The notes beneath the pieces were generated by a model. The model saw nothing but the letters and a program-made list of their open reading frames with translations, was not told where the DNA came from and did no database searches. From Afifella marina DSM 2698 (lineage in GTDB: Bacteria > Pseudomonadota > Alphaproteobacteria > Rhizobiales > Afifellaceae), in assembly GCF_900102695.1 (NCBI RefSeq), contig NZ_FMVW01000001.1:496001-560000 (forward strand): 64,000 nt of DNA, read 5' to 3'. The translations under genes and the position numbers were made by a program. Positions 1 through 64,000 of the stretch are shown here, one piece after another. Position 1 is the stretch's first letter. Each line of letters opens with the position of its first letter.

Positions 1-1255
1 TGAGAAGCTGAAGGATGCTCTGCCGACCCTGGAGAAGGTGATCGTGATGAGCGATCGGGCGCACCTGCCGTCTTCCTCGCTCGATCTCGTCCCTTATGAC
101 GAATGGCTGGACGAGGTGGACGTGGATTTTGCCTGGGAGAGCCTCGACGAGAACACCGCTGCCGGCATGTGCTACACCTCCGGTACGACGGGCGTTCCGA
201 AGGGGGTGATCTATTCGCACCGCTCCAACGTCCTACACGCGATGGTCGCAAGCCTCCCGGACATGATCGATCTGTCGAGCAGTGACCGGATCATGCCGGT
301 CGTGCCGATGTTCCATGCCAATTGCTGGGCGATTTGTTTTGCCGCCCCGATGGTGGGCGCCGGAATGGTGATGCCGGGGCCGAAAATGGATGGCGCGTCC
401 ATTTACCAGCTTCTCGACGAGGAGAAGGTGACGGTGACCGCCGCCGTGCCGACGGTATGGCTGATGCTTCTGTCATACCTGGAAGAGACGGGCAGCAAGC
501 TTCCGCATCTCGAGCGCGTGGTCATCGGCGGTTCGGCCTGTCCCCGTGCGGTCATCGAGAAATTCCAGAACAATTACGATGTGGAGGTCATCCACGCCTG
601 GGGCATGACGGAGACGAGCCCGCTTGGAACGGTGTGCACGCTGACGCCGGAATATCAGGGGCTCAAGGGTGAAGCGCGCCTCGACGTGCTGCAGAAACAG
701 GGACACCCGCCCTTCACGGTCGAGATGAAGGTGACCGATGATGCCGGCGAACCGCTGCCCTGGGACGGCAAGACTTTCGGGCGCCTGAAGGTTCGCGGGC
801 CGGCCGTCGCGAAAGCCTATTTCAAAGGCGAGGGCGGTCCGCTTCTCGACGAGGAAGGCTTCTTCGACACGGGCGATGTCGCCCATATCGATCCTTACGG
901 CTATATGCAGATCACCGACCGCTCCAAGGACGTGATCAAATCGGGCGGCGAATGGATCTCCTCGATCGAGCTCGAAAATGCGGCGGTCGCGCATCCCGAT
1001 GTTGCCGAAGCCGCCGTGATCGGCGTGGCCAACGAGAAATGGGGCGAGCGCCCGCTCCTCATCATCGTGCCGAAAAAGGATGTGCGGCCCGACAGGGAAG
1101 ACATTCTTGACTTCGTTCGTCAGAGAGTGGCCAAGTGGGCCGCTCCCGACGATGTTGCCTTCGTTGAGGAAATTCCACATACGGCGACCGGCAAGATCCA
1201 GAAGATGGCGCTGCGCGACCAGTTCCGAGATTACCGTCCGGCCGTCGAAGCCTAG
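1..1255 (+). CDS. Acyl-CoA synthetase (AMP-binding), 5' end outside window
   Basis: The reading frame is open from base 2, so the N-terminal part lies upstream of the window. The product activates a carboxylic acid with ATP and CoA via an acyl-adenylate. Visible family motifs are the P-loop-like [12 protein letters not shown] (bases about 171-208), the A5 motif GMTETSPLG, the A8 region [15 protein letters not shown] and the A10 motif TATGKIQK with its catalytic lysine. The overall form resembles medium/long-chain fatty-acyl-CoA synthetases of the DmdB/FadD-like group. Substrate cannot be read from the sequence. The stop (TAG) is 13 bp before the next gene, which may be cotranscribed. Confidence 0.9.
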
Positions 1256-1268
1256 GAAACAACGATAA

Positions 1269-2102
1269 GTGGCTGCGCGTCCGCCGATCCGACATTCCCG
1301 ATCTGCAAAGTGGGCGCGCAGGCTCGCTGTCCTGTCGTTGCCGGTTCTGGTCCTGACGGGGCTTGGCAACCGCTTCGGCTTGATGCCGACGGAAGCCGTG
1401 GCGCCGACCGTTGCGCTCGGCTATGGCCTGGCGCTGGTCGCCTTCGCGTTGGCCGTGTTTGCTCTGGTGCGCATCTGGAACGCCAGCGACGAAGGCGCCG
1501 GAGAAGCCTTTTCCGCGCTCTTCTTCGCAGCCCCGGCTCTCGTCCTTTTCGGCCTCGCGATGGTGGCGCTCGTCATCTATCCGCCGCTCAACGACATCGC
1601 CACGGATGTGGACGATCCGCCACGCTTTTGGACCCATCCCCGTGAGGCGATCTCGGTGGCGGATGCACAGCGCCAGACCGCCGCCTATCCGCGGCTTGCC
1701 GCGCGCTTTTATCCGCTTTCGGTGGAAAGGGTGTTTGCCGCCGCGCAGGCTGTCGTGAAGGATCGCGGCTGGAAAGTCGAAGAAAGCCTCAACCCGGTTG
1801 AGGGCGAAGGCATCGCGACGATCGAAGCGGTCGCCCGTACCATTCTCTTTGCCTTCCCGGATGACGTGGTGATCCGCATCGCTCCGACGACCGACGGCGA
1901 CATCGACGGCGCTATCGTCGATATGCGGTCCGCCTCGCGCTTCGGGCGCCACGATCTCGGCAAGAACGCGCGCCGCATCAAGGATTTTCTGCGTGACCTC
2001 GACGGCGTGCTGCAAGGCACGATTGAGGTCGAGCCTGCCCCCGAAGACGAGGAAGAGGAACGCTTCGGCCCGCTGCCGAGGCCGGAGCCGCCAAGTTCTT
2101 GA
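1269..2102 (+). CDS. DUF1499 family membrane-anchored protein
   Basis: A protein of 277 aa starting at GTG 1269. The first ~110 residues hold three hydrophobic stretches (around LAVLSLPVLVLTGLG, VALGYGLALVAFALAVF and ALVLFGLAMVALVIYP), likely membrane segments. The C-terminal half matches the DUF1499 pattern, with PRFWTHPRE, a central AYPRLAARFYPLS, and the terminal RSASRFGRHDLGKNARRI, where the SRxGxxDxGxNxxRI signature is typical. The tail is acidic (DEEEERF). Function of the family is unknown. It lies close behind the acyl-CoA synthetase and converges on the MFS gene. Confidence 0.8.
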   Translation: MAARPPIRHSRSAKWARRLAVLSLPVLVLTGLGNRFGLMPTEAVAPTVALGYGLALVAFALAVFALVRIWNASDEGAGEAFSALFFAAPALVLFGLAMVALVIYPPLNDIATDVDDPPRFWTHPREAISVADAQRQTAAYPRLAARFYPLSVERVFAAAQAVVKDRGWKVEESLNPVEGEGIATIEAVARTILFAFPDDVVIRIAPTTDGDIDGAIVDMRSASRFGRHDLGKNARRIKDFLRDLDGVLQGTIEVEPAPEDEEEERFGPLPRPEPPSS

Positions 2103-2132
2103 GGAGTCGTCGCGAGCCTTCATGGCTTCTGA

Positions 2133-3308
2133 CTACGACGCCTGGGGACACTCCCTGATATGCTTCGATCGAAAGACAGCTGCGGCGGACGCAGCGAGTG
2201 CGGCCGTGCCTATGAACATGGACGTAGAGCCGAAGGCGTCGGCGATGGTTCCGGCGGCGACTGGGCCGATGACGCTCCCTGCGGCCACGGCAAGTAGCAC
2301 GGCAGTGAAACTCTGCGATGGGAGGCTCGGGAAGAGCCGGTCCGACCAGAATGACAGGACTGCGCTCATCATCATGACGTAAAGGCCCTGCAGTGCCGCC
2401 GAGACGACCACGCCCGCCCAGGTCGTGGGCCATATCGCGACGAGTGCGAAAGACAGTGCAGAAGCGAGCATGAGAAGACGCAGGAGCCACGGCAGGCCCG
2501 TCACTGCTTTGGTGCTGGCTGTGAAGAGCCCGCAAAGGCCGAAAACGCCGTAGCAGATGAAAACGAGGCTGCCCGACGCGTTCCTCGGAAGGCTTCCGAC
2601 GCCTCCGGCCTGCGCGATTCTATCTGCTGCAAAAGAAATGTAGATCGCCGAGGTGATGCCGTAGCAAAGACCGATCCCCAAAAGCGGCATGGTGGAGCGC
2701 CGCAACAGCGCTCGCCATCTCTGCGCCGTCCCTGGCCCTGGCGTGCCGGCGACTTCCCGCAGCGCCACCCAATTGGCAGCAAATGCAAGCGCAACAGCGG
2801 CCATGAATGCCGCCCAGCACATGCGCCACGAGACACCCCAGATGCTCATGGTAAGCCCGGCAGCTCCCGCAGCGGCAATGCCCAGGCTCGTGCCTGTGCT
2901 GACGGAGGAAAGGGCTGAGGGCCTCGCCTGCTCGGAAACCGAGCGATGGACGGCATTGTTGAACGGTGTCCATGCGAAACCGGCGCTCGACATCGCCAAA
3001 AGTATCCCGGCGGAAAGCACGGGCAGGTTCGGCGCTGCGGCGACGATGCCGGTACCGAGTGTGGCGACAGCCAGGCCGGAAAGGACGGGCAGGCGGGGCC
3101 CGTCCCGGGCCGTCAGCGCCTGCGAAATCAGAAGCCCACCGAAGAAACCTAAGAAACCAAGGCTCGAGATGAGCCCGGCCGTCTGAGTCGAGATCTCAAA
3201 CGACGACCTGAACTCGGGCAGGAAGAGACCGAAGCCCATACGGGCGGGCCCATATGCGATGGCGGTCGCGGCAAAGCCTGCTGCAGACATCTTCCAAAAA
3301 GGCGTCAT
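2133..3308 (-). CDS. MFS transporter (YbfB/YjiJ-like)
   Basis: About 391 aa with roughly twelve hydrophobic segments and an N-terminal FAATAIAYGPARMGFGLFLP typical of small-solute major facilitator proteins. I place the start at ATG 3308 (MTPFWKMSAAG). The frame stays open upstream to 3644, but that extension is polar, arginine-rich and overlaps the end of the dppF coding region, so it is unlikely to be translated. No strong Shine-Dalgarno sequence precedes 3308, so the exact start is uncertain (M at 3356 is an alternative). The 193 bp between it and dppF would carry its promoter. Substrate unknown. Confidence 0.82.
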   Translation of the reverse strand: MTPFWKMSAAGFAATAIAYGPARMGFGLFLPEFRSSFEISTQTAGLISSLGFLGFFGGLLISQALTARDGPRLPVLSGLAVATLGTGIVAAAPNLPVLSAGILLAMSSAGFAWTPFNNAVHRSVSEQARPSALSSVSTGTSLGIAAAGAAGLTMSIWGVSWRMCWAAFMAAVALAFAANWVALREVAGTPGPGTAQRWRALLRRSTMPLLGIGLCYGITSAIYISFAADRIAQAGGVGSLPRNASGSLVFICYGVFGLCGLFTASTKAVTGLPWLLRLLMLASALSFALVAIWPTTWAGVVVSAALQGLYVMMMSAVLSFWSDRLFPSLPSQSFTAVLLAVAAGSVIGPVAAGTIADAFGSTSMFIGTAALAASAAAVFRSKHIRECPQAS

Positions 3309-3501
3309 CCGTACCGAACGACGAGATGTGCAGAAAGTTCGAGCCGAACGTTCCATTTGTGCCCGAGGCGGTGGACCCTCTCCGAGACCCCTGGACACCG
3401 CTTTATCCCGGACGCTGCCCGTGCAGATCTCCCCATACGCCAGCGTGACGTTGGGCGAGGTCGGGGGCGAGCGCGCTTCCTGCGAGATCTTCGCCCGCGA
3501 C

Positions 3502-4590
3502 TTACAGGGGGCCGCCGGTCTCCGGAGATTTAACCGCGCTTTCGTCCCGTTCCGCAGGTGCGGTTCCGGCATGGTCCGGCATCGGCGCTTTTCCGCCTCC
3601 CGGGGGAACGGCGGTATAGTCGATCCAGCCCTCGTCGATGCCATGGCAGGCGACTCTCGTCGGCCCGTGCAGCGTCAATTCCGGCCTGATCTCGGCGCAT
3701 TTTTCCCGCGCATAGCGGCAGCGCGGATGGAAGGGGCAGCCGGACGGCGGATTGAACGGGGAGGGGAGTTCGCCTTCGAGCTTGATGTTCTGGCGCGGGC
3801 GTCTCGGATCGGCGACAGGCGTCGCCGACAGAAGCGCCACCGTATAGGGGTGCAGCGGTTGTTCGAACACCGCCTCCACCGGCGCAATCTCCACCGGCCG
3901 CCCGAGATACATCACCATCACCTCGTCGGCGACGAAACGAACGACGGAGAGATCGTGGCTGATGAAGATGTAGGTGAGACCGAGCTCTTCCTGCAGATCG
4001 GCGAGGATATTGAGAACCTGCGCCTGGATGGACACGTCGAGCGCCGAGACCGGCTCGTCGAGGACGAGGATCTTCGGGTCGAGCATGAGGGCGCGCGCAA
4101 TCGCGATGCGCTGGCGCTGCCCGCCGGAGAACATGTGCGGGTAGCGGGCGTAATGCTCCGGCCGCAGGCCGACGCGTTGCAGCATGTCCGCCGCCTTTTC
4201 GCGCCGCTCTTTGCCCGGCATGTCCGTGTTGATGAGAAGCGGCTCTTCCAGGATGGAGCCGATTTTCTGGCGCGGATTGAGCGACCCGTATGGGTTCTGG
4301 AAGACGATCTGCACCGTCTTGCGCAGGGCGGCGAGATCGCTGTGCCCGGACTTTCCGACATCATGCCCGTCGATGACGAGTTCGCCCTCCGACGGCGGCT
4401 CGATCATGGTGAGAAGCCGTGCAAGCGTGGACTTCCCGCAACCGGATTCGCCGACCACGGCGAGCGTCGTGCCGGCGGTAACCGAGAAACTCGCCTCCGT
4501 GAGCGCTCGCACTTTGCCGGGTTCTGCAAACAGGCCGCGGCGGACTTCGTAGACGCGCGACAGGTTGGCCGCTTCGATGATCGTCGTCAT
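3502..4590 (-). CDS. dppF: Dipeptide/oligopeptide ABC transporter ATP-binding protein DppF-type
   Basis: A protein of 362 aa, the second ATPase of the Dpp importer. Walker A is GESGCGKSTLARLL, the signature FSGGQRQRIAIARAL, and Walker B ILVLDEPVSALD. The C-terminal oligopeptide/dipeptide domain shows PFNPPSGCPFHPRC, whose cysteines commonly bind an iron-sulfur cluster in this family. Start ATG 4590 overlaps the dppD stop in an ATGA quartet, so translation is coupled. An in-frame ATG at 4626 would add 12 residues that do not fit the family. It ends the five-gene minus-strand operon dppABCDF. The C-terminal ~45 residues are a low-complexity Pro/Ala-rich extension. Confidence 0.93.
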   Translation of the reverse strand: MTTIIEAANLSRVYEVRRGLFAEPGKVRALTEASFSVTAGTTLAVVGESGCGKSTLARLLTMIEPPSEGELVIDGHDVGKSGHSDLAALRKTVQIVFQNPYGSLNPRQKIGSILEEPLLINTDMPGKERREKAADMLQRVGLRPEHYARYPHMFSGGQRQRIAIARALMLDPKILVLDEPVSALDVSIQAQVLNILADLQEELGLTYIFISHDLSVVRFVADEVMVMYLGRPVEIAPVEAVFEQPLHPYTVALLSATPVADPRRPRQNIKLEGELPSPFNPPSGCPFHPRCRYAREKCAEIRPELTLHGPTRVACHGIDEGWIDYTAVPPGGGKAPMPDHAGTAPAERDESAVKSPETGGPL

Positions 4591-5561
4591 GCCGCCTGCT
4601 CCGCACGGTTGAGAGGATAGTGGCACAAAGCCTCGCCGAGAGCCGCGGGCTGCCGCGGTGGTACGACGGTGCGGCAGGTGTCGTCGGCATAGGGGCAGCG
4701 GGGATTGAAGAGGCAGCCGTTCGGGCGGTCGCCCTGGCCCGGCACCACACCACGGATCGCGGGAAGCCGGTCGCCCGTCGCCCGGTCGGGAAGCGCATCG
4801 AGAAGCGCGGAAGTATAGGGATGATGCGGCGCGTCGAAGAGGCCGATGACGTCCTGACGTTCCACCTGCTGGCCGGCATATTGCACGACGACGCGCTGAG
4901 CCGTCTCCGCCACCACGCCCATGTCATGCGTGATGAGAATGAGCGCCATGCCGTGCTCTTTCTGCAGATCGACGAGGAGGTCGAGGATCTGGGCCTGAAT
5001 GGTCACGTCGAGAGCCGTTGTCGGTTCGTCGGCGATAAGAAGCCGCGGCTGGCAGGCGGTTGCCATGGCGATCATGACGCGCTGGCTCATGCCGCCGGAC
5101 AGCTGATGCGGGAAGGCCGACAGGCGCCGTTCCGGTTCCGGGATGCCGACGGAGCGCAGGAGTTCCACGGACCGCTCGCGCCTTTGCGAACGGGTGAGGT
5201 CGGTGTGAGCCGAAAGCGCTTCGTTGATCTGAAAGCCGACCGTGAAGCACGGATTGAGGCTCGACATCGGTTCCTGGAAGATCATGGCGATGTCGCCGCC
5301 GACAACCCGACGACGGGCGCGCCGCGACAGCTGCCGCAGATCCTGCCCGTCGAAGGCCATGTGGTCTGCCGTGACGGTCGCCGTCGGTGGCAGAAGCCCC
5401 ATGACGGCGAGCATCGCAACGGATTTGCCGGAGCCCGATTCCCCGACGATCGCGAGACGTTCGCCGGCATCCACGCTGAAATCGACGCTGTCGACGGCAA
5501 GGAACGGACCGGATGCGGTCTGGAACGTGACGGAGAGGTTTTCGATGTGAAGAAGGGGCAT
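4587..5561 (-). CDS. dppD: Dipeptide/oligopeptide ABC transporter ATP-binding protein DppD-type
   Basis: A protein of 324 aa. Walker A GESGSGKS, signature [14 protein letters not shown], Walker [13 protein letters not shown], and the family C-terminal [15 protein letters not shown]. The third base of the signature is M rather than the usual Q or R neighbours, which is common in DppD. It pairs with DppF to drive peptide uptake across the inner membrane. It follows dppC by 72 bp and overlaps dppF by 4 bp. Confidence 0.93.
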
Positions 5562-5633
5562 CGCGGTTCAAGCTTGGCGTTGGGACGTGGAACGCCCGGT
5601 TTTGTCAGTGGCGCAATCTCTCACGGCGTTTCA

Positions 5634-6545
5634 TCAGCTCCGCTTCAGCTTCGGGTCGAGCGCGTCGCGCAGCCCGTCGCCGACGAGGTTGATCGCAAGC
5701 ACGGTCACGAGGATCGCAAGGCCCGGGAAGGTCACCACCCACCAGGCGCGCAGGATGAACTCGCGCGCTTCGGCAAGCATGGTACCCCATTCGGGCGTCG
5801 GCGGCTGTGCGCCCATGCCGAGGAAGCCGAGTGCTGCCGCATCGAGAATGGCGTTGGAGAAGGAAAGGGCTGCCTGCACGATAAGAGGCGACAGCGAATT
5901 GGGCAGGATGGTCACAACCATCAGCCGGAGCGGGCTTGCGCCCACGACACGTGCCGCCGTGACGTAATCGCGCTGCTTTTCCGCCATTACGGCCGCGCGG
6001 GTGAGGCGCACGTAATGTGGCTGCTGCACGATCGCGATGGCGATCATTGCATTCGTCAGGCTGGGGCCGAGGATCGCGACCAGCGCGAGAGCGAGAAGCA
6101 GGCTCGGAAAGGCGAGGATGATGTCCATCACCCGCATGACGAGGGTGTCGAACCAGCCGCCGAAAAAGCCGGCGAGGAGCCCGACAATGATTCCGACCAC
6201 AAGCGCACCAGCCACCACGACGCAGCCGACGAACAACGAAAAGCGGCTGCCGTAGATGAGCCGCGAAAGAATGTCGCGCCCGACCGGGTCCGTTCCGAGG
6301 ATGAATTGCCACGATCCACCCTCCTGCCAGACGGGCGGCACGAGCAACGAATCGCGAAACTGCATGCTCGCCGAATGGGGCGCGATCACATTGGCGAAAA
6401 TCGCCACGAGGCAGATCACGACGAAGACGACGAGGCCGATGACGGCGCCGCGGTTCTCGCTGAAATAGGCCCAGAATTCCCGCAACATCGCCATGCGAGG
6501 CGATTCCGCTGCGAGCTCCTGAGTTTCGGCTTCCATACGGCTCAT
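5634..6545 (-). CDS. dppC: Dipeptide ABC transporter permease DppC-type
   Basis: A protein of 303 aa with a cytoplasmic N-terminal tail, a first membrane segment (GLVVFVVICLVAIFANVIAP), and the family hallmark GTDPVGRDILSRLIYGSR around residue 85-100. The EAA-type loop contacting the ATPases is seen near AAVMAEKQRDYVTAARVVGASP. It forms the membrane channel with DppB. The gene starts 4 bp after the dppB stop. Confidence 0.93.
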   Translation of the reverse strand: MSRMEAETQELAAESPRMAMLREFWAYFSENRGAVIGLVVFVVICLVAIFANVIAPHSASMQFRDSLLVPPVWQEGGSWQFILGTDPVGRDILSRLIYGSRFSLFVGCVVVAGALVVGIIVGLLAGFFGGWFDTLVMRVMDIILAFPSLLLALALVAILGPSLTNAMIAIAIVQQPHYVRLTRAAVMAEKQRDYVTAARVVGASPLRLMVVTILPNSLSPLIVQAALSFSNAILDAAALGFLGMGAQPPTPEWGTMLAEAREFILRAWWVVTFPGLAILVTVLAINLVGDGLRDALDPKLKRS

Positions 6546-6549
6546 AAAG

Positions 6550-7560
6550 TCACCTCGTATGCCGGATGCGGGGATTGATGAGCCCGTAGAGCAGATCCAC
6601 GATGAGGTTCACGAACATGATGATCACCGCGATCATCAAAAGACCGCCCTGCACGGCCGGATAGTCGCGCCGGAAGATGGAATCGACCATCCACTTGCCC
6701 ACGCCCGGCCACGAGAAGATGGTTTCCGTCAAAATGGCGCCCGCCATCATCACCCCGACCTGCAGGCCGATCGTCGTCACCACTGGGATGAGCGCGTTGC
6801 GCAGCGCATGCAGGCCCACGACCCGGGCTTGCGAAAGCCCCTTGGCGCGGGCGGTGCGCACATAATCCTCGCCGAGCACTTCCAACATCGCCGAACGCGT
6901 CTGGCGCGCAATGACCGCAAGCGGGATCGTGGCAAGCACGATCGCCGGCAGGACGAGATGCGACACGGCCGAAACGAAGGCGCCTTTCTGCCCCGACAAC
7001 AGACTGTCGATCAGCATGAAGCCGGTATGGGCGGGAAAATAGTAGAGGAGCGAGATGCGCCCGGAGACCGGTGTCCAATGCAGCACGCCGGAGAAGAAGA
7101 TGATGAGCAGGAGGCCCCACCAGAAGATCGGCATGGAATAGCCGACGAGCGCGGCCCCCATCACCGACTGATCGACCCAGGTCCCGCGCTTCATCGCAGC
7201 GATCACGCCGATCGGAATACCGACGACGGTGGCGATGATGATGGCGCAGACGGAGAGTTCCAGCGTGGCCGGGAAAAGTGTGGAAAATTCAGCCAGGACA
7301 GGCCGATGAGTGACAAGCGATCGGCCGAGATCGCCTTGCAGCACCGACCATAGAAAGTCGAAATACTGCACCCAGATCGGCCGGTCGAAGCCAAGTTGAT
7401 GCATAAGCTCTGCATGCCGTTCGGGGCTGACGCCATGCTCTCCGGCCAAAAGCAGGACCGGATCGCCGGGCAAAAGGCGGACAAAACCGAAGGCGGCAAT
7501 CGTGATGCCGATGAAAGTCGGCACCAGCAGGCCGATGCGCACGAAGAGGAAGCGCAGCAT
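6550..7560 (-). CDS. dppB: Dipeptide ABC transporter permease DppB-type
   Basis: A protein of 336 aa of the BPD_transp_1 family beginning MLRFLFVRIGLLVPTFIGI, with the conserved early FVRLLPGDPV and six predicted membrane segments. The EAA loop is YVRTARAKGLSQARVVGLHALRNALIP. It is the second gene of the operon, separated from dppA by 76 bp that contain a strong hairpin. Confidence 0.93.
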   Translation of the reverse strand: MLRFLFVRIGLLVPTFIGITIAAFGFVRLLPGDPVLLLAGEHGVSPERHAELMHQLGFDRPIWVQYFDFLWSVLQGDLGRSLVTHRPVLAEFSTLFPATLELSVCAIIIATVVGIPIGVIAAMKRGTWVDQSVMGAALVGYSMPIFWWGLLLIIFFSGVLHWTPVSGRISLLYYFPAHTGFMLIDSLLSGQKGAFVSAVSHLVLPAIVLATIPLAVIARQTRSAMLEVLGEDYVRTARAKGLSQARVVGLHALRNALIPVVTTIGLQVGVMMAGAILTETIFSWPGVGKWMVDSIFRRDYPAVQGGLLMIAVIIMFVNLIVDLLYGLINPRIRHTR

Positions 7561-7588
7561 ATCTCAGAGAGTTGGCTCGATGATTTGA

Positions 7589-7613
7589 AGCCCCGCCGAT
7601 AGACGGCGGGGCT
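7589..7613 (-). terminator. Intercistronic hairpin between dppA and dppB
   Basis: A perfect 9-bp GC-rich stem, AGCCCCGCC with GGCGGGGCT, and a 7-nt loop. No run of T follows on the minus strand, so it is more likely a partial terminator or mRNA-stabilising structure at the 3' end of dppA than a full terminator. Comparable hairpins follow two other binding-protein genes in this window. Confidence 0.7.
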
Positions 7614-7636
7614 CCTTGATAAAGCGGTTGGACTGA

Positions 7637-9241
7637 TTACTCCGCGATGTCAACGCCGTCAAAGCGATGCGAGCCGAGCGGGTCCATCTTGTAGTTCTGA
7701 ACGGAGTTGCGCATCGGCATGTAAACGACCGAGTGCGCGAGCGTTGCCCAGGGCGCGTCTTCCTTGAAGACTTCCTGCGCCTTTTTGTAGAGCTCGGCGC
7801 GTTCCTCCTGGCTCGAAAGCGTCTTCGCCTTCTGGATCAGGCTCTCGAAATCCTCGTCGCAATATTCCGCGACGTTGTTCGAGGTGCCGACGCCGTCGCA
7901 GCCGAGAAGCACCGCGAGGAAGTTGTCCGGGTCACCATTGTCGCCGGTCCAGCCGAGGATGATGGCACCGTCGTGGTCCTTCTCCGCAGCGCGCTTCAGA
8001 TACTCGCCCCATTCAAAGGAGACGATCTCTGCATCGACGCCGACTTCGGCATAATCCGACTGGATGAGTTCCGCGGCGCGGCGGGCATTCGGCATATAAG
8101 GCCGCTGCACGGGCATCGCCCAGATCTTCATCTTGAGGTCGGTCACGCCGGCGTCTTCGAGCATCTTCTTGGCGGCTTCAGGATCGTACGGATCGTCCTC
8201 GATGTCGTCGTTGTAGCCCCACATCGTCGGCGGGATCGGGTTCTTGGCCACCGAGCCGGAGCCCTGGAAGACGGCGTCGATGATCGCCTTCTTGTTGATC
8301 GCCATGTTGAGCGCTTTGCGCACTTCCGGCTTGTCGAACGGCTCCTGCAGCGTGTTGTACGCGAGATAGGCGACGTTGAGGCCGTTCTGCTCCATGACGT
8401 TGATGTCGTCGTTCGACTTCATCGCCTCGATGTCGGCCGGTGCCGGATACGGCATGATCTGGCACTCGTTGGCGAGAAGCTTCTGGTAGCGAACCGCCGC
8501 GTCCGGGGTGATGGCGAAGACGAGGTCGTCGATCGCTTCTTTCCCGCCCCAGTAATCCGGATTGGCCTTGTAGCGGATCACCGCATCCTTCTGATAGGCG
8601 ACGAACTGGAACGGCCCGGTGCCCAGCGGCTGCTGGTTGAGCATCGGCATGTTGTCGTCAGCCTGCAGCTGGTCGGCGTATTCCTTCGACATGATCGAAG
8701 CGAAATCCATCGCCATATTGGCGATGAAGGGCGCCTCCGGCCGAGTGAGCACGAACTTGACCGTGTGGTCGTCGACCTTTTCGATGCTCTTCAGGAGGTC
8801 TGGCATCGACATGGCGTCGAAATACTGCCACTGGCCGCCCGCATAGTTGTACCAGGGGCTTTCCTTGTCGAGCATGCGGGTGAAGCTGAACACCACGTCG
8901 TCGGCATTGAATTCACGCGTCGGCGTGAAGAAGTCCGTGGTCTGGAACTTGACGCCTTCGCGCAGATGGAAGGTGTATTCCATGCCGTCGTCGGACACGT
9001 CCCAGCTTTCGGCGAGAGCCGGGACGACTTCCGTCGTACCGCTCTTGAACTCGACCAGGCGGTTGTAGACCGTCTTGGAAGAGGCGTCGAAATCGGTGCC
9101 TGCGGTGTAAAGACCGGGATCGAATCCGGCGGGCGAGCCTTCAGAGCAGTAGACAAGCGTCTTGGCCGAAGCCGCGCCAGCTACCATGGCGGCCACGCTG
9201 ACGCCCAATGCGAGCGCCCGGATGGTGGTTTTGAGGATCAT
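7637..9241 (-). CDS. dppA: Periplasmic dipeptide-binding protein DppA-type
   Basis: A protein of 534 aa, SBP family 5. An N-terminal Sec signal peptide ([20 protein letters not shown]) ends with the likely cleavage site ASA-K. The mature start [14 protein letters not shown] matches DppA proteins well, including the single early cysteine. Later family features are [21 protein letters not shown] and [15 protein letters not shown] good ribosome binding site (AAGGAG, 7 nt before the ATG) supports the start. It is the first gene of the operon, and the promoter must lie in the 173 bp shared with the divergent PAP2 gene. Ligand is probably di/tripeptides; haem precursors are also carried by some DppA proteins. 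Confidence 0.94.
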
Positions 9242-9414
9242 ATACGCTCCTTACGAGGGAACTTGAGCAGCGCGGGCCCCACGCCCTCGCCTGCTTGCGA
9301 CAGGTAACGACGGAATCTAAGCGGAAATCAACAGCAACCTCACGCGGGATCGAACGTTGAAAGGCCGCATATCGAGCCGCTGACCCGCGATCTTTTGGCC
9401 CTTATGAAAGACCC

Positions 9415-10194
9415 ATGGCATTTCCCGAACAGCTATTGAGCATGAGCCGACGCACCATTCACCACGTGCGTCATCACTGGGCCCGGCAGGAATTTCTGCT
9501 TCTCCTCCTGATCGGCCTCGGAGCCGGTTCGGTCTGGGCTTTCATCGCGCTCGCCGATGAGGTGGTGGAGGGCGAGACACACGCCTTCGACATGTTCGTC
9601 ATGCTGGCGATGCGCAATCCCGCCGACCACGCCGACCCTCTGGGGCCCTTATGGTTCGAGGAGACGATGCGCGACGTCACGAGCTTCGGCTCGACCTTCG
9701 GTCTCGTCTTCGTCTCGTTGACGGTGATCTTCTGGCTCGTTTTGACAAAGCGCCCGCATGCAGGCCTTCTCGTTTTCGCCTCGCTTGCCGGCGGTGCGAT
9801 CGTCGTCAATGCGCTGAAATACGGCTTTTCCCGCCCACGACCCGATCTCGTTGCGCATTCGGCGGAGGTCTTCACGACGAGCTTTCCGAGCGCTCATGCC
9901 GCCATGTCGGCGACGGTCTATTTGACACTCGGTGCGCTCGTCATGCGGTTCAGCAAGGGCAGGGCTCTCAAGCTCTACGCGCTGTTCGTCTCCGTTCTCC
10001 TGACGATCCTCGTGGGTCTTTCACGGGTTTATCTCGGCGTCCACTGGCCGACGGATGTCATCGCCGGTTGGGCGATCGGCGCGGCCTGGGCGACTGTCGT
10101 GTGGGTGGTGGCGCTTTGGCTGCAGGGGCGGGGCCGCATCGAACCGAGCGGTATCCGCAGCGAGGAGGCCGTCGCGCCGGCCGCAAAGGAGTGA
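9415..10194 (+). CDS. PAP2-family phosphatase
   Basis: A protein of 259 aa, an integral membrane phosphatase of the phosphatidic acid phosphatase type 2 family. The three catalytic motifs are present: KYGFSRPRP (about residue 138), SFPSAHAAMS (about 160) and SRVYLGVHWPTDV (about 203). About six membrane segments. Such enzymes dephosphorylate lipid phosphates such as undecaprenyl diphosphate or phosphatidate at the periplasmic face; which one is not readable. The stop overlaps the start region of the next gene, so the two are likely cotranscribed. Confidence 0.9.
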   Translation: MAFPEQLLSMSRRTIHHVRHHWARQEFLLLLLIGLGAGSVWAFIALADEVVEGETHAFDMFVMLAMRNPADHADPLGPLWFEETMRDVTSFGSTFGLVFVSLTVIFWLVLTKRPHAGLLVFASLAGGAIVVNALKYGFSRPRPDLVAHSAEVFTTSFPSAHAAMSATVYLTLGALVMRFSKGRALKLYALFVSVLLTILVGLSRVYLGVHWPTDVIAGWAIGAAWATVVWVVALWLQGRGRIEPSGIRSEEAVAPAAKE

Positions 10195-10196
10195 GT

Positions 10197-10718
10197 GTGC
10201 CGCACTGCTCGCGGCGGACGTTTCTGGCCCTGAGCGCCGCTCTCGTTGCCGGGGCAGCGAGAGCTGCCGAAGCGGCCCCCGATCTCGCGGGCCTCGCCGT
10301 CACGGACGGCAGCGGGAGTACCCTCTCGTTCCAGGAGATGTTGGGGAAGGGGCCGGCGATCATACATTTCTGGGCGACGTGGTGTGGTCCCTGTCGCGAT
10401 GAACTGCCGGAAGTCGCGCGATTTGCGGACGTCCTGACAGAGCGGAATTGGAGAGATCGGTTCTTCGTCGTCTCCGTCGATGATCTTCCCTTCGAGCGGG
10501 TCCGAGATTTCTATGCCGACGAGCTTGGCCTTCAGAGCCTTCGGAGCTGGCAGCTCGTTCGCGGCAATGCGGGTATGGTCTTTCGTCTGCTTGGTTATCC
10601 GGCAACCGTCGTTCTCGGCGATGATCGCTCGCTCAAGCGAACGCTCCGCGGTCCTGCCGCCTGGGACGATCCGGCATTTCGCGAAGAGCTCCTGCGCGAG
10701 CTGGCTGCGGCTCGGTAA
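10197..10718 (+). CDS. TlpA-like periplasmic thioredoxin
   Basis: About 173 aa. Start GTG 10197 is chosen because AAGGA lies 6 nt upstream; GTG 10191 in the same frame is possible. The N-terminus has a twin-arginine-like signal (SRRTFLALSA) followed by a hydrophobic stretch and ARA, so export is likely. A thioredoxin fold follows with FWATWCGPCRDELPE carrying the redox-active CGPC pair, and the cis-proline region LLGYPATVVL. It is related to TlpA/ResA disulfide reductases that act on extracytoplasmic thiols. The gene overlaps the PAP2 region and converges on the His-rich metal protein gene with a 23-bp gap. Confidence 0.85.
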   Translation: MPHCSRRTFLALSAALVAGAARAAEAAPDLAGLAVTDGSGSTLSFQEMLGKGPAIIHFWATWCGPCRDELPEVARFADVLTERNWRDRFFVVSVDDLPFERVRDFYADELGLQSLRSWQLVRGNAGMVFRLLGYPATVVLGDDRSLKRTLRGPAAWDDPAFREELLRELAAAR

Positions 10719-10741
10719 TCCGCGATGCGCTGTTGCTGCGC

Positions 10742-11284
10742 TCAGTGCGTATGCCCGACATGGCTGTGGTGCATGGCGCCTTCCGCCTCGACCTGCACGA
10801 ACATGTCGATATGACCGGCGTCGAAACGGAATTCCATCTGGAACTCGTCGCCCTCGTGAAGTTGTCGCGTGAGGCCGTCGAGACGAAGCGCCAGACCGTT
10901 GGGTGAAAGCTTGATCTCGCCGCCGGCATTCACCGGCATCTTGGGAAGTGCGACATAGTCCGGCTCGCCTTCTTTGAGCTGGAAGCCGACCAGCTCGACC
11001 GTCTCCGCGATGTCGACCTCTCCGCCCTTAAGGACGACGTTCTTGTCGGATTTGTTTTGGATGTCGACAAAGACGAGCGCCGTCTTGGCGTTCGTCGCGC
11101 GTGTCCACGCATGGAGGAGACGCACGCCCTGGAACTCTGCCTCATGGTGGCTGTGGTCGTCATGGCTTTCTGTATGCCCGCTTTCCACCGCATGCTCGTG
11201 CTTCTCTTGTGCTGAGCTTGGGAAAGCTGCGAGACCGATGGCCGCAAAGGCCGCCGCAAAAGACACGAGACTTAACTTGAGCAT
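10742..11284 (-). CDS. His-rich PCu(A)C-like periplasmic metal protein
   Basis: A protein of 180 aa with a signal peptide (MLKLSLVSFAAAFAAIGLAA, cleavage near SSA-Q). A His-rich segment follows (HEHAVESGHTESHDDHSHH), then a PCu(A)C-like domain (HAWTRATNAKTALVFVDI, LPKMPVNAGGEIKLSP, FRFDAGHIDMFVQV), and the protein ends in MHHSHVGHTH. The usual copper ligand pattern H(M)X10MX21HXM is mostly missing: the HxM position reads LAL. Metal binding may therefore rest on the histidine tails. Start ATG 11284 has GGGAG 8 nt upstream. It is the last gene of the four-gene ABC operon, 26 bp after the permease. Confidence 0.78.
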   Translation of the reverse strand: MLKLSLVSFAAAFAAIGLAAFPSSAQEKHEHAVESGHTESHDDHSHHEAEFQGVRLLHAWTRATNAKTALVFVDIQNKSDKNVVLKGGEVDIAETVELVGFQLKEGEPDYVALPKMPVNAGGEIKLSPNGLALRLDGLTRQLHEGDEFQMEFRFDAGHIDMFVQVEAEGAMHHSHVGHTH

Positions 11285-11310
11285 TTTCCGCACTCCCTCA
11301 TGAGATGTTG

Positions 11311-12636
11311 TCACCCTCGAAGGTCGCGCACCACCGGCCGTGCGAGGGTGATAAAGGCCGGGACGAGAGCGAGCAGAACCGTCAGGCTGACGAAACCGGC
11401 GACGAGATGGAATTCCGGCCAGCCAAGGCTGGCGCGGATCAGGATATCGGTTTGGGCGGTCAGGACCCGCGAGATGATGGCGGTGGCGACGATGCCGACG
11501 ACAACGCCGAGGATGGCGCCAGCGCCGATCAGGAAGGCCGCATAGGACCAAACCACCGCGAAGACGAAGCGTCGCGGGGCACCTAGGGCCCGCAACAAGG
11601 CGAGACGGCGCGCAAACAGCCGCATCAAGATGATGAGACCGGAAAGAACGCCGGCCGTGACGAGGACCTGCGTGACGATTGCCATCACCGACAGGATCTG
11701 GCGGACATCGCCCAAGAGAGCATGCAGACTGGCAAGGACCGCACCCGGAAAGAACGCCATGGTCTCGGCTGTCGTGAATTCGGAGCGCAGCGCATAATTC
11801 GCCCAGAGCTGATCGGCGCGCACCAGAATGGCGGGCGTGCCCGGAAAATAATCCGCGTCGAAGGGCGGTCCGATCTGTTCGGCGCGTGACGGGCGATGTC
11901 CGAGGGGAAGGTTGTGGACCTCCCAGACCGCTTCCACCGGGACGAGAATGGCTTTGTCCCATGGGCTGCCGGATGGGGGCATGCGTCCGACGACGGTATA
12001 GGAATGGCCCTCATGGGCATGCTCTTCGGCAGACGGGCCGACGCCATGTGCGGGAGTGAAATGGTCTCCGAGATCAAGGGCGACACGTGCGCCGACGACA
12101 GCCTCTTCGTGTGCCGCAAAGAGCCTGCCTTCGGCGAGCGCGCCTGAGGACAGATGCGACACGAACTCCGGTGTCGTCCCGACGACCGGCGCACCCTCAA
12201 AGCTGTCGCCGAAAGCGATCGGCGCGGCGAGGCTGACATTCTCGTGCTCTGCGATGCGGTTGTAGACCTCGCCCGAAAGAAGCGGCACGTCGGAGGGCTG
12301 GAGATAGACGGCCGCGAGCATCATCGTCACTTCGCTGCCGGGGGCGGTGACGACGAGATCGAATTTGTCGGCCGCACGTGCCGTTCCCTGCCGCAGACCG
12401 CGCTCCTGGGCGATGAGCCCGACACCGATCCCCACCGAAACCCCGATCAGAATGACGAAGAGAAGGCTCGTCCAGCGGAAGCGCCACAGCATTGCGCGCA
12501 CCAGCGCAAACGGCCGATAGCCCGTGACGACGAGAAATCCTGTGAGGATCGCCGGCGAAAGCAGGAGGAGGAAGGAGAGCCCGTCCTGGATGCCGGGCGC
12601 GAGCCCGCTCCACCAATCGATCGCAGCCTCAAGCAT
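11311..12636 (-). CDS. LolE/MacB-type ABC transporter permease (FtsX-like)
   Basis: About 441 aa. Two hydrophobic segments near the N-terminus (LSFLLLLSPAILTGFLVVTG, LLFVILIGVSVGIGVGLIA), a long extracytoplasmic domain of ~240 residues, then three C-terminal segments characteristic of FtsX-type permeases (VTAGVLSGLIILMRLF, AAFLIGAGAILGVVVG, VSLTVLLALVPAFIT). The external domain contains EEHAHEGHS, a histidine cluster that could bind metal. Start ATG 12636 overlaps the ATPase stop by 8 bp; an open frame upstream to 12714 is antisense-like and rejected. Partner of the LolD-like ATPase. Confidence 0.85.
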   Translation of the reverse strand: MLEAAIDWWSGLAPGIQDGLSFLLLLSPAILTGFLVVTGYRPFALVRAMLWRFRWTSLLFVILIGVSVGIGVGLIAQERGLRQGTARAADKFDLVVTAPGSEVTMMLAAVYLQPSDVPLLSGEVYNRIAEHENVSLAAPIAFGDSFEGAPVVGTTPEFVSHLSSGALAEGRLFAAHEEAVVGARVALDLGDHFTPAHGVGPSAEEHAHEGHSYTVVGRMPPSGSPWDKAILVPVEAVWEVHNLPLGHRPSRAEQIGPPFDADYFPGTPAILVRADQLWANYALRSEFTTAETMAFFPGAVLASLHALLGDVRQILSVMAIVTQVLVTAGVLSGLIILMRLFARRLALLRALGAPRRFVFAVVWSYAAFLIGAGAILGVVVGIVATAIISRVLTAQTDILIRASLGWPEFHLVAGFVSLTVLLALVPAFITLARPVVRDLRG

Positions 12637-13321
12637 TGCGCCGGACCTCGCCGATGAGGCGCCCGTCCGCCACGTCGATGATGCAGTCGACGGCCTCGTG
12701 CACTTTGAGATCATGACTTGCGACGATGAGGGTGCGTCCGCTCTCGCGCGTCAGTTGGATGAGGTCGTCGACGAGCGCGTCGGCCGCTGCCCGGTCGAGG
12801 CTTGCCGTCGGTTCGTCCGCGAGAATGATGGAAGGCTCGGTGGCGAGCGCACGTGCCACGGCGACACGCTGACGTTCGCCTCCGGAGAAGGTTGCAACCG
12901 TGCGTGCATCGTCTCCTTTGAGGCCGAGCCTTTCGAGCGCTCTCCGCGCGCCTTCGCCGATCTTATGGCGCCGCTTGCGGACATAGGCGCCCGCAAGGCT
13001 CGCATTCGCCTCTGCGCTCAACTCCTCGAAGAGAAGGAAATCCTGAAAAATCATGCCGATATGGGCGCGACGGAAAGCAGCGCGTCCGTCCTCCTTCAAG
13101 GAGGAAATCTCCGTCTCGCCCCAGCGCACGGAGCCTTTGGCAATCGGCACCAGTCCGGCGAGCGCGAAGAGAAGCGTAGACTTGCCGGCCCCGGACGGAC
13201 CGCGGATGGCGACCGCCGAACCTGCTGCCACGTCGAACGCATCCGCCTCGAGAATGGCCCGGCCGGCGTCACCCTCGACCCTGAGGCCGGAAACGGAGAG
13301 GGGGAGTGCCATCGTCGTCAA
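12629..13321 (-). CDS. LolD-type ABC transporter ATP-binding protein
   Basis: A protein of 230 aa. Walker A GPSGAGKSTLLFALAGLVP, signature FSGGERQRVAVARALA, Walker B SIILADEPTASLD. This is the MacB/LolD group that energises FtsX-type permeases. The start ATG 13321 overlaps the preceding gene's stop in ATGA, and its own end overlaps the permease, so all three are translationally coupled. Confidence 0.9.
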   Translation of the reverse strand: MTTMALPLSVSGLRVEGDAGRAILEADAFDVAAGSAVAIRGPSGAGKSTLLFALAGLVPIAKGSVRWGETEISSLKEDGRAAFRRAHIGMIFQDFLLFEELSAEANASLAGAYVRKRRHKIGEGARRALERLGLKGDDARTVATFSGGERQRVAVARALATEPSIILADEPTASLDRAAADALVDDLIQLTRESGRTLIVASHDLKVHEAVDCIIDVADGRLIGEVRRNA

Positions 13322-13758
13322 TCGCGGGCGTAGTGCGATTCGATCGTGCGCACGCGGCTGACGAAGCCCGTCTCGGGATCCTCAAAGGTGCCGAGCTTCA
13401 GCCTGCCTTCCACGATGATCGGGACGTTGTAAGGCACGACGTCTATGATGCGTTTGGTGTAGACGGCGAGGATATCGTCCGGCCATTCGGCCTCCGTTTC
13501 GCAGAACGGGCAGACGGCCATCGGCCGCTTGGTGAGCACGAAGAAACGCGATTCTGCCTTGAGTGGCGGCGCCATATAGCCCCGCACTTCGATGCGCTCG
13601 TTCTCCATCTTCTGCGCGAGATCGGAGAAGGAGAGGTCCTTGTTGTAGAGATCGCGCATACGCAACGTCTCTGCGCAGGCGCGGGAAGAACCGAGGGCCA
13701 ACGCGGCCGCAAAAGCGGCAAGCAGAGTTCGGCGGTCGATCAGGATTTCGTTTGGCAT
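13318..13758 (-). CDS. Periplasmic DUF3299-like protein with CPFC motif
   Basis: A protein of 146 aa starting at ATG 13758. A signal peptide with RR (IDRRTLLAAFAAALALGSS) ends near CAE. The mature part reads EVRGYMAPPLKAESRFFVLT and PMAVCPFCETEAEWPDD, ending with a short beta-rich stretch (IIVEGRLKLGTFED). The GxMAPPL...CPFC arrangement resembles DUF3299-type proteins, which in Vibrio accompany a LolDE-like zinc ABC system (ZrgABCDE); that link is from memory. The CPFC cysteines could bind metal or act in redox. First gene of the operon; no Zur box could be recognised upstream. Confidence 0.7.
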   Translation of the reverse strand: MPNEILIDRRTLLAAFAAALALGSSRACAETLRMRDLYNKDLSFSDLAQKMENERIEVRGYMAPPLKAESRFFVLTKRPMAVCPFCETEAEWPDDILAVYTKRIIDVVPYNVPIIVEGRLKLGTFEDPETGFVSRVRTIESHYARD

Positions 13759-13857
13759 GACGCCACCGTAGTCGGGCTTTGTGACAGCTGAGAAAACCTG
13801 GGGCGCCTGCGACATCATTTTTCGCGGGACGCACTTTTTCTGCCGCCTTTGACGCAA

Positions 13858-13913
13858 GAGGCTCCGGCGCTTGCCGGAGCCTCCCAGAAAGCGAGATGCC
13901 GTCGCGCGGCATC
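13858..13913 (-). terminator. Two tandem hairpins downstream of phoA
   Basis: Two stems lie between the phoA stop and the next operon: GATGCCG/CGGCATC (13895-13913, 5-nt loop) and a perfect 11-bp stem GAGGCTCCGGC/GCCGGAGCCTC with a 4-nt loop (13858-13883). Only a short T-rich stretch follows on the minus strand, so termination strength is uncertain, but the position fits a phoA terminator. Confidence 0.65.
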
Positions 13914-13925
13914 CGTGACTGACGC

Positions 13926-15437
13926 CTATTCGGCGTTCGCCGCGTGGTTCATCACGTGGAAGATGTAGTTCTGCTCGATGACGCCATCGAAGAGATGGGC
14001 GAAGGGGCCGCGCGCCCACACCGCCACGTCCTCGCCGGAATGGCTTTCCGACGACATCGGGATCAGGGCCTGCTGCACATATTCGGAATCTTCCGCCTCT
14101 TCCTCGGTGAGGTCGGGGCGGGAACCGGAATAGCTCTTGTCTTCCTGCTCTTTCAGGACGGCGCCGGGGCCGTTGAGGTAACCGATGACGGTGAAGGGTT
14201 TGCCGTCGTCGGCGAGAACCGGCTCGTCGGCATGTTTCACCTGCCCCTTGCCGATGTCGTAGCAGAGCCCGAGGATCGGCGAGCCGCGTCCGCAATAGCC
14301 GTTGAGTGCGATCGAATGCTCATGGTCGGCCGTGACGATGATGAGCGTGTCTTCCGGATTGGTCATCGCGGCAGCCGCCGCGACCGCATTGGCGAATTCC
14401 ACGCCGTCCGTCACGGTGCGGAAGGCGTTGCCGTCGTGGTTGGCGTGATCGACGCGACCGGACTCGATCTCAAGATAATAGCCATCGTCGTTCTTGGAGA
14501 GATAATCGATGGCCGTTTTGGTCATCTCGGTCAGAGACGGCTCGTCGGCTTCGGTGCGGTCGTGCTCGTACTTCATGTGGCTGTCCTCGAAGAGGGCAAG
14601 GACCGGAGTGTCGCCCTCGAGGTTGAGCGCCTTCGCGGTCTCCGTATTCCAGGCGTACTGGATGCCGGCGTCTTGGGCCTCGTTGACGAGGTTGTGGCCG
14701 TCCTTGCGGCGGCCTTTTTTGCCTTCTTCGTCGGTCACGGTTTCAGGCAGGAAATAGCGACGGCCTCCGCCCATGGCGATGTCGACGACGCCCGCCTTCA
14801 TCTGGTCGACAAGCTGCGTGGCGATGTCGGTGCAGCCTTCCGGCGCTTCGCCTTCCCAGTTGCGGTTCGCCGTCTTGGCATAGGCCGCCGCGGGTGTCGC
14901 ATGGGTGATGCGCGCCGTCGTGACGACGCCGACCGACTTGCCCATTTCGCTCATCAGCTCGGAGAAAAGCGTCAGCTTGTTGCCTTCTTCCGAGGCGCAT
15001 TCGTTATGAACGGCGTTTTCGCTCAGGTTGATGGTGTTGAAGACCTGCTTCACGCCGGTGTTCATCGAGCCCGCGGTCGGCGCGGAATCAGGCGTCTGGG
15101 CGTTGATGTTGTAGGTCTTCACGAGGGCCACGTTCGGAAAGTCTTGATAGGCCTCGTAGGGCAGCACGTGCTCGGAGCCGTATTCGCCGTTCTGCTGGCC
15201 GGCATAAAGCCGAATGGCATAATTGGTGCCGACGCCCATGCCATCGGCGATGAACAAGATGACGTTCTTGGCGCGATTGGTGTTGGGCTGATGCTCGAGG
15301 CGCTGATTGAGAGCAGCCTCCGCATCGGTGTACCAGCTGCTCTTGCTCTGGACGATGTCCTGGGCAAAGGCCGCGGTGGATCCGAGCGCAAGCGCTGCGG
15401 AAGATAAGAGGATGTTTCGAAACACGACCGTCTCCAT
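13926..15437 (-). CDS. phoA: Alkaline phosphatase
   Basis: About 503 aa from ATG 15437 (AAGGA 8 nt upstream; an in-frame ATG at 15458 is less well supported). A Sec signal peptide ends at AFA-Q. Metal and nucleophile motifs are all visible: FIADGMG, PDSAPTAGSMNTG (nucleophile serine in DSA), ITHATPAAAYA, ESGRVDHANH, IIVTADHEHS and SESHSGEDVAVWA. The enzyme releases phosphate from monoesters in the periplasm. A pair of TGACAG elements spaced 22 bp lies 39-66 bp upstream and fits PhoB control. Confidence 0.95.
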   Translation of the reverse strand: METVVFRNILLSSAALALGSTAAFAQDIVQSKSSWYTDAEAALNQRLEHQPNTNRAKNVILFIADGMGVGTNYAIRLYAGQQNGEYGSEHVLPYEAYQDFPNVALVKTYNINAQTPDSAPTAGSMNTGVKQVFNTINLSENAVHNECASEEGNKLTLFSELMSEMGKSVGVVTTARITHATPAAAYAKTANRNWEGEAPEGCTDIATQLVDQMKAGVVDIAMGGGRRYFLPETVTDEEGKKGRRKDGHNLVNEAQDAGIQYAWNTETAKALNLEGDTPVLALFEDSHMKYEHDRTEADEPSLTEMTKTAIDYLSKNDDGYYLEIESGRVDHANHDGNAFRTVTDGVEFANAVAAAAAMTNPEDTLIIVTADHEHSIALNGYCGRGSPILGLCYDIGKGQVKHADEPVLADDGKPFTVIGYLNGPGAVLKEQEDKSYSGSRPDLTEEEAEDSEYVQQALIPMSSESHSGEDVAVWARGPFAHLFDGVIEQNYIFHVMNHAANAE

Positions 15438-15475
15438 GCGGAATTCCTTCGGTCGCATTCCTTAACCAAGCCGGA

Positions 15476-15503
15476 TGACAGCTGGACGATTGCTGGGTGA
15501 CAG
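15476..15503 (-). promoter_or_regulatory. Putative PHO box upstream of phoA
   Basis: Read on the minus strand, CTGTCA occurs at 15503-15498 and again at 15481-15476, exactly 22 bp apart, i.e. two units of the 11-bp period of PhoB boxes (CTGTCAT-type repeats). The middle unit is degenerate (CAATCG). Position 39-66 bp before the phoA start fits an activator site. Confidence 0.65.
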
Positions 15504-15592
15504 CCTGACGACGCTTGAACCGGCTTTCTTTCTGCAGATCTGAGCGGTGTTCGCCGTGCGCGCTTCCGCCGGGCATGCCGCTCTAATGGGCT

Positions 15593-16513
15593 TCAGCCGC
15601 GTACGACCAGACCGTGGGGCGGCAGCCCGGCGCGGACTCGACGGAGATTTTCCGCAACGACGCGGGCGCCTGTCACGGGATCGGCACAGGTGGCGACGTG
15701 CGGGGTCAGGATGATGTTCTTCGCACGAAAGATCGGATTGTCCGGGGCGGGCGGCTCATCCCGCAATACGTCGAGCGTCGCGCCGGCGAGATGCCCGCTG
15801 TCGAGGGCTGCAATCAGATCCGCTTCGACGAGCTGCGCCCCGCGGCCGACATTGATGAAATAGCTTGCCGCCGGCATGCGTGCGAAGAAGGTCGCATCGT
15901 AGAGATCGCGCGTCTCCGGCGTGAGCGGCAGGATCGCCACGAGGATTTCGTTGCGGCCAAGAAACGTATCGAGCCCGTTCGGGCCGTGAAAACAGGCCAC
16001 GCCCTTGATGGTTTTCTTGCTGCGCGACCAGCCGGCGACGTCGAGGCCGAAAGCGGCGAGAGCCTCGGCGACGGCCCCGCCGAGGCCCCCGAGACCGAGC
16101 ACACCGACCCGCCGTTCGGCAGCGGGTGTGCGCGGCACCTCCTCCCAGTATCGCGCGCGCTGCCACTGGGCAAAGACATCGAAGCTGCGGTGATAGTGGA
16201 GAACCGCGTGCATGACGTATTCGATCATCCCTGCCTTCTGGCCGGGCTCGATCAGGCGGACCACCGGCAGATGGGCGGGAATGTCGGGATTGGTAGCGAT
16301 CTGGTCGGTGCCGGCGCTCAAGAGGTGGATGCAGCTGAGGTTCGGGAAGAGCTCGAAGGCTCGTGGCGGGATCTGGAAGACGAGGAGGGCATCGATCTCG
16401 CTCGGATCGCCGACGTCAGGCCAGACCCTGAGTTCAGCCCCCGGCAGCTCGGCTGCGAGCGCCTTGCCCCAGGCGACAGGATCTGCGGTCTGGCTGTGAA
16501 AGAGAATGCGCAT
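15593..16513 (-). CDS. GhrA-type 2-hydroxyacid dehydrogenase (glyoxylate/hydroxypyruvate reductase A)
   Basis: A protein of 306 aa of the D-isomer 2-hydroxyacid dehydrogenase family. The N-terminus MRILFHSQTADPVAWGKAL and the short catalytic domain match GhrA. The Rossmann motif is VLGLGGLGGAVAEAL (about residue 140), and the substrate/catalytic region shows INVGRGAQLVE, LDVLRDEPP and LTPHVAT. In the family, glyoxylate or hydroxypyruvate is reduced with NADPH in the cytoplasm. It starts 32 bp after the bisC stop and may be cotranscribed. Confidence 0.87.
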   Translation of the reverse strand: MRILFHSQTADPVAWGKALAAELPGAELRVWPDVGDPSEIDALLVFQIPPRAFELFPNLSCIHLLSAGTDQIATNPDIPAHLPVVRLIEPGQKAGMIEYVMHAVLHYHRSFDVFAQWQRARYWEEVPRTPAAERRVGVLGLGGLGGAVAEALAAFGLDVAGWSRSKKTIKGVACFHGPNGLDTFLGRNEILVAILPLTPETRDLYDATFFARMPAASYFINVGRGAQLVEADLIAALDSGHLAGATLDVLRDEPPAPDNPIFRAKNIILTPHVATCADPVTGARVVAENLRRVRAGLPPHGLVVRG

Positions 16514-16545
16514 GGGTCAATTCGTCGGGGAGGCGGGACGGCGTG

Positions 16546-18894
16546 TCATCCCTCCCACTCCGTCACGTTCGTGCTCGGGCTTGCGGCAAAGGTCGGAGGG
16601 TCGAAGGCGGTGATCTCCGGCACCTCTCCATCGAAGCGTTCGACCTCCACGAGACAGGACTGGGCGCTGGGCCCCTGGCCGAGACGCGATGTCCCCTCAT
16701 CGCGGGTGAGGACGTTCGGATTGCCATGCTTGTCGAGGCTGTCGGGCGCACCCGGATCGAGCGGATCATACCAGGCGCCGGTGGAAAGCTGGACGACACC
16801 CGGCCGCAGCGCATCGGAAAGCCGGACCGCAGCGAGACAGACGCCGCGGTCGTTGAAGACCCGCACGACGTCGCCGTCGGCAATGCCGCGTGCGGCGGCA
16901 TCGTCCGGGTGCATGCGGATCGGCTCGCGCCCGTGCACCTTGTGGGCGCGCGAATGGCTGCCGGAATCGTACTGGCTGTGGAGCCGCGTCTTCGGTTGGT
17001 TGGAGAGGAGATGGAGCGGGAAGTGGGCCGCTGCGGGGCTCGCCAGCCATTCGCGTGGTTCGAGCCACGCGGCATGTCCCGGGCAGTCGTCGTAGCCGAA
17101 GCCGTCAATCGTCTCGGAGAAGAGCTCGATGCGACCGGACGGCGTTGGCAGCGGATTGGCCTCCGGATCGTCGCGGAAGTCGTCGAGAAGGTTCTGATCT
17201 TTTTCCGGCGCAGGAAAGAGGCAGAGCCCGGCACGCCAGAACGTGTCGAAATCCGGCAAATCGAGGCCGGCTTCGCTGCCCCGCTGGCGGGCGATCCCGT
17301 AGAGGTGGCGCAGCCACCCTTCCTCGTCGCGGCCATCCGTGAATGCCTCTTCGACCCCGAGGCGGTCGGCAAGCCCGGTGAAGATGGCGAAGTCGTCGCG
17401 CGCCTCGCCCGCCGGTTCGGCGATGCGATGCGAGGCGGAAATGAAGCGGTCGCGGCCTGCGGCTGCGATGTCGTTGCGCTCCAGCGCCGTCGTCGCCGGA
17501 AAGACGATGTCGGCGTGGCGGGCGAGCGGGTTCCACCAGGATTCGTGCACGATGATCGTGTCCGGCCGCTGCCAGGCGCGGCGCAGCCGGTTCAGGTCCT
17601 GATGGTGGTGGAAGGGGTTGCCACCAGCCCAGTAGACGAGCCGAATATCGGGATAGCGCCGGCGTTCGCCGTTGAAGTCGTAGGCTTCGCCGGGGCCGAG
17701 AAGCATGTCGGCGATGCGGGCGACGGGGATGAAGTCGGTGACCGCGTTGTTGCCCTGCGGCAGCGATGGCCAGGACATCTCCGGCACATTGTTGCCGATG
17801 CCGTTGACGGAGGCGTAGCCGAAGCCGAAGCCGCCGCCCGGCAGGCCGATCTGGCCGAGCATGGCGGCGAGCGTGATGGCCATGAAATAGGGCTGCTCGC
17901 CGTGGTCGGCGCGCTGCAGCGACCACGCCATCATGATGAAGGTGCGCGTGGCGGCCATGCGGCGGGCGAGAGCGCGGATCGTCTCCGCCGGAATGTCGGT
18001 TCGCGATGCCGCCCAATCGGCGTCCTTGGGCGTCCCGTCCTGTCGTCCGAAGAGATAGGCTTCGAACCGGTCGTAGCCGGTCGTGTGGCGCTCCAGGAAG
18101 GTGCGGTTTGCCAACCCTTCCACGGCGAGCGTGTGGGCGAGCCCGAGCATCAGGGCGACATCGCTGGTCGGCCGGATCGGCAGCCATTCCGGCGCCGGAT
18201 CGCCGACCGTGTCGTCACGGATCGGGCTGACGGAGATGATCTCCGCGCCGTTTCGTTGCGCCGTCGCGATCGCCTCGCTGACGATGTGGCGCGCGATGCC
18301 GCCGGAGGAGACCTGCGCATTCTTGCGCGGCGCGCCGCCGAACATCACGATGAGACCGCTCTCTCTGGCGATCACGTCCCAGGTCGTGTGGCGGGAGACG
18401 AGACCGCGCTTGTCGCCGAGGACATGCGGCACGATCGTGTCCGCGGCGGCGTAGGAGTAGTTCTGGACGGAGCGGGTGTAGCCGCCGATCGTGTTGAGGA
18501 AGCGGTGGATCTGGCTCTGCGCATGGTGGAAGCGCCCGGCGCTCGCCCATCCGTAGGAGCCCCCGTAAATCGCCGAATTACCGTGCTCTTTGCGCACGCG
18601 GTCGAGTTCCGACGCGGCGAGATCGAGAGCATCCTCCCAGGACACCTCGACGAACGGTTCGTTGCCGCGGCCTGCGCCGCCGGCCTTATGACCCTTCTCA
18701 AGGAAAGACCGGCGCACGGCGGGCCGCAGGATGCGGCTCGGATTGTCGAGCGCATCGATCATCGAACCGGCGATCGGGGAGGGGTCGGGATCCTCCGCCA
18801 CCGGATCGAGCGCTTTGAGCCGGCCACCCTCCCAGCGGGCGCGGTAGGTGCCCCAATGGGTGGCTACGGTCGGCTTCTCGGGCTCTGGCAGCAT
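16546..18894 (-). CDS. bisC: Biotin sulfoxide reductase-type molybdoenzyme
   Basis: A protein of 782 aa of the DMSO/TMAO/biotin sulfoxide reductase group. There is no signal peptide and no N-terminal cysteine cluster (ATHWGTYRARWEGGRL), as in cytoplasmic BisC. The molybdenum-ligand serine lies in IYGGSYGWASAGRFHHA (about residue 110). Further cofactor-binding regions are ETIRALARRMAATRTFIMM and the C-terminal LLSNQPKTRLHSQ and RIHPDDAAARGI-like block (here RMHPDDAAARGIADGD). It reduces S-oxides such as biotin sulfoxide or methionine sulfoxide using bis-MGD molybdenum. Substrate assignment within the family is a best guess. Confidence 0.88.
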   Translation of the reverse strand: MLPEPEKPTVATHWGTYRARWEGGRLKALDPVAEDPDPSPIAGSMIDALDNPSRILRPAVRRSFLEKGHKAGGAGRGNEPFVEVSWEDALDLAASELDRVRKEHGNSAIYGGSYGWASAGRFHHAQSQIHRFLNTIGGYTRSVQNYSYAAADTIVPHVLGDKRGLVSRHTTWDVIARESGLIVMFGGAPRKNAQVSSGGIARHIVSEAIATAQRNGAEIISVSPIRDDTVGDPAPEWLPIRPTSDVALMLGLAHTLAVEGLANRTFLERHTTGYDRFEAYLFGRQDGTPKDADWAASRTDIPAETIRALARRMAATRTFIMMAWSLQRADHGEQPYFMAITLAAMLGQIGLPGGGFGFGYASVNGIGNNVPEMSWPSLPQGNNAVTDFIPVARIADMLLGPGEAYDFNGERRRYPDIRLVYWAGGNPFHHHQDLNRLRRAWQRPDTIIVHESWWNPLARHADIVFPATTALERNDIAAAGRDRFISASHRIAEPAGEARDDFAIFTGLADRLGVEEAFTDGRDEEGWLRHLYGIARQRGSEAGLDLPDFDTFWRAGLCLFPAPEKDQNLLDDFRDDPEANPLPTPSGRIELFSETIDGFGYDDCPGHAAWLEPREWLASPAAAHFPLHLLSNQPKTRLHSQYDSGSHSRAHKVHGREPIRMHPDDAAARGIADGDVVRVFNDRGVCLAAVRLSDALRPGVVQLSTGAWYDPLDPGAPDSLDKHGNPNVLTRDEGTSRLGQGPSAQSCLVEVERFDGEVPEITAFDPPTFAASPSTNVTEWEG

Positions 18895-18972
18895 GCGGCG
18901 GAATCCTCATCGACGTGGCCCCGGGGCAAGGCCTTGGGATCGGGCCTTGGGACGGGGCTTTAGTAGGGAGGA

Positions 18973-18992
18973 GGGGCGGCCGCGACCGCCCC
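18973..18992 (-). terminator. Hairpin downstream of the quinone oxidoreductase gene
   Basis: A 7-bp GC stem GGGGCGG/CCGCCCC with a 6-nt loop, 8 bp beyond the stop of the gene at 19001-19975. No T-run follows. It is a plausible terminator for the GntR/quinone oxidoreductase unit. Confidence 0.5.
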
Positions 18993-19000
18993 GGTTTGGC

Positions 19001-19975
19001 TCAAGGATGAAGGACGATCTGGCCCGTGGTGCGGCGGGCAGCAAGCGCTCTGTGCGCCTCGGCTGCCTCGGCGAGCGGGAACGTCTGGTTGATGTCGCTG
19101 CGCACGATCCCCTTGCGGATGGCGGCAAAGAGGTTTTCTGCCGTCTCCAGAAGGTCGGCGCGGTCGGCGATGTAGGGAAACACCTGCGGGCGCGACAGCG
19201 CGATGCATTTCGGTGCCAGAACCGCGATGTTGACCGGAGGCACGGCGCCGGATGCGTTGCCGAAGCTGATCAGATGGCCGAACTTCGAGACGGCCTTCAA
19301 GGAGGTCTCGAAGGTGTCCTTGCCGACGCCGTCATAGATGAGGCGGCAGCCCTTGCCGCCGGTGATCTCGGCGACGCGCTCCGCCACATCCTCTTTGGTG
19401 CTGACGATGACATGGTCGGCGCCTGCGTCGGCTGCGAGCTTCGCCTTGGCATCGGAGCCGACCGTGCCGATCACGGTGGCGCCGATGGCTTTCGCCCAGG
19501 CGGTGAGGAGAAGGCCGACGCCGCCGGCCGCCGCATGGACGAGGATCGTATCGTCCGCCGTTGCCACTGCCGTCTTGTGGAGGAGGCGCTCCACCGTCAT
19601 TCCCTTCAGCATGAGGGCTGCGGCCGTATCATCGCTGATGTCGTCGGGAAGCGGCACGAGACGGTCGGCCGGCATCACCCGACGTTCGCTGTAGGAGCCG
19701 GGGGCGGTCGTGACATAGGCGACGCGGTCACCGACCTTCAGCCCTTCAACGCCGGGGCCGAGGCTTTCGACGACGCCGGCCGCCTCCATGCCGGGCGTGC
19801 CCGGCAGCGTCATCATCGGATAAGCGCCCTCGCGCACATAGATGTCGATGAAATTGACGCCGATGGCGGTATGGCGAAGCGCAACCTCGTTTTCGGCGGG
19901 CGTCGGATCCTCGCGCTCGCGCCATTCCAGCACCTCTGGTCCGCCCTTGTCGGTCTGGATGATCGCTTTCGACAT
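19001..19975 (-). CDS. Quinone oxidoreductase-like zinc-independent MDR dehydrogenase
   Basis: A protein of 324 aa of the QOR branch of the medium-chain dehydrogenase family. Features: MSKAIIQTDKGGPEVLEW, the QOR-type substrate region IGVNFIDIYVREGAYP (about residue 45), the NADPH-binding AAAGGVGLLLTAWAKAIGA (about 147) and FGNASGAVPP. No structural zinc cysteine cluster is present. It reduces quinones or activated double bonds with NADPH. Start ATG 19975; the ATG is inside a longer open frame that reaches into the GntR gene and is not used. The gene follows the GntR regulator by 35 bp in the same direction. Confidence 0.88.
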   Translation of the reverse strand: MSKAIIQTDKGGPEVLEWREREDPTPAENEVALRHTAIGVNFIDIYVREGAYPMMTLPGTPGMEAAGVVESLGPGVEGLKVGDRVAYVTTAPGSYSERRVMPADRLVPLPDDISDDTAAALMLKGMTVERLLHKTAVATADDTILVHAAAGGVGLLLTAWAKAIGATVIGTVGSDAKAKLAADAGADHVIVSTKEDVAERVAEITGGKGCRLIYDGVGKDTFETSLKAVSKFGHLISFGNASGAVPPVNIAVLAPKCIALSRPQVFPYIADRADLLETAENLFAAIRKGIVRSDINQTFPLAEAAEAHRALAARRTTGQIVLHP

Positions 19976-20010
19976 GAAAATCCTCTTTTTGCTGTGATCT
20001 TCGGGAGGGC

Positions 20011-20763
20011 TCAGGCTTTGCCCGGCCGCGGCAGGTTCGTCGGGCCCCGGAGGGTCATCGGCGGGTTCCATGCGCCGAGAAGGCGCCATGCGAAACCGAG
20101 ATGCTCGCGCTGAAGATAGGTGAGGCGATCGGCGTCGCGCGCCTTCAAGGCGTTGAGAAGCTCGCTGTGCTCGCCGGCGGCGGCCGTCCATTCCTGCGTG
20201 CTCATCACGGCCAGATAGCGGATGCGATAGAGGCGGATGTTGAGATGGCTGTGCATCTCCATCAGCGTGGAATTGTGGGAGGCCGCGACGATGGCAAGGT
20301 GGAAGCCCTGATTGGCAGCGAAATAGGCGGCCCTGTCCTCCTCGGCGAAGGCGCGCGCCATCACCTTGTCGTAATGGGCGACGCGCAGGAGGTCGGCCTC
20401 GGTTGCTGCACCACAGGCGATGCGCCCCCCGAGCGCTTCGAGCTCGGAATAGACCGCCAGCATTTCCGCGATTTCGGCATCCGTGGAATGGACGACGACC
20501 GCTCCTTTGTTCGGGGTCAGATCGACGAGCCGCTCCATCGCCAGGATCTTGAGCGCATCGCGCAGAGGTGTGCGTGAGACGTTGAGCTCTTCGGCGATGC
20601 GGCGCTCGCGGATGCGCTCGCCGGGCTTCAGGTGATCATGGATTATCAGGTCACGAACATACTCTGCGACCTGTTGGGGCAGGGGCCTCGGCGCCACGCC
20701 ATGGGCGCCGGCCTCGCCATTTCTGCTCGAAGGGAATCGGAGGTCGGAACTGGTCTCGTCCAT
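20011..20763 (-). CDS. GntR-family transcriptional regulator, FadR/FCD subfamily
   Basis: A protein of 250 aa. The winged helix lies at residues ~30-95 (QQVAEYVRDLIIHDHLKPGERI, ERRIAEELNVSRTPLRDALK, GAVV). The FCD ligand-binding domain follows, with metal-ligand histidines in NQGFHLAIV, AAGEHSELL and QREHLGFAW. FCD regulators usually sense small carboxylic acids. It is divergent from the metC/TRAP/dehydrogenase run and probably controls it. Two 12-bp direct repeats in the shared 230-bp region are candidate operators. Confidence 0.92.
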   Translation of the reverse strand: MDETSSDLRFPSSRNGEAGAHGVAPRPLPQQVAEYVRDLIIHDHLKPGERIRERRIAEELNVSRTPLRDALKILAMERLVDLTPNKGAVVVHSTDAEIAEMLAVYSELEALGGRIACGAATEADLLRVAHYDKVMARAFAEEDRAAYFAANQGFHLAIVAASHNSTLMEMHSHLNIRLYRIRYLAVMSTQEWTAAAGEHSELLNALKARDADRLTYLQREHLGFAWRLLGAWNPPMTLRGPTNLPRPGKA

Positions 20764-20919
20764 CTTGCTCTGGCGCTCCTCGTCCTTCTCTCATCCCCGG
20801 CGCCTGAAAGGCGGTTTCTCGCGGCGGGCCAAAGACCGAACGGCTTTCTTTCGGCACGTCCCGCAGCAGATTCTTGTTGCTTCAAACCGGGGGAGCGGAA
20901 TGCTCTGATAGAAGAATGT

Positions 20920-20951
20920 TGGCATACAATATTGACGGATGGCATGCAATA
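20920..20951. promoter_or_regulatory. Direct-repeat operator candidate (GntR/metC intergenic region)
   Basis: TGGCATACAATA (20920-20931) and TGGCATGCAATA (20940-20951) are identical except for one base and begin 20 bp apart, about two helical turns. They lie 42 bp upstream of the metC-like gene and ~157 bp before the divergent GntR gene. The spacing suggests binding of two regulator dimers on one DNA face. No sure -35/-10 pair could be assigned. Confidence 0.5.
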
Positions 20952-20993
20952 CGCCACGCTGGCCTCGTCTGTTCTACTTGAAGCGGAAAGGAC

Positions 20994-22202
20994 ATGATGC
21001 CCGATAGCGGTTCGTCAGGCTCTCAGCCCCGCCCGGAGACGCTCCTGAGCCGGCTCGGCCGGCCGGTCGCCCATCCTGGGCCGGTCAACATGCCGCTGCA
21101 TCGCGCCTCGACCATCGTCTTCGATACGTTGGAAGAACTGGAAGCGGCCAAGAGCGCTCGCTTCGATAAGGGCACTTTGTTTTACGGCCGCTTCGGCACG
21201 CCGGATGTCTTTGCCTTCGAAGAAGCGATCGCTACCCTCTCGGGTGGCTACGGCACCGTCGCCGTCCCGTCCGGTCTCGCCGCCTGCGTGCTGCCGCTCG
21301 TCGCCTTTCTAAAGCCCGGCGATCATGTGCTGGTCACCGACAGTGTCTACGAGCCGGCGCGGACCTCGCTCTCCGCCTTCATCGCCCGCAGCGGTGTCGA
21401 GGTGAGCTATTTCGATCCGCGGGCCGGCGCGGCGATTGCGGAGGCGATGCGGCCCAACACACGCCTCGTCTATCTTGAATCACCGGGATCGCTCACCTTC
21501 GAAATTCAGGACTTGCCGGCGATCGCGGCAGTGGCCCGAGCCCGCGGCGCGCTCACCATGTGCGACAACACCTGGGCATCGCCGCTTTTTCTGAAGCCGC
21601 TCGCACTTGGCGTCGATCTGGTGGTGGAGGCCGCGACCAAATATGTGGTCGGCCACTCGGACGCCATGATCGGTACGGTGACTACGGCGCGCGAGGACCA
21701 TCACCGGCTGCTGCGGCAGGCTGCGAACTGGCTCGGCTACCGCATCTCCCCTGACGACGTCTATCTCGCCGCGCGGGGCTTGCGCACGCTCGGCGTGCGG
21801 CTGGAACGGCATTACCGCACGGGGCTCGCTCTTGCCGAATGGCTGGAGAGCCAGCCGCAGGTGCGACGCGTCCTGCATCCCGCCCTTGCCTCCCATCCTG
21901 ATCATGCCCTTTGGCGCCGAGACTTTTCCGGTGCTTCGGGCCTCTTTGCCATCGAGCTCGACACCACCAAGGCCGGTGCGACCGTCTTCGTGGAAGCGCT
22001 GCAGCTCTTTTCCCAGGGCTTCTCCTGGGGCGGCTTTGAAAGCCTCGCCCTCCTCACCGATCCGGGACATGCCCGCACGGCGACGCGCTGGGAGGCCGAG
22101 GGCAGTCTCGTGCGTCTCTATGCGGGGCTGGAGGACGCAGACGACCTGAAGGCGGATCTCAGATCCGGTCTCGACCGGTTCGATGTCTTCACCCGCGGGT
22201 AG
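20994..22202 (+). CDS. metC: Cystathionine beta-lyase-type PLP enzyme
   Basis: A protein of 402 aa (a second ATG follows at once) of the Cys/Met metabolism PLP family. The cofactor phosphate-binding LFYGRFGTPDVFAFEEAI and the Schiff-base lysine in EAATKYVVGHSDAMIGTV are conserved, as are YLESPGSLTFEIQDL and the C-terminal SLVRLYAGLED. Family members cleave C-S bonds of cystathionine, cystine or cysteine conjugates. Here it heads a transport/dehydrogenase run rather than a methionine operon, so a C-S lyase role on an imported substrate is possible. Gene symbol reflects family, not proven role. Confidence 0.85.
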   Translation: MMPDSGSSGSQPRPETLLSRLGRPVAHPGPVNMPLHRASTIVFDTLEELEAAKSARFDKGTLFYGRFGTPDVFAFEEAIATLSGGYGTVAVPSGLAACVLPLVAFLKPGDHVLVTDSVYEPARTSLSAFIARSGVEVSYFDPRAGAAIAEAMRPNTRLVYLESPGSLTFEIQDLPAIAAVARARGALTMCDNTWASPLFLKPLALGVDLVVEAATKYVVGHSDAMIGTVTTAREDHHRLLRQAANWLGYRISPDDVYLAARGLRTLGVRLERHYRTGLALAEWLESQPQVRRVLHPALASHPDHALWRRDFSGASGLFAIELDTTKAGATVFVEALQLFSQGFSWGGFESLALLTDPGHARTATRWEAEGSLVRLYAGLEDADDLKADLRSGLDRFDVFTRG

Positions 22203-22259
22203 CGGCGCCGGGGCTTTCCGCTCCGGTCCGTCTGCCTGCCATAAGCAAAGGGGAACGTG

Positions 22260-23261
22260 ATGAAGACAGGAATTGCAGCGTACGGAGCACGGCTCGCAGC
22301 CGCCGTCGTTCTCGGCGCGGGAGTGCTCCTCTCAGCGGCGCCGAGCCGGGCGGCTGAGAACCTCGAATGGGCCGCCGGCTCGCCGGGCGGCAGCTGGTTC
22401 ACGATCGTGACGGGCCTTGCCAACATCGTCATGGAGGAGAACCCGGATATCAAAATCCGCGTCGTGCCGGGTGGCGGTCGCGACAACCCCACGCGCATCG
22501 AGAGCGGTATCAGCCAGATGGGCATGGGCATCGATTTTCTCGCCGCCGCGGCGATGAAGGGCGAAGACCCTTATGACCGCAAGCACGAGACTCTGCGCTC
22601 GCTTGGCGGCACCTGGGCGCCGGCGGAGTTCCACGTCATCGTCGCATCAGATGACGAGCGTCCACTTGCCGAGATCCTCGCCGATCCGAAAATCCGCATC
22701 GGCACTTCGCCGCGTGCCACCTCGGAGGAGCTGACGCTGCAGCGGGCGCTCGCTTTCTACGACAATTCCTCCGAAAAGATCTCCGAGGCGGGCGGGACGC
22801 TCATCAACGGCACCTACACGCAGCTCATCTCCGCCTTTCAGGACGGACAGATCGACGTCCTTTGGGGCGCGGGTAGCGCGCCGACAGGGATTGCGTTGGA
22901 GACCGAGACCGGCCGCCGCGACGCGCGGCTCGTGCCCTTCGGCGACGATCTGATGACCTACCTCTCCGACACCTATGGCTACGGCAGGGGCACGATCCCC
23001 GCCGGGTCGTACGAAAAGCTGCAGGCGGGCGAGGGCGATGTCCCCGTCACCACCATGGAAGCGCTCATCCTGATGTCCTCGAATGTGTCGGAGGACACCG
23101 CCTACACGATCACCAAGACGCTGATCGAGAACCGCGACCGCTTCGGCAACATCTACAAGGTGCTGGGCCGGTACGATCCGAGCGTGGCCTGGAAGAACCA
23201 GCCGGTGCCGCTGCATCCGGGCGCCGAGAAGGCGTACAAGGAACTCGGCTTCATGAAATGA
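22260..23261 (+). CDS. TAXI-family TRAP transporter solute-binding protein
   Basis: About 333 aa. Start ATG 22260 with GGGGA 7 nt upstream; the GTG directly before it is an alternative. A signal peptide ends near SRA-A. The mature start LEWAAGSPGGSWFTIVTGLA is the TAXI-type binding motif, followed by RVVPGGGRDNPTRIESG. It delivers a substrate, in this family often glutamate-like dicarboxylates or amino acids, to the fused TRAP permease encoded next. A 9-bp hairpin separates the two genes. Confidence 0.9.
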   Translation: MKTGIAAYGARLAAAVVLGAGVLLSAAPSRAAENLEWAAGSPGGSWFTIVTGLANIVMEENPDIKIRVVPGGGRDNPTRIESGISQMGMGIDFLAAAAMKGEDPYDRKHETLRSLGGTWAPAEFHVIVASDDERPLAEILADPKIRIGTSPRATSEELTLQRALAFYDNSSEKISEAGGTLINGTYTQLISAFQDGQIDVLWGAGSAPTGIALETETGRRDARLVPFGDDLMTYLSDTYGYGRGTIPAGSYEKLQAGEGDVPVTTMEALILMSSNVSEDTAYTITKTLIENRDRFGNIYKVLGRYDPSVAWKNQPVPLHPGAEKAYKELGFMK

Positions 23262-23268
23262 CCACCCG

Positions 23269-23293
23269 GGAGCGCCCACGCCCCGGGCGCTCC
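23269..23293 (+). terminator. Intercistronic hairpin after the TAXI binding-protein gene
   Basis: GGAGCGCCC (23269-23277) pairs perfectly with GGGCGCTCC (23285-23293) over a 7-nt loop, 7 bp after the stop codon. No T-run, so partial termination or mRNA protection is likely. Confidence 0.65.
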
Positions 23294-23317
23294 TGCTACG
23301 CAGCGGAGTGGTGAAGC

Positions 23318-25231
23318 ATGCGTGACCTCAAAGGACCGATCGGCATCGCTGTCGCCGTCTGGCTGGCCGCGATGGCGGCCCTGCACTTCTATTTCACGGG
23401 CTTCGGCTTTCCAGAGCCGTTGAAGCTCGCGAGCCTGCACCTCATGTTTGCGGTGCCGCCGATTTTCCTGCTCTACCCTGCTTTCAAGAACTCGCCGCGC
23501 CATCGCCCGAGCGTTGTGGACGGCATGTTCGCCGTCGCGGCCTTTCTGCCGAGCCTTTATATCTATCTCGACCCCGGCCGGGTCTACGACCGGAGCGCTT
23601 TCATCGATCCGCCGACGCTTCTGGAGACGGTGCTCGGCACCATCCTCGTCGTCCTGATCCTGGAGGCGGTGCGGCGCGCGCTCTCCATTGCGCTCTCGAT
23701 CCTGACCGGCCTCGTCATCCTTTATATGTTCATCTGCGATCTTCTGCCCGGCGTCTGGTACTACCGCGACCTACCGTACAATCAGATCATCGACATCCTC
23801 TATCTGATGAACGGCAGTGGCCTTTACGGCCAGCTCACCGGTATTTCTGCGACCATCGTCGCAGCCTTCCTCGTCTTCGGCGCATTTCTGCAGACAAGCG
23901 GTATGGGCCGGCTCTTCATGCATCTCGGCACCTTCCTCGCCGGGCGCTACAAGGGAGGACCGGCGAAAGTCGTCGTGGTGGAATCCGGCCTCTTCGGCAT
24001 GACGAGCGGTTCCTCCGTCGCCAATGTCGTTGTCACCGGCTCCGTCACCATCCCGGAGATGAAGCGCATGGGCTTCCCGCCGGCGATGGCCGGCGGCATC
24101 GAGGCGGCGGCAAGCGTCGGTGGTCTCATCATGCCGCCGATCATGGGCGCCGCGGCCTTCGTGATGGCCGAGATGATCTCGGTGCCATACGTGGACATCA
24201 TCTCCGCCGCCTTCATTGGCGCCGTCCTCTATTATCTCGGCATCTTCGTCGCCGTGCACTTCCAGTCGAAGCGGCTCGGCATCGCCTCGCTGCCGAAGCA
24301 CGAGATAGCCACCTTCCGGGACGTTCTTTTCGACGTGCACTTCGTCATCCCGATCGTCGTGCTGCTGACGTTGATGACGATGCATTTCTCGCCGTATTTT
24401 TCGGCCTTCTGGGCAACGGTCGCCGTCGTCGTCAGCGCCTGGTTGCGCACGCATACGCGCATGGGGCCGATGAAGATCTGGACGGCGCTCGTCAATGCCG
24501 GGCGAACGATCTGTGTCATCGCTGTCGCCGTTACGGCTGCCGGCATCATCACCGCAGCCCTCACAAATACCGGGCTCCTGCTCGCCTTCACCGGCATCAT
24601 CAAGGACCTGGCCGGGGATTCCCTCTTCCTGCTCGTCGTGCTGGTGGCGATCAGCTGCCTGTTCCTCGGCATGGGGGTGCCGACCACGCCCGCCTACATC
24701 ATCACCGCGGCCATCGGAGCGCCGATCATCGCCGAGCACGGCGTGGCGCCACTCCTGTCGATCCATCTCTTCGTGCTGTATTTCGCGGTCCTTGCCGACG
24801 CGACGCCGCCAGTCGCGGCCGCCTCCTATGCGGCTGCGGCGATTGCGGGAGCCAATCCGATCATGACCGGATTCCATGCCTTCCGCATGGCCGTCGGCGG
24901 TTTCATCGTCGGCATCGCCTTTATCTACGAGCCTGCGATCACGCTTGATGGTTCGCTCTACGAGATCGTCACCGCTACGGCGGCGATCGCCAGCGGCATC
25001 GTGCTGATCAGCCTCGGCTATGTCGGCTACACCGACGGCCGCCTGCCGTTGTGGCTGCGTGGGCTCCTGATCGTGGCCGGCATCGGCTGCGCGCTCCTGC
25101 ACACGGTGCCGGAGCTCTATCGCAGCCTCTTCGGCTTTGCCCTCGTCGCCACCGTCATCCTTGGAGGGCGGCGCTATTTCGCCGTCACGGCCGAGCGCAA
25201 GCCTGCCTCCGAACTCGGAAACGAAGCTTAG
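23318..25231 (+). CDS. Fused TRAP transporter permease (DctQM-type, TAXI partner)
   Basis: A protein of 637 aa with many membrane segments. The N-terminal ~170 residues correspond to the small DctQ-like part, and the rest to the large DctM part: VESGLFGMTSGSSVANVVVTG, GGIEAAASVGGLIMPPIMG and the second-repeat LGMGVPTTPAYIITAAIG and FAVLADATPPVAAASYAAAA. These are the duplicated hairpin regions of the elevator transport domain; uptake is driven by sodium or proton gradient. ATG 23318 has GGAG 13 nt upstream. The first of several tightly packed genes after the hairpin. Confidence 0.93.
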   Translation: MRDLKGPIGIAVAVWLAAMAALHFYFTGFGFPEPLKLASLHLMFAVPPIFLLYPAFKNSPRHRPSVVDGMFAVAAFLPSLYIYLDPGRVYDRSAFIDPPTLLETVLGTILVVLILEAVRRALSIALSILTGLVILYMFICDLLPGVWYYRDLPYNQIIDILYLMNGSGLYGQLTGISATIVAAFLVFGAFLQTSGMGRLFMHLGTFLAGRYKGGPAKVVVVESGLFGMTSGSSVANVVVTGSVTIPEMKRMGFPPAMAGGIEAAASVGGLIMPPIMGAAAFVMAEMISVPYVDIISAAFIGAVLYYLGIFVAVHFQSKRLGIASLPKHEIATFRDVLFDVHFVIPIVVLLTLMTMHFSPYFSAFWATVAVVVSAWLRTHTRMGPMKIWTALVNAGRTICVIAVAVTAAGIITAALTNTGLLLAFTGIIKDLAGDSLFLLVVLVAISCLFLGMGVPTTPAYIITAAIGAPIIAEHGVAPLLSIHLFVLYFAVLADATPPVAAASYAAAAIAGANPIMTGFHAFRMAVGGFIVGIAFIYEPAITLDGSLYEIVTATAAIASGIVLISLGYVGYTDGRLPLWLRGLLIVAGIGCALLHTVPELYRSLFGFALVATVILGGRRYFAVTAERKPASELGNEA

Positions 25232-25240
25232 GTGAATTCA

Positions 25241-25954
25241 ATGGACAGAAAGAAAACCTATTACGGTGTCTCCGTCGGCATCCTGATGGTGCATTCCTAT
25301 TTCCGCCGCTACATGGGCGATATCGGCCATGCCGGCACCTGGAACTTCCCGGTGCAGTACAAGGTGGTGACGGGCGCGGTGCCGTCGATGATGACGGACT
25401 TGCACAATTCGAGCCTGCTTGAGCCCTTCAAGAAGGCAGCGGACGAGCTTATCGAGGCCGGCGTCGACGGCATCACCACGACCTGCGGCTTCCTGTCGAT
25501 CTATCAGCGCGAGCTCGCCGATTATTGCAGCGTGCCGGTGGCGACGAGCAGCCTCCTGCAGGTGCCGATGGTCGAGCGTATGCTTCCGACCGGCAAGAAG
25601 GTCGGTATCCTCACCTACAATGGCGAGGTGCTGAACGGACCTTATCTCGAGGCAGTCGGCGTCGATCCGGCAACGCCCGTCGGCGGCATGCCGCAGACGT
25701 CCAATTTCGTGCGCTGGATCCGGGAGGGCGACAACTCCGTCACCTTCGAGACGTTGCGCGGCGAGGTCGTGGCGACGGCGGAGAAGTTCCTCGCCGACCA
25801 CCCGGATGTCGGTGCTCTGGTGCTCGAATGCACCAATCTCGCGCCATTCACCGCCGACATCGCCGATCGTCTCGGCATTCCGGTCTACGACACGGTGTCG
25901 ATGGTGAACCTCTTCCATGCCGGGCTGCGGCCACGCCGTTACGTGCAAGACTGA
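25241..25954 (+). CDS. Aspartate/glutamate/hydantoin racemase family protein
   Basis: About 237 aa. ATG 25241 is preferred (AGGTG 6 nt upstream) over the in-frame GTG 25232. The two catalytic cysteines of the family are seen in GITTTCGFLSIYQ and LVLECTNLAPFTADIA, with a phosphate/carboxylate-binding TYNGEVLN between. Family members racemise amino acids or hydantoins without cofactor, or isomerise maleate. Its position between an importer and a D-amino-acid-type dehydrogenase suggests supply of the enantiomer used by the dehydrogenase; this is inference. Confidence 0.82.
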   Translation: MDRKKTYYGVSVGILMVHSYFRRYMGDIGHAGTWNFPVQYKVVTGAVPSMMTDLHNSSLLEPFKKAADELIEAGVDGITTTCGFLSIYQRELADYCSVPVATSSLLQVPMVERMLPTGKKVGILTYNGEVLNGPYLEAVGVDPATPVGGMPQTSNFVRWIREGDNSVTFETLRGEVVATAEKFLADHPDVGALVLECTNLAPFTADIADRLGIPVYDTVSMVNLFHAGLRPRRYVQD

Positions 25955-25957
25955 GCC

Positions 25958-27076
25958 GTGAGCGGCGTGCGTTCCACACAATGGGCAGTGATCGGCGGCG
26001 GCATTGTCGGTGCCGCCATCGCCTATGGGCTCGCCCGCGCCGGCGAAAAGCCGCTCCTTCTTGACGAGGGCGATGTCGCGCATCGGGCGGCCCGCGGCAA
26101 TCTCGGCAATGTCTGGGTGCAAGGGAAGGGGGCCGCTCTCCCTCCCTATGCCGATCTCAGCCGCCGCGCAGCCAATGACTGGGCCGCCTTCGCCGAAGAA
26201 CTCGAGAAGGTGACGGACATCGACGTGCACTTCCGCCGGCCGGGCGCCTTCTTTCTCTGCTTTTCGCCAGAAGAGCTTGAGAAGCGCGGCGCCATGATGG
26301 CGCGCCTCAATGATGCCGCCACGGTGAAGAGCCGGTTCGAGGTGTTGGAGGGCGACGAGCTGAGGCGGCGGCTGCCGGCGGCTGGTCCCGCGCTTGCCGG
26401 CGCCATCTTCTCGCCCGATGATGGCACTGCTAACCCCTTGCGGCTCTTGCGCGCCCTGATCCAAGGCACGGTCGCCCTCGGCGGTGAATACCTTCCCTGC
26501 CGAAGGGCGGAGAATATCACCTTCACCGGAAATGGCGTCGAGATCGCGACGGCGATGGGCTCCGTGCGGGCGGAGCGGGTGGTGCTCGCCGCCGGCCTCG
26601 GCAATGCCCGGCTTGCCCCTCTTCTGGGTCTCGACGCGCCGGTGCGCCCGGTCCGCGGCCAGATTCTCGTGACAGAAAAGGTCCGGCCCTTCCTGGATTG
26701 CGGCACCAATTTCGTCCGCCAGACGGTGGAAGGCGGCTGCGTCTTCGGGGAATCCTCCGAGGAGGCTGGCTTCGACGAGGGAACGACGCTGCCGGTGCTG
26801 CGGGAGACCGCTGCGCGGGCCGTTGCCGCCTTTCCGCTCCTGCGCCACGTTCAGGTGGTTCGCGCCTGGGGCGCGCTCCGGATCATGAGCCCCGACGGCG
26901 CGCCGATCTACCAACAGACGCAGGATGGCCGCGCCTTCCTCGTCAGTGTCCACAGCGGCGTGACGCTCTCCTCCTTTCATGCCGGGCCGCTGGTGGAGAC
27001 CCTCATGGGCGAAGGTTTCTCGACTCCCGCCTACCATCCCTTCTCGCCGGAGCGCTTCCATGTTCAGGCGGCTTGA
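25958..27076 (+). CDS. FAD-dependent DAO-family dehydrogenase, beta subunit (locus 1)
   Basis: A protein of 372 aa from GTG 25958, 3 bp after the racemase stop. The FAD-binding motif is VIGGGIVGAAIAYGLARAG at the N-terminus, a second flavin contact lies in VVLAAGLGNARLAPLLG, and the C-terminal part shows RAWGALRIMSPDGAPIYQ. The family includes D-amino acid dehydrogenases, sarcosine oxidase beta and the beta subunits of D-hydroxyproline dehydrogenase and opine oxidases. The next two genes encode its expected 2Fe-2S and FAD/NAD partners. Overlaps the following gene by 17 bp. Confidence 0.88.
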   Translation: MSGVRSTQWAVIGGGIVGAAIAYGLARAGEKPLLLDEGDVAHRAARGNLGNVWVQGKGAALPPYADLSRRAANDWAAFAEELEKVTDIDVHFRRPGAFFLCFSPEELEKRGAMMARLNDAATVKSRFEVLEGDELRRRLPAAGPALAGAIFSPDDGTANPLRLLRALIQGTVALGGEYLPCRRAENITFTGNGVEIATAMGSVRAERVVLAAGLGNARLAPLLGLDAPVRPVRGQILVTEKVRPFLDCGTNFVRQTVEGGCVFGESSEEAGFDEGTTLPVLRETAARAVAAFPLLRHVQVVRAWGALRIMSPDGAPIYQQTQDGRAFLVSVHSGVTLSSFHAGPLVETLMGEGFSTPAYHPFSPERFHVQAA

Positions 27077-27371
27077 GACAGGCGCCCGCGGGCGCGTCAC
27101 GGTCAATGTCGACGGGCGTCCGGTGGAGATGGAGGAGGGCGCCAACCTTGCCGCCGCTCTTCTGGAGGCCGGCTTCTCGCCGTTTCGCACCACGCCGGCG
27201 AGCGGCGCACCGCGCGAACCTTATTGCATGATGGGCGTGTGCTTCGACTGCCTCGCGATCGTCGATAACGTTCCGAACCGACAGACCTGTCTGGAGAGGG
27301 TCCGCGCCGGCATGACGGTCGAGATCCAGGACGGGGCGGCGGCCGTCGCTAAGGCGGAGGAGGAGCTTTGA
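27060..27371 (+). CDS. (2Fe-2S) gamma subunit of amine dehydrogenase (locus 1)
   Basis: A protein of 103 aa with a plant-type ferredoxin fold. The four cluster ligands follow C-x4-C-x2-C-x12-C (YCMMGVCFDC ... QTC). The N-terminal VTVNVDGRPVEMEEGANLAAALL is the standard beta-grasp start. It carries electrons between the two flavoprotein subunits. Start ATG 27060 lies inside the previous gene, and its stop overlaps the TTG start of the next, so expression of the three subunits is coupled. Confidence 0.9.
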   Translation: MFRRLETGARGRVTVNVDGRPVEMEEGANLAAALLEAGFSPFRTTPASGAPREPYCMMGVCFDCLAIVDNVPNRQTCLERVRAGMTVEIQDGAAAVAKAEEEL

Positions 27372-28780
27372 GCGACGCAAACTGTGTCGATCTCGCGATC
27401 GTTGGCTCAGGTCCGGTCGGCATGGCTGCGGCCATTGCGGCGCGTCGGCATGGGCTCAAGGTCGCCGTCGTAGACGAGCAGCCGGCGCCGGGCGGCCAGA
27501 TCTACCGCGATGTGGAGACTGCGGACGCGGGTCGCGGCGCAATTCTAGGCGCGGACTATGTTGCCGGCCGGTCGCTTGCCGAGGCGTTTCGGGAAAGCGG
27601 CGCGAGCTACTATCCGAGCGCCACGGTCTGGCGGCTTGCATCCGACGGTCTCTCGTGGAGCGCGCCTGCGGGTGGGGGTGAAATCGCGGCCGAGCGCATT
27701 CTTGTGGCCGGTGGCGCGATGGAGCGGCCGTTCCCTGTAAAAGGTTGGACGCTTCCCGGCGTCATGACGGCCGGCGCGGCGCAGATCCTCCTGAAGAGCG
27801 AAGGGGTGGTCGCAGACGATGCCGTCTTCATCGGGTGCGGGCCGCTCCTTGCACTCGTCGCCTGCCAGTATCTGAATGCGGGCGTCCGTATCCGAGCGAT
27901 TCTCGACACGACGCCGCCACAAAATCGTATGGCCGCGCTGCCGCATCTGCCGAGGGCGCTCGCGGCGCCGGGCATGCTCGCCAAGGGGGTCGGCATGCTC
28001 GCCCGCATCGCAGCCTCGCCCGTCGCTGTGTCCCGGCGCGTGGAAAGCGTCGAACTTATGGGCGAAGGGCATCTTGCCGCCGTGCGCTGGCGCGACCCGC
28101 AAGGCTCCCACGAAATCGAGACGGAACGCGCCTTCCTGCACCAGGGCATCATTCCAAACCTCAATATGACCATGGCGGCCGGATGCCGGCATGTCTGGGA
28201 CGAACGCCAGCTCGCCTTCCGACCCGAGACCGATGTGTTCGGCCGCACCAGCCTTGCCTGGCTTCTGTCCGCCGGGGATGGCGCCGGTATCGCCGGAGCA
28301 AAGACTGCTGCCTTATCGGGCGAAATCGCCGCTCATGCGGTGGCGTATGACCTTGAGCGCCTCGACACGCCATCCTTCGAGGCGGCGACGCGGCTGCCCC
28401 TCAATGCGCGTCGCCGCGAGCTTGCGTTGCGCCCCTTCCTCGATGCGCTTTACCGCCCGGCGCAGGGCATGCGCGTGCCGGAGGACGATGACGTGGTCGT
28501 CTGCCGCTGCGAAGAGGTGCGGCGGGGCGAGATCGCGCGCGCCGTCGCCGAAGGCTGTCCCGGCCCCAATCAGCTGAAGAGCTTTACCCGCGCCGGCATG
28601 GGTCCGTGCCAGGGGCGCTTGTGCGGCCACACGGTGGTGGAGACGATCGCTGCATTGACCGGAGCCGCGCCGGAAGCGGTCGGCTATTATCGCAGCCGTA
28701 TGCCGGTGAAACCGGTCACGGTCGGCGAGATCGCCGGCCTATCGTTTGAGAACAACTTGAGGGAGAAAAGCCATGGGTAA
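27368..28780 (+). CDS. FAD/NAD(P)-dependent oxidoreductase alpha subunit with BFD-like domain (locus 1)
   Basis: A protein of 470 aa beginning with TTG 27368; GGAGGAGGAG ends 2 nt before it and the start overlaps the previous stop. FAD motif VGSGPVGMAAAIAARRHG, then PAPGGQIYRD, a second dinucleotide region at VFIGCGPLLALVACQYL. The C-terminal ~70 residues are a BFD-like [2Fe-2S] domain with CRC and CQGRLC pairs. This is the HcnB/OoxA-type large subunit of octopine/nopaline oxidases and D-hydroxyproline dehydrogenase. Confidence 0.9.
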   Translation: MSDANCVDLAIVGSGPVGMAAAIAARRHGLKVAVVDEQPAPGGQIYRDVETADAGRGAILGADYVAGRSLAEAFRESGASYYPSATVWRLASDGLSWSAPAGGGEIAAERILVAGGAMERPFPVKGWTLPGVMTAGAAQILLKSEGVVADDAVFIGCGPLLALVACQYLNAGVRIRAILDTTPPQNRMAALPHLPRALAAPGMLAKGVGMLARIAASPVAVSRRVESVELMGEGHLAAVRWRDPQGSHEIETERAFLHQGIIPNLNMTMAAGCRHVWDERQLAFRPETDVFGRTSLAWLLSAGDGAGIAGAKTAALSGEIAAHAVAYDLERLDTPSFEAATRLPLNARRRELALRPFLDALYRPAQGMRVPEDDDVVVCRCEEVRRGEIARAVAEGCPGPNQLKSFTRAGMGPCQGRLCGHTVVETIAALTGAAPEAVGYYRSRMPVKPVTVGEIAGLSFENNLREKSHG

Positions 28781-29168
28781 ACCGCAGCCGATCGAATATG
28801 CGGACGCGTCGCCGGAGGTGAAGGCGGTCTTCGACGACATCAAGACATCTCGCAATGTTCCCGACGTCAACAATTTCTGGAAGTATCTCGCCAACGACCC
28901 GACGACGCTGAAGCGCACCTGGGAAAGCGTCAAGGAAGTGATGGCGCCCGGTGCGCTCGATCCGCTCGTCAAAGAGCTCATCTATGTCGCCGTCAGTGTC
29001 ACCAACAATTGCGGTTATTGCATCGCCAGCCACACCGCGTCCGCGGAAAAGGCGGGGATGACGGAGGCACAATTCGGAGAGCTGATGGCGGTTGTGGGTA
29101 TGGCCAACGAAACCAACCGGCTCGTCAACGGCTACCGTGTGCCGATCGATCCGGCCTACGAGAAGTAG
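28773..29168 (+). CDS. Carboxymuconolactone decarboxylase / AhpD-like protein
   Basis: A protein of 131 aa starting at ATG 28773 inside the end of the previous gene. It contains E-x11-C-x2-C-x3-H (KELIYVAVSVTNNCGYC then IASH, cysteines about residues 80 and 83), exactly the AhpD active-site spacing for thiol-dependent peroxidase activity. Flavin dehydrogenases can leak peroxide, so protection is one possible role. True carboxymuconolactone decarboxylases lack the CxxC pair, so AhpD-like is the better name. Confidence 0.86.
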   Translation: MGKPQPIEYADASPEVKAVFDDIKTSRNVPDVNNFWKYLANDPTTLKRTWESVKEVMAPGALDPLVKELIYVAVSVTNNCGYCIASHTASAEKAGMTEAQFGELMAVVGMANETNRLVNGYRVPIDPAYEK

Positions 29169-29272
29169 ACATCTGCAACGACGAGCGCGTCGACGCATAA
29201 GACGTGTGCAGGGGGCTGGAACGGCCAAGAAACGCGCCGGTGACGGTCGCGGCCAGGGAGGGGAGAAGCACC

Positions 29273-31654
29273 ATGGACACGGAGACAATCCGGCATCTGA
29301 AGGCGGTGGAGAAGGAGCTTTTGTGGCTCTCCTCCTGGATGATCCACCACGCCAACAATGTGCGCGAGAAGGATGCCGTGAAGGTCGGGGGTCACCAGGC
29401 CTCCTGCGCCTCCATGGCTTCGATCATGACGGCGCTCTACTTCCACGCCCTGCGCCCCGAGGACCGGGTGGCGGTGAAGCCGCATGCCTCGCCGCTCTTC
29501 CATGCGATGCAATATCTCATGGGCAACCAGACGCGCGACAAGCTCGAAGCCTTCCGCGGCTATGGCGGCGCCCAATCCTATCCGAGCCGCACCAAGGATG
29601 TGGACGACGTCGATTTCTCCACCGGCTCGGTCGGTCTCGGCGTCGGCATCACGGCCTTCGCCTCGCTGGTGCAGGACTACATCACCGCCCATAGCTGGGG
29701 CCGCGATGTGCCGCGCGGGCGCATGATTGCCCTCGTCGGCGATGCCGAGCTCGACGAAGGCAATGTCTACGAATGTCTGCAGGAAGGCTGGAAGCACGAG
29801 CTGCGCAACACCTGGTGGATCATCGACTACAACCGCCAGAGCCTCGACGGCGTGGTACGCGAAGGCTTGTGGCAGCGCATCGAGGCGGTGTTCCGCGCCT
29901 TCGGCTGGAATGTGGTGGTGCTGAAATACGGCGCCCTGCAACGCGCCGCATTCGAGGAGCCGGGCGGCGACCGACTGCGGGCCTGGATCGACACCTGTCC
30001 GAACCAGCTCTATTCGGCGCTCGCCTTCCAGGGCGGGGCGGCTTGGCGCAAGCGGCTGATGGACGATATCGGCGATCAAGGGGAGGTGAGCCAGCTTCTG
30101 GAGCGGCGCTCTGATGCCGAACTCGGCGAGCTCATGAACAATCTCGGCGGTCATTGCGTGCGCTCGCTCGCCGACGCCTTCGATGCCGTCAAAGACGATA
30201 CGCCGACGGTCTTCCTCGCCTACACGATCAAGGGCTGGGGCACACCACTCGCCGGCCACAAGGACAATCATGCCGGGCTGATGACCGGCGCCCAGATGGG
30301 CGAGCTCAAATCCGTCCTTGGTGTGGCCGACGGCGCCGAATGGGGGCCTTTCGCGACCTGTGGCGATGATCCGGAGCTCCGCCGCTTCCTGGCTGCAGTC
30401 CCTTTCTTCGAGAAGGGAACGCGCCGCTACAAGGCGAAGAAGATTGCAACGCCCGGGCCAATTCTTCTCGACGACAAGATGCTCTCCACCCAGGCGGGCT
30501 TCGGCAAGATCCTCGATGGCCTGGCGCGCGCCGGCTCCGAGATTGCAGATCACATCGTCACCACTGCCCCCGACGTCACGGTTTCGACCAATCTCGGCCC
30601 CTGGGTGAATCGCCGCGGCCTCTTTGCTCGCCGGGCGCTCTCCGACACGTTTCGCGACGAGCGCGTGCCCTCGGCGCAGAAATGGATCTTTTCGCCGGAG
30701 GGTCAGCACATCGAGCTCGGCATCGCCGAGATGAATCTCTTCCTGCTTTTGGGAGCCGCAGGTCTCTCGCATGCGCTGTTCGGCGAGCGGTTGATTCCGA
30801 TCGGTGCTGTCTACGATCCCTTCATCGCACGCGGGCTCGATGCTCTCAATTATGCCTGTTACCAGGATGCGCGCTTCCTCATCGTCGGCACGCCCTCAGG
30901 CGTGTCGCTGGCGCCGGAGGGCGGCGCGCATCAGTCGATCGGCTCGCCGCTCATCGGCATCAGCCAGGATGGGCTGGCGAGCTTCGAACCGGCCTTCCTG
31001 GACGAGCTCTCGGTGATCATGGATTGGGCCTTCGACTATCTGCAGCGCGATGGTGAAGGCGATCCCGACGAGCGGACCTGGCTGCGCGACGAGACTGGCG
31101 GCTCGGTCTATCTGCGGCTGACGACCCGGCCGCTGGAACAGCCGATCCGGCGCACCGACGAAGACTTCACGCGCGGTGTCATCGACGGCGCCTATTGGCT
31201 GCGTGAGCCGGGGCCCAACGCCGACGTGGTGCTCGCCTATCAGGGGACAGTCGCCCCAGAAGTGATCCAAGCGGCCGGACAATTGGGTGAGGGGCGGCGC
31301 GATATCGGCGTCCTTGCCGTCACCTCTGCGGACCGCCTCAATGCCGGTTGGACGGCGGCACAGCGCGCCCGCCGGCGCGGTCACCGCCATGCCGCCGGTC
31401 ATGTAGAAACGCTGCTGAAGCCTCTGCCGCGCCACTGCACCGTCGTGACAGTGACGGACGGACATCCCGCGACGCTTGCCTGGCTCGGTGCCGTCGCCGG
31501 TCACCGCACGGTGCCGCTCGGTGTGGAACATTTCGGTCAGACCGGTACGATCGCCGACCTTTACCGCCATTACGGCATTGACACGGCAAGCATCGTGGAG
31601 AGCGTGGCGGCGCTCACGCCCGGTCGTCAGATCCGCAGCGTGCTGACGAGTTGA
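29273..31654 (+). CDS. AceE-like thiamine-diphosphate enzyme (2-oxo acid dehydrogenase E1 / transketolase-like)
   Basis: A protein of 793 aa from ATG 29273 (GGAGGGGAGAAG upstream). The order of domains and motifs is that of homodimeric pyruvate dehydrogenase E1: GGHQASCASMASIMTALYF, the ThDP-Mg motif GDAELDEGNVYECLQEGW (about residue 160), the pyrimidine domain around HIELGIAEMNLFLLLGAAG with the cofactor-activating glutamate, and GGAHQSIGSPLIG. AceE is ~890 aa, so this is shorter. No E2 or E3 gene is in the window, so it may act as a decarboxylase or use shared E2. 104 bp separate it from the AhpD-like gene. Confidence 0.85.
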   Translation: MDTETIRHLKAVEKELLWLSSWMIHHANNVREKDAVKVGGHQASCASMASIMTALYFHALRPEDRVAVKPHASPLFHAMQYLMGNQTRDKLEAFRGYGGAQSYPSRTKDVDDVDFSTGSVGLGVGITAFASLVQDYITAHSWGRDVPRGRMIALVGDAELDEGNVYECLQEGWKHELRNTWWIIDYNRQSLDGVVREGLWQRIEAVFRAFGWNVVVLKYGALQRAAFEEPGGDRLRAWIDTCPNQLYSALAFQGGAAWRKRLMDDIGDQGEVSQLLERRSDAELGELMNNLGGHCVRSLADAFDAVKDDTPTVFLAYTIKGWGTPLAGHKDNHAGLMTGAQMGELKSVLGVADGAEWGPFATCGDDPELRRFLAAVPFFEKGTRRYKAKKIATPGPILLDDKMLSTQAGFGKILDGLARAGSEIADHIVTTAPDVTVSTNLGPWVNRRGLFARRALSDTFRDERVPSAQKWIFSPEGQHIELGIAEMNLFLLLGAAGLSHALFGERLIPIGAVYDPFIARGLDALNYACYQDARFLIVGTPSGVSLAPEGGAHQSIGSPLIGISQDGLASFEPAFLDELSVIMDWAFDYLQRDGEGDPDERTWLRDETGGSVYLRLTTRPLEQPIRRTDEDFTRGVIDGAYWLREPGPNADVVLAYQGTVAPEVIQAAGQLGEGRRDIGVLAVTSADRLNAGWTAAQRARRRGHRHAAGHVETLLKPLPRHCTVVTVTDGHPATLAWLGAVAGHRTVPLGVEHFGQTGTIADLYRHYGIDTASIVESVAALTPGRQIRSVLTS

Positions 31655-31664
31655 GGCGCAAGAT

Positions 31665-31688
31665 CGCTCGCCGCGTTCTCGGCGAGCG
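31665..31688. terminator. Bidirectional hairpin between convergent genes
   Basis: CGCTCGCCG and CGGCGAGCG form a perfect 9-bp stem with a 6-nt loop. It lies between the stop of the AceE-like gene and the stop of the convergent saccharopine-dehydrogenase-like gene. No strong T-run on either side. Confidence 0.6.
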
Positions 31689-31715
31689 CTTCGGATCGCG
31701 GGATGAAAAGCCGCC

Positions 31716-32807
31716 TCAGTCTTGCGGCTGCGCCAGGAGCCTGTCCCGCAGGCCGAGCATGTCCTCGCAGACGGCCTCGAGTGCCTGGACGTCGAAGCCC
31801 TGCGCATGGGCAAAGCCTTCGCGTTCCAGAAGCTCCGCGAGCCGCCCATGAAACACCGCCTTCGTCCCCTCCACGGTGAGGCCGCTTTGCGTCTCGAAGG
31901 CGTCGTTCCAGGCGACCGCCTCGTCCTCCGAGACACCGTTGGGCAAATCGAGCGATAGAGCGTCGCCCCGGAGTGCGACGGGATATCCGCCGGGCAGACC
32001 GTTCGGCCCCGGCACATGGCCCGACCAGGGAAGGCCGGCGGCAAGCGCCAGGATAAGCGTCACGCCGCTCGCCCCGGACACCTCGATGGCGGGTTCGGGC
32101 GTCAGGCGGACATCGGCGAAGGTGGCGAAGACGTCATCGATCTCGCTGTCGCCGACGAAGACGCGCGGGGCGGGAGCGCCTTTGCGGTCTTCCGCCTTGC
32201 GCCGCCACGGGGCAAGGCACTGATAATGCGCGAGCACCCGAAGGGCACCGTCACCGAGTGCGCCGCGAGCCTCCGCACCGTCGAAGACATTCGACAGGAT
32301 CGCCACATTGCCGGTGCCGCACAGGACGCGGTGGCCCATGGCGGCGATCAGGCCGTTCACGACGTCGGGAAACGAGCAGTTGATGAAATGCGTGCCCGGC
32401 GCGTTTTGGCTGATCGCGGCGGCCATGCGGCTGGAAATGAGTGCCTGAAAAATCGCCGTCGCGGACAGCCCGCCATCTGCGACGAGTTGACTCCAACGAT
32501 TGCCCGTTTGTGCGATCACGGCCGAGGTCTGGATCGACGCGGCCTGCACGACGATGCGCGGTGCGGCGATCTCCAGGATTTGCTCGCTCGCCGCCTCTTC
32601 AAGAAGGTCGAGCCGGTGTGTGACGACGCGCGCGGGTGTGCCGAACATGCGGGCACGGGCATTGCCGGCGGTGCGCAGCCAGTCGAGCCGCTCGGTGTTG
32701 CGGCCGGCGACCATGACGGTGACGGGGTGCTTTGCGGTTGCGGCGATATCGAGAACGATCCGGCCAGCGAACATGCCGGTTCCGGTCACCAGGACGTCGA
32801 CGCTCAT
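31716..32807 (-). CDS. Saccharopine dehydrogenase-like NAD(P)-binding protein
   Basis: About 363 aa. A Rossmann fold begins at once (MSVDVLVTGTGMFAGRIVLDI) and continues TVMVAGRNTERLDWLR, as in saccharopine dehydrogenase-like and related reductases. A later block reads SGASGVTLILALAAGLPW. No catalytic residues can be named with confidence, and substrate is unknown. ATG 32807 overlaps the acyl-CoA ligase stop in ATGA; the in-frame ATG further up (32843) lies inside the ligase gene. It is the last gene of a three-gene minus-strand operon with ligase and hydratase. Confidence 0.7.
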   Translation of the reverse strand: MSVDVLVTGTGMFAGRIVLDIAATAKHPVTVMVAGRNTERLDWLRTAGNARARMFGTPARVVTHRLDLLEEAASEQILEIAAPRIVVQAASIQTSAVIAQTGNRWSQLVADGGLSATAIFQALISSRMAAAISQNAPGTHFINCSFPDVVNGLIAAMGHRVLCGTGNVAILSNVFDGAEARGALGDGALRVLAHYQCLAPWRRKAEDRKGAPAPRVFVGDSEIDDVFATFADVRLTPEPAIEVSGASGVTLILALAAGLPWSGHVPGPNGLPGGYPVALRGDALSLDLPNGVSEDEAVAWNDAFETQSGLTVEGTKAVFHGRLAELLEREGFAHAQGFDVQALEAVCEDMLGLRDRLLAQPQD

Positions 32808-34423
32808 GGCTTTCTGCGCTCCGTATGGGTTGCACTGTCCCATCGGCCCTCGGGCGCTTGCGGGAGACGGTGTTTCTGAATCCGCTGGCTTGGCGTCTTT
32901 GGGAATTCCTCGACGAAGGCGATGTAACGCGGCCGCTGATATGGTGCGAGCCGGCCGGCAAGCCAGTCATGGAGCGTGTCGGGCTTCAGTTCGGAGCCCT
33001 TGCGCCGGACGATGAAGAGCTGAATGTCGTATTCGCCGACCTCGGCGGGCACGCCGACCATGGCGCATTCCTCGACGTCGGGATGGCGCAGGGCGACCGA
33101 TTCCACCTCATGGGATGAGACGTTCTCACCGCGGCACCGGATGCTGTCGCCCATGCGCCCGTGGAAGAAGAGGAGCCCGTCCTCGTTCCACGAGCCGAGA
33201 TCGCCGGTGTGGAAGCCATCGTCGCGCAGCGCCTTCGCCGTCGCTTCCGGGTTGCGGTAATAGCCCGGAAAAATCGCCGCTGGCAGCGACGTGTTCACGA
33301 TGATCTCGCCGCGTCCTTCGCCGGCGCCGAGCACCTTGCCGGCCTCGTCCTTCACCGTCACGGTGAACCAAGGCAGCGGACGGCCGACGGAGCCGACGGC
33401 GCCTTCGGTGTTGCAGGTCGTCAGGCTCGAGGATTCCGTCATGCCGTAGCATTCGCGGATCTCTACGCCGAAGCGATCCTCGAAGGCCTTCCAGACATCT
33501 GCCGGACAGCCGCCGCCCCAGGCGATCCGCACATCGTGGTCGCGGTCGAGCGGAGAGGGGGGCTGTTTCAGGAGAATCTGGATGATGCCGCCGAGATGGT
33601 GGATGTGCGTGCAGCCGGCTTCGCGCACATCGGCCCAGAAGCGGCTGGCGCTGAACCGGTCGCGCAACGTCAGAACGACGTCGTGCAGGAGCGGCAGTGC
33701 GATCACCTGCGCGCCGCCGATATGGTAGAACGGCTCCCAGACATAGAGGTTGTCGCCCGGCCTCAGCCCGGCGCAGAACGCCGCCGCCTGGGCCGACAAT
33801 TCCAGCATGGCATGCGTGACCATGACCGCTTTGGACGGGCCCGTCGTGCCTGAGGTGAACATCAAAGCGACGAGGTCGTCGGGGGCCAGAACGGGCTCTT
33901 GCAAGCTTGCGGCCTCGACTGCCGGCGGCAGCCCGGCCAAGGGCAGGATACCTTTCTCGGCTGTCGCGCCGCAGTGTTCGACGGTCTCCACGAGATTGGG
34001 ATCGCAGACCACGATCGCGGCTTCGACGAGCTTGATCGCATGAGCGAGCCCGTCGCCGACAAGGGCTGGATTGGTCGGAACCCAGATCATGCCGGCCCGC
34101 ATCAAGCCGAAGATGAGCGCCAGCGAGGCAGGGCTGTTGCGCATCATGACGATCACACGGTCGCCGGCCCGCACGCCTTGCGCCGAAAGATGCGAAATCA
34201 TCGCGTCAGCGCGCGACGATAGCTCGCCGAAGGTCAGCGGTCCTTCGGGCGTGTGCGCAAACACGCGTTCGGGCACGCGGTTGGACAGCTCGTTGAAGTT
34301 TTTCGCCAGGCCATGAATACGCACATCGGAGCTGGGCGCGGACATGCCGGCGCTCTGCGGCCCGGCCGGCCCCTGCGTGTTCTCGGGCGGCATGGCGCCG
34401 TCTGTCGTCGCGCCGTCTGTCAT
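32804..34423 (-). CDS. Acyl-CoA ligase (CaiC-like AMP-binding enzyme)
   Basis: A protein of 539 aa. AMP-binding motif MFTSGTTGPSKAVMVTH, A5 region CYGMTESSSLTTCN, A7/A8 GDLGSWNEDGLLFFHGRMGD and CRGENVSSHEVES. The C-terminal A10 motif is unusual: PKTPSQRIQK has arginine where the nearly universal catalytic lysine (GK) is expected, a feature I recall from some CaiC-like ligases. Subfamily resembles crotonobetaine/carnitine-CoA ligase. It lies 13 bp behind the enoyl-CoA hydratase gene; together they would activate and hydrate an unsaturated acid. Confidence 0.87.
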   Translation of the reverse strand: MTDGATTDGAMPPENTQGPAGPQSAGMSAPSSDVRIHGLAKNFNELSNRVPERVFAHTPEGPLTFGELSSRADAMISHLSAQGVRAGDRVIVMMRNSPASLALIFGLMRAGMIWVPTNPALVGDGLAHAIKLVEAAIVVCDPNLVETVEHCGATAEKGILPLAGLPPAVEAASLQEPVLAPDDLVALMFTSGTTGPSKAVMVTHAMLELSAQAAAFCAGLRPGDNLYVWEPFYHIGGAQVIALPLLHDVVLTLRDRFSASRFWADVREAGCTHIHHLGGIIQILLKQPPSPLDRDHDVRIAWGGGCPADVWKAFEDRFGVEIRECYGMTESSSLTTCNTEGAVGSVGRPLPWFTVTVKDEAGKVLGAGEGRGEIIVNTSLPAAIFPGYYRNPEATAKALRDDGFHTGDLGSWNEDGLLFFHGRMGDSIRCRGENVSSHEVESVALRHPDVEECAMVGVPAEVGEYDIQLFIVRRKGSELKPDTLHDWLAGRLAPYQRPRYIAFVEEFPKTPSQRIQKHRLPQAPEGRWDSATHTERRKP

Positions 34424-34436
34424 CGCATCGTCCGGC

Positions 34437-35210
34437 TCAGCGCTTGCGGCGCGCTTCGAAGAAAGCTTCCATCATGGCCTGCGGCTCGCCGGTTCCATAG
34501 GCTTCGACCTGGACGCGGACGCCTGAGTTCATGGCGTCATCGAAGCCGGCCTGCGTCACCTCGGCGATGCGCTGACGGTCGAGACGCATGGCGACGGGCG
34601 GCTTCGCGGCGAGAAGTTCGGCCAGTTCGAGCGCCGTCGCCTGGACCTCGTCCGCCGGCACGAGCCGGCTGATCAGCCCGAACGAGAACGCCTCTTCCGC
34701 CTCGATCATCCGGCCCGTCAATGTGAGGTCGATGGTGCGGGCGAGACCGAGATGCTCGCGCATGATCCAGTTGCCGGTGACCGTCGGAATGCCGGAATTG
34801 ATCTCCGGCTGTCCCATTTTGACGCCCGGATGCGCAACGCGCAGATCGCACAGAAGAGCCACCTGGAAAGCCGATCCGGCGGCCAGGCCATTGAGCGCTG
34901 CGATGATCGGCTTCGAGCCGAGGCGGAAGCGATTGTAGAGCGCCTTCCATTCGCCCATCCAGGTTTCGGCGCGGTCCGCGTCGAAGGTCTTGCTTTCGCT
35001 CAGATCCTGCCCCGCCCCGAAGGCACGGTCGCCGGCGCCCGTCAGGACGATGGCGCGAATGCCGGGATCGGCCTCGGCCTCGTCGAGGGCCTCGTTGAGC
35101 ATGTCACGCATCTGCGTGTTCCACGCATTGAGCTTGTCCGGCCGGTTCAAGGTGATGCGGCGGACTTGGCCGATTGTCTCGGTGAGGATGGAATCTGCCA
35201 TTGTATCCAT
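34437..35210 (-). CDS. Enoyl-CoA hydratase/isomerase family protein
   Basis: A protein of 254-257 aa. Crotonase features: ITLNRPDKLNAWN, oxyanion-hole segments AFGAGQDLSE and AALNGLAAGSAFQ, and the catalytic-glutamate region MGQPEINSGIPTVTGNW. ATG 35210 or ATG 35201 may be the start; neither has a Shine-Dalgarno sequence. The promoter predicted upstream would give a leader of only ~15-25 nt, and the operator ends 3 nt before ATG 35210. First gene of the operon with the acyl-CoA ligase. Substrate unknown; CaiD-like activity on carnitinyl-CoA is one option. Confidence 0.87.
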   Translation of the reverse strand: MDTMADSILTETIGQVRRITLNRPDKLNAWNTQMRDMLNEALDEAEADPGIRAIVLTGAGDRAFGAGQDLSESKTFDADRAETWMGEWKALYNRFRLGSKPIIAALNGLAAGSAFQVALLCDLRVAHPGVKMGQPEINSGIPTVTGNWIMREHLGLARTIDLTLTGRMIEAEEAFSFGLISRLVPADEVQATALELAELLAAKPPVAMRLDRQRIAEVTQAGFDDAMNSGVRVQVEAYGTGEPQAMMEAFFEARRKR

Positions 35211-35213
35211 TAT

Positions 35214-35261
35214 ATTGCAATAACTGTTATTGTAATAATGCAGCCGGCAGCGCTCTGTCAA
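35214..35261 (-). promoter_or_regulatory. Promoter and palindromic operator 1 (hydratase operon / IclR intergenic)
   Basis: On the minus strand TTGACA (35261-35256) is followed after 17-18 bp by TTATTA/TATTAC as -10. Overlapping the -10 and start point is the palindrome ATTGCAATA (35214-35222), 5 bp ACTGT, TATTGTAAT (35228-35236), one mismatch between arms. Such overlap fits repression. It lies 110 bp upstream of the divergent IclR gene. Confidence 0.72.
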
Positions 35262-35345
35262 CCAATGGGGGGCTACATGACGAGTGATCGCACTGGACGG
35301 CACGCCTTCAGGATGTAAAACGCTAACCGCGGATCAGGGGCTAAG

Positions 35346-36128
35346 ATGAGTACGCAGGCGCAAAAAGGGCGGAAAACCAACCCGCTGATGGTGCAGTCGG
35401 TTGCGAAGGCGTTTCGCGTTCTCCAGGCCTTCGATTCCAAGCATCCGTCGATGAGCCTGTCGGAGATCGCCGAGCAGACGAATATGGATCTGAGTGCCGC
35501 GCAGCGTTTCGCGTACACGCTCCAGCATCTCGGCTATCTGACGAAGAACCCGGTCACGCGGCAATTCTCTCTGGCCCTCAAGACACTCGATCTTGGCTAC
35601 AATTACCGGCAATCCTCGGAACTTGTCGGCCGTGCGATGCCTGTCCTTCAGCATCTCAGCAAGCAGACCGAGGAGACCGTCAATCTGACGATCCTCGACG
35701 GCACCGAGATCGTCTACATCGCCCGCATCCAGAGCCGGCATGTGTTGAATGCCGACGTGACCACCGGCACAAGGCTGCCGGCGTATTGTATGTCACCGGG
35801 GCGGGCGATCCTCTCGCAAATGAGCGAGGAGGACGCGCGCGCGGTGATCGCGAAATCGGATCTGCAGATGCACACGCCGGCGACGGTGACCGATCCTGAT
35901 CGGCTGATGCAGTTGATCGCCGAGGTGCGCGTGCAGGGTTACGCGGTCTGCTTCGAAGAGCTTTATCGGGGCGATGCCTCGATCGCTGCGCCGATCATCG
36001 GCCCCGGCGACAAGGTGACGGGTGCAGTCAGCATCGCCACCTCTTTGGCACGTTTTTCTCCTGAAGAAGTAACGGAAAACTACGCCAATCTGATCATTGC
36101 CGCGGGACGGTCTATCTCGATCCCCTGA
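35346..36128 (+). CDS. IclR-family transcriptional regulator
   Basis: A protein of 260 aa. N-terminal winged helix at about residues 15-80 (AKAFRVLQAF, SLSEIAEQTNMDLSAAQRFAYTLQ, GYLTK) and the C-terminal GAF-like effector domain (TEETVNLTILDGTEIVYIAR, AYCMSPGRAILSQ, GYAVCFEELYRGDASIAAPI). ATG 35346 has AGGGG 5 nt upstream. It lies between two divergent operons that both carry the same palindrome near their start, and is the obvious candidate for the protein that binds it. Confidence 0.93.
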   Translation: MSTQAQKGRKTNPLMVQSVAKAFRVLQAFDSKHPSMSLSEIAEQTNMDLSAAQRFAYTLQHLGYLTKNPVTRQFSLALKTLDLGYNYRQSSELVGRAMPVLQHLSKQTEETVNLTILDGTEIVYIARIQSRHVLNADVTTGTRLPAYCMSPGRAILSQMSEEDARAVIAKSDLQMHTPATVTDPDRLMQLIAEVRVQGYAVCFEELYRGDASIAAPIIGPGDKVTGAVSIATSLARFSPEEVTENYANLIIAAGRSISIP

Positions 36129-36178
36129 AAGCGTGAGGTTTCCGATGCCCCATGTCTGGGGCGCGAGCGAGGTCCTGC

Positions 36179-36231
36179 TTGACAGGGGCGTGGGCTGCGT
36201 TCAGCCTTAATGCAATAGATGTTATCGCAAT
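36179..36231 (+). promoter_or_regulatory. Promoter element and palindromic operator 2 (dehydrogenase operon of locus 2)
   Basis: TTGACA at 36179-36184; the -10 is poor. The palindrome is AATGCAATA (36209-36217), 5 bp GATGT, TATCGCAAT (36223-36231), agreeing with operators 1 and 3 in the inner CAATA/TAT core and in the 9-5-9 geometry. It ends 3 nt before the ATG of the ferredoxin subunit gene, the same distance as at operator 1. Confidence 0.65.
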
Positions 36232-36234
36232 GAA

Positions 36235-36549
36235 ATGACAGCATCCGCCGCGTCCTCTTCGGGGCTTTTCGTTCCGATCTACGAGGTCTCCACTGAGCTT
36301 TTCATCAGCCTCGACGGGCTTCGCATGCCGGCCCGGCGCGGCGAGACCGTGATAGCGGTGCTGCTCCGCAACGCGGCAGCTCTTGGCCGCTCAGAATTCG
36401 ATGGTCGTTCCCGCGCGGGTTTCTGTCTGATGGGCGCCTGCCAGGATTGCAGCCTTTGGAGCGAGGATGGGGGTCGCATCCGCGCCTGCATGACCATGGT
36501 GGAGGACGGCATGGCGCTGGTGACGGCGCCGCCGCTTGCCGAGACATGA
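36235..36549 (+). CDS. (2Fe-2S) gamma subunit of amine dehydrogenase (locus 2)
   Basis: A protein of 104 aa, a paralogue of the protein at 27060-27371. Ligands C-x4-C-x2-C-x12-C (FCLMGACQDC ... RAC). The N-terminus is longer and more variable than in the first copy. No Shine-Dalgarno sequence precedes the ATG because the operator palindrome occupies that place, so translation may start on a very short or leaderless mRNA. First of three dehydrogenase genes; here the order is gamma-alpha-beta. Confidence 0.87.
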   Translation: MTASAASSSGLFVPIYEVSTELFISLDGLRMPARRGETVIAVLLRNAAALGRSEFDGRSRAGFCLMGACQDCSLWSEDGGRIRACMTMVEDGMALVTAPPLAET

Positions 36550-36553
36550 TGCG

Positions 36554-37954
36554 ATGAGCGGCCCTTCCCAAGACGCTCCGCCCGTGATCGTTGGAGCAGG
36601 CCCTGCGGGTCTTGCTGCCGCCGGGGCCTTCGTCGAGGCAGGGATCCATCCGATCGTGCTCGACGAGTCCGACCGGCCCGGCGGCCAGGGCACACGACGT
36701 CTGACGCCTCTTCTTTGCGACAAGGCCGAGCCTCTCTTCGGGGCGCGTGCGTCGAGGCGCCGGCAGGAGCGCGAAGCACGGGAAGATCACATCCTGTCAC
36801 TTTGCGATTACCGCGCGAACACTGTCGTCTGGGGCGCTTTCGACGGAGGTCTTGAGCTCTTGAGCGGGGGGGCGTGTCAGGACTTGCGTTATGCGCATCT
36901 CCTTCTCGCGACTGGTGCGACCGACGCCATTCTTCCGCTGCCCGGCTGGACCTTGCCCGGCGTCTATTCGCTCGGCGGGGCGCAAGTGGCCTTGAAGCGT
37001 CACGGCAGCTTCATCGGCCGCAAGATCGTCTTCGCAGGTTTTTCGCCACTCCTTTATCTCGCTGCGGCCCAGTATTGCCGCCTCGGCCTGCGCGAGATCA
37101 CCGTCCTCGATACGACACCCTTACGCGGCAAGCTGCACGCCGCCATTGGCATGGCCAGATACGCAGCGGGAACGCTCCGCCAGGGTCTTTCGCTGATGGC
37201 GGAGCTGCGGCGGGCCGGCGTCCGTATTCGCGCGGCTGCGGAGCTTCTCGCAGTCGAAGGAAAAGACCACGTCGAAGCATTTCGTTTTCGCGACGCCGCC
37301 GGTCGTGAGGAACGTCTTGACTGCGACGCAGTGGCGATCGGCTTCGGGCTGCGGCCTGAGACGCAGCTGGCCGAGCTCGCCGGTGCTGCCTTCGAATTCG
37401 ATCCGGTGCTGCGGCACTGGTTTCCCCGCGTGTCGCCGGACGGGCAGGCCGGGCCGGCGTTGTGGATTGCCGGCGATGGCGCCCGCACGATGGGGGCGGA
37501 AGGTGCCCGTTTCGCCGGCCGCCTTGCGGCGCTCTCGATGCTTCAGGCAATGGGCCGCGGTGAAGCGGTGAAGTCGGATGAGATGAGGCGTTTGCGGCGG
37601 CGGCTTGAGCATGCGAGGCGTTTCCAGCTCGCGGCCGCGAAAGCCTTCCGGCTCCCCGGTGAGATGCTCTCGCGACTGCCTGGCGAGACGGTTTTATGTC
37701 GCTGCGAGCGCGTCACACTTGGTGAGGTCCGTGCGGCCGTACCACGGGCATCCGGTCCGGTGGAAGTCAACCGCGTCAAGGCGATCACCCGCTGCGGCAT
37801 GGGGCGCTGCCAGGGCCGTTATTGCGGCGTTGCGCTCGGCGAAGTGGTGGCGGAAGCCACGGGGCGCGATCTTGCAGAGGTCGGGCGCCTGCGAGCCCAG
37901 GCCCCGATCCGCCCGATCCCGATGTCGGCGGCGATGCGGGACGCCGCCGAATGA
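36554..37954 (+). CDS. FAD/NAD(P)-dependent oxidoreductase alpha subunit with BFD-like domain (locus 2)
   Basis: A protein of 466 aa starting at ATG 36554, 4 bp behind the ferredoxin stop. FAD motif IVGAGPAGLAAAGAF, then DRPGGQGTRR, dinucleotide region VFAGFSPLLYLAAAQYC and a C-terminal BFD-like [2Fe-2S] domain with CRC and CQGRYC. It is the paralogue of the alpha subunit at 27368-28780. In the second dinucleotide site the glycine pattern is altered (GFSPL against GCGPL in copy 1). Overlaps the beta subunit start in ATGA. Confidence 0.9.
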   Translation: MSGPSQDAPPVIVGAGPAGLAAAGAFVEAGIHPIVLDESDRPGGQGTRRLTPLLCDKAEPLFGARASRRRQEREAREDHILSLCDYRANTVVWGAFDGGLELLSGGACQDLRYAHLLLATGATDAILPLPGWTLPGVYSLGGAQVALKRHGSFIGRKIVFAGFSPLLYLAAAQYCRLGLREITVLDTTPLRGKLHAAIGMARYAAGTLRQGLSLMAELRRAGVRIRAAAELLAVEGKDHVEAFRFRDAAGREERLDCDAVAIGFGLRPETQLAELAGAAFEFDPVLRHWFPRVSPDGQAGPALWIAGDGARTMGAEGARFAGRLAALSMLQAMGRGEAVKSDEMRRLRRRLEHARRFQLAAAKAFRLPGEMLSRLPGETVLCRCERVTLGEVRAAVPRASGPVEVNRVKAITRCGMGRCQGRYCGVALGEVVAEATGRDLAEVGRLRAQAPIRPIPMSAAMRDAAE

Positions 37955-39150
37955 CCCGGCCGGCCGCCTTCGATGCGATGGTGATCGGGGCCGGTCTCTT
38001 CGGCGCCTTCTCCGCTTTGTTCCTGGCGCGCGCTGGCCTGAAAGTGGTGCTCCTCGAACGCGGCTTTGTCGGTGCGCAGTCGAGCGGTGCGAATTTCGGT
38101 GGCCTCAGGCTGCAGGGCCGTGATCCCGCTCAGTATCCCCTGGCGCTGCGCGCTCAGACCCATTGGGAAGGCTTCGTCGAGCTCGTCGGCGAGGATTGCG
38201 AGTACGACCGGGCCGGCCATGTCTATTTTGCCCGAACGCGCGAGGGCAGGGCAAAACTCCTGAAATATGCCGCGACCTCCGAAGCCTCTGGCCTCACGGT
38301 TGAAATCCTGGAAGGCAATGCGCTCCGCGCCCGGCTGCCCCTGCTCGCGCCCGAGATTGCGATCGCGAGCTATTCGCAGCGTTGCGCGACCGCCAATCCG
38401 CGGCTGGCGACACCGGCCGTCTGCCGAGCCTTCCTGCGGACGGGAGGCGTGCTTCACGAGGGATTTTCGGTCGCCGGGGTCGGGCATGAGCACGGGCTTT
38501 TCACGGCTGTCTCAGCGGACGGGCGGGTGCATTCTGCGCCCATCTTGGTGAATGCCGCCGGTGGCTGGGCCGGTGCTCTCGCCGCGACTTTCGGCGAGAG
38601 AGTCCCGATCTTCGCTGCCGGCCCCCCGCAATTCGTGACGGAGCCGCTGCCTTATATCCTGCGCCCCACCATTCAGGCCGTCGAAGGCGATGTGATCGTT
38701 CGCCAGATCCCGCGTGGCAACGTCATTTTCGCAGGCTATCCGCGCACGCGATCGACCTGCGACGGAAAGCACACCTTCGTGCCGCCGCAGAAGACCCGCA
38801 TGGGCATGGCGGCGCTCGTCTCCGCCCTGCCGGCCTTCCGCCACGCCGAGGTTATCCGAAGCTGGTCGGGCGTCGAAGGTTATCTGCCCGACATGCTGCC
38901 GGTCGTAGGACCGAGCGCGACGACAGAAGGCCTCTTCCATGCCTTCGGAGGAAGCGGCGGCGGCTTTCAGATCGCACCCGCCGTGGGCGAATGCCTGGCC
39001 GCGACCATCGTCGGCGAACCGCCGCCCACGTCGCTTCATCCGTACCGCATTGGCCGGTTCGATGGTCATCTCGAAGAGAGCGAGAAGCTCCTGACGGAGT
39101 TCGACCGCGCGGATGAGAGAGGCGCAGGCGAGGGCATCTTGGCGGGGTAG
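37951..39150 (+). CDS. FAD-dependent DAO-family dehydrogenase, beta subunit (locus 2)
   Basis: A protein of 399 aa from ATG 37951. FAD motif VIGAGLFGAFSALFLARAG, then GANFGGLRLQGRDPAQYPL, VNAAGGWAGALAATFG and the C-terminal GFQIAPAVGECLA block of the DadA/GlpD-like family. It is the substrate-oxidising flavoprotein of the second three-subunit complex. The open frame upstream of 37951 is out-of-frame coding of the alpha gene. Substrate may be a D-amino acid, imino acid or opine. Confidence 0.88.
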   Translation: MTRPAAFDAMVIGAGLFGAFSALFLARAGLKVVLLERGFVGAQSSGANFGGLRLQGRDPAQYPLALRAQTHWEGFVELVGEDCEYDRAGHVYFARTREGRAKLLKYAATSEASGLTVEILEGNALRARLPLLAPEIAIASYSQRCATANPRLATPAVCRAFLRTGGVLHEGFSVAGVGHEHGLFTAVSADGRVHSAPILVNAAGGWAGALAATFGERVPIFAAGPPQFVTEPLPYILRPTIQAVEGDVIVRQIPRGNVIFAGYPRTRSTCDGKHTFVPPQKTRMGMAALVSALPAFRHAEVIRSWSGVEGYLPDMLPVVGPSATTEGLFHAFGGSGGGFQIAPAVGECLAATIVGEPPPTSLHPYRIGRFDGHLEESEKLLTEFDRADERGAGEGILAG

Positions 39151-39303
39151 CAGGCCAAGATGCCCCTGCACTCCGGCCGCAACATGAGCATTTGCACGAA
39201 TTGCCGACAATCAGACTGGAGGCAAAGCTCCTGAGGTCGCTCGGCTTTCTGTGTGGCGCCTGTAAAATCTGCTCGCTCTTGCCGTTCCCGCGTGAGCTCG
39301 CGC

Positions 39304-39353
39304 TTGACAGGTCGGCCTCTGCTGGGGTTCATTTCAATAAGTACTATTGAAAT
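39304..39353 (+). promoter_or_regulatory. Promoter element and palindromic operator 3 (ABC importer run)
   Basis: TTGACA at 39304-39309 followed after 18 bp by a weak -10 (TTCATT). The palindrome ATTTCAATA (39331-39339), 5 bp AGTAC, TATTGAAAT (39345-39353) has perfect 9-bp arms, the best of the three copies. An extra half-site-like CCAATAGTAC follows directly. It is 446 bp upstream of the binding-protein gene. Confidence 0.7.
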
Positions 39354-39798
39354 CCAATAGTACAGTGTTCGGAGAGGGATCGTTTGGGCGACAGCCTGGT
39401 GATCGAATTGGCAGACGGCATCGGGCAGCTGACCCCGGCGCCGCCGCGCGACCATCGTCTGCCCCGGCGAGACGCGCCCGGCCGAACTTCGAGACGACTG
39501 GATACGCACTCCGCTCCCTCCCGGGATCAGCTGAGGCATTGCCGGAGCGACCGTAAAGGGCTTCGGGCGAGCGCGACGACGTCGACAGCACGCATGCCGC
39601 ATATCGCATGCCCGGACATGGCATCGCCGTTCTCTCCAGCGAGGGGCGAGTGGCGGATGACCCGGCCGGCCCGAGAGGTGGATAGCGCTTTTCTTCAAGA
39701 CGGGACTGCGTTTGGGCAGGCTCTCAGATCCCGCACACAGAACACCAGCAGCCTGTCCAGCCTATGAGCACGTCTCACGAGAGGAAAGGAACAGAACC
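39354..39798 (+). other. Long leader between operator 3 and the ABC importer
   Basis: The stretch 39151-39798 has no convincing gene. It holds operator 3 and then about 445 bp of leader. A TTG-started frame of 127 codons (39384-39767) has a very good Shine-Dalgarno sequence (GGAGAGGG, 6 nt upstream) and begins like a real protein (GDSLVIELADGIGQLTP), but after about 17 codons becomes Arg/Ser/Thr-rich and unlike natural protein. It may be a remnant of a gene or a leader peptide; no homology is recognised. Confidence 0.4.
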
Positions 39799-40863
39799 AT
39801 GCCGTTCAACAGGAAGATCTCCCGCCGCAGCATTCTCCTTGGGAGTGCGGCGAGCGTCGCCGTCAGTGCAGTCGGCCTTTCCATTCGCCCAGCGCGCGCC
39901 GCGGATTCCCTGACTGTCGCCGATCCCGGAGGCCCCTTCAAGGACGCCTATGGGGCAGCCTTCTACAAACCCTATGAGGAGAAGACGGGCCTTCAGATCG
40001 TCAACGTCGCCCGCGAGCACCAGCCGACGAGCCAAGTTCAGGCGATCGTCGACACCGGCAATTACAGCTGGGACGTCGTCACGATCACTCAGGGCGACGA
40101 GGTTCTCCTGCATGACCGCGATCTGCTTGAGCCCCTCGACTGGGATCTGGAGCATATGGGCGACATCATGAAGGAGGCGAGGGCGCCCGACTGGATGGGT
40201 GTCGACGTCTACGCCACGATTCTCGCTATCCGTTCCGACCATTTCAAAGACAAGAAGCCATCCTCGTGGGCGGATTTCTGGGACGTCGAGAACTTCCCCG
40301 GCCGGCGTGCGCTGCGTAAGAGTCCGATCGATACGCTCGAGATCGCGCTTCTCGCTGACGGCGTGACGCCGGACGAGCTCTATCCGCTTGACCTGGATCG
40401 GGCCTTCAAGAAGCTCACCGAGATCCGCCCGGATATCGACGTGTGGTGGACGGGCGGTGCCCAGACGAGCCAGATGCTGCAATCCGGCGAGGTCGACATG
40501 CTGCCGACCTGGAACGGCCGCGCTCAGACCGTCATCGACGCGGATGGCACCGTCGAGATCGTCTGGAACCAGGGGCTCTATTCGATCGAAGGCTGGGCAA
40601 TCCCCAAGGGCAGCCCCGCCAGCGACGAGGCCAAGAAGTTCATCGCCTTTTGTGCCGATCCGAAGCGCCAGGCCGAATACACGAAGACGCTGGCCTACGG
40701 GCCGACGAATCCGAAGGCCTACGACTACATCCCGCCGGAGCGGGCGAAGTTTCTGCCGACTGCGCCTGCGCATTTCGACAAGCTCATTCTCGCCAGCCAG
40801 GAATGGTGGGGTGAGAACAAGGAAGAGGCGGAACAGCGCTTCAACGAGTGGCTCCTGTCCTGA
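39799..40863 (+). CDS. Polyamine/opine-type ABC transporter substrate-binding protein
   Basis: A protein of 354 aa of SBP family 8 (PotD/PotF-like). A twin-arginine signal (ISRRSILLGSAASVAVSAVG) ends at ARA-A. The mature protein starts LTVADPGGPFKDAYGAAFYKPYEE and contains WWTGGAQTSQMLQSGEVDM and the closing region EQRFNEWLLS typical of polyamine-type binders. ATG 39799 has GGAAAGGA upstream. Ligands in the family include polyamines, opines and other cationic amino compounds. A 12-bp hairpin follows directly. Confidence 0.88.
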   Translation: MPFNRKISRRSILLGSAASVAVSAVGLSIRPARAADSLTVADPGGPFKDAYGAAFYKPYEEKTGLQIVNVAREHQPTSQVQAIVDTGNYSWDVVTITQGDEVLLHDRDLLEPLDWDLEHMGDIMKEARAPDWMGVDVYATILAIRSDHFKDKKPSSWADFWDVENFPGRRALRKSPIDTLEIALLADGVTPDELYPLDLDRAFKKLTEIRPDIDVWWTGGAQTSQMLQSGEVDMLPTWNGRAQTVIDADGTVEIVWNQGLYSIEGWAIPKGSPASDEAKKFIAFCADPKRQAEYTKTLAYGPTNPKAYDYIPPERAKFLPTAPAHFDKLILASQEWWGENKEEAEQRFNEWLLS

Positions 40864-40870
40864 TGTGAAC

Positions 40871-40900
40871 CCGTCCTCCCGCCTCTGTGCGGGAGGACGG
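40871..40900 (+). terminator. Intercistronic hairpin after the polyamine-type binding-protein gene
   Basis: A perfect 12-bp stem CCGTCCTCCCGC/GCGGGAGGACGG with a 6-nt loop, 7 bp after the stop. The strongest of the three such structures; not followed by a T-run, so partial termination is expected. Confidence 0.7.
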
Positions 40901-40922
40901 CCCCCTATCCAAGGTTTCCTTC

Positions 40923-42029
40923 ATGAAGATGGCTGACGGTTCGTCAAACTCCGATTCGCTGAAGCTCGAAGTCCGCAACCTCCGCAAGACTTTTGGAGAG
41001 TTCGTGGCGCTCGAGGGAGCCTCCGTCGAGGTCCGCGCCGGCGAATTTCTTACTCTTCTCGGCCCTTCCGGCTCGGGCAAGACGACACTCCTCCTGGCGA
41101 TCGCGGGTCTCAACGAGCCCGACAGCGGCGAGATCAGGATCCATGGCGATCTTGCGACGTATCTCCCACCGTATCAGCGCGACATCGGCATGGTCTTCCA
41201 GAACTATGCTCTGTTTCCGCACATGACGATCGGCGAGAACATCGGCTTTCCGCTGCGCATGCGCCGCTGGTCGGCCTCGAAAATCGACGAAGCGGTGAGC
41301 CGGATTTTGGACGTCGTGCAGCTTCCCGGCACGGAAAACCGTTATCCTCGCCAGCTCTCAGGTGGCCAGCAGCAACGCATCGCGCTCGCCCGCGCCCTCG
41401 TCTACGAGCCGTCGATCGTCCTCATGGACGAACCCCTGGGTGCGCTGGACAAGAAGCTGCGCGAACAGCTCCAATACGAAATCAAGCGTCTGCACGAGCG
41501 TCTCGGTCTCGCCATGCTCTACGTGACGCATGATCAGGAAGAGGCGCTCGTCATGTCCGATCGCATCTGTCTGATGCGGCAGGGTAGGATCGAGCAGATC
41601 GGCACGCCCGAAGAACTCTATTTCCGCCCGAAAACCCGCTTCGCCGCCGATTTTCTGGGCGAATCGAACCTTCTCGAAGGCGAAGTAATCGGCTTCCAAG
41701 ACGGTATCTGCGAGGTCGCGCTGAATGACGGTCGTCCCGTACGTGGTCCGACCACCACGAAGCTGAATGTCGGCGACAAGGCGGTCGTGATGATCCGCCC
41801 CGAAGCCATCCGCATCAATGCGGCAGAGGCAGGCGCCAATTCCGTCACTGCCACCTTCATCGAGGCCGTTATGACCGGCGGGACGACGAAGTGCTTCTTC
41901 GAGGGTCATCAGGGGCAGCAGCTCAAGGCACAGATCCTCACCGGCCAGCCGCGCGACGGCCTTGCTCCCAACAAGGAAGCGGTTCTCTCCTGGGAACCCG
42001 ATTCCTGCGTGGTGCTGGCCCATGACTGA
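40923..42029 (+). CDS. PotA-type ABC transporter ATP-binding protein
   Basis: About 368 aa from ATG 40923 (ATG 40929 also possible). Walker A GPSGSGKTTLLLAIAGL, Q-loop FQNYALFPHMT, signature LSGGQQQRIALARALV, Walker B SIVLMDEPLGALD, then a C-terminal TOBE-type regulatory domain (VMIRPEAIRINAAEAGANS). The family energises uptake of polyamines and related cations. The stop overlaps the permease start. Confidence 0.92.
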   Translation: MKMADGSSNSDSLKLEVRNLRKTFGEFVALEGASVEVRAGEFLTLLGPSGSGKTTLLLAIAGLNEPDSGEIRIHGDLATYLPPYQRDIGMVFQNYALFPHMTIGENIGFPLRMRRWSASKIDEAVSRILDVVQLPGTENRYPRQLSGGQQQRIALARALVYEPSIVLMDEPLGALDKKLREQLQYEIKRLHERLGLAMLYVTHDQEEALVMSDRICLMRQGRIEQIGTPEELYFRPKTRFAADFLGESNLLEGEVIGFQDGICEVALNDGRPVRGPTTTKLNVGDKAVVMIRPEAIRINAAEAGANSVTATFIEAVMTGGTTKCFFEGHQGQQLKAQILTGQPRDGLAPNKEAVLSWEPDSCVVLAHD

Positions 42030-43839
42030 CATGTCCAGCTCTGCGGCGCCGCCGCCCGCTCCTGCGCGTCCACTTGGCCGAGCGCTTGCGACGTTGCGCG
42101 GCAGCTGGCCTCTTATCCCGGCGGCCCTCTTTCTTGCCGTCGCCTTCGTCTATCCGGTGGCGCTGTTGCTCGGACGCAGCTTCGTCGGCTCCGATGGCGG
42201 GCTCAGTGCGGAAAACTATGCCCGCCTTGGCGAATCCACCGTCGTTGTCCGGGTGATGCTCATCACCTTCAAGATTGCCGGCTGGACGACGCTCTTCGCC
42301 ATCATCGCCGGCTATCCGATCGCTTATCTGCTGGCAACTTTGCCTGCCAGTCGGCGCAATCTCCTGGCGATCTTCGTTCTGATGCCGTTCTGGACGAGCT
42401 TCCTCGTCAGAACCTTCGCCTGGATTGTGCTTCTCGGGCGCAACGGTGCGCTCAACCAGTTGCTTCAGGTGCTCGGTGTTAGCGATCCGCCGTCGTTTCT
42501 CTACCAGTTCTCCGGTGTCATGATCGGCATGGTGCATGCGCTGATGCCGCTTTGCGTGCTCACCATGCTGTCCGTCATGGAAAATATCGACAAGCGTCTC
42601 ACCGATGCGGCGGGAACGCTTGGCGCTCGGCCGGCAGCGGCCTTCTGGCGGATCTATTTTCCGCTATCCCTGCCAGGCGCCGCGGCGGGCGGGCTCCTCG
42701 TCTTCATCACCTCGCTCGGTTTCTTCATCACGCCGGCTCTCCTCGGCAGCGAGCGTGAGACCGTCATCGTCCAGCTCGTCATTTTCCAGATCAAGGAGAT
42801 GCTGAATTGGGGCTTCGCCGGTGCGATCGCGATCATGCTTCTCGTCGTCGCGCTCGTCATCTTCTACATCTACGACCGGCTCGTCGGCCTTTCGACGCTT
42901 TCGGGTGGCGATGTGCGAGGGGGAGCCTCGTCGCGGAATCCTCTCTCTTGGCTCGGTTCGAAGGTTGGCAATCTTCTCCTGACGGCGATCTCGGAGGTAT
43001 CCGACGCCATTGGCCGCGCGCTGGGTGCCCTCATGCCGGCCCGGCCGGACCGCAAGCCGCGCCGCATCGGCGGTAAGGTTTTACGCTTCGTCGCGCTCGC
43101 CGGTATCGCCTTCCTCGCCGTTCCGGCCTTCTTCGTCGTCCCGGTCTCGTTCAGCGAATCCCAGTTCCTCACCTGGCCACCGAAAGGCTTTTCGCTGCAA
43201 TGGTACCGCGAGGTCTTCGACAATCCCCTGTGGATCGGTGCGGCCTGGCGCTCCTTCGTCGTCGCTTTCAGCGTCGCCGTGGTGGCTCTCATGCTCGGCG
43301 TCCCTGCGGCCTTCTATTTGGTCCGGCGCGCCCGACGCACGACCGCCATCATGGCGTTCCTGATCTCGCCTCTGATCATGCCGCATATCATTATCGCGGT
43401 GGCGCTCTTTTATCTCTTCGCGCAGATCGGTCTCGTCGGGACGACCATCGGCCTCATCATTGGCCATACGGTCCTCGCCATTCCCTATGTCGTCGTGACG
43501 GTTGTCGCGGTTCTCAAGAACTACGACATCCGGCTCGATCATGCCGCCTCGACTCTCGGGGCGAACGGCGTGCGAACCTTCCTCAACGTGACCTTCCCGC
43601 TGATCCGTTCCGGTCTCATCGCCGCCTTCATGTTCGCCTTCATCATCTCCTTCGACGAGCTGACGATTTCATTGTTCGTGACGGGTGGACAGGTCACCAC
43701 CTTGCCGAAGCAGATGTGGGACGATGCGCTCCTGCGTGTCAGCCCGGCGCTCGCAGCCGTCGCGACGCTCATCCTCGCCTTCATGACGGCGGTGATCCTC
43801 GGTTCGGAGATCCTGCGCAGGCGCGGCGTTGCCAAATAA
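42022..43839 (+). CDS. Fused two-domain ABC permease (PotB-PotC type)
   Basis: A protein of 605 aa from ATG 42022, overlapping the ATPase stop by 8 bp. It contains two permease halves in one chain. The first (residues ~25-290) has the EAA loop DAAGTLGARPAAAFWRIYFPLSLPG, and the second (~350-605) DHAASTLGANGVRTFLNVTFPLIRSG. A polar linker with DRKPRRIGG separates them. In most relatives PotB and PotC are separate genes, so this is a gene fusion. Together with the neighbours it forms a complete importer. Confidence 0.9.
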   Translation: MTDMSSSAAPPPAPARPLGRALATLRGSWPLIPAALFLAVAFVYPVALLLGRSFVGSDGGLSAENYARLGESTVVVRVMLITFKIAGWTTLFAIIAGYPIAYLLATLPASRRNLLAIFVLMPFWTSFLVRTFAWIVLLGRNGALNQLLQVLGVSDPPSFLYQFSGVMIGMVHALMPLCVLTMLSVMENIDKRLTDAAGTLGARPAAAFWRIYFPLSLPGAAAGGLLVFITSLGFFITPALLGSERETVIVQLVIFQIKEMLNWGFAGAIAIMLLVVALVIFYIYDRLVGLSTLSGGDVRGGASSRNPLSWLGSKVGNLLLTAISEVSDAIGRALGALMPARPDRKPRRIGGKVLRFVALAGIAFLAVPAFFVVPVSFSESQFLTWPPKGFSLQWYREVFDNPLWIGAAWRSFVVAFSVAVVALMLGVPAAFYLVRRARRTTAIMAFLISPLIMPHIIIAVALFYLFAQIGLVGTTIGLIIGHTVLAIPYVVVTVVAVLKNYDIRLDHAASTLGANGVRTFLNVTFPLIRSGLIAAFMFAFIISFDELTISLFVTGGQVTTLPKQMWDDALLRVSPALAAVATLILAFMTAVILGSEILRRRGVAK

Positions 43840-43952
43840 TAGGGGAGACGGTGGAGCGGTGATGGATGTGAGTTTGCCGCAATATCGCGCCCGGCAGCTT
43901 CCAGGCCTGCTGTCCCACGCGATTGTCGTGACGCTATTGGGGACGAACGGCA

Positions 43953-45263
43953 GTGACATTGGCTGACGCAAGAGGGACCGCGCCCGGCCCGACGGAAAAG
44001 CCTCTCCGCACTGTCGTGATCGGTGCTGGCATCGTTGGGATTTTTTGCGCCCTGGAGCTCCAGGAGGCCGGTCACGACGTGATCCTCGTCGATTGCGGCC
44101 CTCCGGGAGGCGACCAGGCGGCTTCATACGGCAATGGCGCATGGCTCAGCCCAGCCTCGATCATGCCGATGTCGGTTCCGGGTTTGTGGAAAGAGGTGCC
44201 GGGCTATCTCGCCGATCCTTCCGGCCCCTTCGTCATCCGCTGGCGCCACCTGCCGTCGCTTCTGCCCTGGCTTGTCCGCTTCCTGCGCGCCGGCAGCAGC
44301 TGGCGCAAGGTCGAGGTCTGTGCCGCGCATCGTTACCGGCTGTGCCGCAGCACAGTGGACTGGCATCTGAAATGGGCGCGGTCAGCCGGCACCGAGCATC
44401 TTATCGCCCGCGAAGGTGTCTGGTTCCTCTATCGCGACCGCTCCGACATCGAGCGCGAGGCGCGAGAATGGAAGATGCGCAAGGAACTCGGCGTCCGCTT
44501 CAGCGAACATGATCGCGCAGCGCTGATCGAGCGGGAGCCGGCCCTGTCAACGGAATACGGCTTCGGCATCCGGGTCGACGAGGGGGCCTTCATCCGCGAC
44601 ACGCGTAGCTATTGCGAAGGCCTTGTGGCGCATTTCTGTGCCGAAGGCGGCCGCCTCGTCCGCAGCACCGCCCGCAGCTTCAAGATGGCCGATAGCCGTC
44701 TCACGCATGTGGTGAGCGACGACGAAAGCATCGCCTGCGACCGCGCGGTCATCGCCGCCGGTGCCTGGTCGGCCGAGCTCGCGCGCCAGGCGGGCGACAA
44801 TGTTCCGCTGATCTCCGAGCGCGGCTATCATGTGGTCCTGCCCAGCGTCATCGGCCATCCGCCGATGTCGGTCATGCCGGCCGACGGAAAGATGGCGGTC
44901 ACGCCGACGAACCGTGGCTTGCGTATCGCAGGGCAGGTCGAACTCGCTTCGCTCCATGCCCCGCCAAACTGGCGCCGTGCCGACATCCTCCTCGCCTTCG
45001 GCAAAAAGCTGCTTCCCGGCCTCCCGGGGGTGCAGTCTCCCGATCGCGTGGAGCGCTGGATGGGCCACCGGCCGTCGACGCCCGACGGGCTACCTTCGAT
45101 CGGCGCGGCCTCGGATTGCGCCGATATCGTGCACGCTTTCGGCCATGGGCATTCCGGTATGATCCAGGCACCGGCGACGGCGCAGATCGTCTCACGTCTC
45201 CTGGCGGCCGGCGTGGTCTCCCCGGAGGACGAGGCTTTCTCTCCGCGGAGATTTGGCGCGTGA
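43953..45263 (+). CDS. DadA-like FAD-dependent D-amino acid dehydrogenase
   Basis: A protein of 436 aa, with GTG 43953 as the best but weakly supported start. FAD motif VVIGAGIVGIFCALELQEAGH, then YGNGAWLSPASIMPMSVPG, which is the DadA signature, and the C-terminal WMGHRPSTPDGLPSIG and HAFGHGHSGMIQAP. It oxidises D-amino acids or cyclic imino acids to the 2-oxo or imino acid and passes electrons to the respiratory chain. GTGA overlap with the cyclodeaminase homologue suggests the two act on the same compound. Confidence 0.9.
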   Translation: MTLADARGTAPGPTEKPLRTVVIGAGIVGIFCALELQEAGHDVILVDCGPPGGDQAASYGNGAWLSPASIMPMSVPGLWKEVPGYLADPSGPFVIRWRHLPSLLPWLVRFLRAGSSWRKVEVCAAHRYRLCRSTVDWHLKWARSAGTEHLIAREGVWFLYRDRSDIEREAREWKMRKELGVRFSEHDRAALIEREPALSTEYGFGIRVDEGAFIRDTRSYCEGLVAHFCAEGGRLVRSTARSFKMADSRLTHVVSDDESIACDRAVIAAGAWSAELARQAGDNVPLISERGYHVVLPSVIGHPPMSVMPADGKMAVTPTNRGLRIAGQVELASLHAPPNWRRADILLAFGKKLLPGLPGVQSPDRVERWMGHRPSTPDGLPSIGAASDCADIVHAFGHGHSGMIQAPATAQIVSRLLAAGVVSPEDEAFSPRRFGA

Positions 45264-46264
45264 ACGAAGCTCCCCGATTTCTGGGTGAGGCCGATATCAG
45301 GAGGCTCGCCATCGCTCCGGATGAAGCGCGACGCGCCGTTACCGAGATCTTCCGGGCTGCAAGCGAAGACCGCGCCGTGAGGGCGCCCAAGACGGCGCTC
45401 GCGCTTTCGCCTGGTCACGGCTTCCAGGCGATGGCTGCGGCTTCGGCATCCGCCGGCCTCGCTGTTGTCAAATGGACGGGCATCGCGACGGTGCCCCCGG
45501 GAGGCGAGGGGCCCGGGATCAACAGCCTCATTATCGTCAGTGATTATGAAACCGGCAAACCCATGGCCGTCCTCGACGGCAACGAGATTACGCTTATCCG
45601 CACGGCGGCGCTTTCTGCGGTTGCAGGCTCGTATCTCGCCCCAGCCGGCGCGCAGACGCTCGGCATGATCGGTTGCGGCCTGCAGGCCCATCAACATCTC
45701 GCGGCCCTTTGCACCCTCCGACCTGATCTCGATCGCCTTCTGGCCTTCAGTCGAAGCGAGGCCTCGGCCGCGCGTCTCGTCGAGGCCGCGGAGGCGCGCG
45801 GCCTTGCCGGTGAGGTCGTGTCTTCGCCGCAGGATCTGCTTGAGCGCGCCGATATCGTCGTCTCGATGGTGCCGGCCTCGCCTGAGCTGATGCCGTTCCT
45901 TGATGCGCGCGTCTTGAAGCGCGACTGTTTTGTGTCCGCTGTCGATCTGGGCCGCGCCTGGCTGCCTGAGAGTTTTGCCGCTTTCGATCTTCTGGCGACC
46001 GACGATCTGGCACAGGGCACGCATCCTTGGGACGTAAACGGCCGCGAGGTCGACACGGCTGAGTTCACCACCGACCTTCTGGCGATGTGTCGGGAAACGG
46101 CACCCCAGGAGGCGACAAGTCCCGAGACGCGCGGCCGTCGGCTCTTCTGCTTCAAGGGGTCATCCCTGGCCGACCTCGCGCTGAGCGCGCTGGTGGTAGA
46201 GAGGGCGTGGCCCGGCATCATTGCCAGTGACGCCAGGATTACAGAGGTTTCCAACAGAACATGA
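45260..46264 (+). CDS. Ornithine cyclodeaminase/mu-crystallin family protein
   Basis: A protein of 334 aa from GTG 45260. The NAD(P)-binding region TLGMIGCGLQAHQHLAAL and the active-site segment AVVKWTGIATVPPG are those of the OCD/CRYM family, together with AVLDGNEITLIRTAALSAVA. Members act as ornithine cyclodeaminase, alanine dehydrogenase or ketimine reductase. Next to a DadA-like enzyme and an ALDH7-type enzyme the ketimine reductase role, reducing a cyclic imine such as piperideine-2-carboxylate, is attractive but unproven. Confidence 0.85.
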   Translation: MNEAPRFLGEADIRRLAIAPDEARRAVTEIFRAASEDRAVRAPKTALALSPGHGFQAMAAASASAGLAVVKWTGIATVPPGGEGPGINSLIIVSDYETGKPMAVLDGNEITLIRTAALSAVAGSYLAPAGAQTLGMIGCGLQAHQHLAALCTLRPDLDRLLAFSRSEASAARLVEAAEARGLAGEVVSSPQDLLERADIVVSMVPASPELMPFLDARVLKRDCFVSAVDLGRAWLPESFAAFDLLATDDLAQGTHPWDVNGREVDTAEFTTDLLAMCRETAPQEATSPETRGRRLFCFKGSSLADLALSALVVERAWPGIIASDARITEVSNRT

Positions 46265-46426
46265 GGACTTGCGGAACTGTCCCGGATGGGCGGACCGTCG
46301 ATCGTTTCAGTCTGGCCAAAGCTTTCACCTCATGACGGCTCTTGCCCTTGGCAAGCGGGCATGTCGTAAGGAGGCATGGCCACTGCATCGCCCGATTACA
46401 TCAAGAACACGCGGAGAATTCATTCC

Positions 46427-47929
46427 ATGACGTATCAGACGCTTCTCGAAGCTTGCGGGCTCTCGACCGGGCAGACGTCTTCAGGCTCGCTTGTCGTCAC
46501 CACGCCGGTCGACGGATCGGAGATTGCCCGCCTCGAAACCCATGCCCCTAGTGACGTCGAGGCGATGGTCACAACGGCAACGGCGGCGTTCAAGGCCTGG
46601 CGGGATGTGCCCGCGCCGCGTCGTGGCGAGCTTGTCCGTCTTCTTGGTGAAGAGCTGCGTGCTGCCAAGGAAGACCTTGGACGCCTGGTGGCGCTCGAAT
46701 GCGGCAAAATCTATCAGGAAGGTCTTGGTGAAGTGCAGGAGATGATCGACATCTGCGACTTCGCCGTCGGCCTGTCGCGGCAGCTCTACGGCCTGACGAT
46801 CGCATCTGAGCGCCCCGGCCATTCGATGCGCGAAACCTGGCATCCGGCCGGTCCCTGCGCCGTGATCACTGCCTTCAACTTTCCTGTTGCGCCTTGGGCA
46901 TGGAATGCCGCGCTCGCGCTTGTCTGCGGCGATCCGATCCTTTGGAAGCCATCGGAGAAGACGCCTCTGACGGCGCTTGCCACGCACCGGATTTTTGAGC
47001 GTGCGCTCACTCGTTTCGGCGATGCTCCGGAGGGGCTCCTGCAGGTCGTCGTTGGCGATGCCGCAGCCGGCAATGTGCTCGTGGAAAGCCCCGACGTGGC
47101 CGTGGTCTCGGCCACGGGTTCCGTGCGCATGGGCCGGGCCGTCGGACCGAAAGTCGCCGCCCGCTTCGGCAAGCTCATCCTCGAGCTCGGCGGCAACAAC
47201 GCCATGATCGTCGGCCCGTCCGCCGATCTCGAGCTTGCCGTACGTGCCATTGTGTTTGCGGCGGTCGGCACGGCCGGCCAGCGCTGCACCTCGCTGCGAC
47301 GGCTGATTGTCCATGAAGACGTCTACGACAAGCTCGTGCCCCGGCTTGCCGAGGTCTATGCCAAGCTACCGATCGGCGATCCGCTGGCCGACGGAACGCT
47401 CGTCGGTCCGTTGATCGACGGTGCCGCCGCGGAGGCGATGGACAAGGCCCTCAAGGCGGCAGCCGCCGATGGCGGCACGGTGCATGGCGGTGGCCGCGCG
47501 CTCGTCGACACTTATCCAGATGCGGCCTATGTGCATCCCGCGATCGTCGAGATGCCGGCGCAGACCGATATCGTCCGCGAGGAGACGTTTGCGCCGATCC
47601 TCTACTGCATGAAGTACCGCGAGCTCGACGAGGCGATCGCCATCCAGAACGACGTCTCCCAGGGCCTCTCCTCGTGCATCTTTACGACCGATCTGCGTGA
47701 GGCGGAGCGTTTCCTCTCGGCGGCGGGCTCCGATTGCGGCATTGCCAATGTCAATATCGGACCCTCGGGTGCAGAGATCGGCGGCGCCTTCGGCGGCGAA
47801 AAGGACACCGGTGGCGGGCGCGAATCCGGTTCCGATGCCTGGAAGGGCTACATGCGGCGCGCCACCAATACGATCAATTATTCCAATGCCTTGCCGCTCG
47901 CTCAGGGCGTCTCGTTCGATATCGATTGA
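46427..47929 (+). CDS. ALDH7-type aldehyde dehydrogenase (aminoadipate semialdehyde / P6C dehydrogenase-like)
   Basis: A protein of 500 aa from ATG 46427. Antiquitin-type features: EVQEMIDICDFAVGLSRQLYG, ERPGHSMRETWHPAG, the cofactor-site asparagine in AFNFPVAPWAWN (about residue 151), the general-base glutamate in LILELGGNNA, and the catalytic cysteine 287 in GTAGQRCTSLRR. ALDH7 enzymes oxidise 2-aminoadipate 6-semialdehyde (in equilibrium with piperideine-6-carboxylate) in lysine and pipecolate degradation. It ends the run that begins with the ABC importer and is followed by a terminator. Confidence 0.88.
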   Translation: MTYQTLLEACGLSTGQTSSGSLVVTTPVDGSEIARLETHAPSDVEAMVTTATAAFKAWRDVPAPRRGELVRLLGEELRAAKEDLGRLVALECGKIYQEGLGEVQEMIDICDFAVGLSRQLYGLTIASERPGHSMRETWHPAGPCAVITAFNFPVAPWAWNAALALVCGDPILWKPSEKTPLTALATHRIFERALTRFGDAPEGLLQVVVGDAAAGNVLVESPDVAVVSATGSVRMGRAVGPKVAARFGKLILELGGNNAMIVGPSADLELAVRAIVFAAVGTAGQRCTSLRRLIVHEDVYDKLVPRLAEVYAKLPIGDPLADGTLVGPLIDGAAAEAMDKALKAAAADGGTVHGGGRALVDTYPDAAYVHPAIVEMPAQTDIVREETFAPILYCMKYRELDEAIAIQNDVSQGLSSCIFTTDLREAERFLSAAGSDCGIANVNIGPSGAEIGGAFGGEKDTGGGRESGSDAWKGYMRRATNTINYSNALPLAQGVSFDID

Positions 47930-47940
47930 TCAGCTTTTCG

Positions 47941-47973
47941 GGCAGCGGCGGTTTTCTCGCCGCTGCCTGTTTC
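47941..47973 (+). terminator. Rho-independent terminator after the ALDH gene
   Basis: A 10-bp stem GGCAGCGGCG/CGCCGCTGCC with a 7-nt loop, followed by TGTTTC, 11 bp after the stop. The clearest terminator in this half of the window. Confidence 0.75.
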
Positions 47974-48338
47974 ACGAAGCGTCGGTGGCCTCGACACTCG
48001 CTTCTGCTTTAAGCGACCGGCGTCGCCGCAACCGCGCGACTCGACGCGCTTGCGGATCTGCGCCTCTGGTCCGGGATTCGAAAGAAGCCGCCTGAACGAT
48101 CCGACGTCTTCAGATGCGTCACGCCTGACTCTCGATTCGATGTCGTGATCGTTAGATCACCCGCTCGGCAGGCCGACAGGGTTCGAATCAAAATTGCGAT
48201 TCGCACTTGAAGCGAAAACTAGGTCAGGGTCTCGCGGGAACGACGTCGCGGTCTGGCTCTTTGGCTCAGACTGGGCCGGCATCATAGGCCGGCAAAAGCC
48301 CCGGAACCGCGATCCGGTCCCAAGGCCTCGGGATAAAA
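47974..48338. other. Non-coding stretch between locus 2 and tRNA-Pro
   Basis: No gene is supported. Short frames here are arginine-rich shadows. On the minus strand, downstream of tRNA-Pro, a TTTTAT run follows the tRNA and a 5-bp stem CCGGA/TCCGG (48301-48317) followed by CTTTT could end its transcript. Confidence 0.5.
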
Positions 48339-48415
48339 TGGTCGGAGTGGCAGGATTCGAACCTGCGACCCCCTCGTCCCGAACGAGGTGCGCTACCAGG
48401 CTGCGCTACACTCCG
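48339..48415 (-). tRNA. tRNA-Pro (anticodon CGG)
   Basis: A 77-nt cloverleaf on the minus strand. Acceptor CGGAGTG pairs with CACTCCG, anticodon stem CCTCG/CGAGG holds the loop TTCGGGA with anticodon CGG, and the T-arm has GGTTCGAATCC. Discriminator A and the CCA end are encoded. Confidence 0.95.
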
Positions 48416-48607
48416 CCGAAGCGGGGTGGCTTATAGCCTTGCACCGCTTCGGCTTCAAGCCATCTTCTCAATGTGATGCAATGGATTTGGCATAAAAGGC
48501 CTGCACCTATGTCGCAGCCACCTTCATAGGCTTATGATCGGTTCGACATGTTGCCCAACTTCGTCAAAGCCCTTATAGGCGCATGCACTGCTCTTGCGAG
48601 CGTGCAT

Positions 48608-48682
48608 TGGGGCGTAGCCAAGTGGTAAGGCAGCGGCTTTTGGTGCCGCCATTCGCAGGTTCGAATCCTGCCGCCCCAGCCA
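48608..48682 (+). tRNA. tRNA-Gln (anticodon TTG)
   Basis: A 75-nt cloverleaf. Acceptor TGGGGCG pairs with CGCCCCA, anticodon stem GCGGC/GCCGC holds TTTTGGT with anticodon TTG, T-arm has GGTTCGAATCC, discriminator G, CCA encoded. It is divergent from tRNA-Pro, 192 bp away. Confidence 0.95.
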
Positions 48683-48824
48683 ATTCCCTCATGTCTCGTT
48701 GTTCTACTGGTCGCTTTCGTCGGATCGGGCGTAGGCCGGCCATTGGCTGGCAACCGCCCGGAGAGCGTGGATTGCTTGCGCAAACGGTGACCGGTAAGCC
48801 TTGCCGGGATCCCTGCCTCTGGTG

Positions 48825-49781
48825 ATGAGACCGATGCGCTTTTTCCTAATGCTCCTGTTTGCCGGCCTTTGGTTCTCGCTCTTTGCTTCCGTCGGACAGG
48901 CGAAAATGCTGCGAGAGGACTTCGAAAGCGGCGAACTCGATCCCGCCGTGCTCTATTACAAGGACAATTTCGAGCAGCGTGCCGGCAGCTATCGTTTTGT
49001 GCCTGGCGCTGGACGGGACGGCTCGACGGCGATTGAACTCACGCTCAAAGAGCATTGTCCGCCAAAGGCGCAGGACTGCAGCGAGCGTGCCGAATTGTGG
49101 GAATCGAAGAACGCTCATCTGCCTTACGGAACGCCCGTCTGGTACCGCTTTTCGGTGCGTTTCGTCGGTCCCCGCCCGGATGGCGATCACCGACATGTCC
49201 TAGCGCAATGGAAGCGTACGATTCCGAAGGGCGTCCCGGGGAATTCAAGCCCCTTCCTGGCTCTCAGACTGCGAGACGGGAAGCTCTTCTTCACCGTCGA
49301 GACCGAATTGCTGAAGCCGCTCCTCTCCGCTGACGGGACCAAGATCTACCCCTGTCGGCCGGGTGAGACGGAGGTCTGGAACCGTCCCTATGATGGTCAG
49401 AGCCGTGGCTGGATGATTGCCGAAGGGGGAGATCGGCCCGCGCGCCATGAGGAATACGATGCGTGCACGGACGAAATCCATGTGACCCGCTTCGTGCCGG
49501 TTTTGCCCGAAGCGAAGGATGGCTGGTTCAATATCGTCGCTTTCACGCGCGCCGGGCCCGACGGTGACGGCCGCATCGAACTCTTCGTCAATGGCGAGCG
49601 GGTGGCGCAGGTGACCGGCCGCATCGGCCATCACCATCTCGGTCCGAATCAATATTTCAAATTCGGCCCTTACCGCGATGCCGGCGACGGCACGTGGTCG
49701 CTCTTATTCGATGATTTCGCGCGCAGCGAGAATTGCACAGATATGTTGGCGGAGAAGATTTGCCACGATCTCGGCTTGTGA
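48825..49781 (+). CDS. Secreted polysaccharide lyase-like protein (heparin lyase I / PL20-like fold)
   Basis: About 318 aa from ATG 48825 (ATG 48834 also possible). A signal peptide (MRFFLMLLFAGLWFSLFASV) ends at GQA-K. The mature protein begins EDFESGELDP and shows the beta-sandwich pattern of the bacterial polysaccharide lyase family: RAELWESKNAHLPYGTPVWYRFSVRF, HVLAQWKRT, HHHLGPNQYFKFGPYRD. Six cysteines could form disulfides. It stands alone, convergent on the glycan operon. Substrate unknown; a role in trimming the exported glycan is possible. Confidence 0.75.
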   Translation: MRPMRFFLMLLFAGLWFSLFASVGQAKMLREDFESGELDPAVLYYKDNFEQRAGSYRFVPGAGRDGSTAIELTLKEHCPPKAQDCSERAELWESKNAHLPYGTPVWYRFSVRFVGPRPDGDHRHVLAQWKRTIPKGVPGNSSPFLALRLRDGKLFFTVETELLKPLLSADGTKIYPCRPGETEVWNRPYDGQSRGWMIAEGGDRPARHEEYDACTDEIHVTRFVPVLPEAKDGWFNIVAFTRAGPDGDGRIELFVNGERVAQVTGRIGHHHLGPNQYFKFGPYRDAGDGTWSLLFDDFARSENCTDMLAEKICHDLGL

Positions 49782-49811
49782 AGACCGGCCGGCGGTCTGT
49801 GAAGAAGACGT

Positions 49812-50888
49812 CTAGAGACCCGATTCGGCGCGAAAGCGGCGAGCCATCTCCTCGTTCACCGCGTCGCCCAACCGCTGATAGCGCGTGGATGAAACCTGCA
49901 GGATGGGGGCAGGCTCGCTCCTGAGAAAGCTGTAGATCTCCCGCAGATGCGTCTCCGGCGCGGCAAGAACGTCCTCGTAGACGACGTTGAGCACCGGCTG
50001 TCCCGTCCTCACCAACCAGCCGTCGATGGTGGCTTCTGCGGCCCTGTGACGGCGGTAGGAGGCGAGGATGTGCTCATAATCGTAGGAGACTGTCTCTTTG
50101 GCCTCGCTGTAGGCGGCCATCGCCTCGTTGGTGCGCACATGCCAGACCTTGGTCGCGTCCGCGATATATTCCGAAACCGCCTGAGCCACCCGATCGCGCC
50201 GATGGAGACGGACAATGCGTGTCTTCGCAGCAAGGCTCTGCACCATGGCCCGTTCGTTGCCGGAGAGAAGGGGCGCAAGCGAAATGGCGAAATCGTCGAT
50301 GATCTTGGTCCCGAAGACCCTGTTTTTCTGCTCCTGCCGCACAAGAAGGGCGAGCCAACGGCTGAGATCCACTGCGAAGCGGTCGCGGTGACGGGCCATG
50401 AAAACGGTTAGCGGACGCAGATGCTCCGTCGGCCGTCCGAGACGTCCCGTTTCCCGCAGGAGATTGACGAACCAGGTCGATCCGGTGCGGGGGCCGCAGA
50501 CGACAGCATAGAGCTTGCTCGGCTCGCTCTCTCTGCGGATGCCGGTGTCGTCGGCGAGGGGATCGGCGTGTGCCGCCGCTCTGAGAGCCACATCGCCGAT
50601 GAAGCCGGCGACGGTTGCATGCGGGAAGCGCTCTGCCAGACGCTGCTTCAGGCGCGTTTCGTCGTCAGTGGATATGGCGATGAGGTGGCCACCATGGATC
50701 TGCCCGGATGGCGACGACCTGTCGTCAAGAAGAAGGGCGGCATAGGCCCCCCCTCGGTAACTCCTCAGAAAATCGGCGCAGCCCGGATCTGCCGCGATGC
50801 GCACATCTCCCGCTTCCTGAAAGCGCTGCAAGAGCTTGAGCTTCTTGACAGCGCGAAACAACTCTCGCGGGCTCGGCGGTTCACCCAT
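49812..50888 (-). CDS. Stf0-like sulfotransferase
   Basis: About 358 aa from ATG 50888, overlapping the deacetylase stop by 8 bp. The PAPS 5'-phosphosulfate loop is CGPRTGSTWFVNLLRETG, and the 3'-phosphate region is suggested by RIVRLHRRDRVAQAVSEYIA, as in Stf0 trehalose sulfotransferases. About 115 residues precede the core and are of unknown role. The enzyme would put sulfate on a sugar hydroxyl. Last gene of the five-gene glycan operon; a short 6-bp hairpin (49782-49798) lies between it and the convergent lyase gene. Confidence 0.82.
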   Translation of the reverse strand: MGEPPSPRELFRAVKKLKLLQRFQEAGDVRIAADPGCADFLRSYRGGAYAALLLDDRSSPSGQIHGGHLIAISTDDETRLKQRLAERFPHATVAGFIGDVALRAAAHADPLADDTGIRRESEPSKLYAVVCGPRTGSTWFVNLLRETGRLGRPTEHLRPLTVFMARHRDRFAVDLSRWLALLVRQEQKNRVFGTKIIDDFAISLAPLLSGNERAMVQSLAAKTRIVRLHRRDRVAQAVSEYIADATKVWHVRTNEAMAAYSEAKETVSYDYEHILASYRRHRAAEATIDGWLVRTGQPVLNVVYEDVLAAPETHLREIYSFLRSEPAPILQVSSTRYQRLGDAVNEEMARRFRAESGL

Positions 50889-51663
50889 GGCTCGAAGGGC
50901 ATTCCGGCTCCTCCAGCGCAAAAAGCTCCTGAAGAGGGGGGAAGCCTGCCCCGGGATGATTTGAAAGGAGCGTCAGCAATTCGCGGCAGAAGTCCCAGCA
51001 GGCTTCGTCCTGGGCGAGATGGTGGGTGAGGACGCCGATCGGTTCACTGACGCCTGCGAGCCGACGCTCCGCCTCCTCGGTGAGAAGACGGAAGGCCGCC
51101 TCGCGGCCGATGAAACCGCGTGTCTTCCGCCACTCGATGATGTCGAGATGGGTGTTGCATTCTCCACGAGCGCCCTTCGTCGGACCAAGTCGCGATAGGC
51201 CTTGGATCCCGAGTGCGGACAAACCCTCCACAACGGGCGCTGAGACGTTGTTCCAGGGAGGGACGAAGACGGGGAGGAGCTTGCCGTCGAAGAGTTGCAG
51301 CAAGCGTGTGCGCCCGGTCTTCACGTCGGCAAGACAATTCGTCAGGGGACGGGAGAGCGGAAACTCCGACTTCTTCTCGCCGTCCTGCGCGTGGTTTCTG
51401 TGCGCTAGGCCGTGCTGGAGGATGGCGATATGGGGTTCGCGCGCGAGCCGGTCGACGAGCGCGGGACGTGCGCCATCCGGAATTACGGCGAGGCCGAGCG
51501 GCGGACGCCTCTCCTTTTCGATCTCGCCGAAAAGGCCCGCCAGCCTGTCAAGTTCGGGCGTCGGTTCCGTGGCGTCGTCGTCGCGCCACCAGAAGGAGAG
51601 CGTCCTTCCGGTTTCTGCCGCCGCGTCCAACCGCGCGCAAAACCGCTCCGCATCTTCCATCAT
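50881..51663 (-). CDS. NodB-like polysaccharide deacetylase family protein
   Basis: A protein of 260 aa. The fold signature is partial: SFWWRDDDA carries the metal/acid aspartates, LQHGLAHRNH the histidine motif, FVPPWN the usual third motif and IGVLTHH the fourth. It resembles the divergent DUF2334-like group. In this cluster it probably removes N-acetyl groups from an amino sugar. No signal peptide, so it acts in the cytoplasm. Start overlaps the upstream glycosyltransferase stop by 4 bp. Confidence 0.78.
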   Translation of the reverse strand: MMEDAERFCARLDAAAETGRTLSFWWRDDDATEPTPELDRLAGLFGEIEKERRPPLGLAVIPDGARPALVDRLAREPHIAILQHGLAHRNHAQDGEKKSEFPLSRPLTNCLADVKTGRTRLLQLFDGKLLPVFVPPWNNVSAPVVEGLSALGIQGLSRLGPTKGARGECNTHLDIIEWRKTRGFIGREAAFRLLTEEAERRLAGVSEPIGVLTHHLAQDEACWDFCRELLTLLSNHPGAGFPPLQELFALEEPECPSSHG

Positions 51664-52802
51664 GATCCTCTTTTTGCCGCAGCAATCAAAAGCTTGGCGG
51701 TTTTTTGAGCGCCATCCAACGAAAATTCGAGAACCTTCGGCTCAAGCTGCATCGCCTGGTCCGCGGCCTTGGCAAGGCTCTCTGCCGAAAGGCCTCTCTC
51801 TGGCAAAGTCACGGCAAGCCCATTGATGACAAACAACTCGGCGCGTTGCGTTTGTTCGGTCTCAGATCCTGCCGCAAAGGGCACGAAGAGCGCCGGCACC
51901 CCGGCCTGCAATATGTCGACGGCGGTGTTATAGCCGGCCTGGCTCACCGAAAGTCGCGCACGTTTCAGAAGGTCTGGAAAGTCGCGTCTTGCTCGTTCCA
52001 CGATAACGCCCGGCGGGGCAGCCTTCGCAAGAGCGGCAAAATCTGAGGTGCTTAAATGGGGACCAGCGAGCACCCGCCAAAGGCATGTCGCTGCATTGGA
52101 GCTATGCAAGCGCGCCGAGAGCGAGGCCCGCAGGATGGCTTGTCCCACCGCTCCACCTCCGCAAGAGACGATCACCTCGCCCTCGCCATCGCCGGCCGGC
52201 GCGGGCACGTTTGAACTCGAATTGACATAGCCCGTATAGCTGACGAGAGGGGCAAGCCTTTCTGCTTCCCCGAAACTGTGCTCCAGCCGTACGAGCCTCG
52301 GATCTGAATGGATCAGGATCCCATCGTAATAGGCGAGGGCGAGATCGGCCATCGCCCGTTCCTTGTCGGGCGGCTTACGCACCAGGATGTCGCGCACCGA
52401 GGCTGCGATAAAAGGCGGCCTGGGTTTTGCCCGCAACGTTTGAAGAAATGGGACGAGCTCTGCCCGAAAGCCGCGCCTTGCCAGGGGAAAGGCCTCCGTC
52501 AATACGATCTCGGGCTCGAGCCCATCGGCGAGCGCGAGGAGGATCTCACGTCGCCGTTGCCAGAAGGCGTCATCCACCTGGCGGCCATCTTCATCGATGA
52601 TGGCGCTGAACGCCGGATCAGAGGCTCGCGCGGCCGGCAGCGTGACGACGTCGATGCTTTTTGTATCGACGGAACTTGGCAAAGATGCCCCGGTCGCGAG
52701 GGTGACGGCGACGCCTTCTTCAAAGAGCGCGCGCGCGATCGCGCCGGCGCGTACGGCATGGCCAACACCCAGAAGGTGCTGAACCCAAATCAGCGCCCGC
52801 AT
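51660..52802 (-). CDS. MurG-like glycosyltransferase (GT28-type C-terminus)
   Basis: A protein of 380 aa. The N-terminal sugar-acceptor site LGVGHAVRAGAIARALFEEG and the C-terminal nucleotide-sugar region SQAGYNTAVDILQAGVPALFVPF are those of MurG-type transferases. No membrane segment. The product of transfer is unknown. It begins in a TGATG overlap with the upstream glycosyltransferase gene. Confidence 0.8.
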   Translation of the reverse strand: MRALIWVQHLLGVGHAVRAGAIARALFEEGVAVTLATGASLPSSVDTKSIDVVTLPAARASDPAFSAIIDEDGRQVDDAFWQRRREILLALADGLEPEIVLTEAFPLARRGFRAELVPFLQTLRAKPRPPFIAASVRDILVRKPPDKERAMADLALAYYDGILIHSDPRLVRLEHSFGEAERLAPLVSYTGYVNSSSNVPAPAGDGEGEVIVSCGGGAVGQAILRASLSARLHSSNAATCLWRVLAGPHLSTSDFAALAKAAPPGVIVERARRDFPDLLKRARLSVSQAGYNTAVDILQAGVPALFVPFAAGSETEQTQRAELFVINGLAVTLPERGLSAESLAKAADQAMQLEPKVLEFSLDGAQKTAKLLIAAAKRGS

Positions 52803-53890
52803 CAGGCGGTCTCGCGGGTTGTGGCTCCGGCGCGCGCGATGAGGGAGGACAGTCCCGTCATGCCCGCTTCGAGGCTGTGCTTTTCGGCGGCGATCAGCCG
52901 ACCCGCCGCGCCCATCCGCGCCCGCAGCCCAGGATCGGCGAGTCGGGAAAGCGCCGCAGCGACATTCCGCGGCTCTTGCGGCTCGACGAGAAAGCCATTC
53001 ACGCCGTCCTGCACCAGATCCGGCACGCCGCCGCCACGTCCTCCAATGATCGGAAGGCCGCTCGCCATCGCTTCCAGGAAGACGAAGCCGAGGGGCTCTT
53101 TGAGTGCGGGCCAGACGAAAATATCGGCCGCTGCATAAAGAGCGGGCATCGCGTCCGGCGCGACCGCGCCGATGAAGCGTCTCTTATCTTCGGGGAAGAG
53201 CGGTTCGAGCGTGGATCGTTCTGGGCCGTCACCCACGGCGGTCAACGTCCAGTCTGCCTCCACCCAAGCCGTCAGTGCTTTGGCGAGGGCCTGGTATGTG
53301 GAGGCCTTGCTGCCTGCCCGCATCATGCCGACAGCAAGGAGCCGCAGGGGCCCAGGATCCCTCCCGCTTTCGACGCGCAGGAACGGGCCAAGCTCCATGA
53401 AGGGTGCAAGATGGGTAAGCCGCTCCTGCGGCACGATTTTGCGAAGTCCGGCAAGATCTTCGGATTGGATCGCCGCGACCATGCTGGCTTTCGCGAGCGC
53501 AGCCTCCGCAGCCGCAGCCCCCGCGCGCCAGGGGCCGGAACGCTGCTTTTCTGCAAAGCTGGCCTCAATCACGACATAGGGGATTCCAAGGTCTGTGCTG
53601 ATCTCAGGTCCGAGCCAATCCGGCGCCTTGTGATAAAGGTGATAGGTGAGCCAGAGATCCGGCGGTGCGGTTTCGAGCCGGCCACGCACTGCCCTGCGCT
53701 CTGCCTCTGCGGTCTGCGCGAGTGCCGTCTGCTCTCCAGGATCGCGGCACCAGCTGCGGAAGCGTGAAACCACCTCGACCTCGTGGCCAAGAGCCCTGAG
53801 AGCGGCAAGAATGGCGCGGGCGAAGGTCCTGTCGCCGGACGCAACCGGATGGTCCGGAGGTTTCATCGGCGCGTAAAAGGCAATCTTCAT
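52802..53890 (-). CDS. GT4-family glycosyltransferase
   Basis: A protein of 362 aa from ATG 53890. C-terminal Glyco_transf_1 features: LLAVGMMRAGSKASTYQAL, and the nucleotide-diphosphate binding EPLGFVFLEAMASGLPII with its paired glutamates. N-terminal acceptor domain with GDRTFARAILAALRALGHEVEV. An open frame upstream to 54394 is antisense-like. ATGA overlap with the preceding gene. Confidence 0.88.
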   Translation of the reverse strand: MKIAFYAPMKPPDHPVASGDRTFARAILAALRALGHEVEVVSRFRSWCRDPGEQTALAQTAEAERRAVRGRLETAPPDLWLTYHLYHKAPDWLGPEISTDLGIPYVVIEASFAEKQRSGPWRAGAAAAEAALAKASMVAAIQSEDLAGLRKIVPQERLTHLAPFMELGPFLRVESGRDPGPLRLLAVGMMRAGSKASTYQALAKALTAWVEADWTLTAVGDGPERSTLEPLFPEDKRRFIGAVAPDAMPALYAAADIFVWPALKEPLGFVFLEAMASGLPIIGGRGGGVPDLVQDGVNGFLVEPQEPRNVAAALSRLADPGLRARMGAAGRLIAAEKHSLEAGMTGLSSLIARAGATTRETA

Positions 53891-55140
53891 CTGGCGCTCG
53901 CGGCGGATGCTTCTCGATCCCCCTGATCGCCGACCAAAGAATACCGCAGCATCGCTGCCACCTTGTCGATCCCGGGTGTGGCGGCGAAATCGGCGTGTGC
54001 TCGGCGGAAGGCCGCAAGACCAAGATGGCGTCGGAAGTCTCCGTCGCACATCAAAGCTGTGATCGCAGTCGCAAGCTCCTCCGTGTCCCGTTGCGCCACG
54101 AGCCGGCCGGTGACGCCATCTTCGATGAATTCGGGGATCGCCGAGACGCGCGTTGCGATGATCGGCAGGGCGTAGGCGGCGGCCTCCAGAATTACGTTCG
54201 GCAGGCCGTCGCGATCGCCATTTGCGATCACGCGTGACGGTAGGACGAACAGATCGGCCTGATCCAAGGCGGCGAGAACGGCGGCTCGCGGCTGCGGGCC
54301 GCGAAACTCGATACGTTTTGAAAGCCCAAGCCGCTCGGCCTGTGCCTTGAGGGATGCGATCAGCGCGCCGCCGCCGATATGCACGAGCCGCCACCGCGGC
54401 TCCGCAGGCAGCCGTGAAAGCGCCGTGAGAAGATCGTCGAAGCCTTTCTTTTCGACGGCTCGACCGACGGTGATGAGCGTAAAGCAGCTGGCGTCCGAAG
54501 GCTCACGACGCGGCTCCTTGGGAAAGCGGGAGAAATCGAGACCGTGATAGACGAGCTCGATCTTCTCAGGATCATCCGTCAGGCTTCGAAGATATTCGAG
54601 GTTCGCCTTCGTGCAGGTGACGCCCCACGCGGCGCTTGCGAGTTTGTCTGCAAGCTCCTGCGGCGGAGTCGTCCAGATATCCTTGGCGTGAGCCGAAAAC
54701 GACCAGCCGATGCCGGTCATCAGGCTTGCATAGCGTACGACGGAAGCGGGGGTGTGCAGGAAGTGGCAGTGCATCCACCCGATATCTTCCGGCATTTCTG
54801 CAGCCAGCACAGCCGCCTGGCCGAAGCGGCGCTGCCGGTTGGCTGTCGGATCGCTGGCGAAGTCCTTTGCAAATGCGGTTTTCGCCGCCGCAAAACCCGG
54901 GAGCTTCTCCACCTTCCTCCGCGCCCGTGACACCCGCTTCAGATCGTCTTTGAGATATTCCGGAAGATAGTAGCGCTCAGCTTCGATTTCGCGGTGGATG
55001 TCGTGTTCATAAGGATCGGTGGGATGGCGCAGTGAGACGATACGTTGCGCGATGCCGCGCCGCTCCAGCCCCCGGATCTCCTGGGCGATAAAAGTCTCAG
55101 ACAGGCGCGGATAGCCCTTGAGGATTGTCGCGACGCGCAT
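53887..55140 (-). CDS. GT4-family glycosyltransferase (WcaL/AmsK-like)
   Basis: A protein of 417 aa from ATG 55140. The start ILKGYPRLSETFIAQEIRGLE is characteristic of exopolysaccharide transferases that begin with ...YPRLSETF. Later motifs FSAHAKDIW, LITVGRAVEKKGFDDLL and DGLPNVILEAAAYALPIIAT with the catalytic E-x7-E region. Starts 23 bp after the MurG-like gene stop. Donor and acceptor unknown. Confidence 0.9.
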   Translation of the reverse strand: MRVATILKGYPRLSETFIAQEIRGLERRGIAQRIVSLRHPTDPYEHDIHREIEAERYYLPEYLKDDLKRVSRARRKVEKLPGFAAAKTAFAKDFASDPTANRQRRFGQAAVLAAEMPEDIGWMHCHFLHTPASVVRYASLMTGIGWSFSAHAKDIWTTPPQELADKLASAAWGVTCTKANLEYLRSLTDDPEKIELVYHGLDFSRFPKEPRREPSDASCFTLITVGRAVEKKGFDDLLTALSRLPAEPRWRLVHIGGGALIASLKAQAERLGLSKRIEFRGPQPRAAVLAALDQADLFVLPSRVIANGDRDGLPNVILEAAAYALPIIATRVSAIPEFIEDGVTGRLVAQRDTEELATAITALMCDGDFRRHLGLAAFRRAHADFAATPGIDKVAAMLRYSLVGDQGDREASAASAR

Positions 55141-55163
55141 TTTGAACCCGCGAGAAGCCTTGC

Positions 55164-56360
55164 TCACGGCAGGCTGCGCTTGAGTGCAGGGGCTTCCAGA
55201 AAGGGCGTGAGCAATTCGCGGATCGTCTCCCAGCCATCGAGAAGGCCCGGAACGAAATGCTGGGATGGCAATGGTCGCTCTGGCAAATCCGCAAGCGCCT
55301 CGGTGATGGCGTTCACATCCGGGTAATCGTCGATCGGCAGATGTGTGCACAGGCCGAGCTTCTCCGCCTGTTCGGCTCGGATCGCCTGCTCGCGCCTCGG
55401 AACGACGCGTGGGATGAGGAGCGTCGGCTTGTCGAAGGAAAGGGCCTCGCAAAACGTGTTGTAGCCCCCCATTCCGACAAGTGCGACGGCATCGTTGATG
55501 AGCGGTTCGAGCTGGGGCGTAAAGCGCATCGTTTTGACGTTGCGCAGCGATTGTGCCCGCTCGAAAAACCCCAGCTGATCATTATGCGCCATGAAAGGTC
55601 CGAGCACGATCAATGCCGGAAAGAGCGGCCGCTCCTGCGCCTCATAGGCGCGCAGCACCCAATCGACGAGCTCAATGCCGTCCGCTCCGCCGCCCGGTGT
55701 GACGAGGATGAAGGGATCACCGTCGAAAGGCTGCGGATGGTTCGGATCGAATCTCGGCAGCTGTCGTCGCAAATAGCCGGTGAAGACGATTTTATCGCGG
55801 ACAGCTTCACTGATCGGCAGTCCGGCGAGCGGATCATAGATGGAAGGCAGCCCATAGACCCAAATGTCGTCATAGAGGTCGCTCAGAGCACGGTAGGAAT
55901 CCTTGCGCGCCCATTCCTGCGCCAGGATCTCCTGATCGTCGAGCACGTCACGGAGGCCCAGAACGAGGCGAGTGCCCTGCTTTTTCAGAAGAGACAGCGT
56001 GGGTCGCACTTCGCCTCTCAGACCATAGGGTTCCTTGTCGACGATGAAGATGTCCGGCCGATAGATCGAGGCCGTATGCTCGATGATCGAAGAGCGCAGC
56101 GACAATGTCTCGTCGATGTCGATCTTTGGATTGAGGGAGGTGTATTCGCCGTTCCTGAGTTTGATGACACCCGGAACCCGAACGAAATCGACGCGCGAGC
56201 GGTACTCGAAGCTGCCGATGATCGGTGATCCGGACAGGATCATCACCGATGCGTGTTCGAAATTCTCAACGATCGCTTCGGCGAGCCCCTGGCATCGCCT
56301 GAGGTGACCCAGCCCGAACGTATCGTGGCTATAGATAAGGACGCGTGATTTCTGTGTCAT
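55164..56360 (-). CDS. MurG-like glycosyltransferase, first gene of the glycan operon
   Basis: A protein of 398 aa from ATG 56360 (an in-frame ATG at 56456 would add 32 residues). N-terminal IYSHDTFGLGHLRRCQGLAEAI and C-terminal LVGMGGYNTFCEALSFDKPTLLIP are the MurG-type acceptor and donor sites. It differs from the second MurG-like protein of the operon in length and detail. The promoter of the operon must lie in the 352 bp upstream. Confidence 0.85.
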   Translation of the reverse strand: MTQKSRVLIYSHDTFGLGHLRRCQGLAEAIVENFEHASVMILSGSPIIGSFEYRSRVDFVRVPGVIKLRNGEYTSLNPKIDIDETLSLRSSIIEHTASIYRPDIFIVDKEPYGLRGEVRPTLSLLKKQGTRLVLGLRDVLDDQEILAQEWARKDSYRALSDLYDDIWVYGLPSIYDPLAGLPISEAVRDKIVFTGYLRRQLPRFDPNHPQPFDGDPFILVTPGGGADGIELVDWVLRAYEAQERPLFPALIVLGPFMAHNDQLGFFERAQSLRNVKTMRFTPQLEPLINDAVALVGMGGYNTFCEALSFDKPTLLIPRVVPRREQAIRAEQAEKLGLCTHLPIDDYPDVNAITEALADLPERPLPSQHFVPGLLDGWETIRELLTPFLEAPALKRSLP

Positions 56361-56712
56361 GCCACTGCTGAGCCCGCCGTACACGAAAGGGCATGACCAT
56401 TCCCCAAGTACCAACTTGCCCCGGAGAAACGTATCGTGCCCGGTCTTGTCCAACAAGAGAGGGGAGGAAGGGCCGATTGCCCCGGCGCTTTGAAGCCTTC
56501 ATTGACCGCCCATGGCAAGCGAAAAGCAGCAGCGCTTTATGATAGCCGCGGGCGAGACGAGGTGAGGGACCTTACCCTATCGGCTCTATGCGGCCGTTCT
56601 CATCCACGGGAATTCCGTGCCCGAGGCGAGAACGCTGCTTTCGGCTCGACCGGTCTTATGAGGGTTTTCGCCCCCCGGGCTGCCGACCCGGTTTCGTAGC
56701 TTCTCGGCCGCC
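56361..56712. other. Intergenic region between divergent glycan and ABC operons
   Basis: 352 bp without a supported gene. It must hold the promoters of both divergent operons, but no -35/-10 pair or operator stands out. The start of the plus-strand ABC gene is uncertain and could lie up to 69 bp further downstream (GTG 56782), so the gap may be longer. Confidence 0.5.
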
Positions 56713-58698
56713 TTGCGCAACCGTATCAAAGGACAGCGAAAGCGCTTGCCTGCTATTGAGGGCTCCGCCAAGCTGCGACCCGTGGACGATGTAAAGGCCC
56801 CTCACTCTCCGTCGTTGCGTCTCGATGCTGCTCCCTGCCCGGTGCTCGAGATTGCTGATCTCGTTGTGGAATTTGCCGGAGACGAAGGTCGCACACGCGC
56901 CGTCGACGGCGTTTCTTTGAAAGTGCCCGCGGGCTCTACGGTCGCTCTGGTCGGGGAATCCGGTTCCGGCAAGACCGTGATCTCACAGGCGATTCTGGGA
57001 ATATTGCCGCAAAAGGGCCGTGTCGCAGGCGGCCGGATCGTCTTCACCGACCCCCGCGACGGCATCAGCGTGGATCTTGCGGCCAAGGATCCGCGCAGCC
57101 CTAAGATGCGAGCGATCCGCGGCGATCGTATCTCCATCATTTTTCAGGAGCCTATGACGGCGCTTTCGCCGCTTCACACGATCGGTGACCAGCTGGGTGA
57201 AGTGGTGCGATTGCATCGTGGCGCCAGCCGGGCGGAAGCGCGGGCCCTGTCGGCTGAGATGCTGGGGCTCGTTCGCTTTCCGGATCCGAAGCGGGCATTG
57301 TCTGCGTATCCCTTCGAGCTCTCCGGAGGCCTCCGCCAACGCGCCGTCATTGCCATGGCTTTGATGTGCCGCCCGGCGCTCTTGATCGCCGATGAACCCA
57401 CGACCGCGCTCGACGTCACCATCCAGGCCGAGGTTTTGAGCCTCATTTGCACGGTGCAGGCCGAGCTCGATATGGCGGTGCTTCTGATCACGCATGATTT
57501 CGGCGTCGTCGCCAATATCGCCGACTACGTGGCGGTCATCTATCGCGGCCGCATCATGGAAACGGGTGCGAGCGAGACCGTCTTCCGTTCGCCAGAGCAT
57601 CCTTATCTGCGTTCACTCCTGCGCGCTGTTCCCCGCTTCGATATGGGGCCGGAGGAGCGCCTTCAGCCCATCCGCCCGATTGAGGCCCAACCGGCCACGT
57701 TCCTGCACCGTCCGTCACAGGACAAGCGAGCGCGTGGCTCCGAGCCGTTGCTCGAATTGCGACAGCTCAGCAAAGTCTATCAGTTGCGCAAGATGGGAGA
57801 CGCGCTGACCCGCACGGTGCGGGCAGTCGATCGGCTCGACCTGACCGTGAAATGCGGCGAATGTCTTGGTCTCGTCGGCCAATCCGGCTCGGGCAAGACG
57901 ACCACGGCGAAGCTCGTCCTGGGTGCTGAAATACCCGACGAAGGACACGTGCTTTACCGCCTTGGCGGCGAGATGCGTGATCTGGCGCATCTGTCGAAAG
58001 AGGAGCGCTTTGCCTTCCGTCGCAAGGTGCAGATCATTTTTCAGGATCCCTTTTCCTCACTCAGCCCGCGTATGACGGTGCGTGAGATTCTGACGGAGCC
58101 GCTCGCCATCCATGGCATCGGTACGGCGGCGGAGCGATACGAGCGGGTGAAGGAGCTTGTGCGCATGGTGGGGCTGAACGTCAGTCACCTCCGCCGCTAT
58201 CCGCATTCTTTTTCCGGCGGTCAGCGCCAGCGGATCGGGATCGCCCGGGCATTGGCGCTCTCGCCGGAACTCCTGCTTTGCGACGAGCCGGTCTCGGCAC
58301 TCGACGTCTCGGTACAAGCTCAGATCCTCAATCTTCTGAAGGATCTGAAGGCCGAACTCGGCCTCACTTTCCTGTTCGTCAGCCACAATCTCGCCGTCGT
58401 CGATTACATCGCCGATCGGGTCGCGGTCATGTGTGCCGGTCGTGTCGTGGAGGTCGCCGCAAAGAAGGCGATCGTCGAGGATGCCCGCCACCCGTATACG
58501 CAGGCCCTTCTGAAAGCGATACCGACGCCGAGCCTCGACCAGAAGCTCGATTTCTCTGCGCTGGTGGAGAACGGTGCGAGCGAGCCATCCTGCTGGCCGG
58601 AGCCGTACCGGCTCCTCCCAGGCATGGAGCCACGCCTGCGCGAGGTCGCGCCGGGCCATCTCGTCTGCCTTCCCGAAGCGCGCGATAAGGTCGCCTGA
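56713..58698 (+). CDS. Double-domain peptide ABC transporter ATPase (YejF/GsiA-like)
   Basis: Up to 661 aa; start uncertain between TTG 56713 and GTG 56782, since the first ~23 residues are not typical. Two complete ATPase domains: the first with GESGSGKT, LSGGLRQRAVIAMA and [12 protein letters not shown]; the second with GQSGSGKTT, FSGGQRQRIGIARAL and LLLCDEPVSALD. A peptide/nickel-type C-terminal region is reduced after each domain. It drives an importer with the binding protein and two permeases downstream. The stop overlaps the next start (TGATG). Confidence 0.9.
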   Translation: MRNRIKGQRKRLPAIEGSAKLRPVDDVKAPHSPSLRLDAAPCPVLEIADLVVEFAGDEGRTRAVDGVSLKVPAGSTVALVGESGSGKTVISQAILGILPQKGRVAGGRIVFTDPRDGISVDLAAKDPRSPKMRAIRGDRISIIFQEPMTALSPLHTIGDQLGEVVRLHRGASRAEARALSAEMLGLVRFPDPKRALSAYPFELSGGLRQRAVIAMALMCRPALLIADEPTTALDVTIQAEVLSLICTVQAELDMAVLLITHDFGVVANIADYVAVIYRGRIMETGASETVFRSPEHPYLRSLLRAVPRFDMGPEERLQPIRPIEAQPATFLHRPSQDKRARGSEPLLELRQLSKVYQLRKMGDALTRTVRAVDRLDLTVKCGECLGLVGQSGSGKTTTAKLVLGAEIPDEGHVLYRLGGEMRDLAHLSKEERFAFRRKVQIIFQDPFSSLSPRMTVREILTEPLAIHGIGTAAERYERVKELVRMVGLNVSHLRRYPHSFSGGQRQRIGIARALALSPELLLCDEPVSALDVSVQAQILNLLKDLKAELGLTFLFVSHNLAVVDYIADRVAVMCAGRVVEVAAKKAIVEDARHPYTQALLKAIPTPSLDQKLDFSALVENGASEPSCWPEPYRLLPGMEPRLREVAPGHLVCLPEARDKVA

Positions 58699-60656
58699 TG
58701 CGCGTCCTGGGTTTTCTTTTGCTCGTTGTTTTTGCCGCGGTTTCGGTCGCTCCGGCGCATGCCCAGCCGCCATTGATCGAGACGGAGACCTTGGGCAACA
58801 CGCATGACCCGGCGAAGTTGCCGCCGATCGAAGATCGCGTGCCCGACGAGCCGCTTATCTACGACGATTTCCCGGAAGGCGGCGGACCTGGTCGTCATGG
58901 CGGAGATCTCAGAACGATCATCACGCGGTCCAAGGACGTGCGGCTGGCCAATGTCTGGGGTTATGCCCGTCTCGTCATCTTCGACCGGAACCTGACCCTG
59001 GTGCCGGACATCCTGAAGTCCGTCGATATCGAAGGTGATCGCGTCTTCACCTTCCATCTGCGCAAGGGGCACAGATGGTCCGACGGGCATCCGTTCACGG
59101 CCGAAGATTTTCGGTATTATTTCGAGGATATCGCCTCCAATCCGCAGTTGATGCCGACAGGGCTTCCGAGCTTTCTCCTGGTCGATGGCAAGGGGCCGCG
59201 CTTTGAGGTGCTGGATCCGCTCACGGTGCGTTACTCCTGGGATAGACCCAATCCGGGCTTTCTGCAGAACCTCGCCAAGGCACGGCCGCCCTTCATCTAC
59301 CGGCCGGCGCATTTCCTGAAGAAATGGCATGAGCGCTATGGGGATAAGGCATTCATCGAGAGCGAGATGGCGCGCGACCGCAAAAGGAGCTGGGCGGCCG
59401 AACACAATCTGATGGATGACATGTACGGCAACGAGCATGCCGGGATGCCGACCTTGCAGCCCTGGGTCATCCAGCCCAGCTCCGGCCGCCGCTTCATCCT
59501 CATCCGCAATCCCTACTATCACCGCATTGATCGCAACGGACGTCAGCTTCCCTATATCGACCGCATCGTGATGGATGTCGCCGATGCCCGCCTCGTTGCT
59601 GCGAAGGTGCATGCGGGTGAAGCGGACTTGCAGGCGCGGGGCCTGAGTTTTTCAGACATTACCGTGTTGAAGGATGGAGAGCAGGAGCGTCAGTATCAAA
59701 CGCTGTTTTGGCCCGATGCCCGAGCCGCGCGGATCGCGCTCTATCCAAATCTCAATGTCGAAGACGAAGCTTGGCGAAAACTCTTTCGCGATGTGCGCTT
59801 CCGCCATGCGCTTTCACTCGGAATCGACCGTGAGCTCATCAATCGTGTTCTTTTCTTCGGCCTCGCCGAGCCTTCCAACAATTCCGTCACACCGCTTAGC
59901 CCGCTCTTTCGTCCACCCTACCGAAGTGCCTGGACTCAGTATGAGCCCAAGAGTGCGGAAGCTCTTCTCGAGGATATCGGGCTCGTGGAGCGCCGCGGCG
60001 ATGGCATTCGTATCATGCCAGACGGACGGCCCCTTCAGATCATCGTGGAAACGGCGGGAGAGAACCCGGAGATCGTCGATGCCCTGGAGCTCATCCGCGA
60101 GACATGGCGCGAGATCGGCGTCGATCTTGTCATCAAGCCGTCTGAGCGTGACAACATCCGCCGCCGGGCCAATGCTGGGCTCGTGCAGATGGTAGCCGAT
60201 GCAGGCTTCGACAACGGCATCCCGACGGCAGACATGCCTCCTGACGATTTTGCGCCTGTCTCTTTTGAAAGCTTCATCTGGCCTGCCTGGGGCGAGTATT
60301 ATGCGCATCGCGGCGCCAAGGGAGAGCCAGTGGATTATAAGCCGGCGAACGACCTCCTCAAGCTCTACGAGGCCTGGCAGCACACGGAGACGCTGCAGGA
60401 GCGTCAGATGATCTGGAGACAGATTCTGGAGATTAATGCAGCTGAGACGTTCTCTATCGGCATTGTCGCCGATGTTTTTCAGCCTGTGGTGCGCTCCAAC
60501 TATCTGCGGAATGTCCCTCCCGCTGGTATCTATGGGTGGGATCCCGGCGCTCAGTTCGGTCTTCACCGCATGGATGCGTTTTGGTTTGACGACAAGCCGA
60601 GGGTGGTGAATGCGCCCATCTTTGGCAAGACGAAAAGCCTTGCGTCAGGCGACTGA
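58698..60656 (+). CDS. Family 5 extracellular solute-binding protein (peptide-type)
   Basis: A protein of 652 aa, long for the family. Signal peptide (MRVLGFLLLVVFAAVSVAPA) with cleavage at AHA-Q. Family parts: HLRKGHRWSDGHPFTAEDF, RLFRDVRFRHALSLGIDRE-like block (here FRDVRFRHALSLGIDRELIN), and DVFQPVVRSNYLRNVPPAG near the end. It resembles the large YejA-type binders for peptides or peptide-like antibiotics. No hairpin separates it from the permease gene, unlike the other three binding-protein genes here. Confidence 0.88.
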   Translation: MRVLGFLLLVVFAAVSVAPAHAQPPLIETETLGNTHDPAKLPPIEDRVPDEPLIYDDFPEGGGPGRHGGDLRTIITRSKDVRLANVWGYARLVIFDRNLTLVPDILKSVDIEGDRVFTFHLRKGHRWSDGHPFTAEDFRYYFEDIASNPQLMPTGLPSFLLVDGKGPRFEVLDPLTVRYSWDRPNPGFLQNLAKARPPFIYRPAHFLKKWHERYGDKAFIESEMARDRKRSWAAEHNLMDDMYGNEHAGMPTLQPWVIQPSSGRRFILIRNPYYHRIDRNGRQLPYIDRIVMDVADARLVAAKVHAGEADLQARGLSFSDITVLKDGEQERQYQTLFWPDARAARIALYPNLNVEDEAWRKLFRDVRFRHALSLGIDRELINRVLFFGLAEPSNNSVTPLSPLFRPPYRSAWTQYEPKSAEALLEDIGLVERRGDGIRIMPDGRPLQIIVETAGENPEIVDALELIRETWREIGVDLVIKPSERDNIRRRANAGLVQMVADAGFDNGIPTADMPPDDFAPVSFESFIWPAWGEYYAHRGAKGEPVDYKPANDLLKLYEAWQHTETLQERQMIWRQILEINAAETFSIGIVADVFQPVVRSNYLRNVPPAGIYGWDPGAQFGLHRMDAFWFDDKPRVVNAPIFGKTKSLASGD

Positions 60657-60683
60657 ACGGATCATCTGCGAGAGGAAGGGCTG

Positions 60684-61709
60684 ATGCTGCGCTATATGCT
60701 TCGTCGCCTCCTCGGTATGATCCCGACGCTGTTCGTCATTTCGTTTCTGATCTTCTTGATCATTGAGCTACCGCCGGGCGATTACCTCACCAATCAGATC
60801 GCCGCCTTGCGCGCGGCCGGCGAGGGGGCGAGTGCCGATAAGATCGCCTTCCTTCGGAGCGAATTTGCGCTCGATCGTCCGTTTCTCGAGCGCTATTTCA
60901 TCTGGATCGGCCTCTGGCCGGGCCCTTCGGGCTTCTCCGGCCTTCTGCAAGGTGATTGGGGTTGGTCGTTTGAATATAACGCTCCGGTCGAGACCGTTAT
61001 CGGCCCGGCTCTGCCTCTCACCATTATCTTGAATTTCGCGACGATAATTTTCGTCTATGCGGTGTCTTTGCCGATTGGTGTTTATTCGGCCATGAAGCAA
61101 TATTCATTCGGGGATTATTTCTTCACATTTCTCGGTTATATAGGCCTCGCAACGCCCAATTTTCTCTTGGGGCTTGCTCTTCTCTACTATTCCAATGTCT
61201 GGTTCGGCATGTCGATCGGCGGTCTCATGGATCCCGTCTATGTCGACGCGCCTTGGTCGCTCGCCAAGGTCGGCTCTCTGCTGTCGCATCTGATCGTACC
61301 GACGATCGTCATCGGCACAGCCGGAACCGCCGGGATGATCCGACGGCTGCGGGCGAACCTCCTCGACGAGCTCGACAAGCAATATGTGCAAACTGCTCGC
61401 GCCAAAGGGCTGTCGGAGGAACGCCTCGTCGCGAAGTATCCGCTCAGGATGGCGCTCAATCCCTTTGTTGCCGATATCGGCAATCTCATTCCTTCACTCG
61501 TCTCCGGCTCGGTGATCGTCTCCGTGGTGCTCAATCTGCCAACCGTCGGGCCGATCCTCCTTGATGCGCTGCAGTCGCAGGACCAGTTCCTGGCAGGCTT
61601 TATCCTCCTATTCGTCGCCATCCTCACCTTGATCGGCATGCTTGTCTCTGACCTCCTGCTCGCCGTGCTCGATCCCCGGATTCGGCTTGGCGGGGCCGCC
61701 CGCAAATGA
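60684..61709 (+). CDS. Peptide-type ABC transporter permease (DppB/YejB-like)
   Basis: A protein of 341 aa. N-terminus MLRYMLRRLLGMIPTLFVIS and early LPPGDYL match the family, and the EAA loop is YVQTARAKGLSEERLVAKYPLRMALNP. GGAAGGG-like Shine-Dalgarno sequence precedes the ATG (GAGGAAGGG). Forms a channel with the next gene's product; overlap is 4 bp. Confidence 0.92.
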   Translation: MLRYMLRRLLGMIPTLFVISFLIFLIIELPPGDYLTNQIAALRAAGEGASADKIAFLRSEFALDRPFLERYFIWIGLWPGPSGFSGLLQGDWGWSFEYNAPVETVIGPALPLTIILNFATIIFVYAVSLPIGVYSAMKQYSFGDYFFTFLGYIGLATPNFLLGLALLYYSNVWFGMSIGGLMDPVYVDAPWSLAKVGSLLSHLIVPTIVIGTAGTAGMIRRLRANLLDELDKQYVQTARAKGLSEERLVAKYPLRMALNPFVADIGNLIPSLVSGSVIVSVVLNLPTVGPILLDALQSQDQFLAGFILLFVAILTLIGMLVSDLLLAVLDPRIRLGGAARK

Positions 61710-62881
61710 GGGAGCCGTCATCCTCCGAGAGCGAAGTTTTTCCACGCTACGTCGATCAGGCGCCCTTTGAGCCGTCTGTGGCGGAAGTTCTGACGCCCGA
61801 ACAGGAGCGGTTTTATGCCGCCTCCGCCGCGCGCATCATGTGGTGGAAGTTCCGCCGGCACCGTCTCGCAGTCCTCGCGAGCTTCGTTCTCCTGATCTTC
61901 TATCTGACGGTGCCGTTCGCGGAGGTGATCGCGCCCTATGCGCCCAATGCGCGGCATATCGATTATCTCTACGCGCCTCCCCAGGGGGTGCATCTCTTTC
62001 ACGACGGAAGTCTCATCGGCCCGTATGTTCATCCTTACGTTGCCAAGGTCGATCTCGATCTCCTCCGTTGGGGATACACCCGCGCTCCTGAGGAGGCGCA
62101 GAAGCTGCGCTTCTTCTGCCAGGGCGAGCCTTATCGGTTCTGGGGTCTGTTTCAGGCCCGCTTTCATCTCGTCTGTCCGCCGGTGGGCGGAACGCTCTTC
62201 CTTGCCGGCACCGACCGCCTCGGTCGCGATGTCTTCTCGGGGCTCGTCTATGGTGCCCGCATTTCCCTGACCGTCGGGCTCGTCGGAGTTGCGATCTCCA
62301 TGCTGCTTGGCGTCGTCATCGGCGGAGCGGCTGGCTATTTTGGCGGCTGGGTCGATGCCGCATCCCAGCGTGTGATCGAGATTCTTCGGTCGCTGCCGGA
62401 GCTCCCGCTGTGGATGGCTCTGTCCGCGGCGCTCCCCGTCACCTGGAGCCCGATCTTCATTTATTTCGGCATTACCATCATTCTCGGACTTCTCGACTGG
62501 CCGGGCCTGGCGCGCGCCGTGCGCTCCAAACTTCTGGCTCTGCGCGAGGAGGAATACGCCAAGGCGGCAGTTCTTATGGGCGCGTCGCCCGCCCGCGTCA
62601 TCGGCCGCCATCTCGTGCCGGGCTTCATGAGCCATTTGATCGCCAGTGCCACTTTGTCGATCCCTTCGATGATCTTGGGCGAGACTGCGCTCTCCTTCCT
62701 CAATCTCGGTCTGAGACGTCCGATCATCTCCTGGGGTGTGATGCTCAACGAGGCGCAGTCGGTGACGATCATCACCGTTTATCCATGGCTCGTCGCGCCA
62801 GTGGTGCCGGTTATCATCGTCGTGCTAGCATTCTCTTTCTTTGGAGATGGTTTGCGGGATGCGGCGGACCCATACAAATAG
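61706..62881 (+). CDS. Peptide-type ABC transporter permease (DppC/YejE-like)
   Basis: A protein of 391 aa. A cytoplasmic N-terminal extension of ~45 residues precedes the first membrane segment. The hallmark GTDRLGRDVFSGLVYGARIS is present, and the EAA loop is EEEYAKAAVLMGASPARVIGRHL. An extracytoplasmic loop of ~100 residues between the first two segments contains paired cysteines (FFCQGEPY, LVCPPVGG). Overlaps the next gene start by 23 bp. Confidence 0.92.
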   Translation: MREPSSSESEVFPRYVDQAPFEPSVAEVLTPEQERFYAASAARIMWWKFRRHRLAVLASFVLLIFYLTVPFAEVIAPYAPNARHIDYLYAPPQGVHLFHDGSLIGPYVHPYVAKVDLDLLRWGYTRAPEEAQKLRFFCQGEPYRFWGLFQARFHLVCPPVGGTLFLAGTDRLGRDVFSGLVYGARISLTVGLVGVAISMLLGVVIGGAAGYFGGWVDAASQRVIEILRSLPELPLWMALSAALPVTWSPIFIYFGITIILGLLDWPGLARAVRSKLLALREEEYAKAAVLMGASPARVIGRHLVPGFMSHLIASATLSIPSMILGETALSFLNLGLRRPIISWGVMLNEAQSVTIITVYPWLVAPVVPVIIVVLAFSFFGDGLRDAADPYK

Positions 62882-64000
62882 TCCTGGGCCGGACGCGGCA
62901 AACACGGAGAGAAAGGCGCGGGACGGCGGTCTCGATCGCAATTTCTTCCGCTATATCTGGCGCTATTCCAGGCGCCAACAGCTCGTCATTCTGGCGATTA
63001 CGCTGGTTTCCTTCCCGATCCTCTATGTCACGCTGGAGCTCCCCAAAACGATCGTCAATCAGGCGATCGGCGGCAAGAACTTCCCCAAAATCGTATTCGG
63101 GAGAGAGTTCGATCAGATCGAATATCTGATCCTTCTCTCCTTGGGCTTTCTCTTGGCTGTAGGGCTCAACGGCGTCGTCAAATACGTGATGAACGTCTAT
63201 AAGGGGCTTGCTGGCGAGCGCACCTTGAGACGCCTGCGCTACCAGCTTTTCGAGCGCGTTCTGCGCTTTCGCCTGCCGCATTTTTCTCGCGCTTCGTCGG
63301 GCGAGATAATTGCCATGATCGCCTCTGAAGTGCAGCCGCTCGGCGGCTTCATTGCAGATGCCATCGCCGTGCCGATCTTCCAGGGCGGCACGCTCCTCGT
63401 CTACCTCTCCTTCATCTTCATGCAGGATCCGCTCCTCGGCGCGGCTGCCGTCTCGCTCTATCCCTTTCAGGGATGGCTCATTCCGCGCCTGCAGAAGCGT
63501 GTGAACATGCTGGCGCGCGAGCGTGTGCGCAATCTGCGTGAATTGTCGGAGGATGTCGGAGCCTCGATCGCCGGCATTCGCGATATCCACGCCAACAACA
63601 CAGCCGCTTATCATCTCGCCGAATTCACCAATCGGCTGCAGAGAAATTTCGACATCCGCTACGAAATCTTCAAGCGGAAATTTATGATCAAGTTCATCAA
63701 CAATCTGATGAATCAAATTACGCCCTTCTTTTTCTATTCTGTCGGCGGTTATCTGGTCATCAAAGGGCAGATTTCCTTCGGTGCGCTTGTCGCCGTGCTC
63801 GCGGCTTATAAGGATCTCGCATCTCCCTGGAAGGAGCTTCTCGATTATTATCAAAATTTTGCCGACACCCAGGTGAAGTATGTCGCCGTGGTCGAGCAGT
63901 TTGATCCGCCCGACCTTTATCCGGTGGAGCGCCTGCACGCCGACCCGGAACTCGATTTTTCAGCTGCGCAAAGCCTCGTTCTCACCCATGTCTCCTATTC
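62859..64000 (+). CDS. ABC transporter of exporter type, transmembrane part (3' end outside window)
   Basis: The frame from ATG 62859 runs open to the window end (380 codons). GGAGATGG is 9 nt upstream. After a polar N-terminus, membrane segments start at LVILAITLVSFPILYVTLEL and continue with FLLAVGLNGVVKYVMNVYKG and AAVSLYPFQGWLIPRL. The pattern RTLRRLRYQLFERVLRFRLPHF resembles ABC exporter (ABCB/MsbA-like) transmembrane domains. The ATPase domain is beyond the window. It overlaps an importer operon, an unusual partner. Confidence 0.8.
   Translation, partial: MRRTHTNSPGPDAANTERKARDGGLDRNFFRYIWRYSRRQQLVILAITLVSFPILYVTLELPKTIVNQAIGGKNFPKIVFGREFDQIEYLILLSLGFLLAVGLNGVVKYVMNVYKGLAGERTLRRLRYQLFERVLRFRLPHFSRASSGEIIAMIASEVQPLGGFIADAIAVPIFQGGTLLVYLSFIFMQDPLLGAAAVSLYPFQGWLIPRLQKRVNMLARERVRNLRELSEDVGASIAGIRDIHANNTAAYHLAEFTNRLQRNFDIRYEIFKRKFMIKFINNLMNQITPFFFYSVGGYLVIKGQISFGALVAVLAAYKDLASPWKELLDYYQNFADTQVKYVAVVEQFDPPDLYPVERLHADPELDFSAAQSLVLTHVSY

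Follow-up and report, generated by a model that had tools for sequence, protein, structure and literature searches.

Background

Operators of three boxes that alternate in direction have been described for the IclR-family proteins PcaU, PobR and HmgR, and for PcaU the third box was reported to be necessary for binding (PMC8222616). Suvorova and Gelfand 2021 predicted the three-box type for 32 orthologous groups (PMC8222616). A locus of Afifella marina DSM 2698, contained in a window of 64,000 nucleotides, was like this type in having an IclR-family protein and alternating boxes about one turn apart. The box pair TATYG-N5-CRATA corresponds to the group 1 arrangement of that study, and the pair CRATA-N5-TATYG to its group 2 arrangement. 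In contrast, the window has the box TATYG, whereas PcaU and others have GTTCG-like boxes there, a comparison that was made by eye. A search of the open-access literature, aimed at the pathway, the motif and Ochrobactrum IclR regulons, listed no paper that was recognizably on this regulon; the supplementary tables of PMC8222616 could list the group.

The genes also differ. Those of PcaU, PobR and HmgR serve 4-hydroxybenzoate, protocatechuate or homogentisate, whereas those of the window encode ABC uptake, a CoA ligase and a hydratase, and flavin dehydrogenases. Furthermore, a good third box was present at only one of the three sites, unlike in the three-box type. The three-box IclR operator type is already known, and the regulon proposed here is a further case of it.

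A second group of described systems are the opine-oxidase-like heterotrimeric flavin dehydrogenases, i.e., OoxAB/NoxAB and HcnABC. Judged from domain content alone, one gene set of the window resembles them in its Fer2, FAD/BFD and DAO subunits, and an ornithine cyclodeaminase (OCD) relative and an ABC transporter belong to the same putative regulon. In contrast to these systems, the set is linked with an acyl-CoA ligase and an enoyl-CoA hydratase.

Three Palindromes in the Genome

A preliminary description had reported palindromes at positions 35214-35236, 36209-36231 and 39331-39353, and both the sequences and the positions were correct. The common 9-5-9 consensus that it had given, ATTnCAATA-N5-TATTGnAAT, held for sites 1 and 3 (no mismatches), and the arms of the third palindrome are indeed perfect, but site 2 differs from the pattern at two bases. 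By chance, 0.03 matches with up to three mismatches were expected per window, and none of 100 shuffled windows had three pattern matches. The observed match was never reached when the three intergenic regions were subjected to dinucleotide shuffling (0 of 3000 each), and local shuffles of 60 bp equaled it in 0, 2 and 0 of 5000 cases for sites 1, 2 and 3, respectively. When the whole genome was scanned (3,963,421 bp on 24 contigs, 99.73% complete), the three palindromes were the only places that matched with up to three mismatches. The pattern read backwards, which was used as a control, had two places in the same genome (mismatch numbers not given).

The window has a GC content of 63%, and the palindromes coincide with the expected -10/start regions, as would be the case if they were AT-rich promoter or start-site sequence without any regulator. 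This is extremely improbable in view of the local shuffles and of the scan, which revealed no further place within three mismatches in 3.96 Mb. In addition, the boxes recur across genera with a 10-bp spacing, and the second site is missing in two loci that lack the respective operon (see below). Chance or AT-rich promoter sequence was set aside on the basis of the genome scan and the shuffles.

Predicted Operators of up to Three Boxes

The 9-5-9 palindrome had been taken for the whole motif. It does contain two of the boxes, but the motif is larger, and a third box had been overlooked. The full motif consists of boxes A, B and C in alternating direction, CRATA-N5-TATYG-N5-CRATA, downstream of TTGAC(A/G). 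Predicted operator 1 (35208..35232, minus strand) has box A CAATA, box B TATTG and a degenerate box C, TAATG on the transcribed strand at 35208-35212, in which three of five bases fit; the start codon of ech lies 6 bp past this operator. Predicted operator 2 (36213..36237, plus strand) has CAATA, TATCG and again a degenerate box C, AAATG at 36233-36237, also with three of five bases fitting. In predicted operator 3 (39335..39359, plus strand) the boxes CAATA, TATTG and CAATA are all perfect, the last one being found 10 bp further on at 39355-39359. Site 3 is the only window site with a good third box, and its counterpart in L023, a locus of the same genus, is likewise perfect.

The three boxes and their 10-bp period stood out also in 22 aligned sites of other genera, although box A was unrecognizable in three of them. 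The mean column information was 1.04 bits for box A, 1.61 for box B and 1.35 for box C, compared with 0.70 for the spacers and 0.60 for the flanks, and the best five-column mean among 1000 shuffles was 0.35 bits.

Which boxes are intact varies. Boxes A and B are almost perfect in the window's genus, where two of three sites have a poor box C, while four of five Brucella/Falsochrobactrum ech operators have a box A that is off by one base and a perfect box C. The second site fits at boxes B and C only in L015, L016 (Bosea) and L027, with strict scores of 9, 9 and 10 of 15, the runner-up in the same stretch having 8. It is conceivable, but rather doubtful, that the IclR orthologous group has shifted which box pair carries the operator; this reading is weakened by the fact that just one base of box A deviates in the ech operators of Brucella/Falsochrobactrum.

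Position of the Boxes Relative to the Promoters

A TTGACA hexamer had been claimed to lie 19-24 bp from each palindrome, and distances of 19, 24 and 21 bp were measured for sites 1, 2 and 3. The hexamers are candidate -35 elements of the ech promoter (35256..35261, minus strand), the Fer2/FAD/DAO promoter (36179..36184, plus strand) and the ABC/DadA/OCD/ALDH operon (39304..39309, plus strand). The distance from TTGAC(A/G) to box A was 23-31 bp in 26 of 27 operators measured, a set that leaves out L023_DOWN, and 36 bp in the remaining one. Judged from this distance, the boxes are presumably placed where the -10 element and the start are expected, and this operator position suggests repression by the IclR protein.

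Alternatively, the IclR protein might bind and activate, or act both ways, like PcaU or PobR. The nearest curated subfamily, PcaR/PcaU/PobR, includes activators, albeit the protein scores below its cutoff, and the three-box layout is like that of PcaU and PobR. Activators, however, usually bind upstream of or at the -35 element, whereas the boxes were downstream of TTGAC(A/G), at the expected -10/start, in all 27 operators. An activating or dual role is rather unlikely, and repression is the preferred reading.

The IclR Protein and the Three Operons

The regulator gene (35346..36128, plus strand) encodes 260 amino acids. The domains HTH_IclR (5.2e-15, 55.4 bits, Pfam cutoff 22) and IclR_C (6.8e-44, 149.9 bits, cutoff 24) were both above the Pfam cutoffs, which places the protein in the IclR family. 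The best-scoring NCBIfam model was TIGR02431 (PcaR/PcaU/PobR), which matched residues 15-257 with 230.8 bits; this is below the curated cutoff of 284.75, and thus the regulator was not filed as a member of that subfamily. The recognition-helix region contains S-x-x-QR, which it shares with IclR paralogues at whose loci no good site turned up, and thus the recognition helix alone cannot account for the specificity. L017, where the iclR match is in two pieces, was left out of the IclR protein alignment.

Operon 1 is on the minus strand. It starts with ech, a member of the enoyl-CoA hydratase/isomerase family (34437..35201, Pfam ECH_1 6e-44) that is 63-79% identical to its counterparts in the loci of other genera, followed by an AMP-forming acyl-CoA ligase (32804..34423, AMP-binding 1.7e-64) and a conserved protein of 375 amino acids (31716..32843). 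The latter had no Pfam match above cutoff, a single match to PDB sequences (E 1.3), and an N-terminal part that is Rossmann-like by weak matches. Its AlphaFold model has a pLDDT of 88, and among the Foldseek matches shown, mostly malate/lactate dehydrogenases, the TM scores were 0.44-0.53 by query length. As these sequence and fold matches are weak, no function was given to it.

Operon 2, on the plus strand, encodes a 2Fe-2S subunit (36235..36549, Fer2_4 4e-20), a subunit with FAD, BFD-like 2Fe-2S and sarcosine-oxidase A3 domains (36536..37954) and a DAO-family FAD oxidoreductase subunit (37954..39150, DAO 6.3e-58). Operon 3 is also on the plus strand and starts with an ABC substrate-binding protein (39712..40863, SBP_bac_8 1.4e-47), for which the best NCBIfam match, PotD, had 53 bits, far under the cutoff of 582. 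The stretch of 350 bp between operator 3 and this gene is partly conserved in L023. The next genes encode a PotA/PhnT-type ABC ATPase (40887..42029, NCBIfam matches below cutoffs), an ABC permease (41962..43839) with BPD_transp_1 in two stretches, a DadA-like oxidoreductase of the DAO family (43953..45263), a member of the ornithine cyclodeaminase/mu-crystallin family (45116..46264) and an aldehyde dehydrogenase (46376..47929, Aldedh 6.7e-128). The preliminary description had named the last one ALDH7; the present assignment is at the level of the Pfam family. The true starts of the permease gene and the cyclodeaminase-family gene are probably later than given here.

Conservation at Orthologous Loci

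IclR orthologues with 51-56% identity were found in Falsochrobactrum, Brucella/former Ochrobactrum, Bosea and five further genomes, and their loci are not independent lineages. The proposed regulon had been tied to conservation of the palindromes upstream of orthologous genes, and sites were indeed found ahead of ech in all 12 loci of other genera. They were also present ahead of the Fer2/FAD/DAO genes in 10 of 10 loci that have this operon beside iclR (weakly in L015, L016 and L027), and a second site was absent from both loci without it. In the genomes of these two, G322 and G239, a search for FAD/BFD relatives at E<=1e-60 found none, and the site at ech was the single model match of either genome at E<=0.01.

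In 11 of 12 loci of the relatives, the ABC genes are next to ech and have no site to themselves; in the window's genus they are the first genes of a separate operon, which has site 3. The ABC and DadA genes had no additional site in the 12 loci as fetched, and all model matches at E<=5 (default filters) were at iclR-flanking places. The close orthologue is patchy in the window's family (2 of 11 genomes, both of the window's genus), and among 385 genomes of the class none besides the own genome had an orthologue at E<=1e-75.

Co-Occurrence of Motif and Regulator

The operator model was built from sequence only, from the 22 sites of other genera. These had been chosen for resemblance, and therefore model matches on them are by construction. 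Applied to the own genome at E<=10, the model yielded five matches, each of which coincided with or overlapped one of the three window sites, with E-values for the whole genome of 0.032, 7.9e-4 and 0.0095 for sites 1, 2 and 3. In G002, a genome of the same genus outside the model, all three sites were found.

The preliminary description had proposed to examine co-occurrence of motif and IclR orthologue. In 397 genomes of the order, matches at E<=0.01 were present in all seven genomes with a close orthologue, five of which had supplied training sites, versus 7 of 390 without it, for which about 3.9 were expected from the E-value. The remaining three genomes of the genus, all without a close orthologue, had no match at this threshold. 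In the two best of the seven matching genomes without the close orthologue, G106 and G100, a less similar IclR gene (41-42% identity) is situated at 0.1 and 1.6 kb from the match, and the match in G100 is part of a cluster that has the ABC transporter of the window (61-73%), DadA and two relatives of ech. The match in G021, one of three inspected among these seven, had none of the window's proteins nearby. G150 (61% complete) has the ligase and the 375-aa gene together with a racemase relative, but this stretch lacked an iclR relative, and the model gave no match in the genome at E<=0.01.

Further weak matches were seen in G322. The one on C26 had an IclR gene (38%) at a distance of about 1.5 kb and, beyond this gene, substrate-binding protein and permease genes, and the one on C29 had none of the window's proteins around. 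Another, on C1 of G106, had one relative of a window protein (34%).

It was also considered that another regulator, e.g., the GntR/FCD protein encoded at 20011-20763 of the window, binds the operators and that iclR is merely nearby. Short AT-rich palindromes are common among the operators of GntR-family regulators, and relatives of this protein at E<=1e-30 were present in five of six genomes tested. An operator was beside iclR in 13 of 13 orthologue loci, whereas a GntR relative was found in two of the 13 fetched stretches, both weak (L028, 32% identity, and L024, 27%). The best relatives (35-45%) are elsewhere in the genome in G133, G208, G300 and G322, and in G106 and G100 the blind matches pointed to IclR genes. 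Binding by the GntR/FCD protein is very unlikely, and this candidate was set aside, being seldom near iclR across loci.

Discussion

The comparison of orthologue loci and the co-occurrence support the candidate IclR regulon of three operons. Matching sites recur beside the same regulator gene in relatives, and thus they are very probably IclR binding sites. Sequence comparison shows the motif, how it is conserved, where it stands relative to TTGAC(A/G) and that it is linked with the IclR protein and these genes; we infer binding, repression and its relief. With high probability, the IclR protein (35346-36128) binds the three operators and represses the three operons. It would occupy operators over the expected -10/start of TTGACA-type promoters, each a unit of up to three boxes in alternating direction with one box per helical turn. 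Repression would concern the leftward operon of ech, the ligase and the 375-aa protein, the Fer2-FAD-DAO operon, and the operon from the substrate-binding protein over ATPase, permease, DadA and OCD to the aldehyde dehydrogenase. A pathway substrate or a derivative of it probably binds the C-terminal domain of the IclR protein and relieves repression. More tentatively, the operons may import an N-substituted amino acid or amine (opine-like) and cleave it oxidatively, the acid part entering CoA activation.

As a regulatory circuit this appears to be well supported but ordinary. Sequence evidence joins the three operons into one regulon, and this narrows the search for the substrate, since the ABC transporter probably imports, and the dehydrogenases and the CoA ligase probably break down, the very ligand that releases the IclR protein. 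If the box pair had shifted, one regulator would use two alternative dimer arrangements on DNA, depending on the promoter or the lineage, and the separated ABC/DadA/OCD/ALDH operon would have gained its own complete three-box operator. These operators, which differ in the boxes that are intact, would form a small natural testbed for the alternative dimerization that has been proposed for IclR proteins.

Candidate Operators and Genes of the Proposed Regulon

The three palindromes of the preliminary description, with the consensus ATTnCAATA-N5-TATTGnAAT, were indeed found at 35214-35236 (site 1), 36209-36231 (site 2) and 39331-39353 (site 3), with 0, 2 and 0 mismatches, respectively, and with a TTGACA hexamer at distances of 19, 24 and 21 bp. 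They were the only places in the genome (3.96 Mb) with up to 3 mismatches to the consensus. Shuffling of the intergenic regions reached the observed match in 0 of 3000 cases for each of the three regions, and local 60-bp shuffles reached it in 0, 2 and 0 of 5000 cases for sites 1, 2 and 3.

The IclR-family gene iclR (35346-36128, plus strand) encodes both IclR family domains, and the top-scoring model was PcaR/PcaU/PobR, with a score under the cutoff. The position of the candidate operators suggests that the protein acts as a repressor. Site 1 precedes, leftward, ech, an AMP-forming CoA ligase and a conserved 375-aa protein. Downstream of site 2 are Fer2, FAD/BFD and DAO, the subunits of a flavin dehydrogenase, and downstream of site 3 are SBP, ATPase, permease, DadA-like, OCD and aldehyde dehydrogenase genes. 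Because the flavin dehydrogenase, OCD, aldehyde dehydrogenase and transporter occur with a CoA ligase and a hydratase, it might be guessed that the substrate of the pathway is an opine- or amine-like N-substituted acid.

The regulon member encoding the 375-aa protein (31716-32843, minus strand) had no Pfam match above the cutoff. Matches at E<=1e-15 were present in 11 of the 397 sampled genomes of the order (own genome counted), and the motif HxPGPxGLxGGYP was invariant across 11 aligned sequences. The predicted fold (pLDDT 88) resembles malate/lactate dehydrogenases only loosely. Convergent with this gene lies that of an 816-aa transketolase/PDH-E1-like protein (29204-31654, plus strand; Transketolase_N 3.9e-13). 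A separate set at 22257-29168 (plus strand) comprises NMT1-like and DctM transporter proteins, an Asp/Glu racemase family protein, DAO, Fer2, FAD/BFD and CMD, and the operator model gave no match there. The approx. 350 bp separating site 3 from the SBP gene (39360-39711) are patchily conserved with locus L023 of the same genus and contain an open reading frame that has no Pfam match, perhaps a leader or a gene remnant.

Operator Layout and Gene Order in Relatives

Three genomes of Falsochrobactrum, two of Brucella (former Ochrobactrum) and two of Bosea carry a close IclR orthologue (51-56% identity), as do 5 further genomes of the order outside the genus of the window. Such orthologues occurred in 7 of the 397 genomes (own genome and the congeneric G002 counted) and in 2 of 5 genomes of the genus. 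Aligned in their transcribed orientation, the intergenic regions share a common layout, i.e., TTGAC(A/G), 23-31 bp (36 bp in 1 of 27 cases), and then the boxes A, B and C, CRATA-N5-TATYG-N5-CRATA. The proposed 9-5-9 palindrome takes in the first two boxes and the bases flanking them; the full unit also includes the third box, C. At site 3 of the window, box C matches at all 5 bases, and at sites 1 and 2 it matches at 3 of 5. Over 22 sites from other genera, box A carried a mean of 1.04 bits per column, box B 1.61 and box C 1.35, compared with 0.70 in the spacers and 0.60 in the flanks. TAT in box B and ATA in box C never varied. The second sites of L027 and of the Bosea loci L015 and L016 fit boxes B and C only, with scores little above background.

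In the 12 loci of other genera, ech always adjoins iclR divergently, Fer2/FAD/DAO comes after iclR in 10, and SBP-ATPase-permease lies between ech and the ligase in 11, the exception being L028. In L014 and the three Falsochrobactrum loci DAO is followed by DadA and OCD; L017 has only DadA pieces at this place, and in genome G133 DadA and OCD come after the 375-aa gene. The aldehyde dehydrogenase was matched in L023 alone among 13 orthologue loci compared. In the genus of the window, L023 included, the ABC, DadA, OCD and ALDH genes stand apart as a run of their own, which carries site 3. Therefore, most of the gene set that has three sites in the window sits under two sites in relatives.

The second operator was absent in L026 (genome G322) and L028 (genome G239), the two orthologue loci without Fer2/FAD/DAO, and neither genome had an FAD/BFD relative at E<=1e-60. 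This pattern is expected if the operator belongs to that operon. A counter-case is G150 (61% complete), in which the ligase, the 375-aa gene and a racemase relative lie together, but this stretch has no iclR relative and there was no model match at E<=0.01. A racemase relative also lies near iclR in L028, although the racemase-containing set at 22257-29168 had no model match.

Scans with the Operator Model

A sequence-only model was trained on 22 hand-chosen sites of other genera, from loci related to one another. Five matches at E<=10 were obtained in the genome of the window, each of them coinciding or overlapping with one of sites 1-3 (E 7.9e-4 at site 2, 0.0095 at site 3 and 0.032 at site 1, plus two shadows at 0.11 and 3.0). 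The equivalent three sites were found in G002, which was outside the training (0.0028, 0.0049 and 0.075). With E<=0.01 and stricter filters, 14 of the 397 genomes had a match. The expected co-occurrence with the IclR orthologue was observed: all 7 genomes with a close orthologue had a match (5 of them had supplied training sites), compared to 7 of the 390 without one (about 3.9 expected). The three other genomes of the genus, which lack a close orthologue, had no match at E<=0.01.

The seven matching genomes without a close orthologue were G106, G100, G021, G196, G259, G317 and G321, of which the first three were examined. The match in G106 is 0.1 kb ahead of an IclR gene (41% identity). In G100 it is part of a gene cluster that includes the same ABC transporter (61-73%), DadA, two ech relatives and, 1.6 kb away, an IclR gene (42%). 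None of the proteins of the window were encoded near the match in G021. G322 gave a weak match (E 0.05; L062, contig C26, around position 5163). A different IclR gene (38%) lies approx. 1.5 kb away, and beyond that gene are SBP and permease genes, a hint that the box is common to related IclR proteins. Since the HTH region of IclR is common to paralogues, it does not explain specificity on its own.

In PMC8222616, three-box sites of alternating direction are predicted for 32 IclR orthologous groups, PcaU, PobR and HmgR are cited as earlier cases, and the third box is described as needed for PcaU. Compared to the design given there, the layout of the candidate operators fits, but the box sequence differs. 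Taken together, the finding holds up well, with good support from the sequence comparisons: the sites in the window are very probably IclR operators, of an already known kind.
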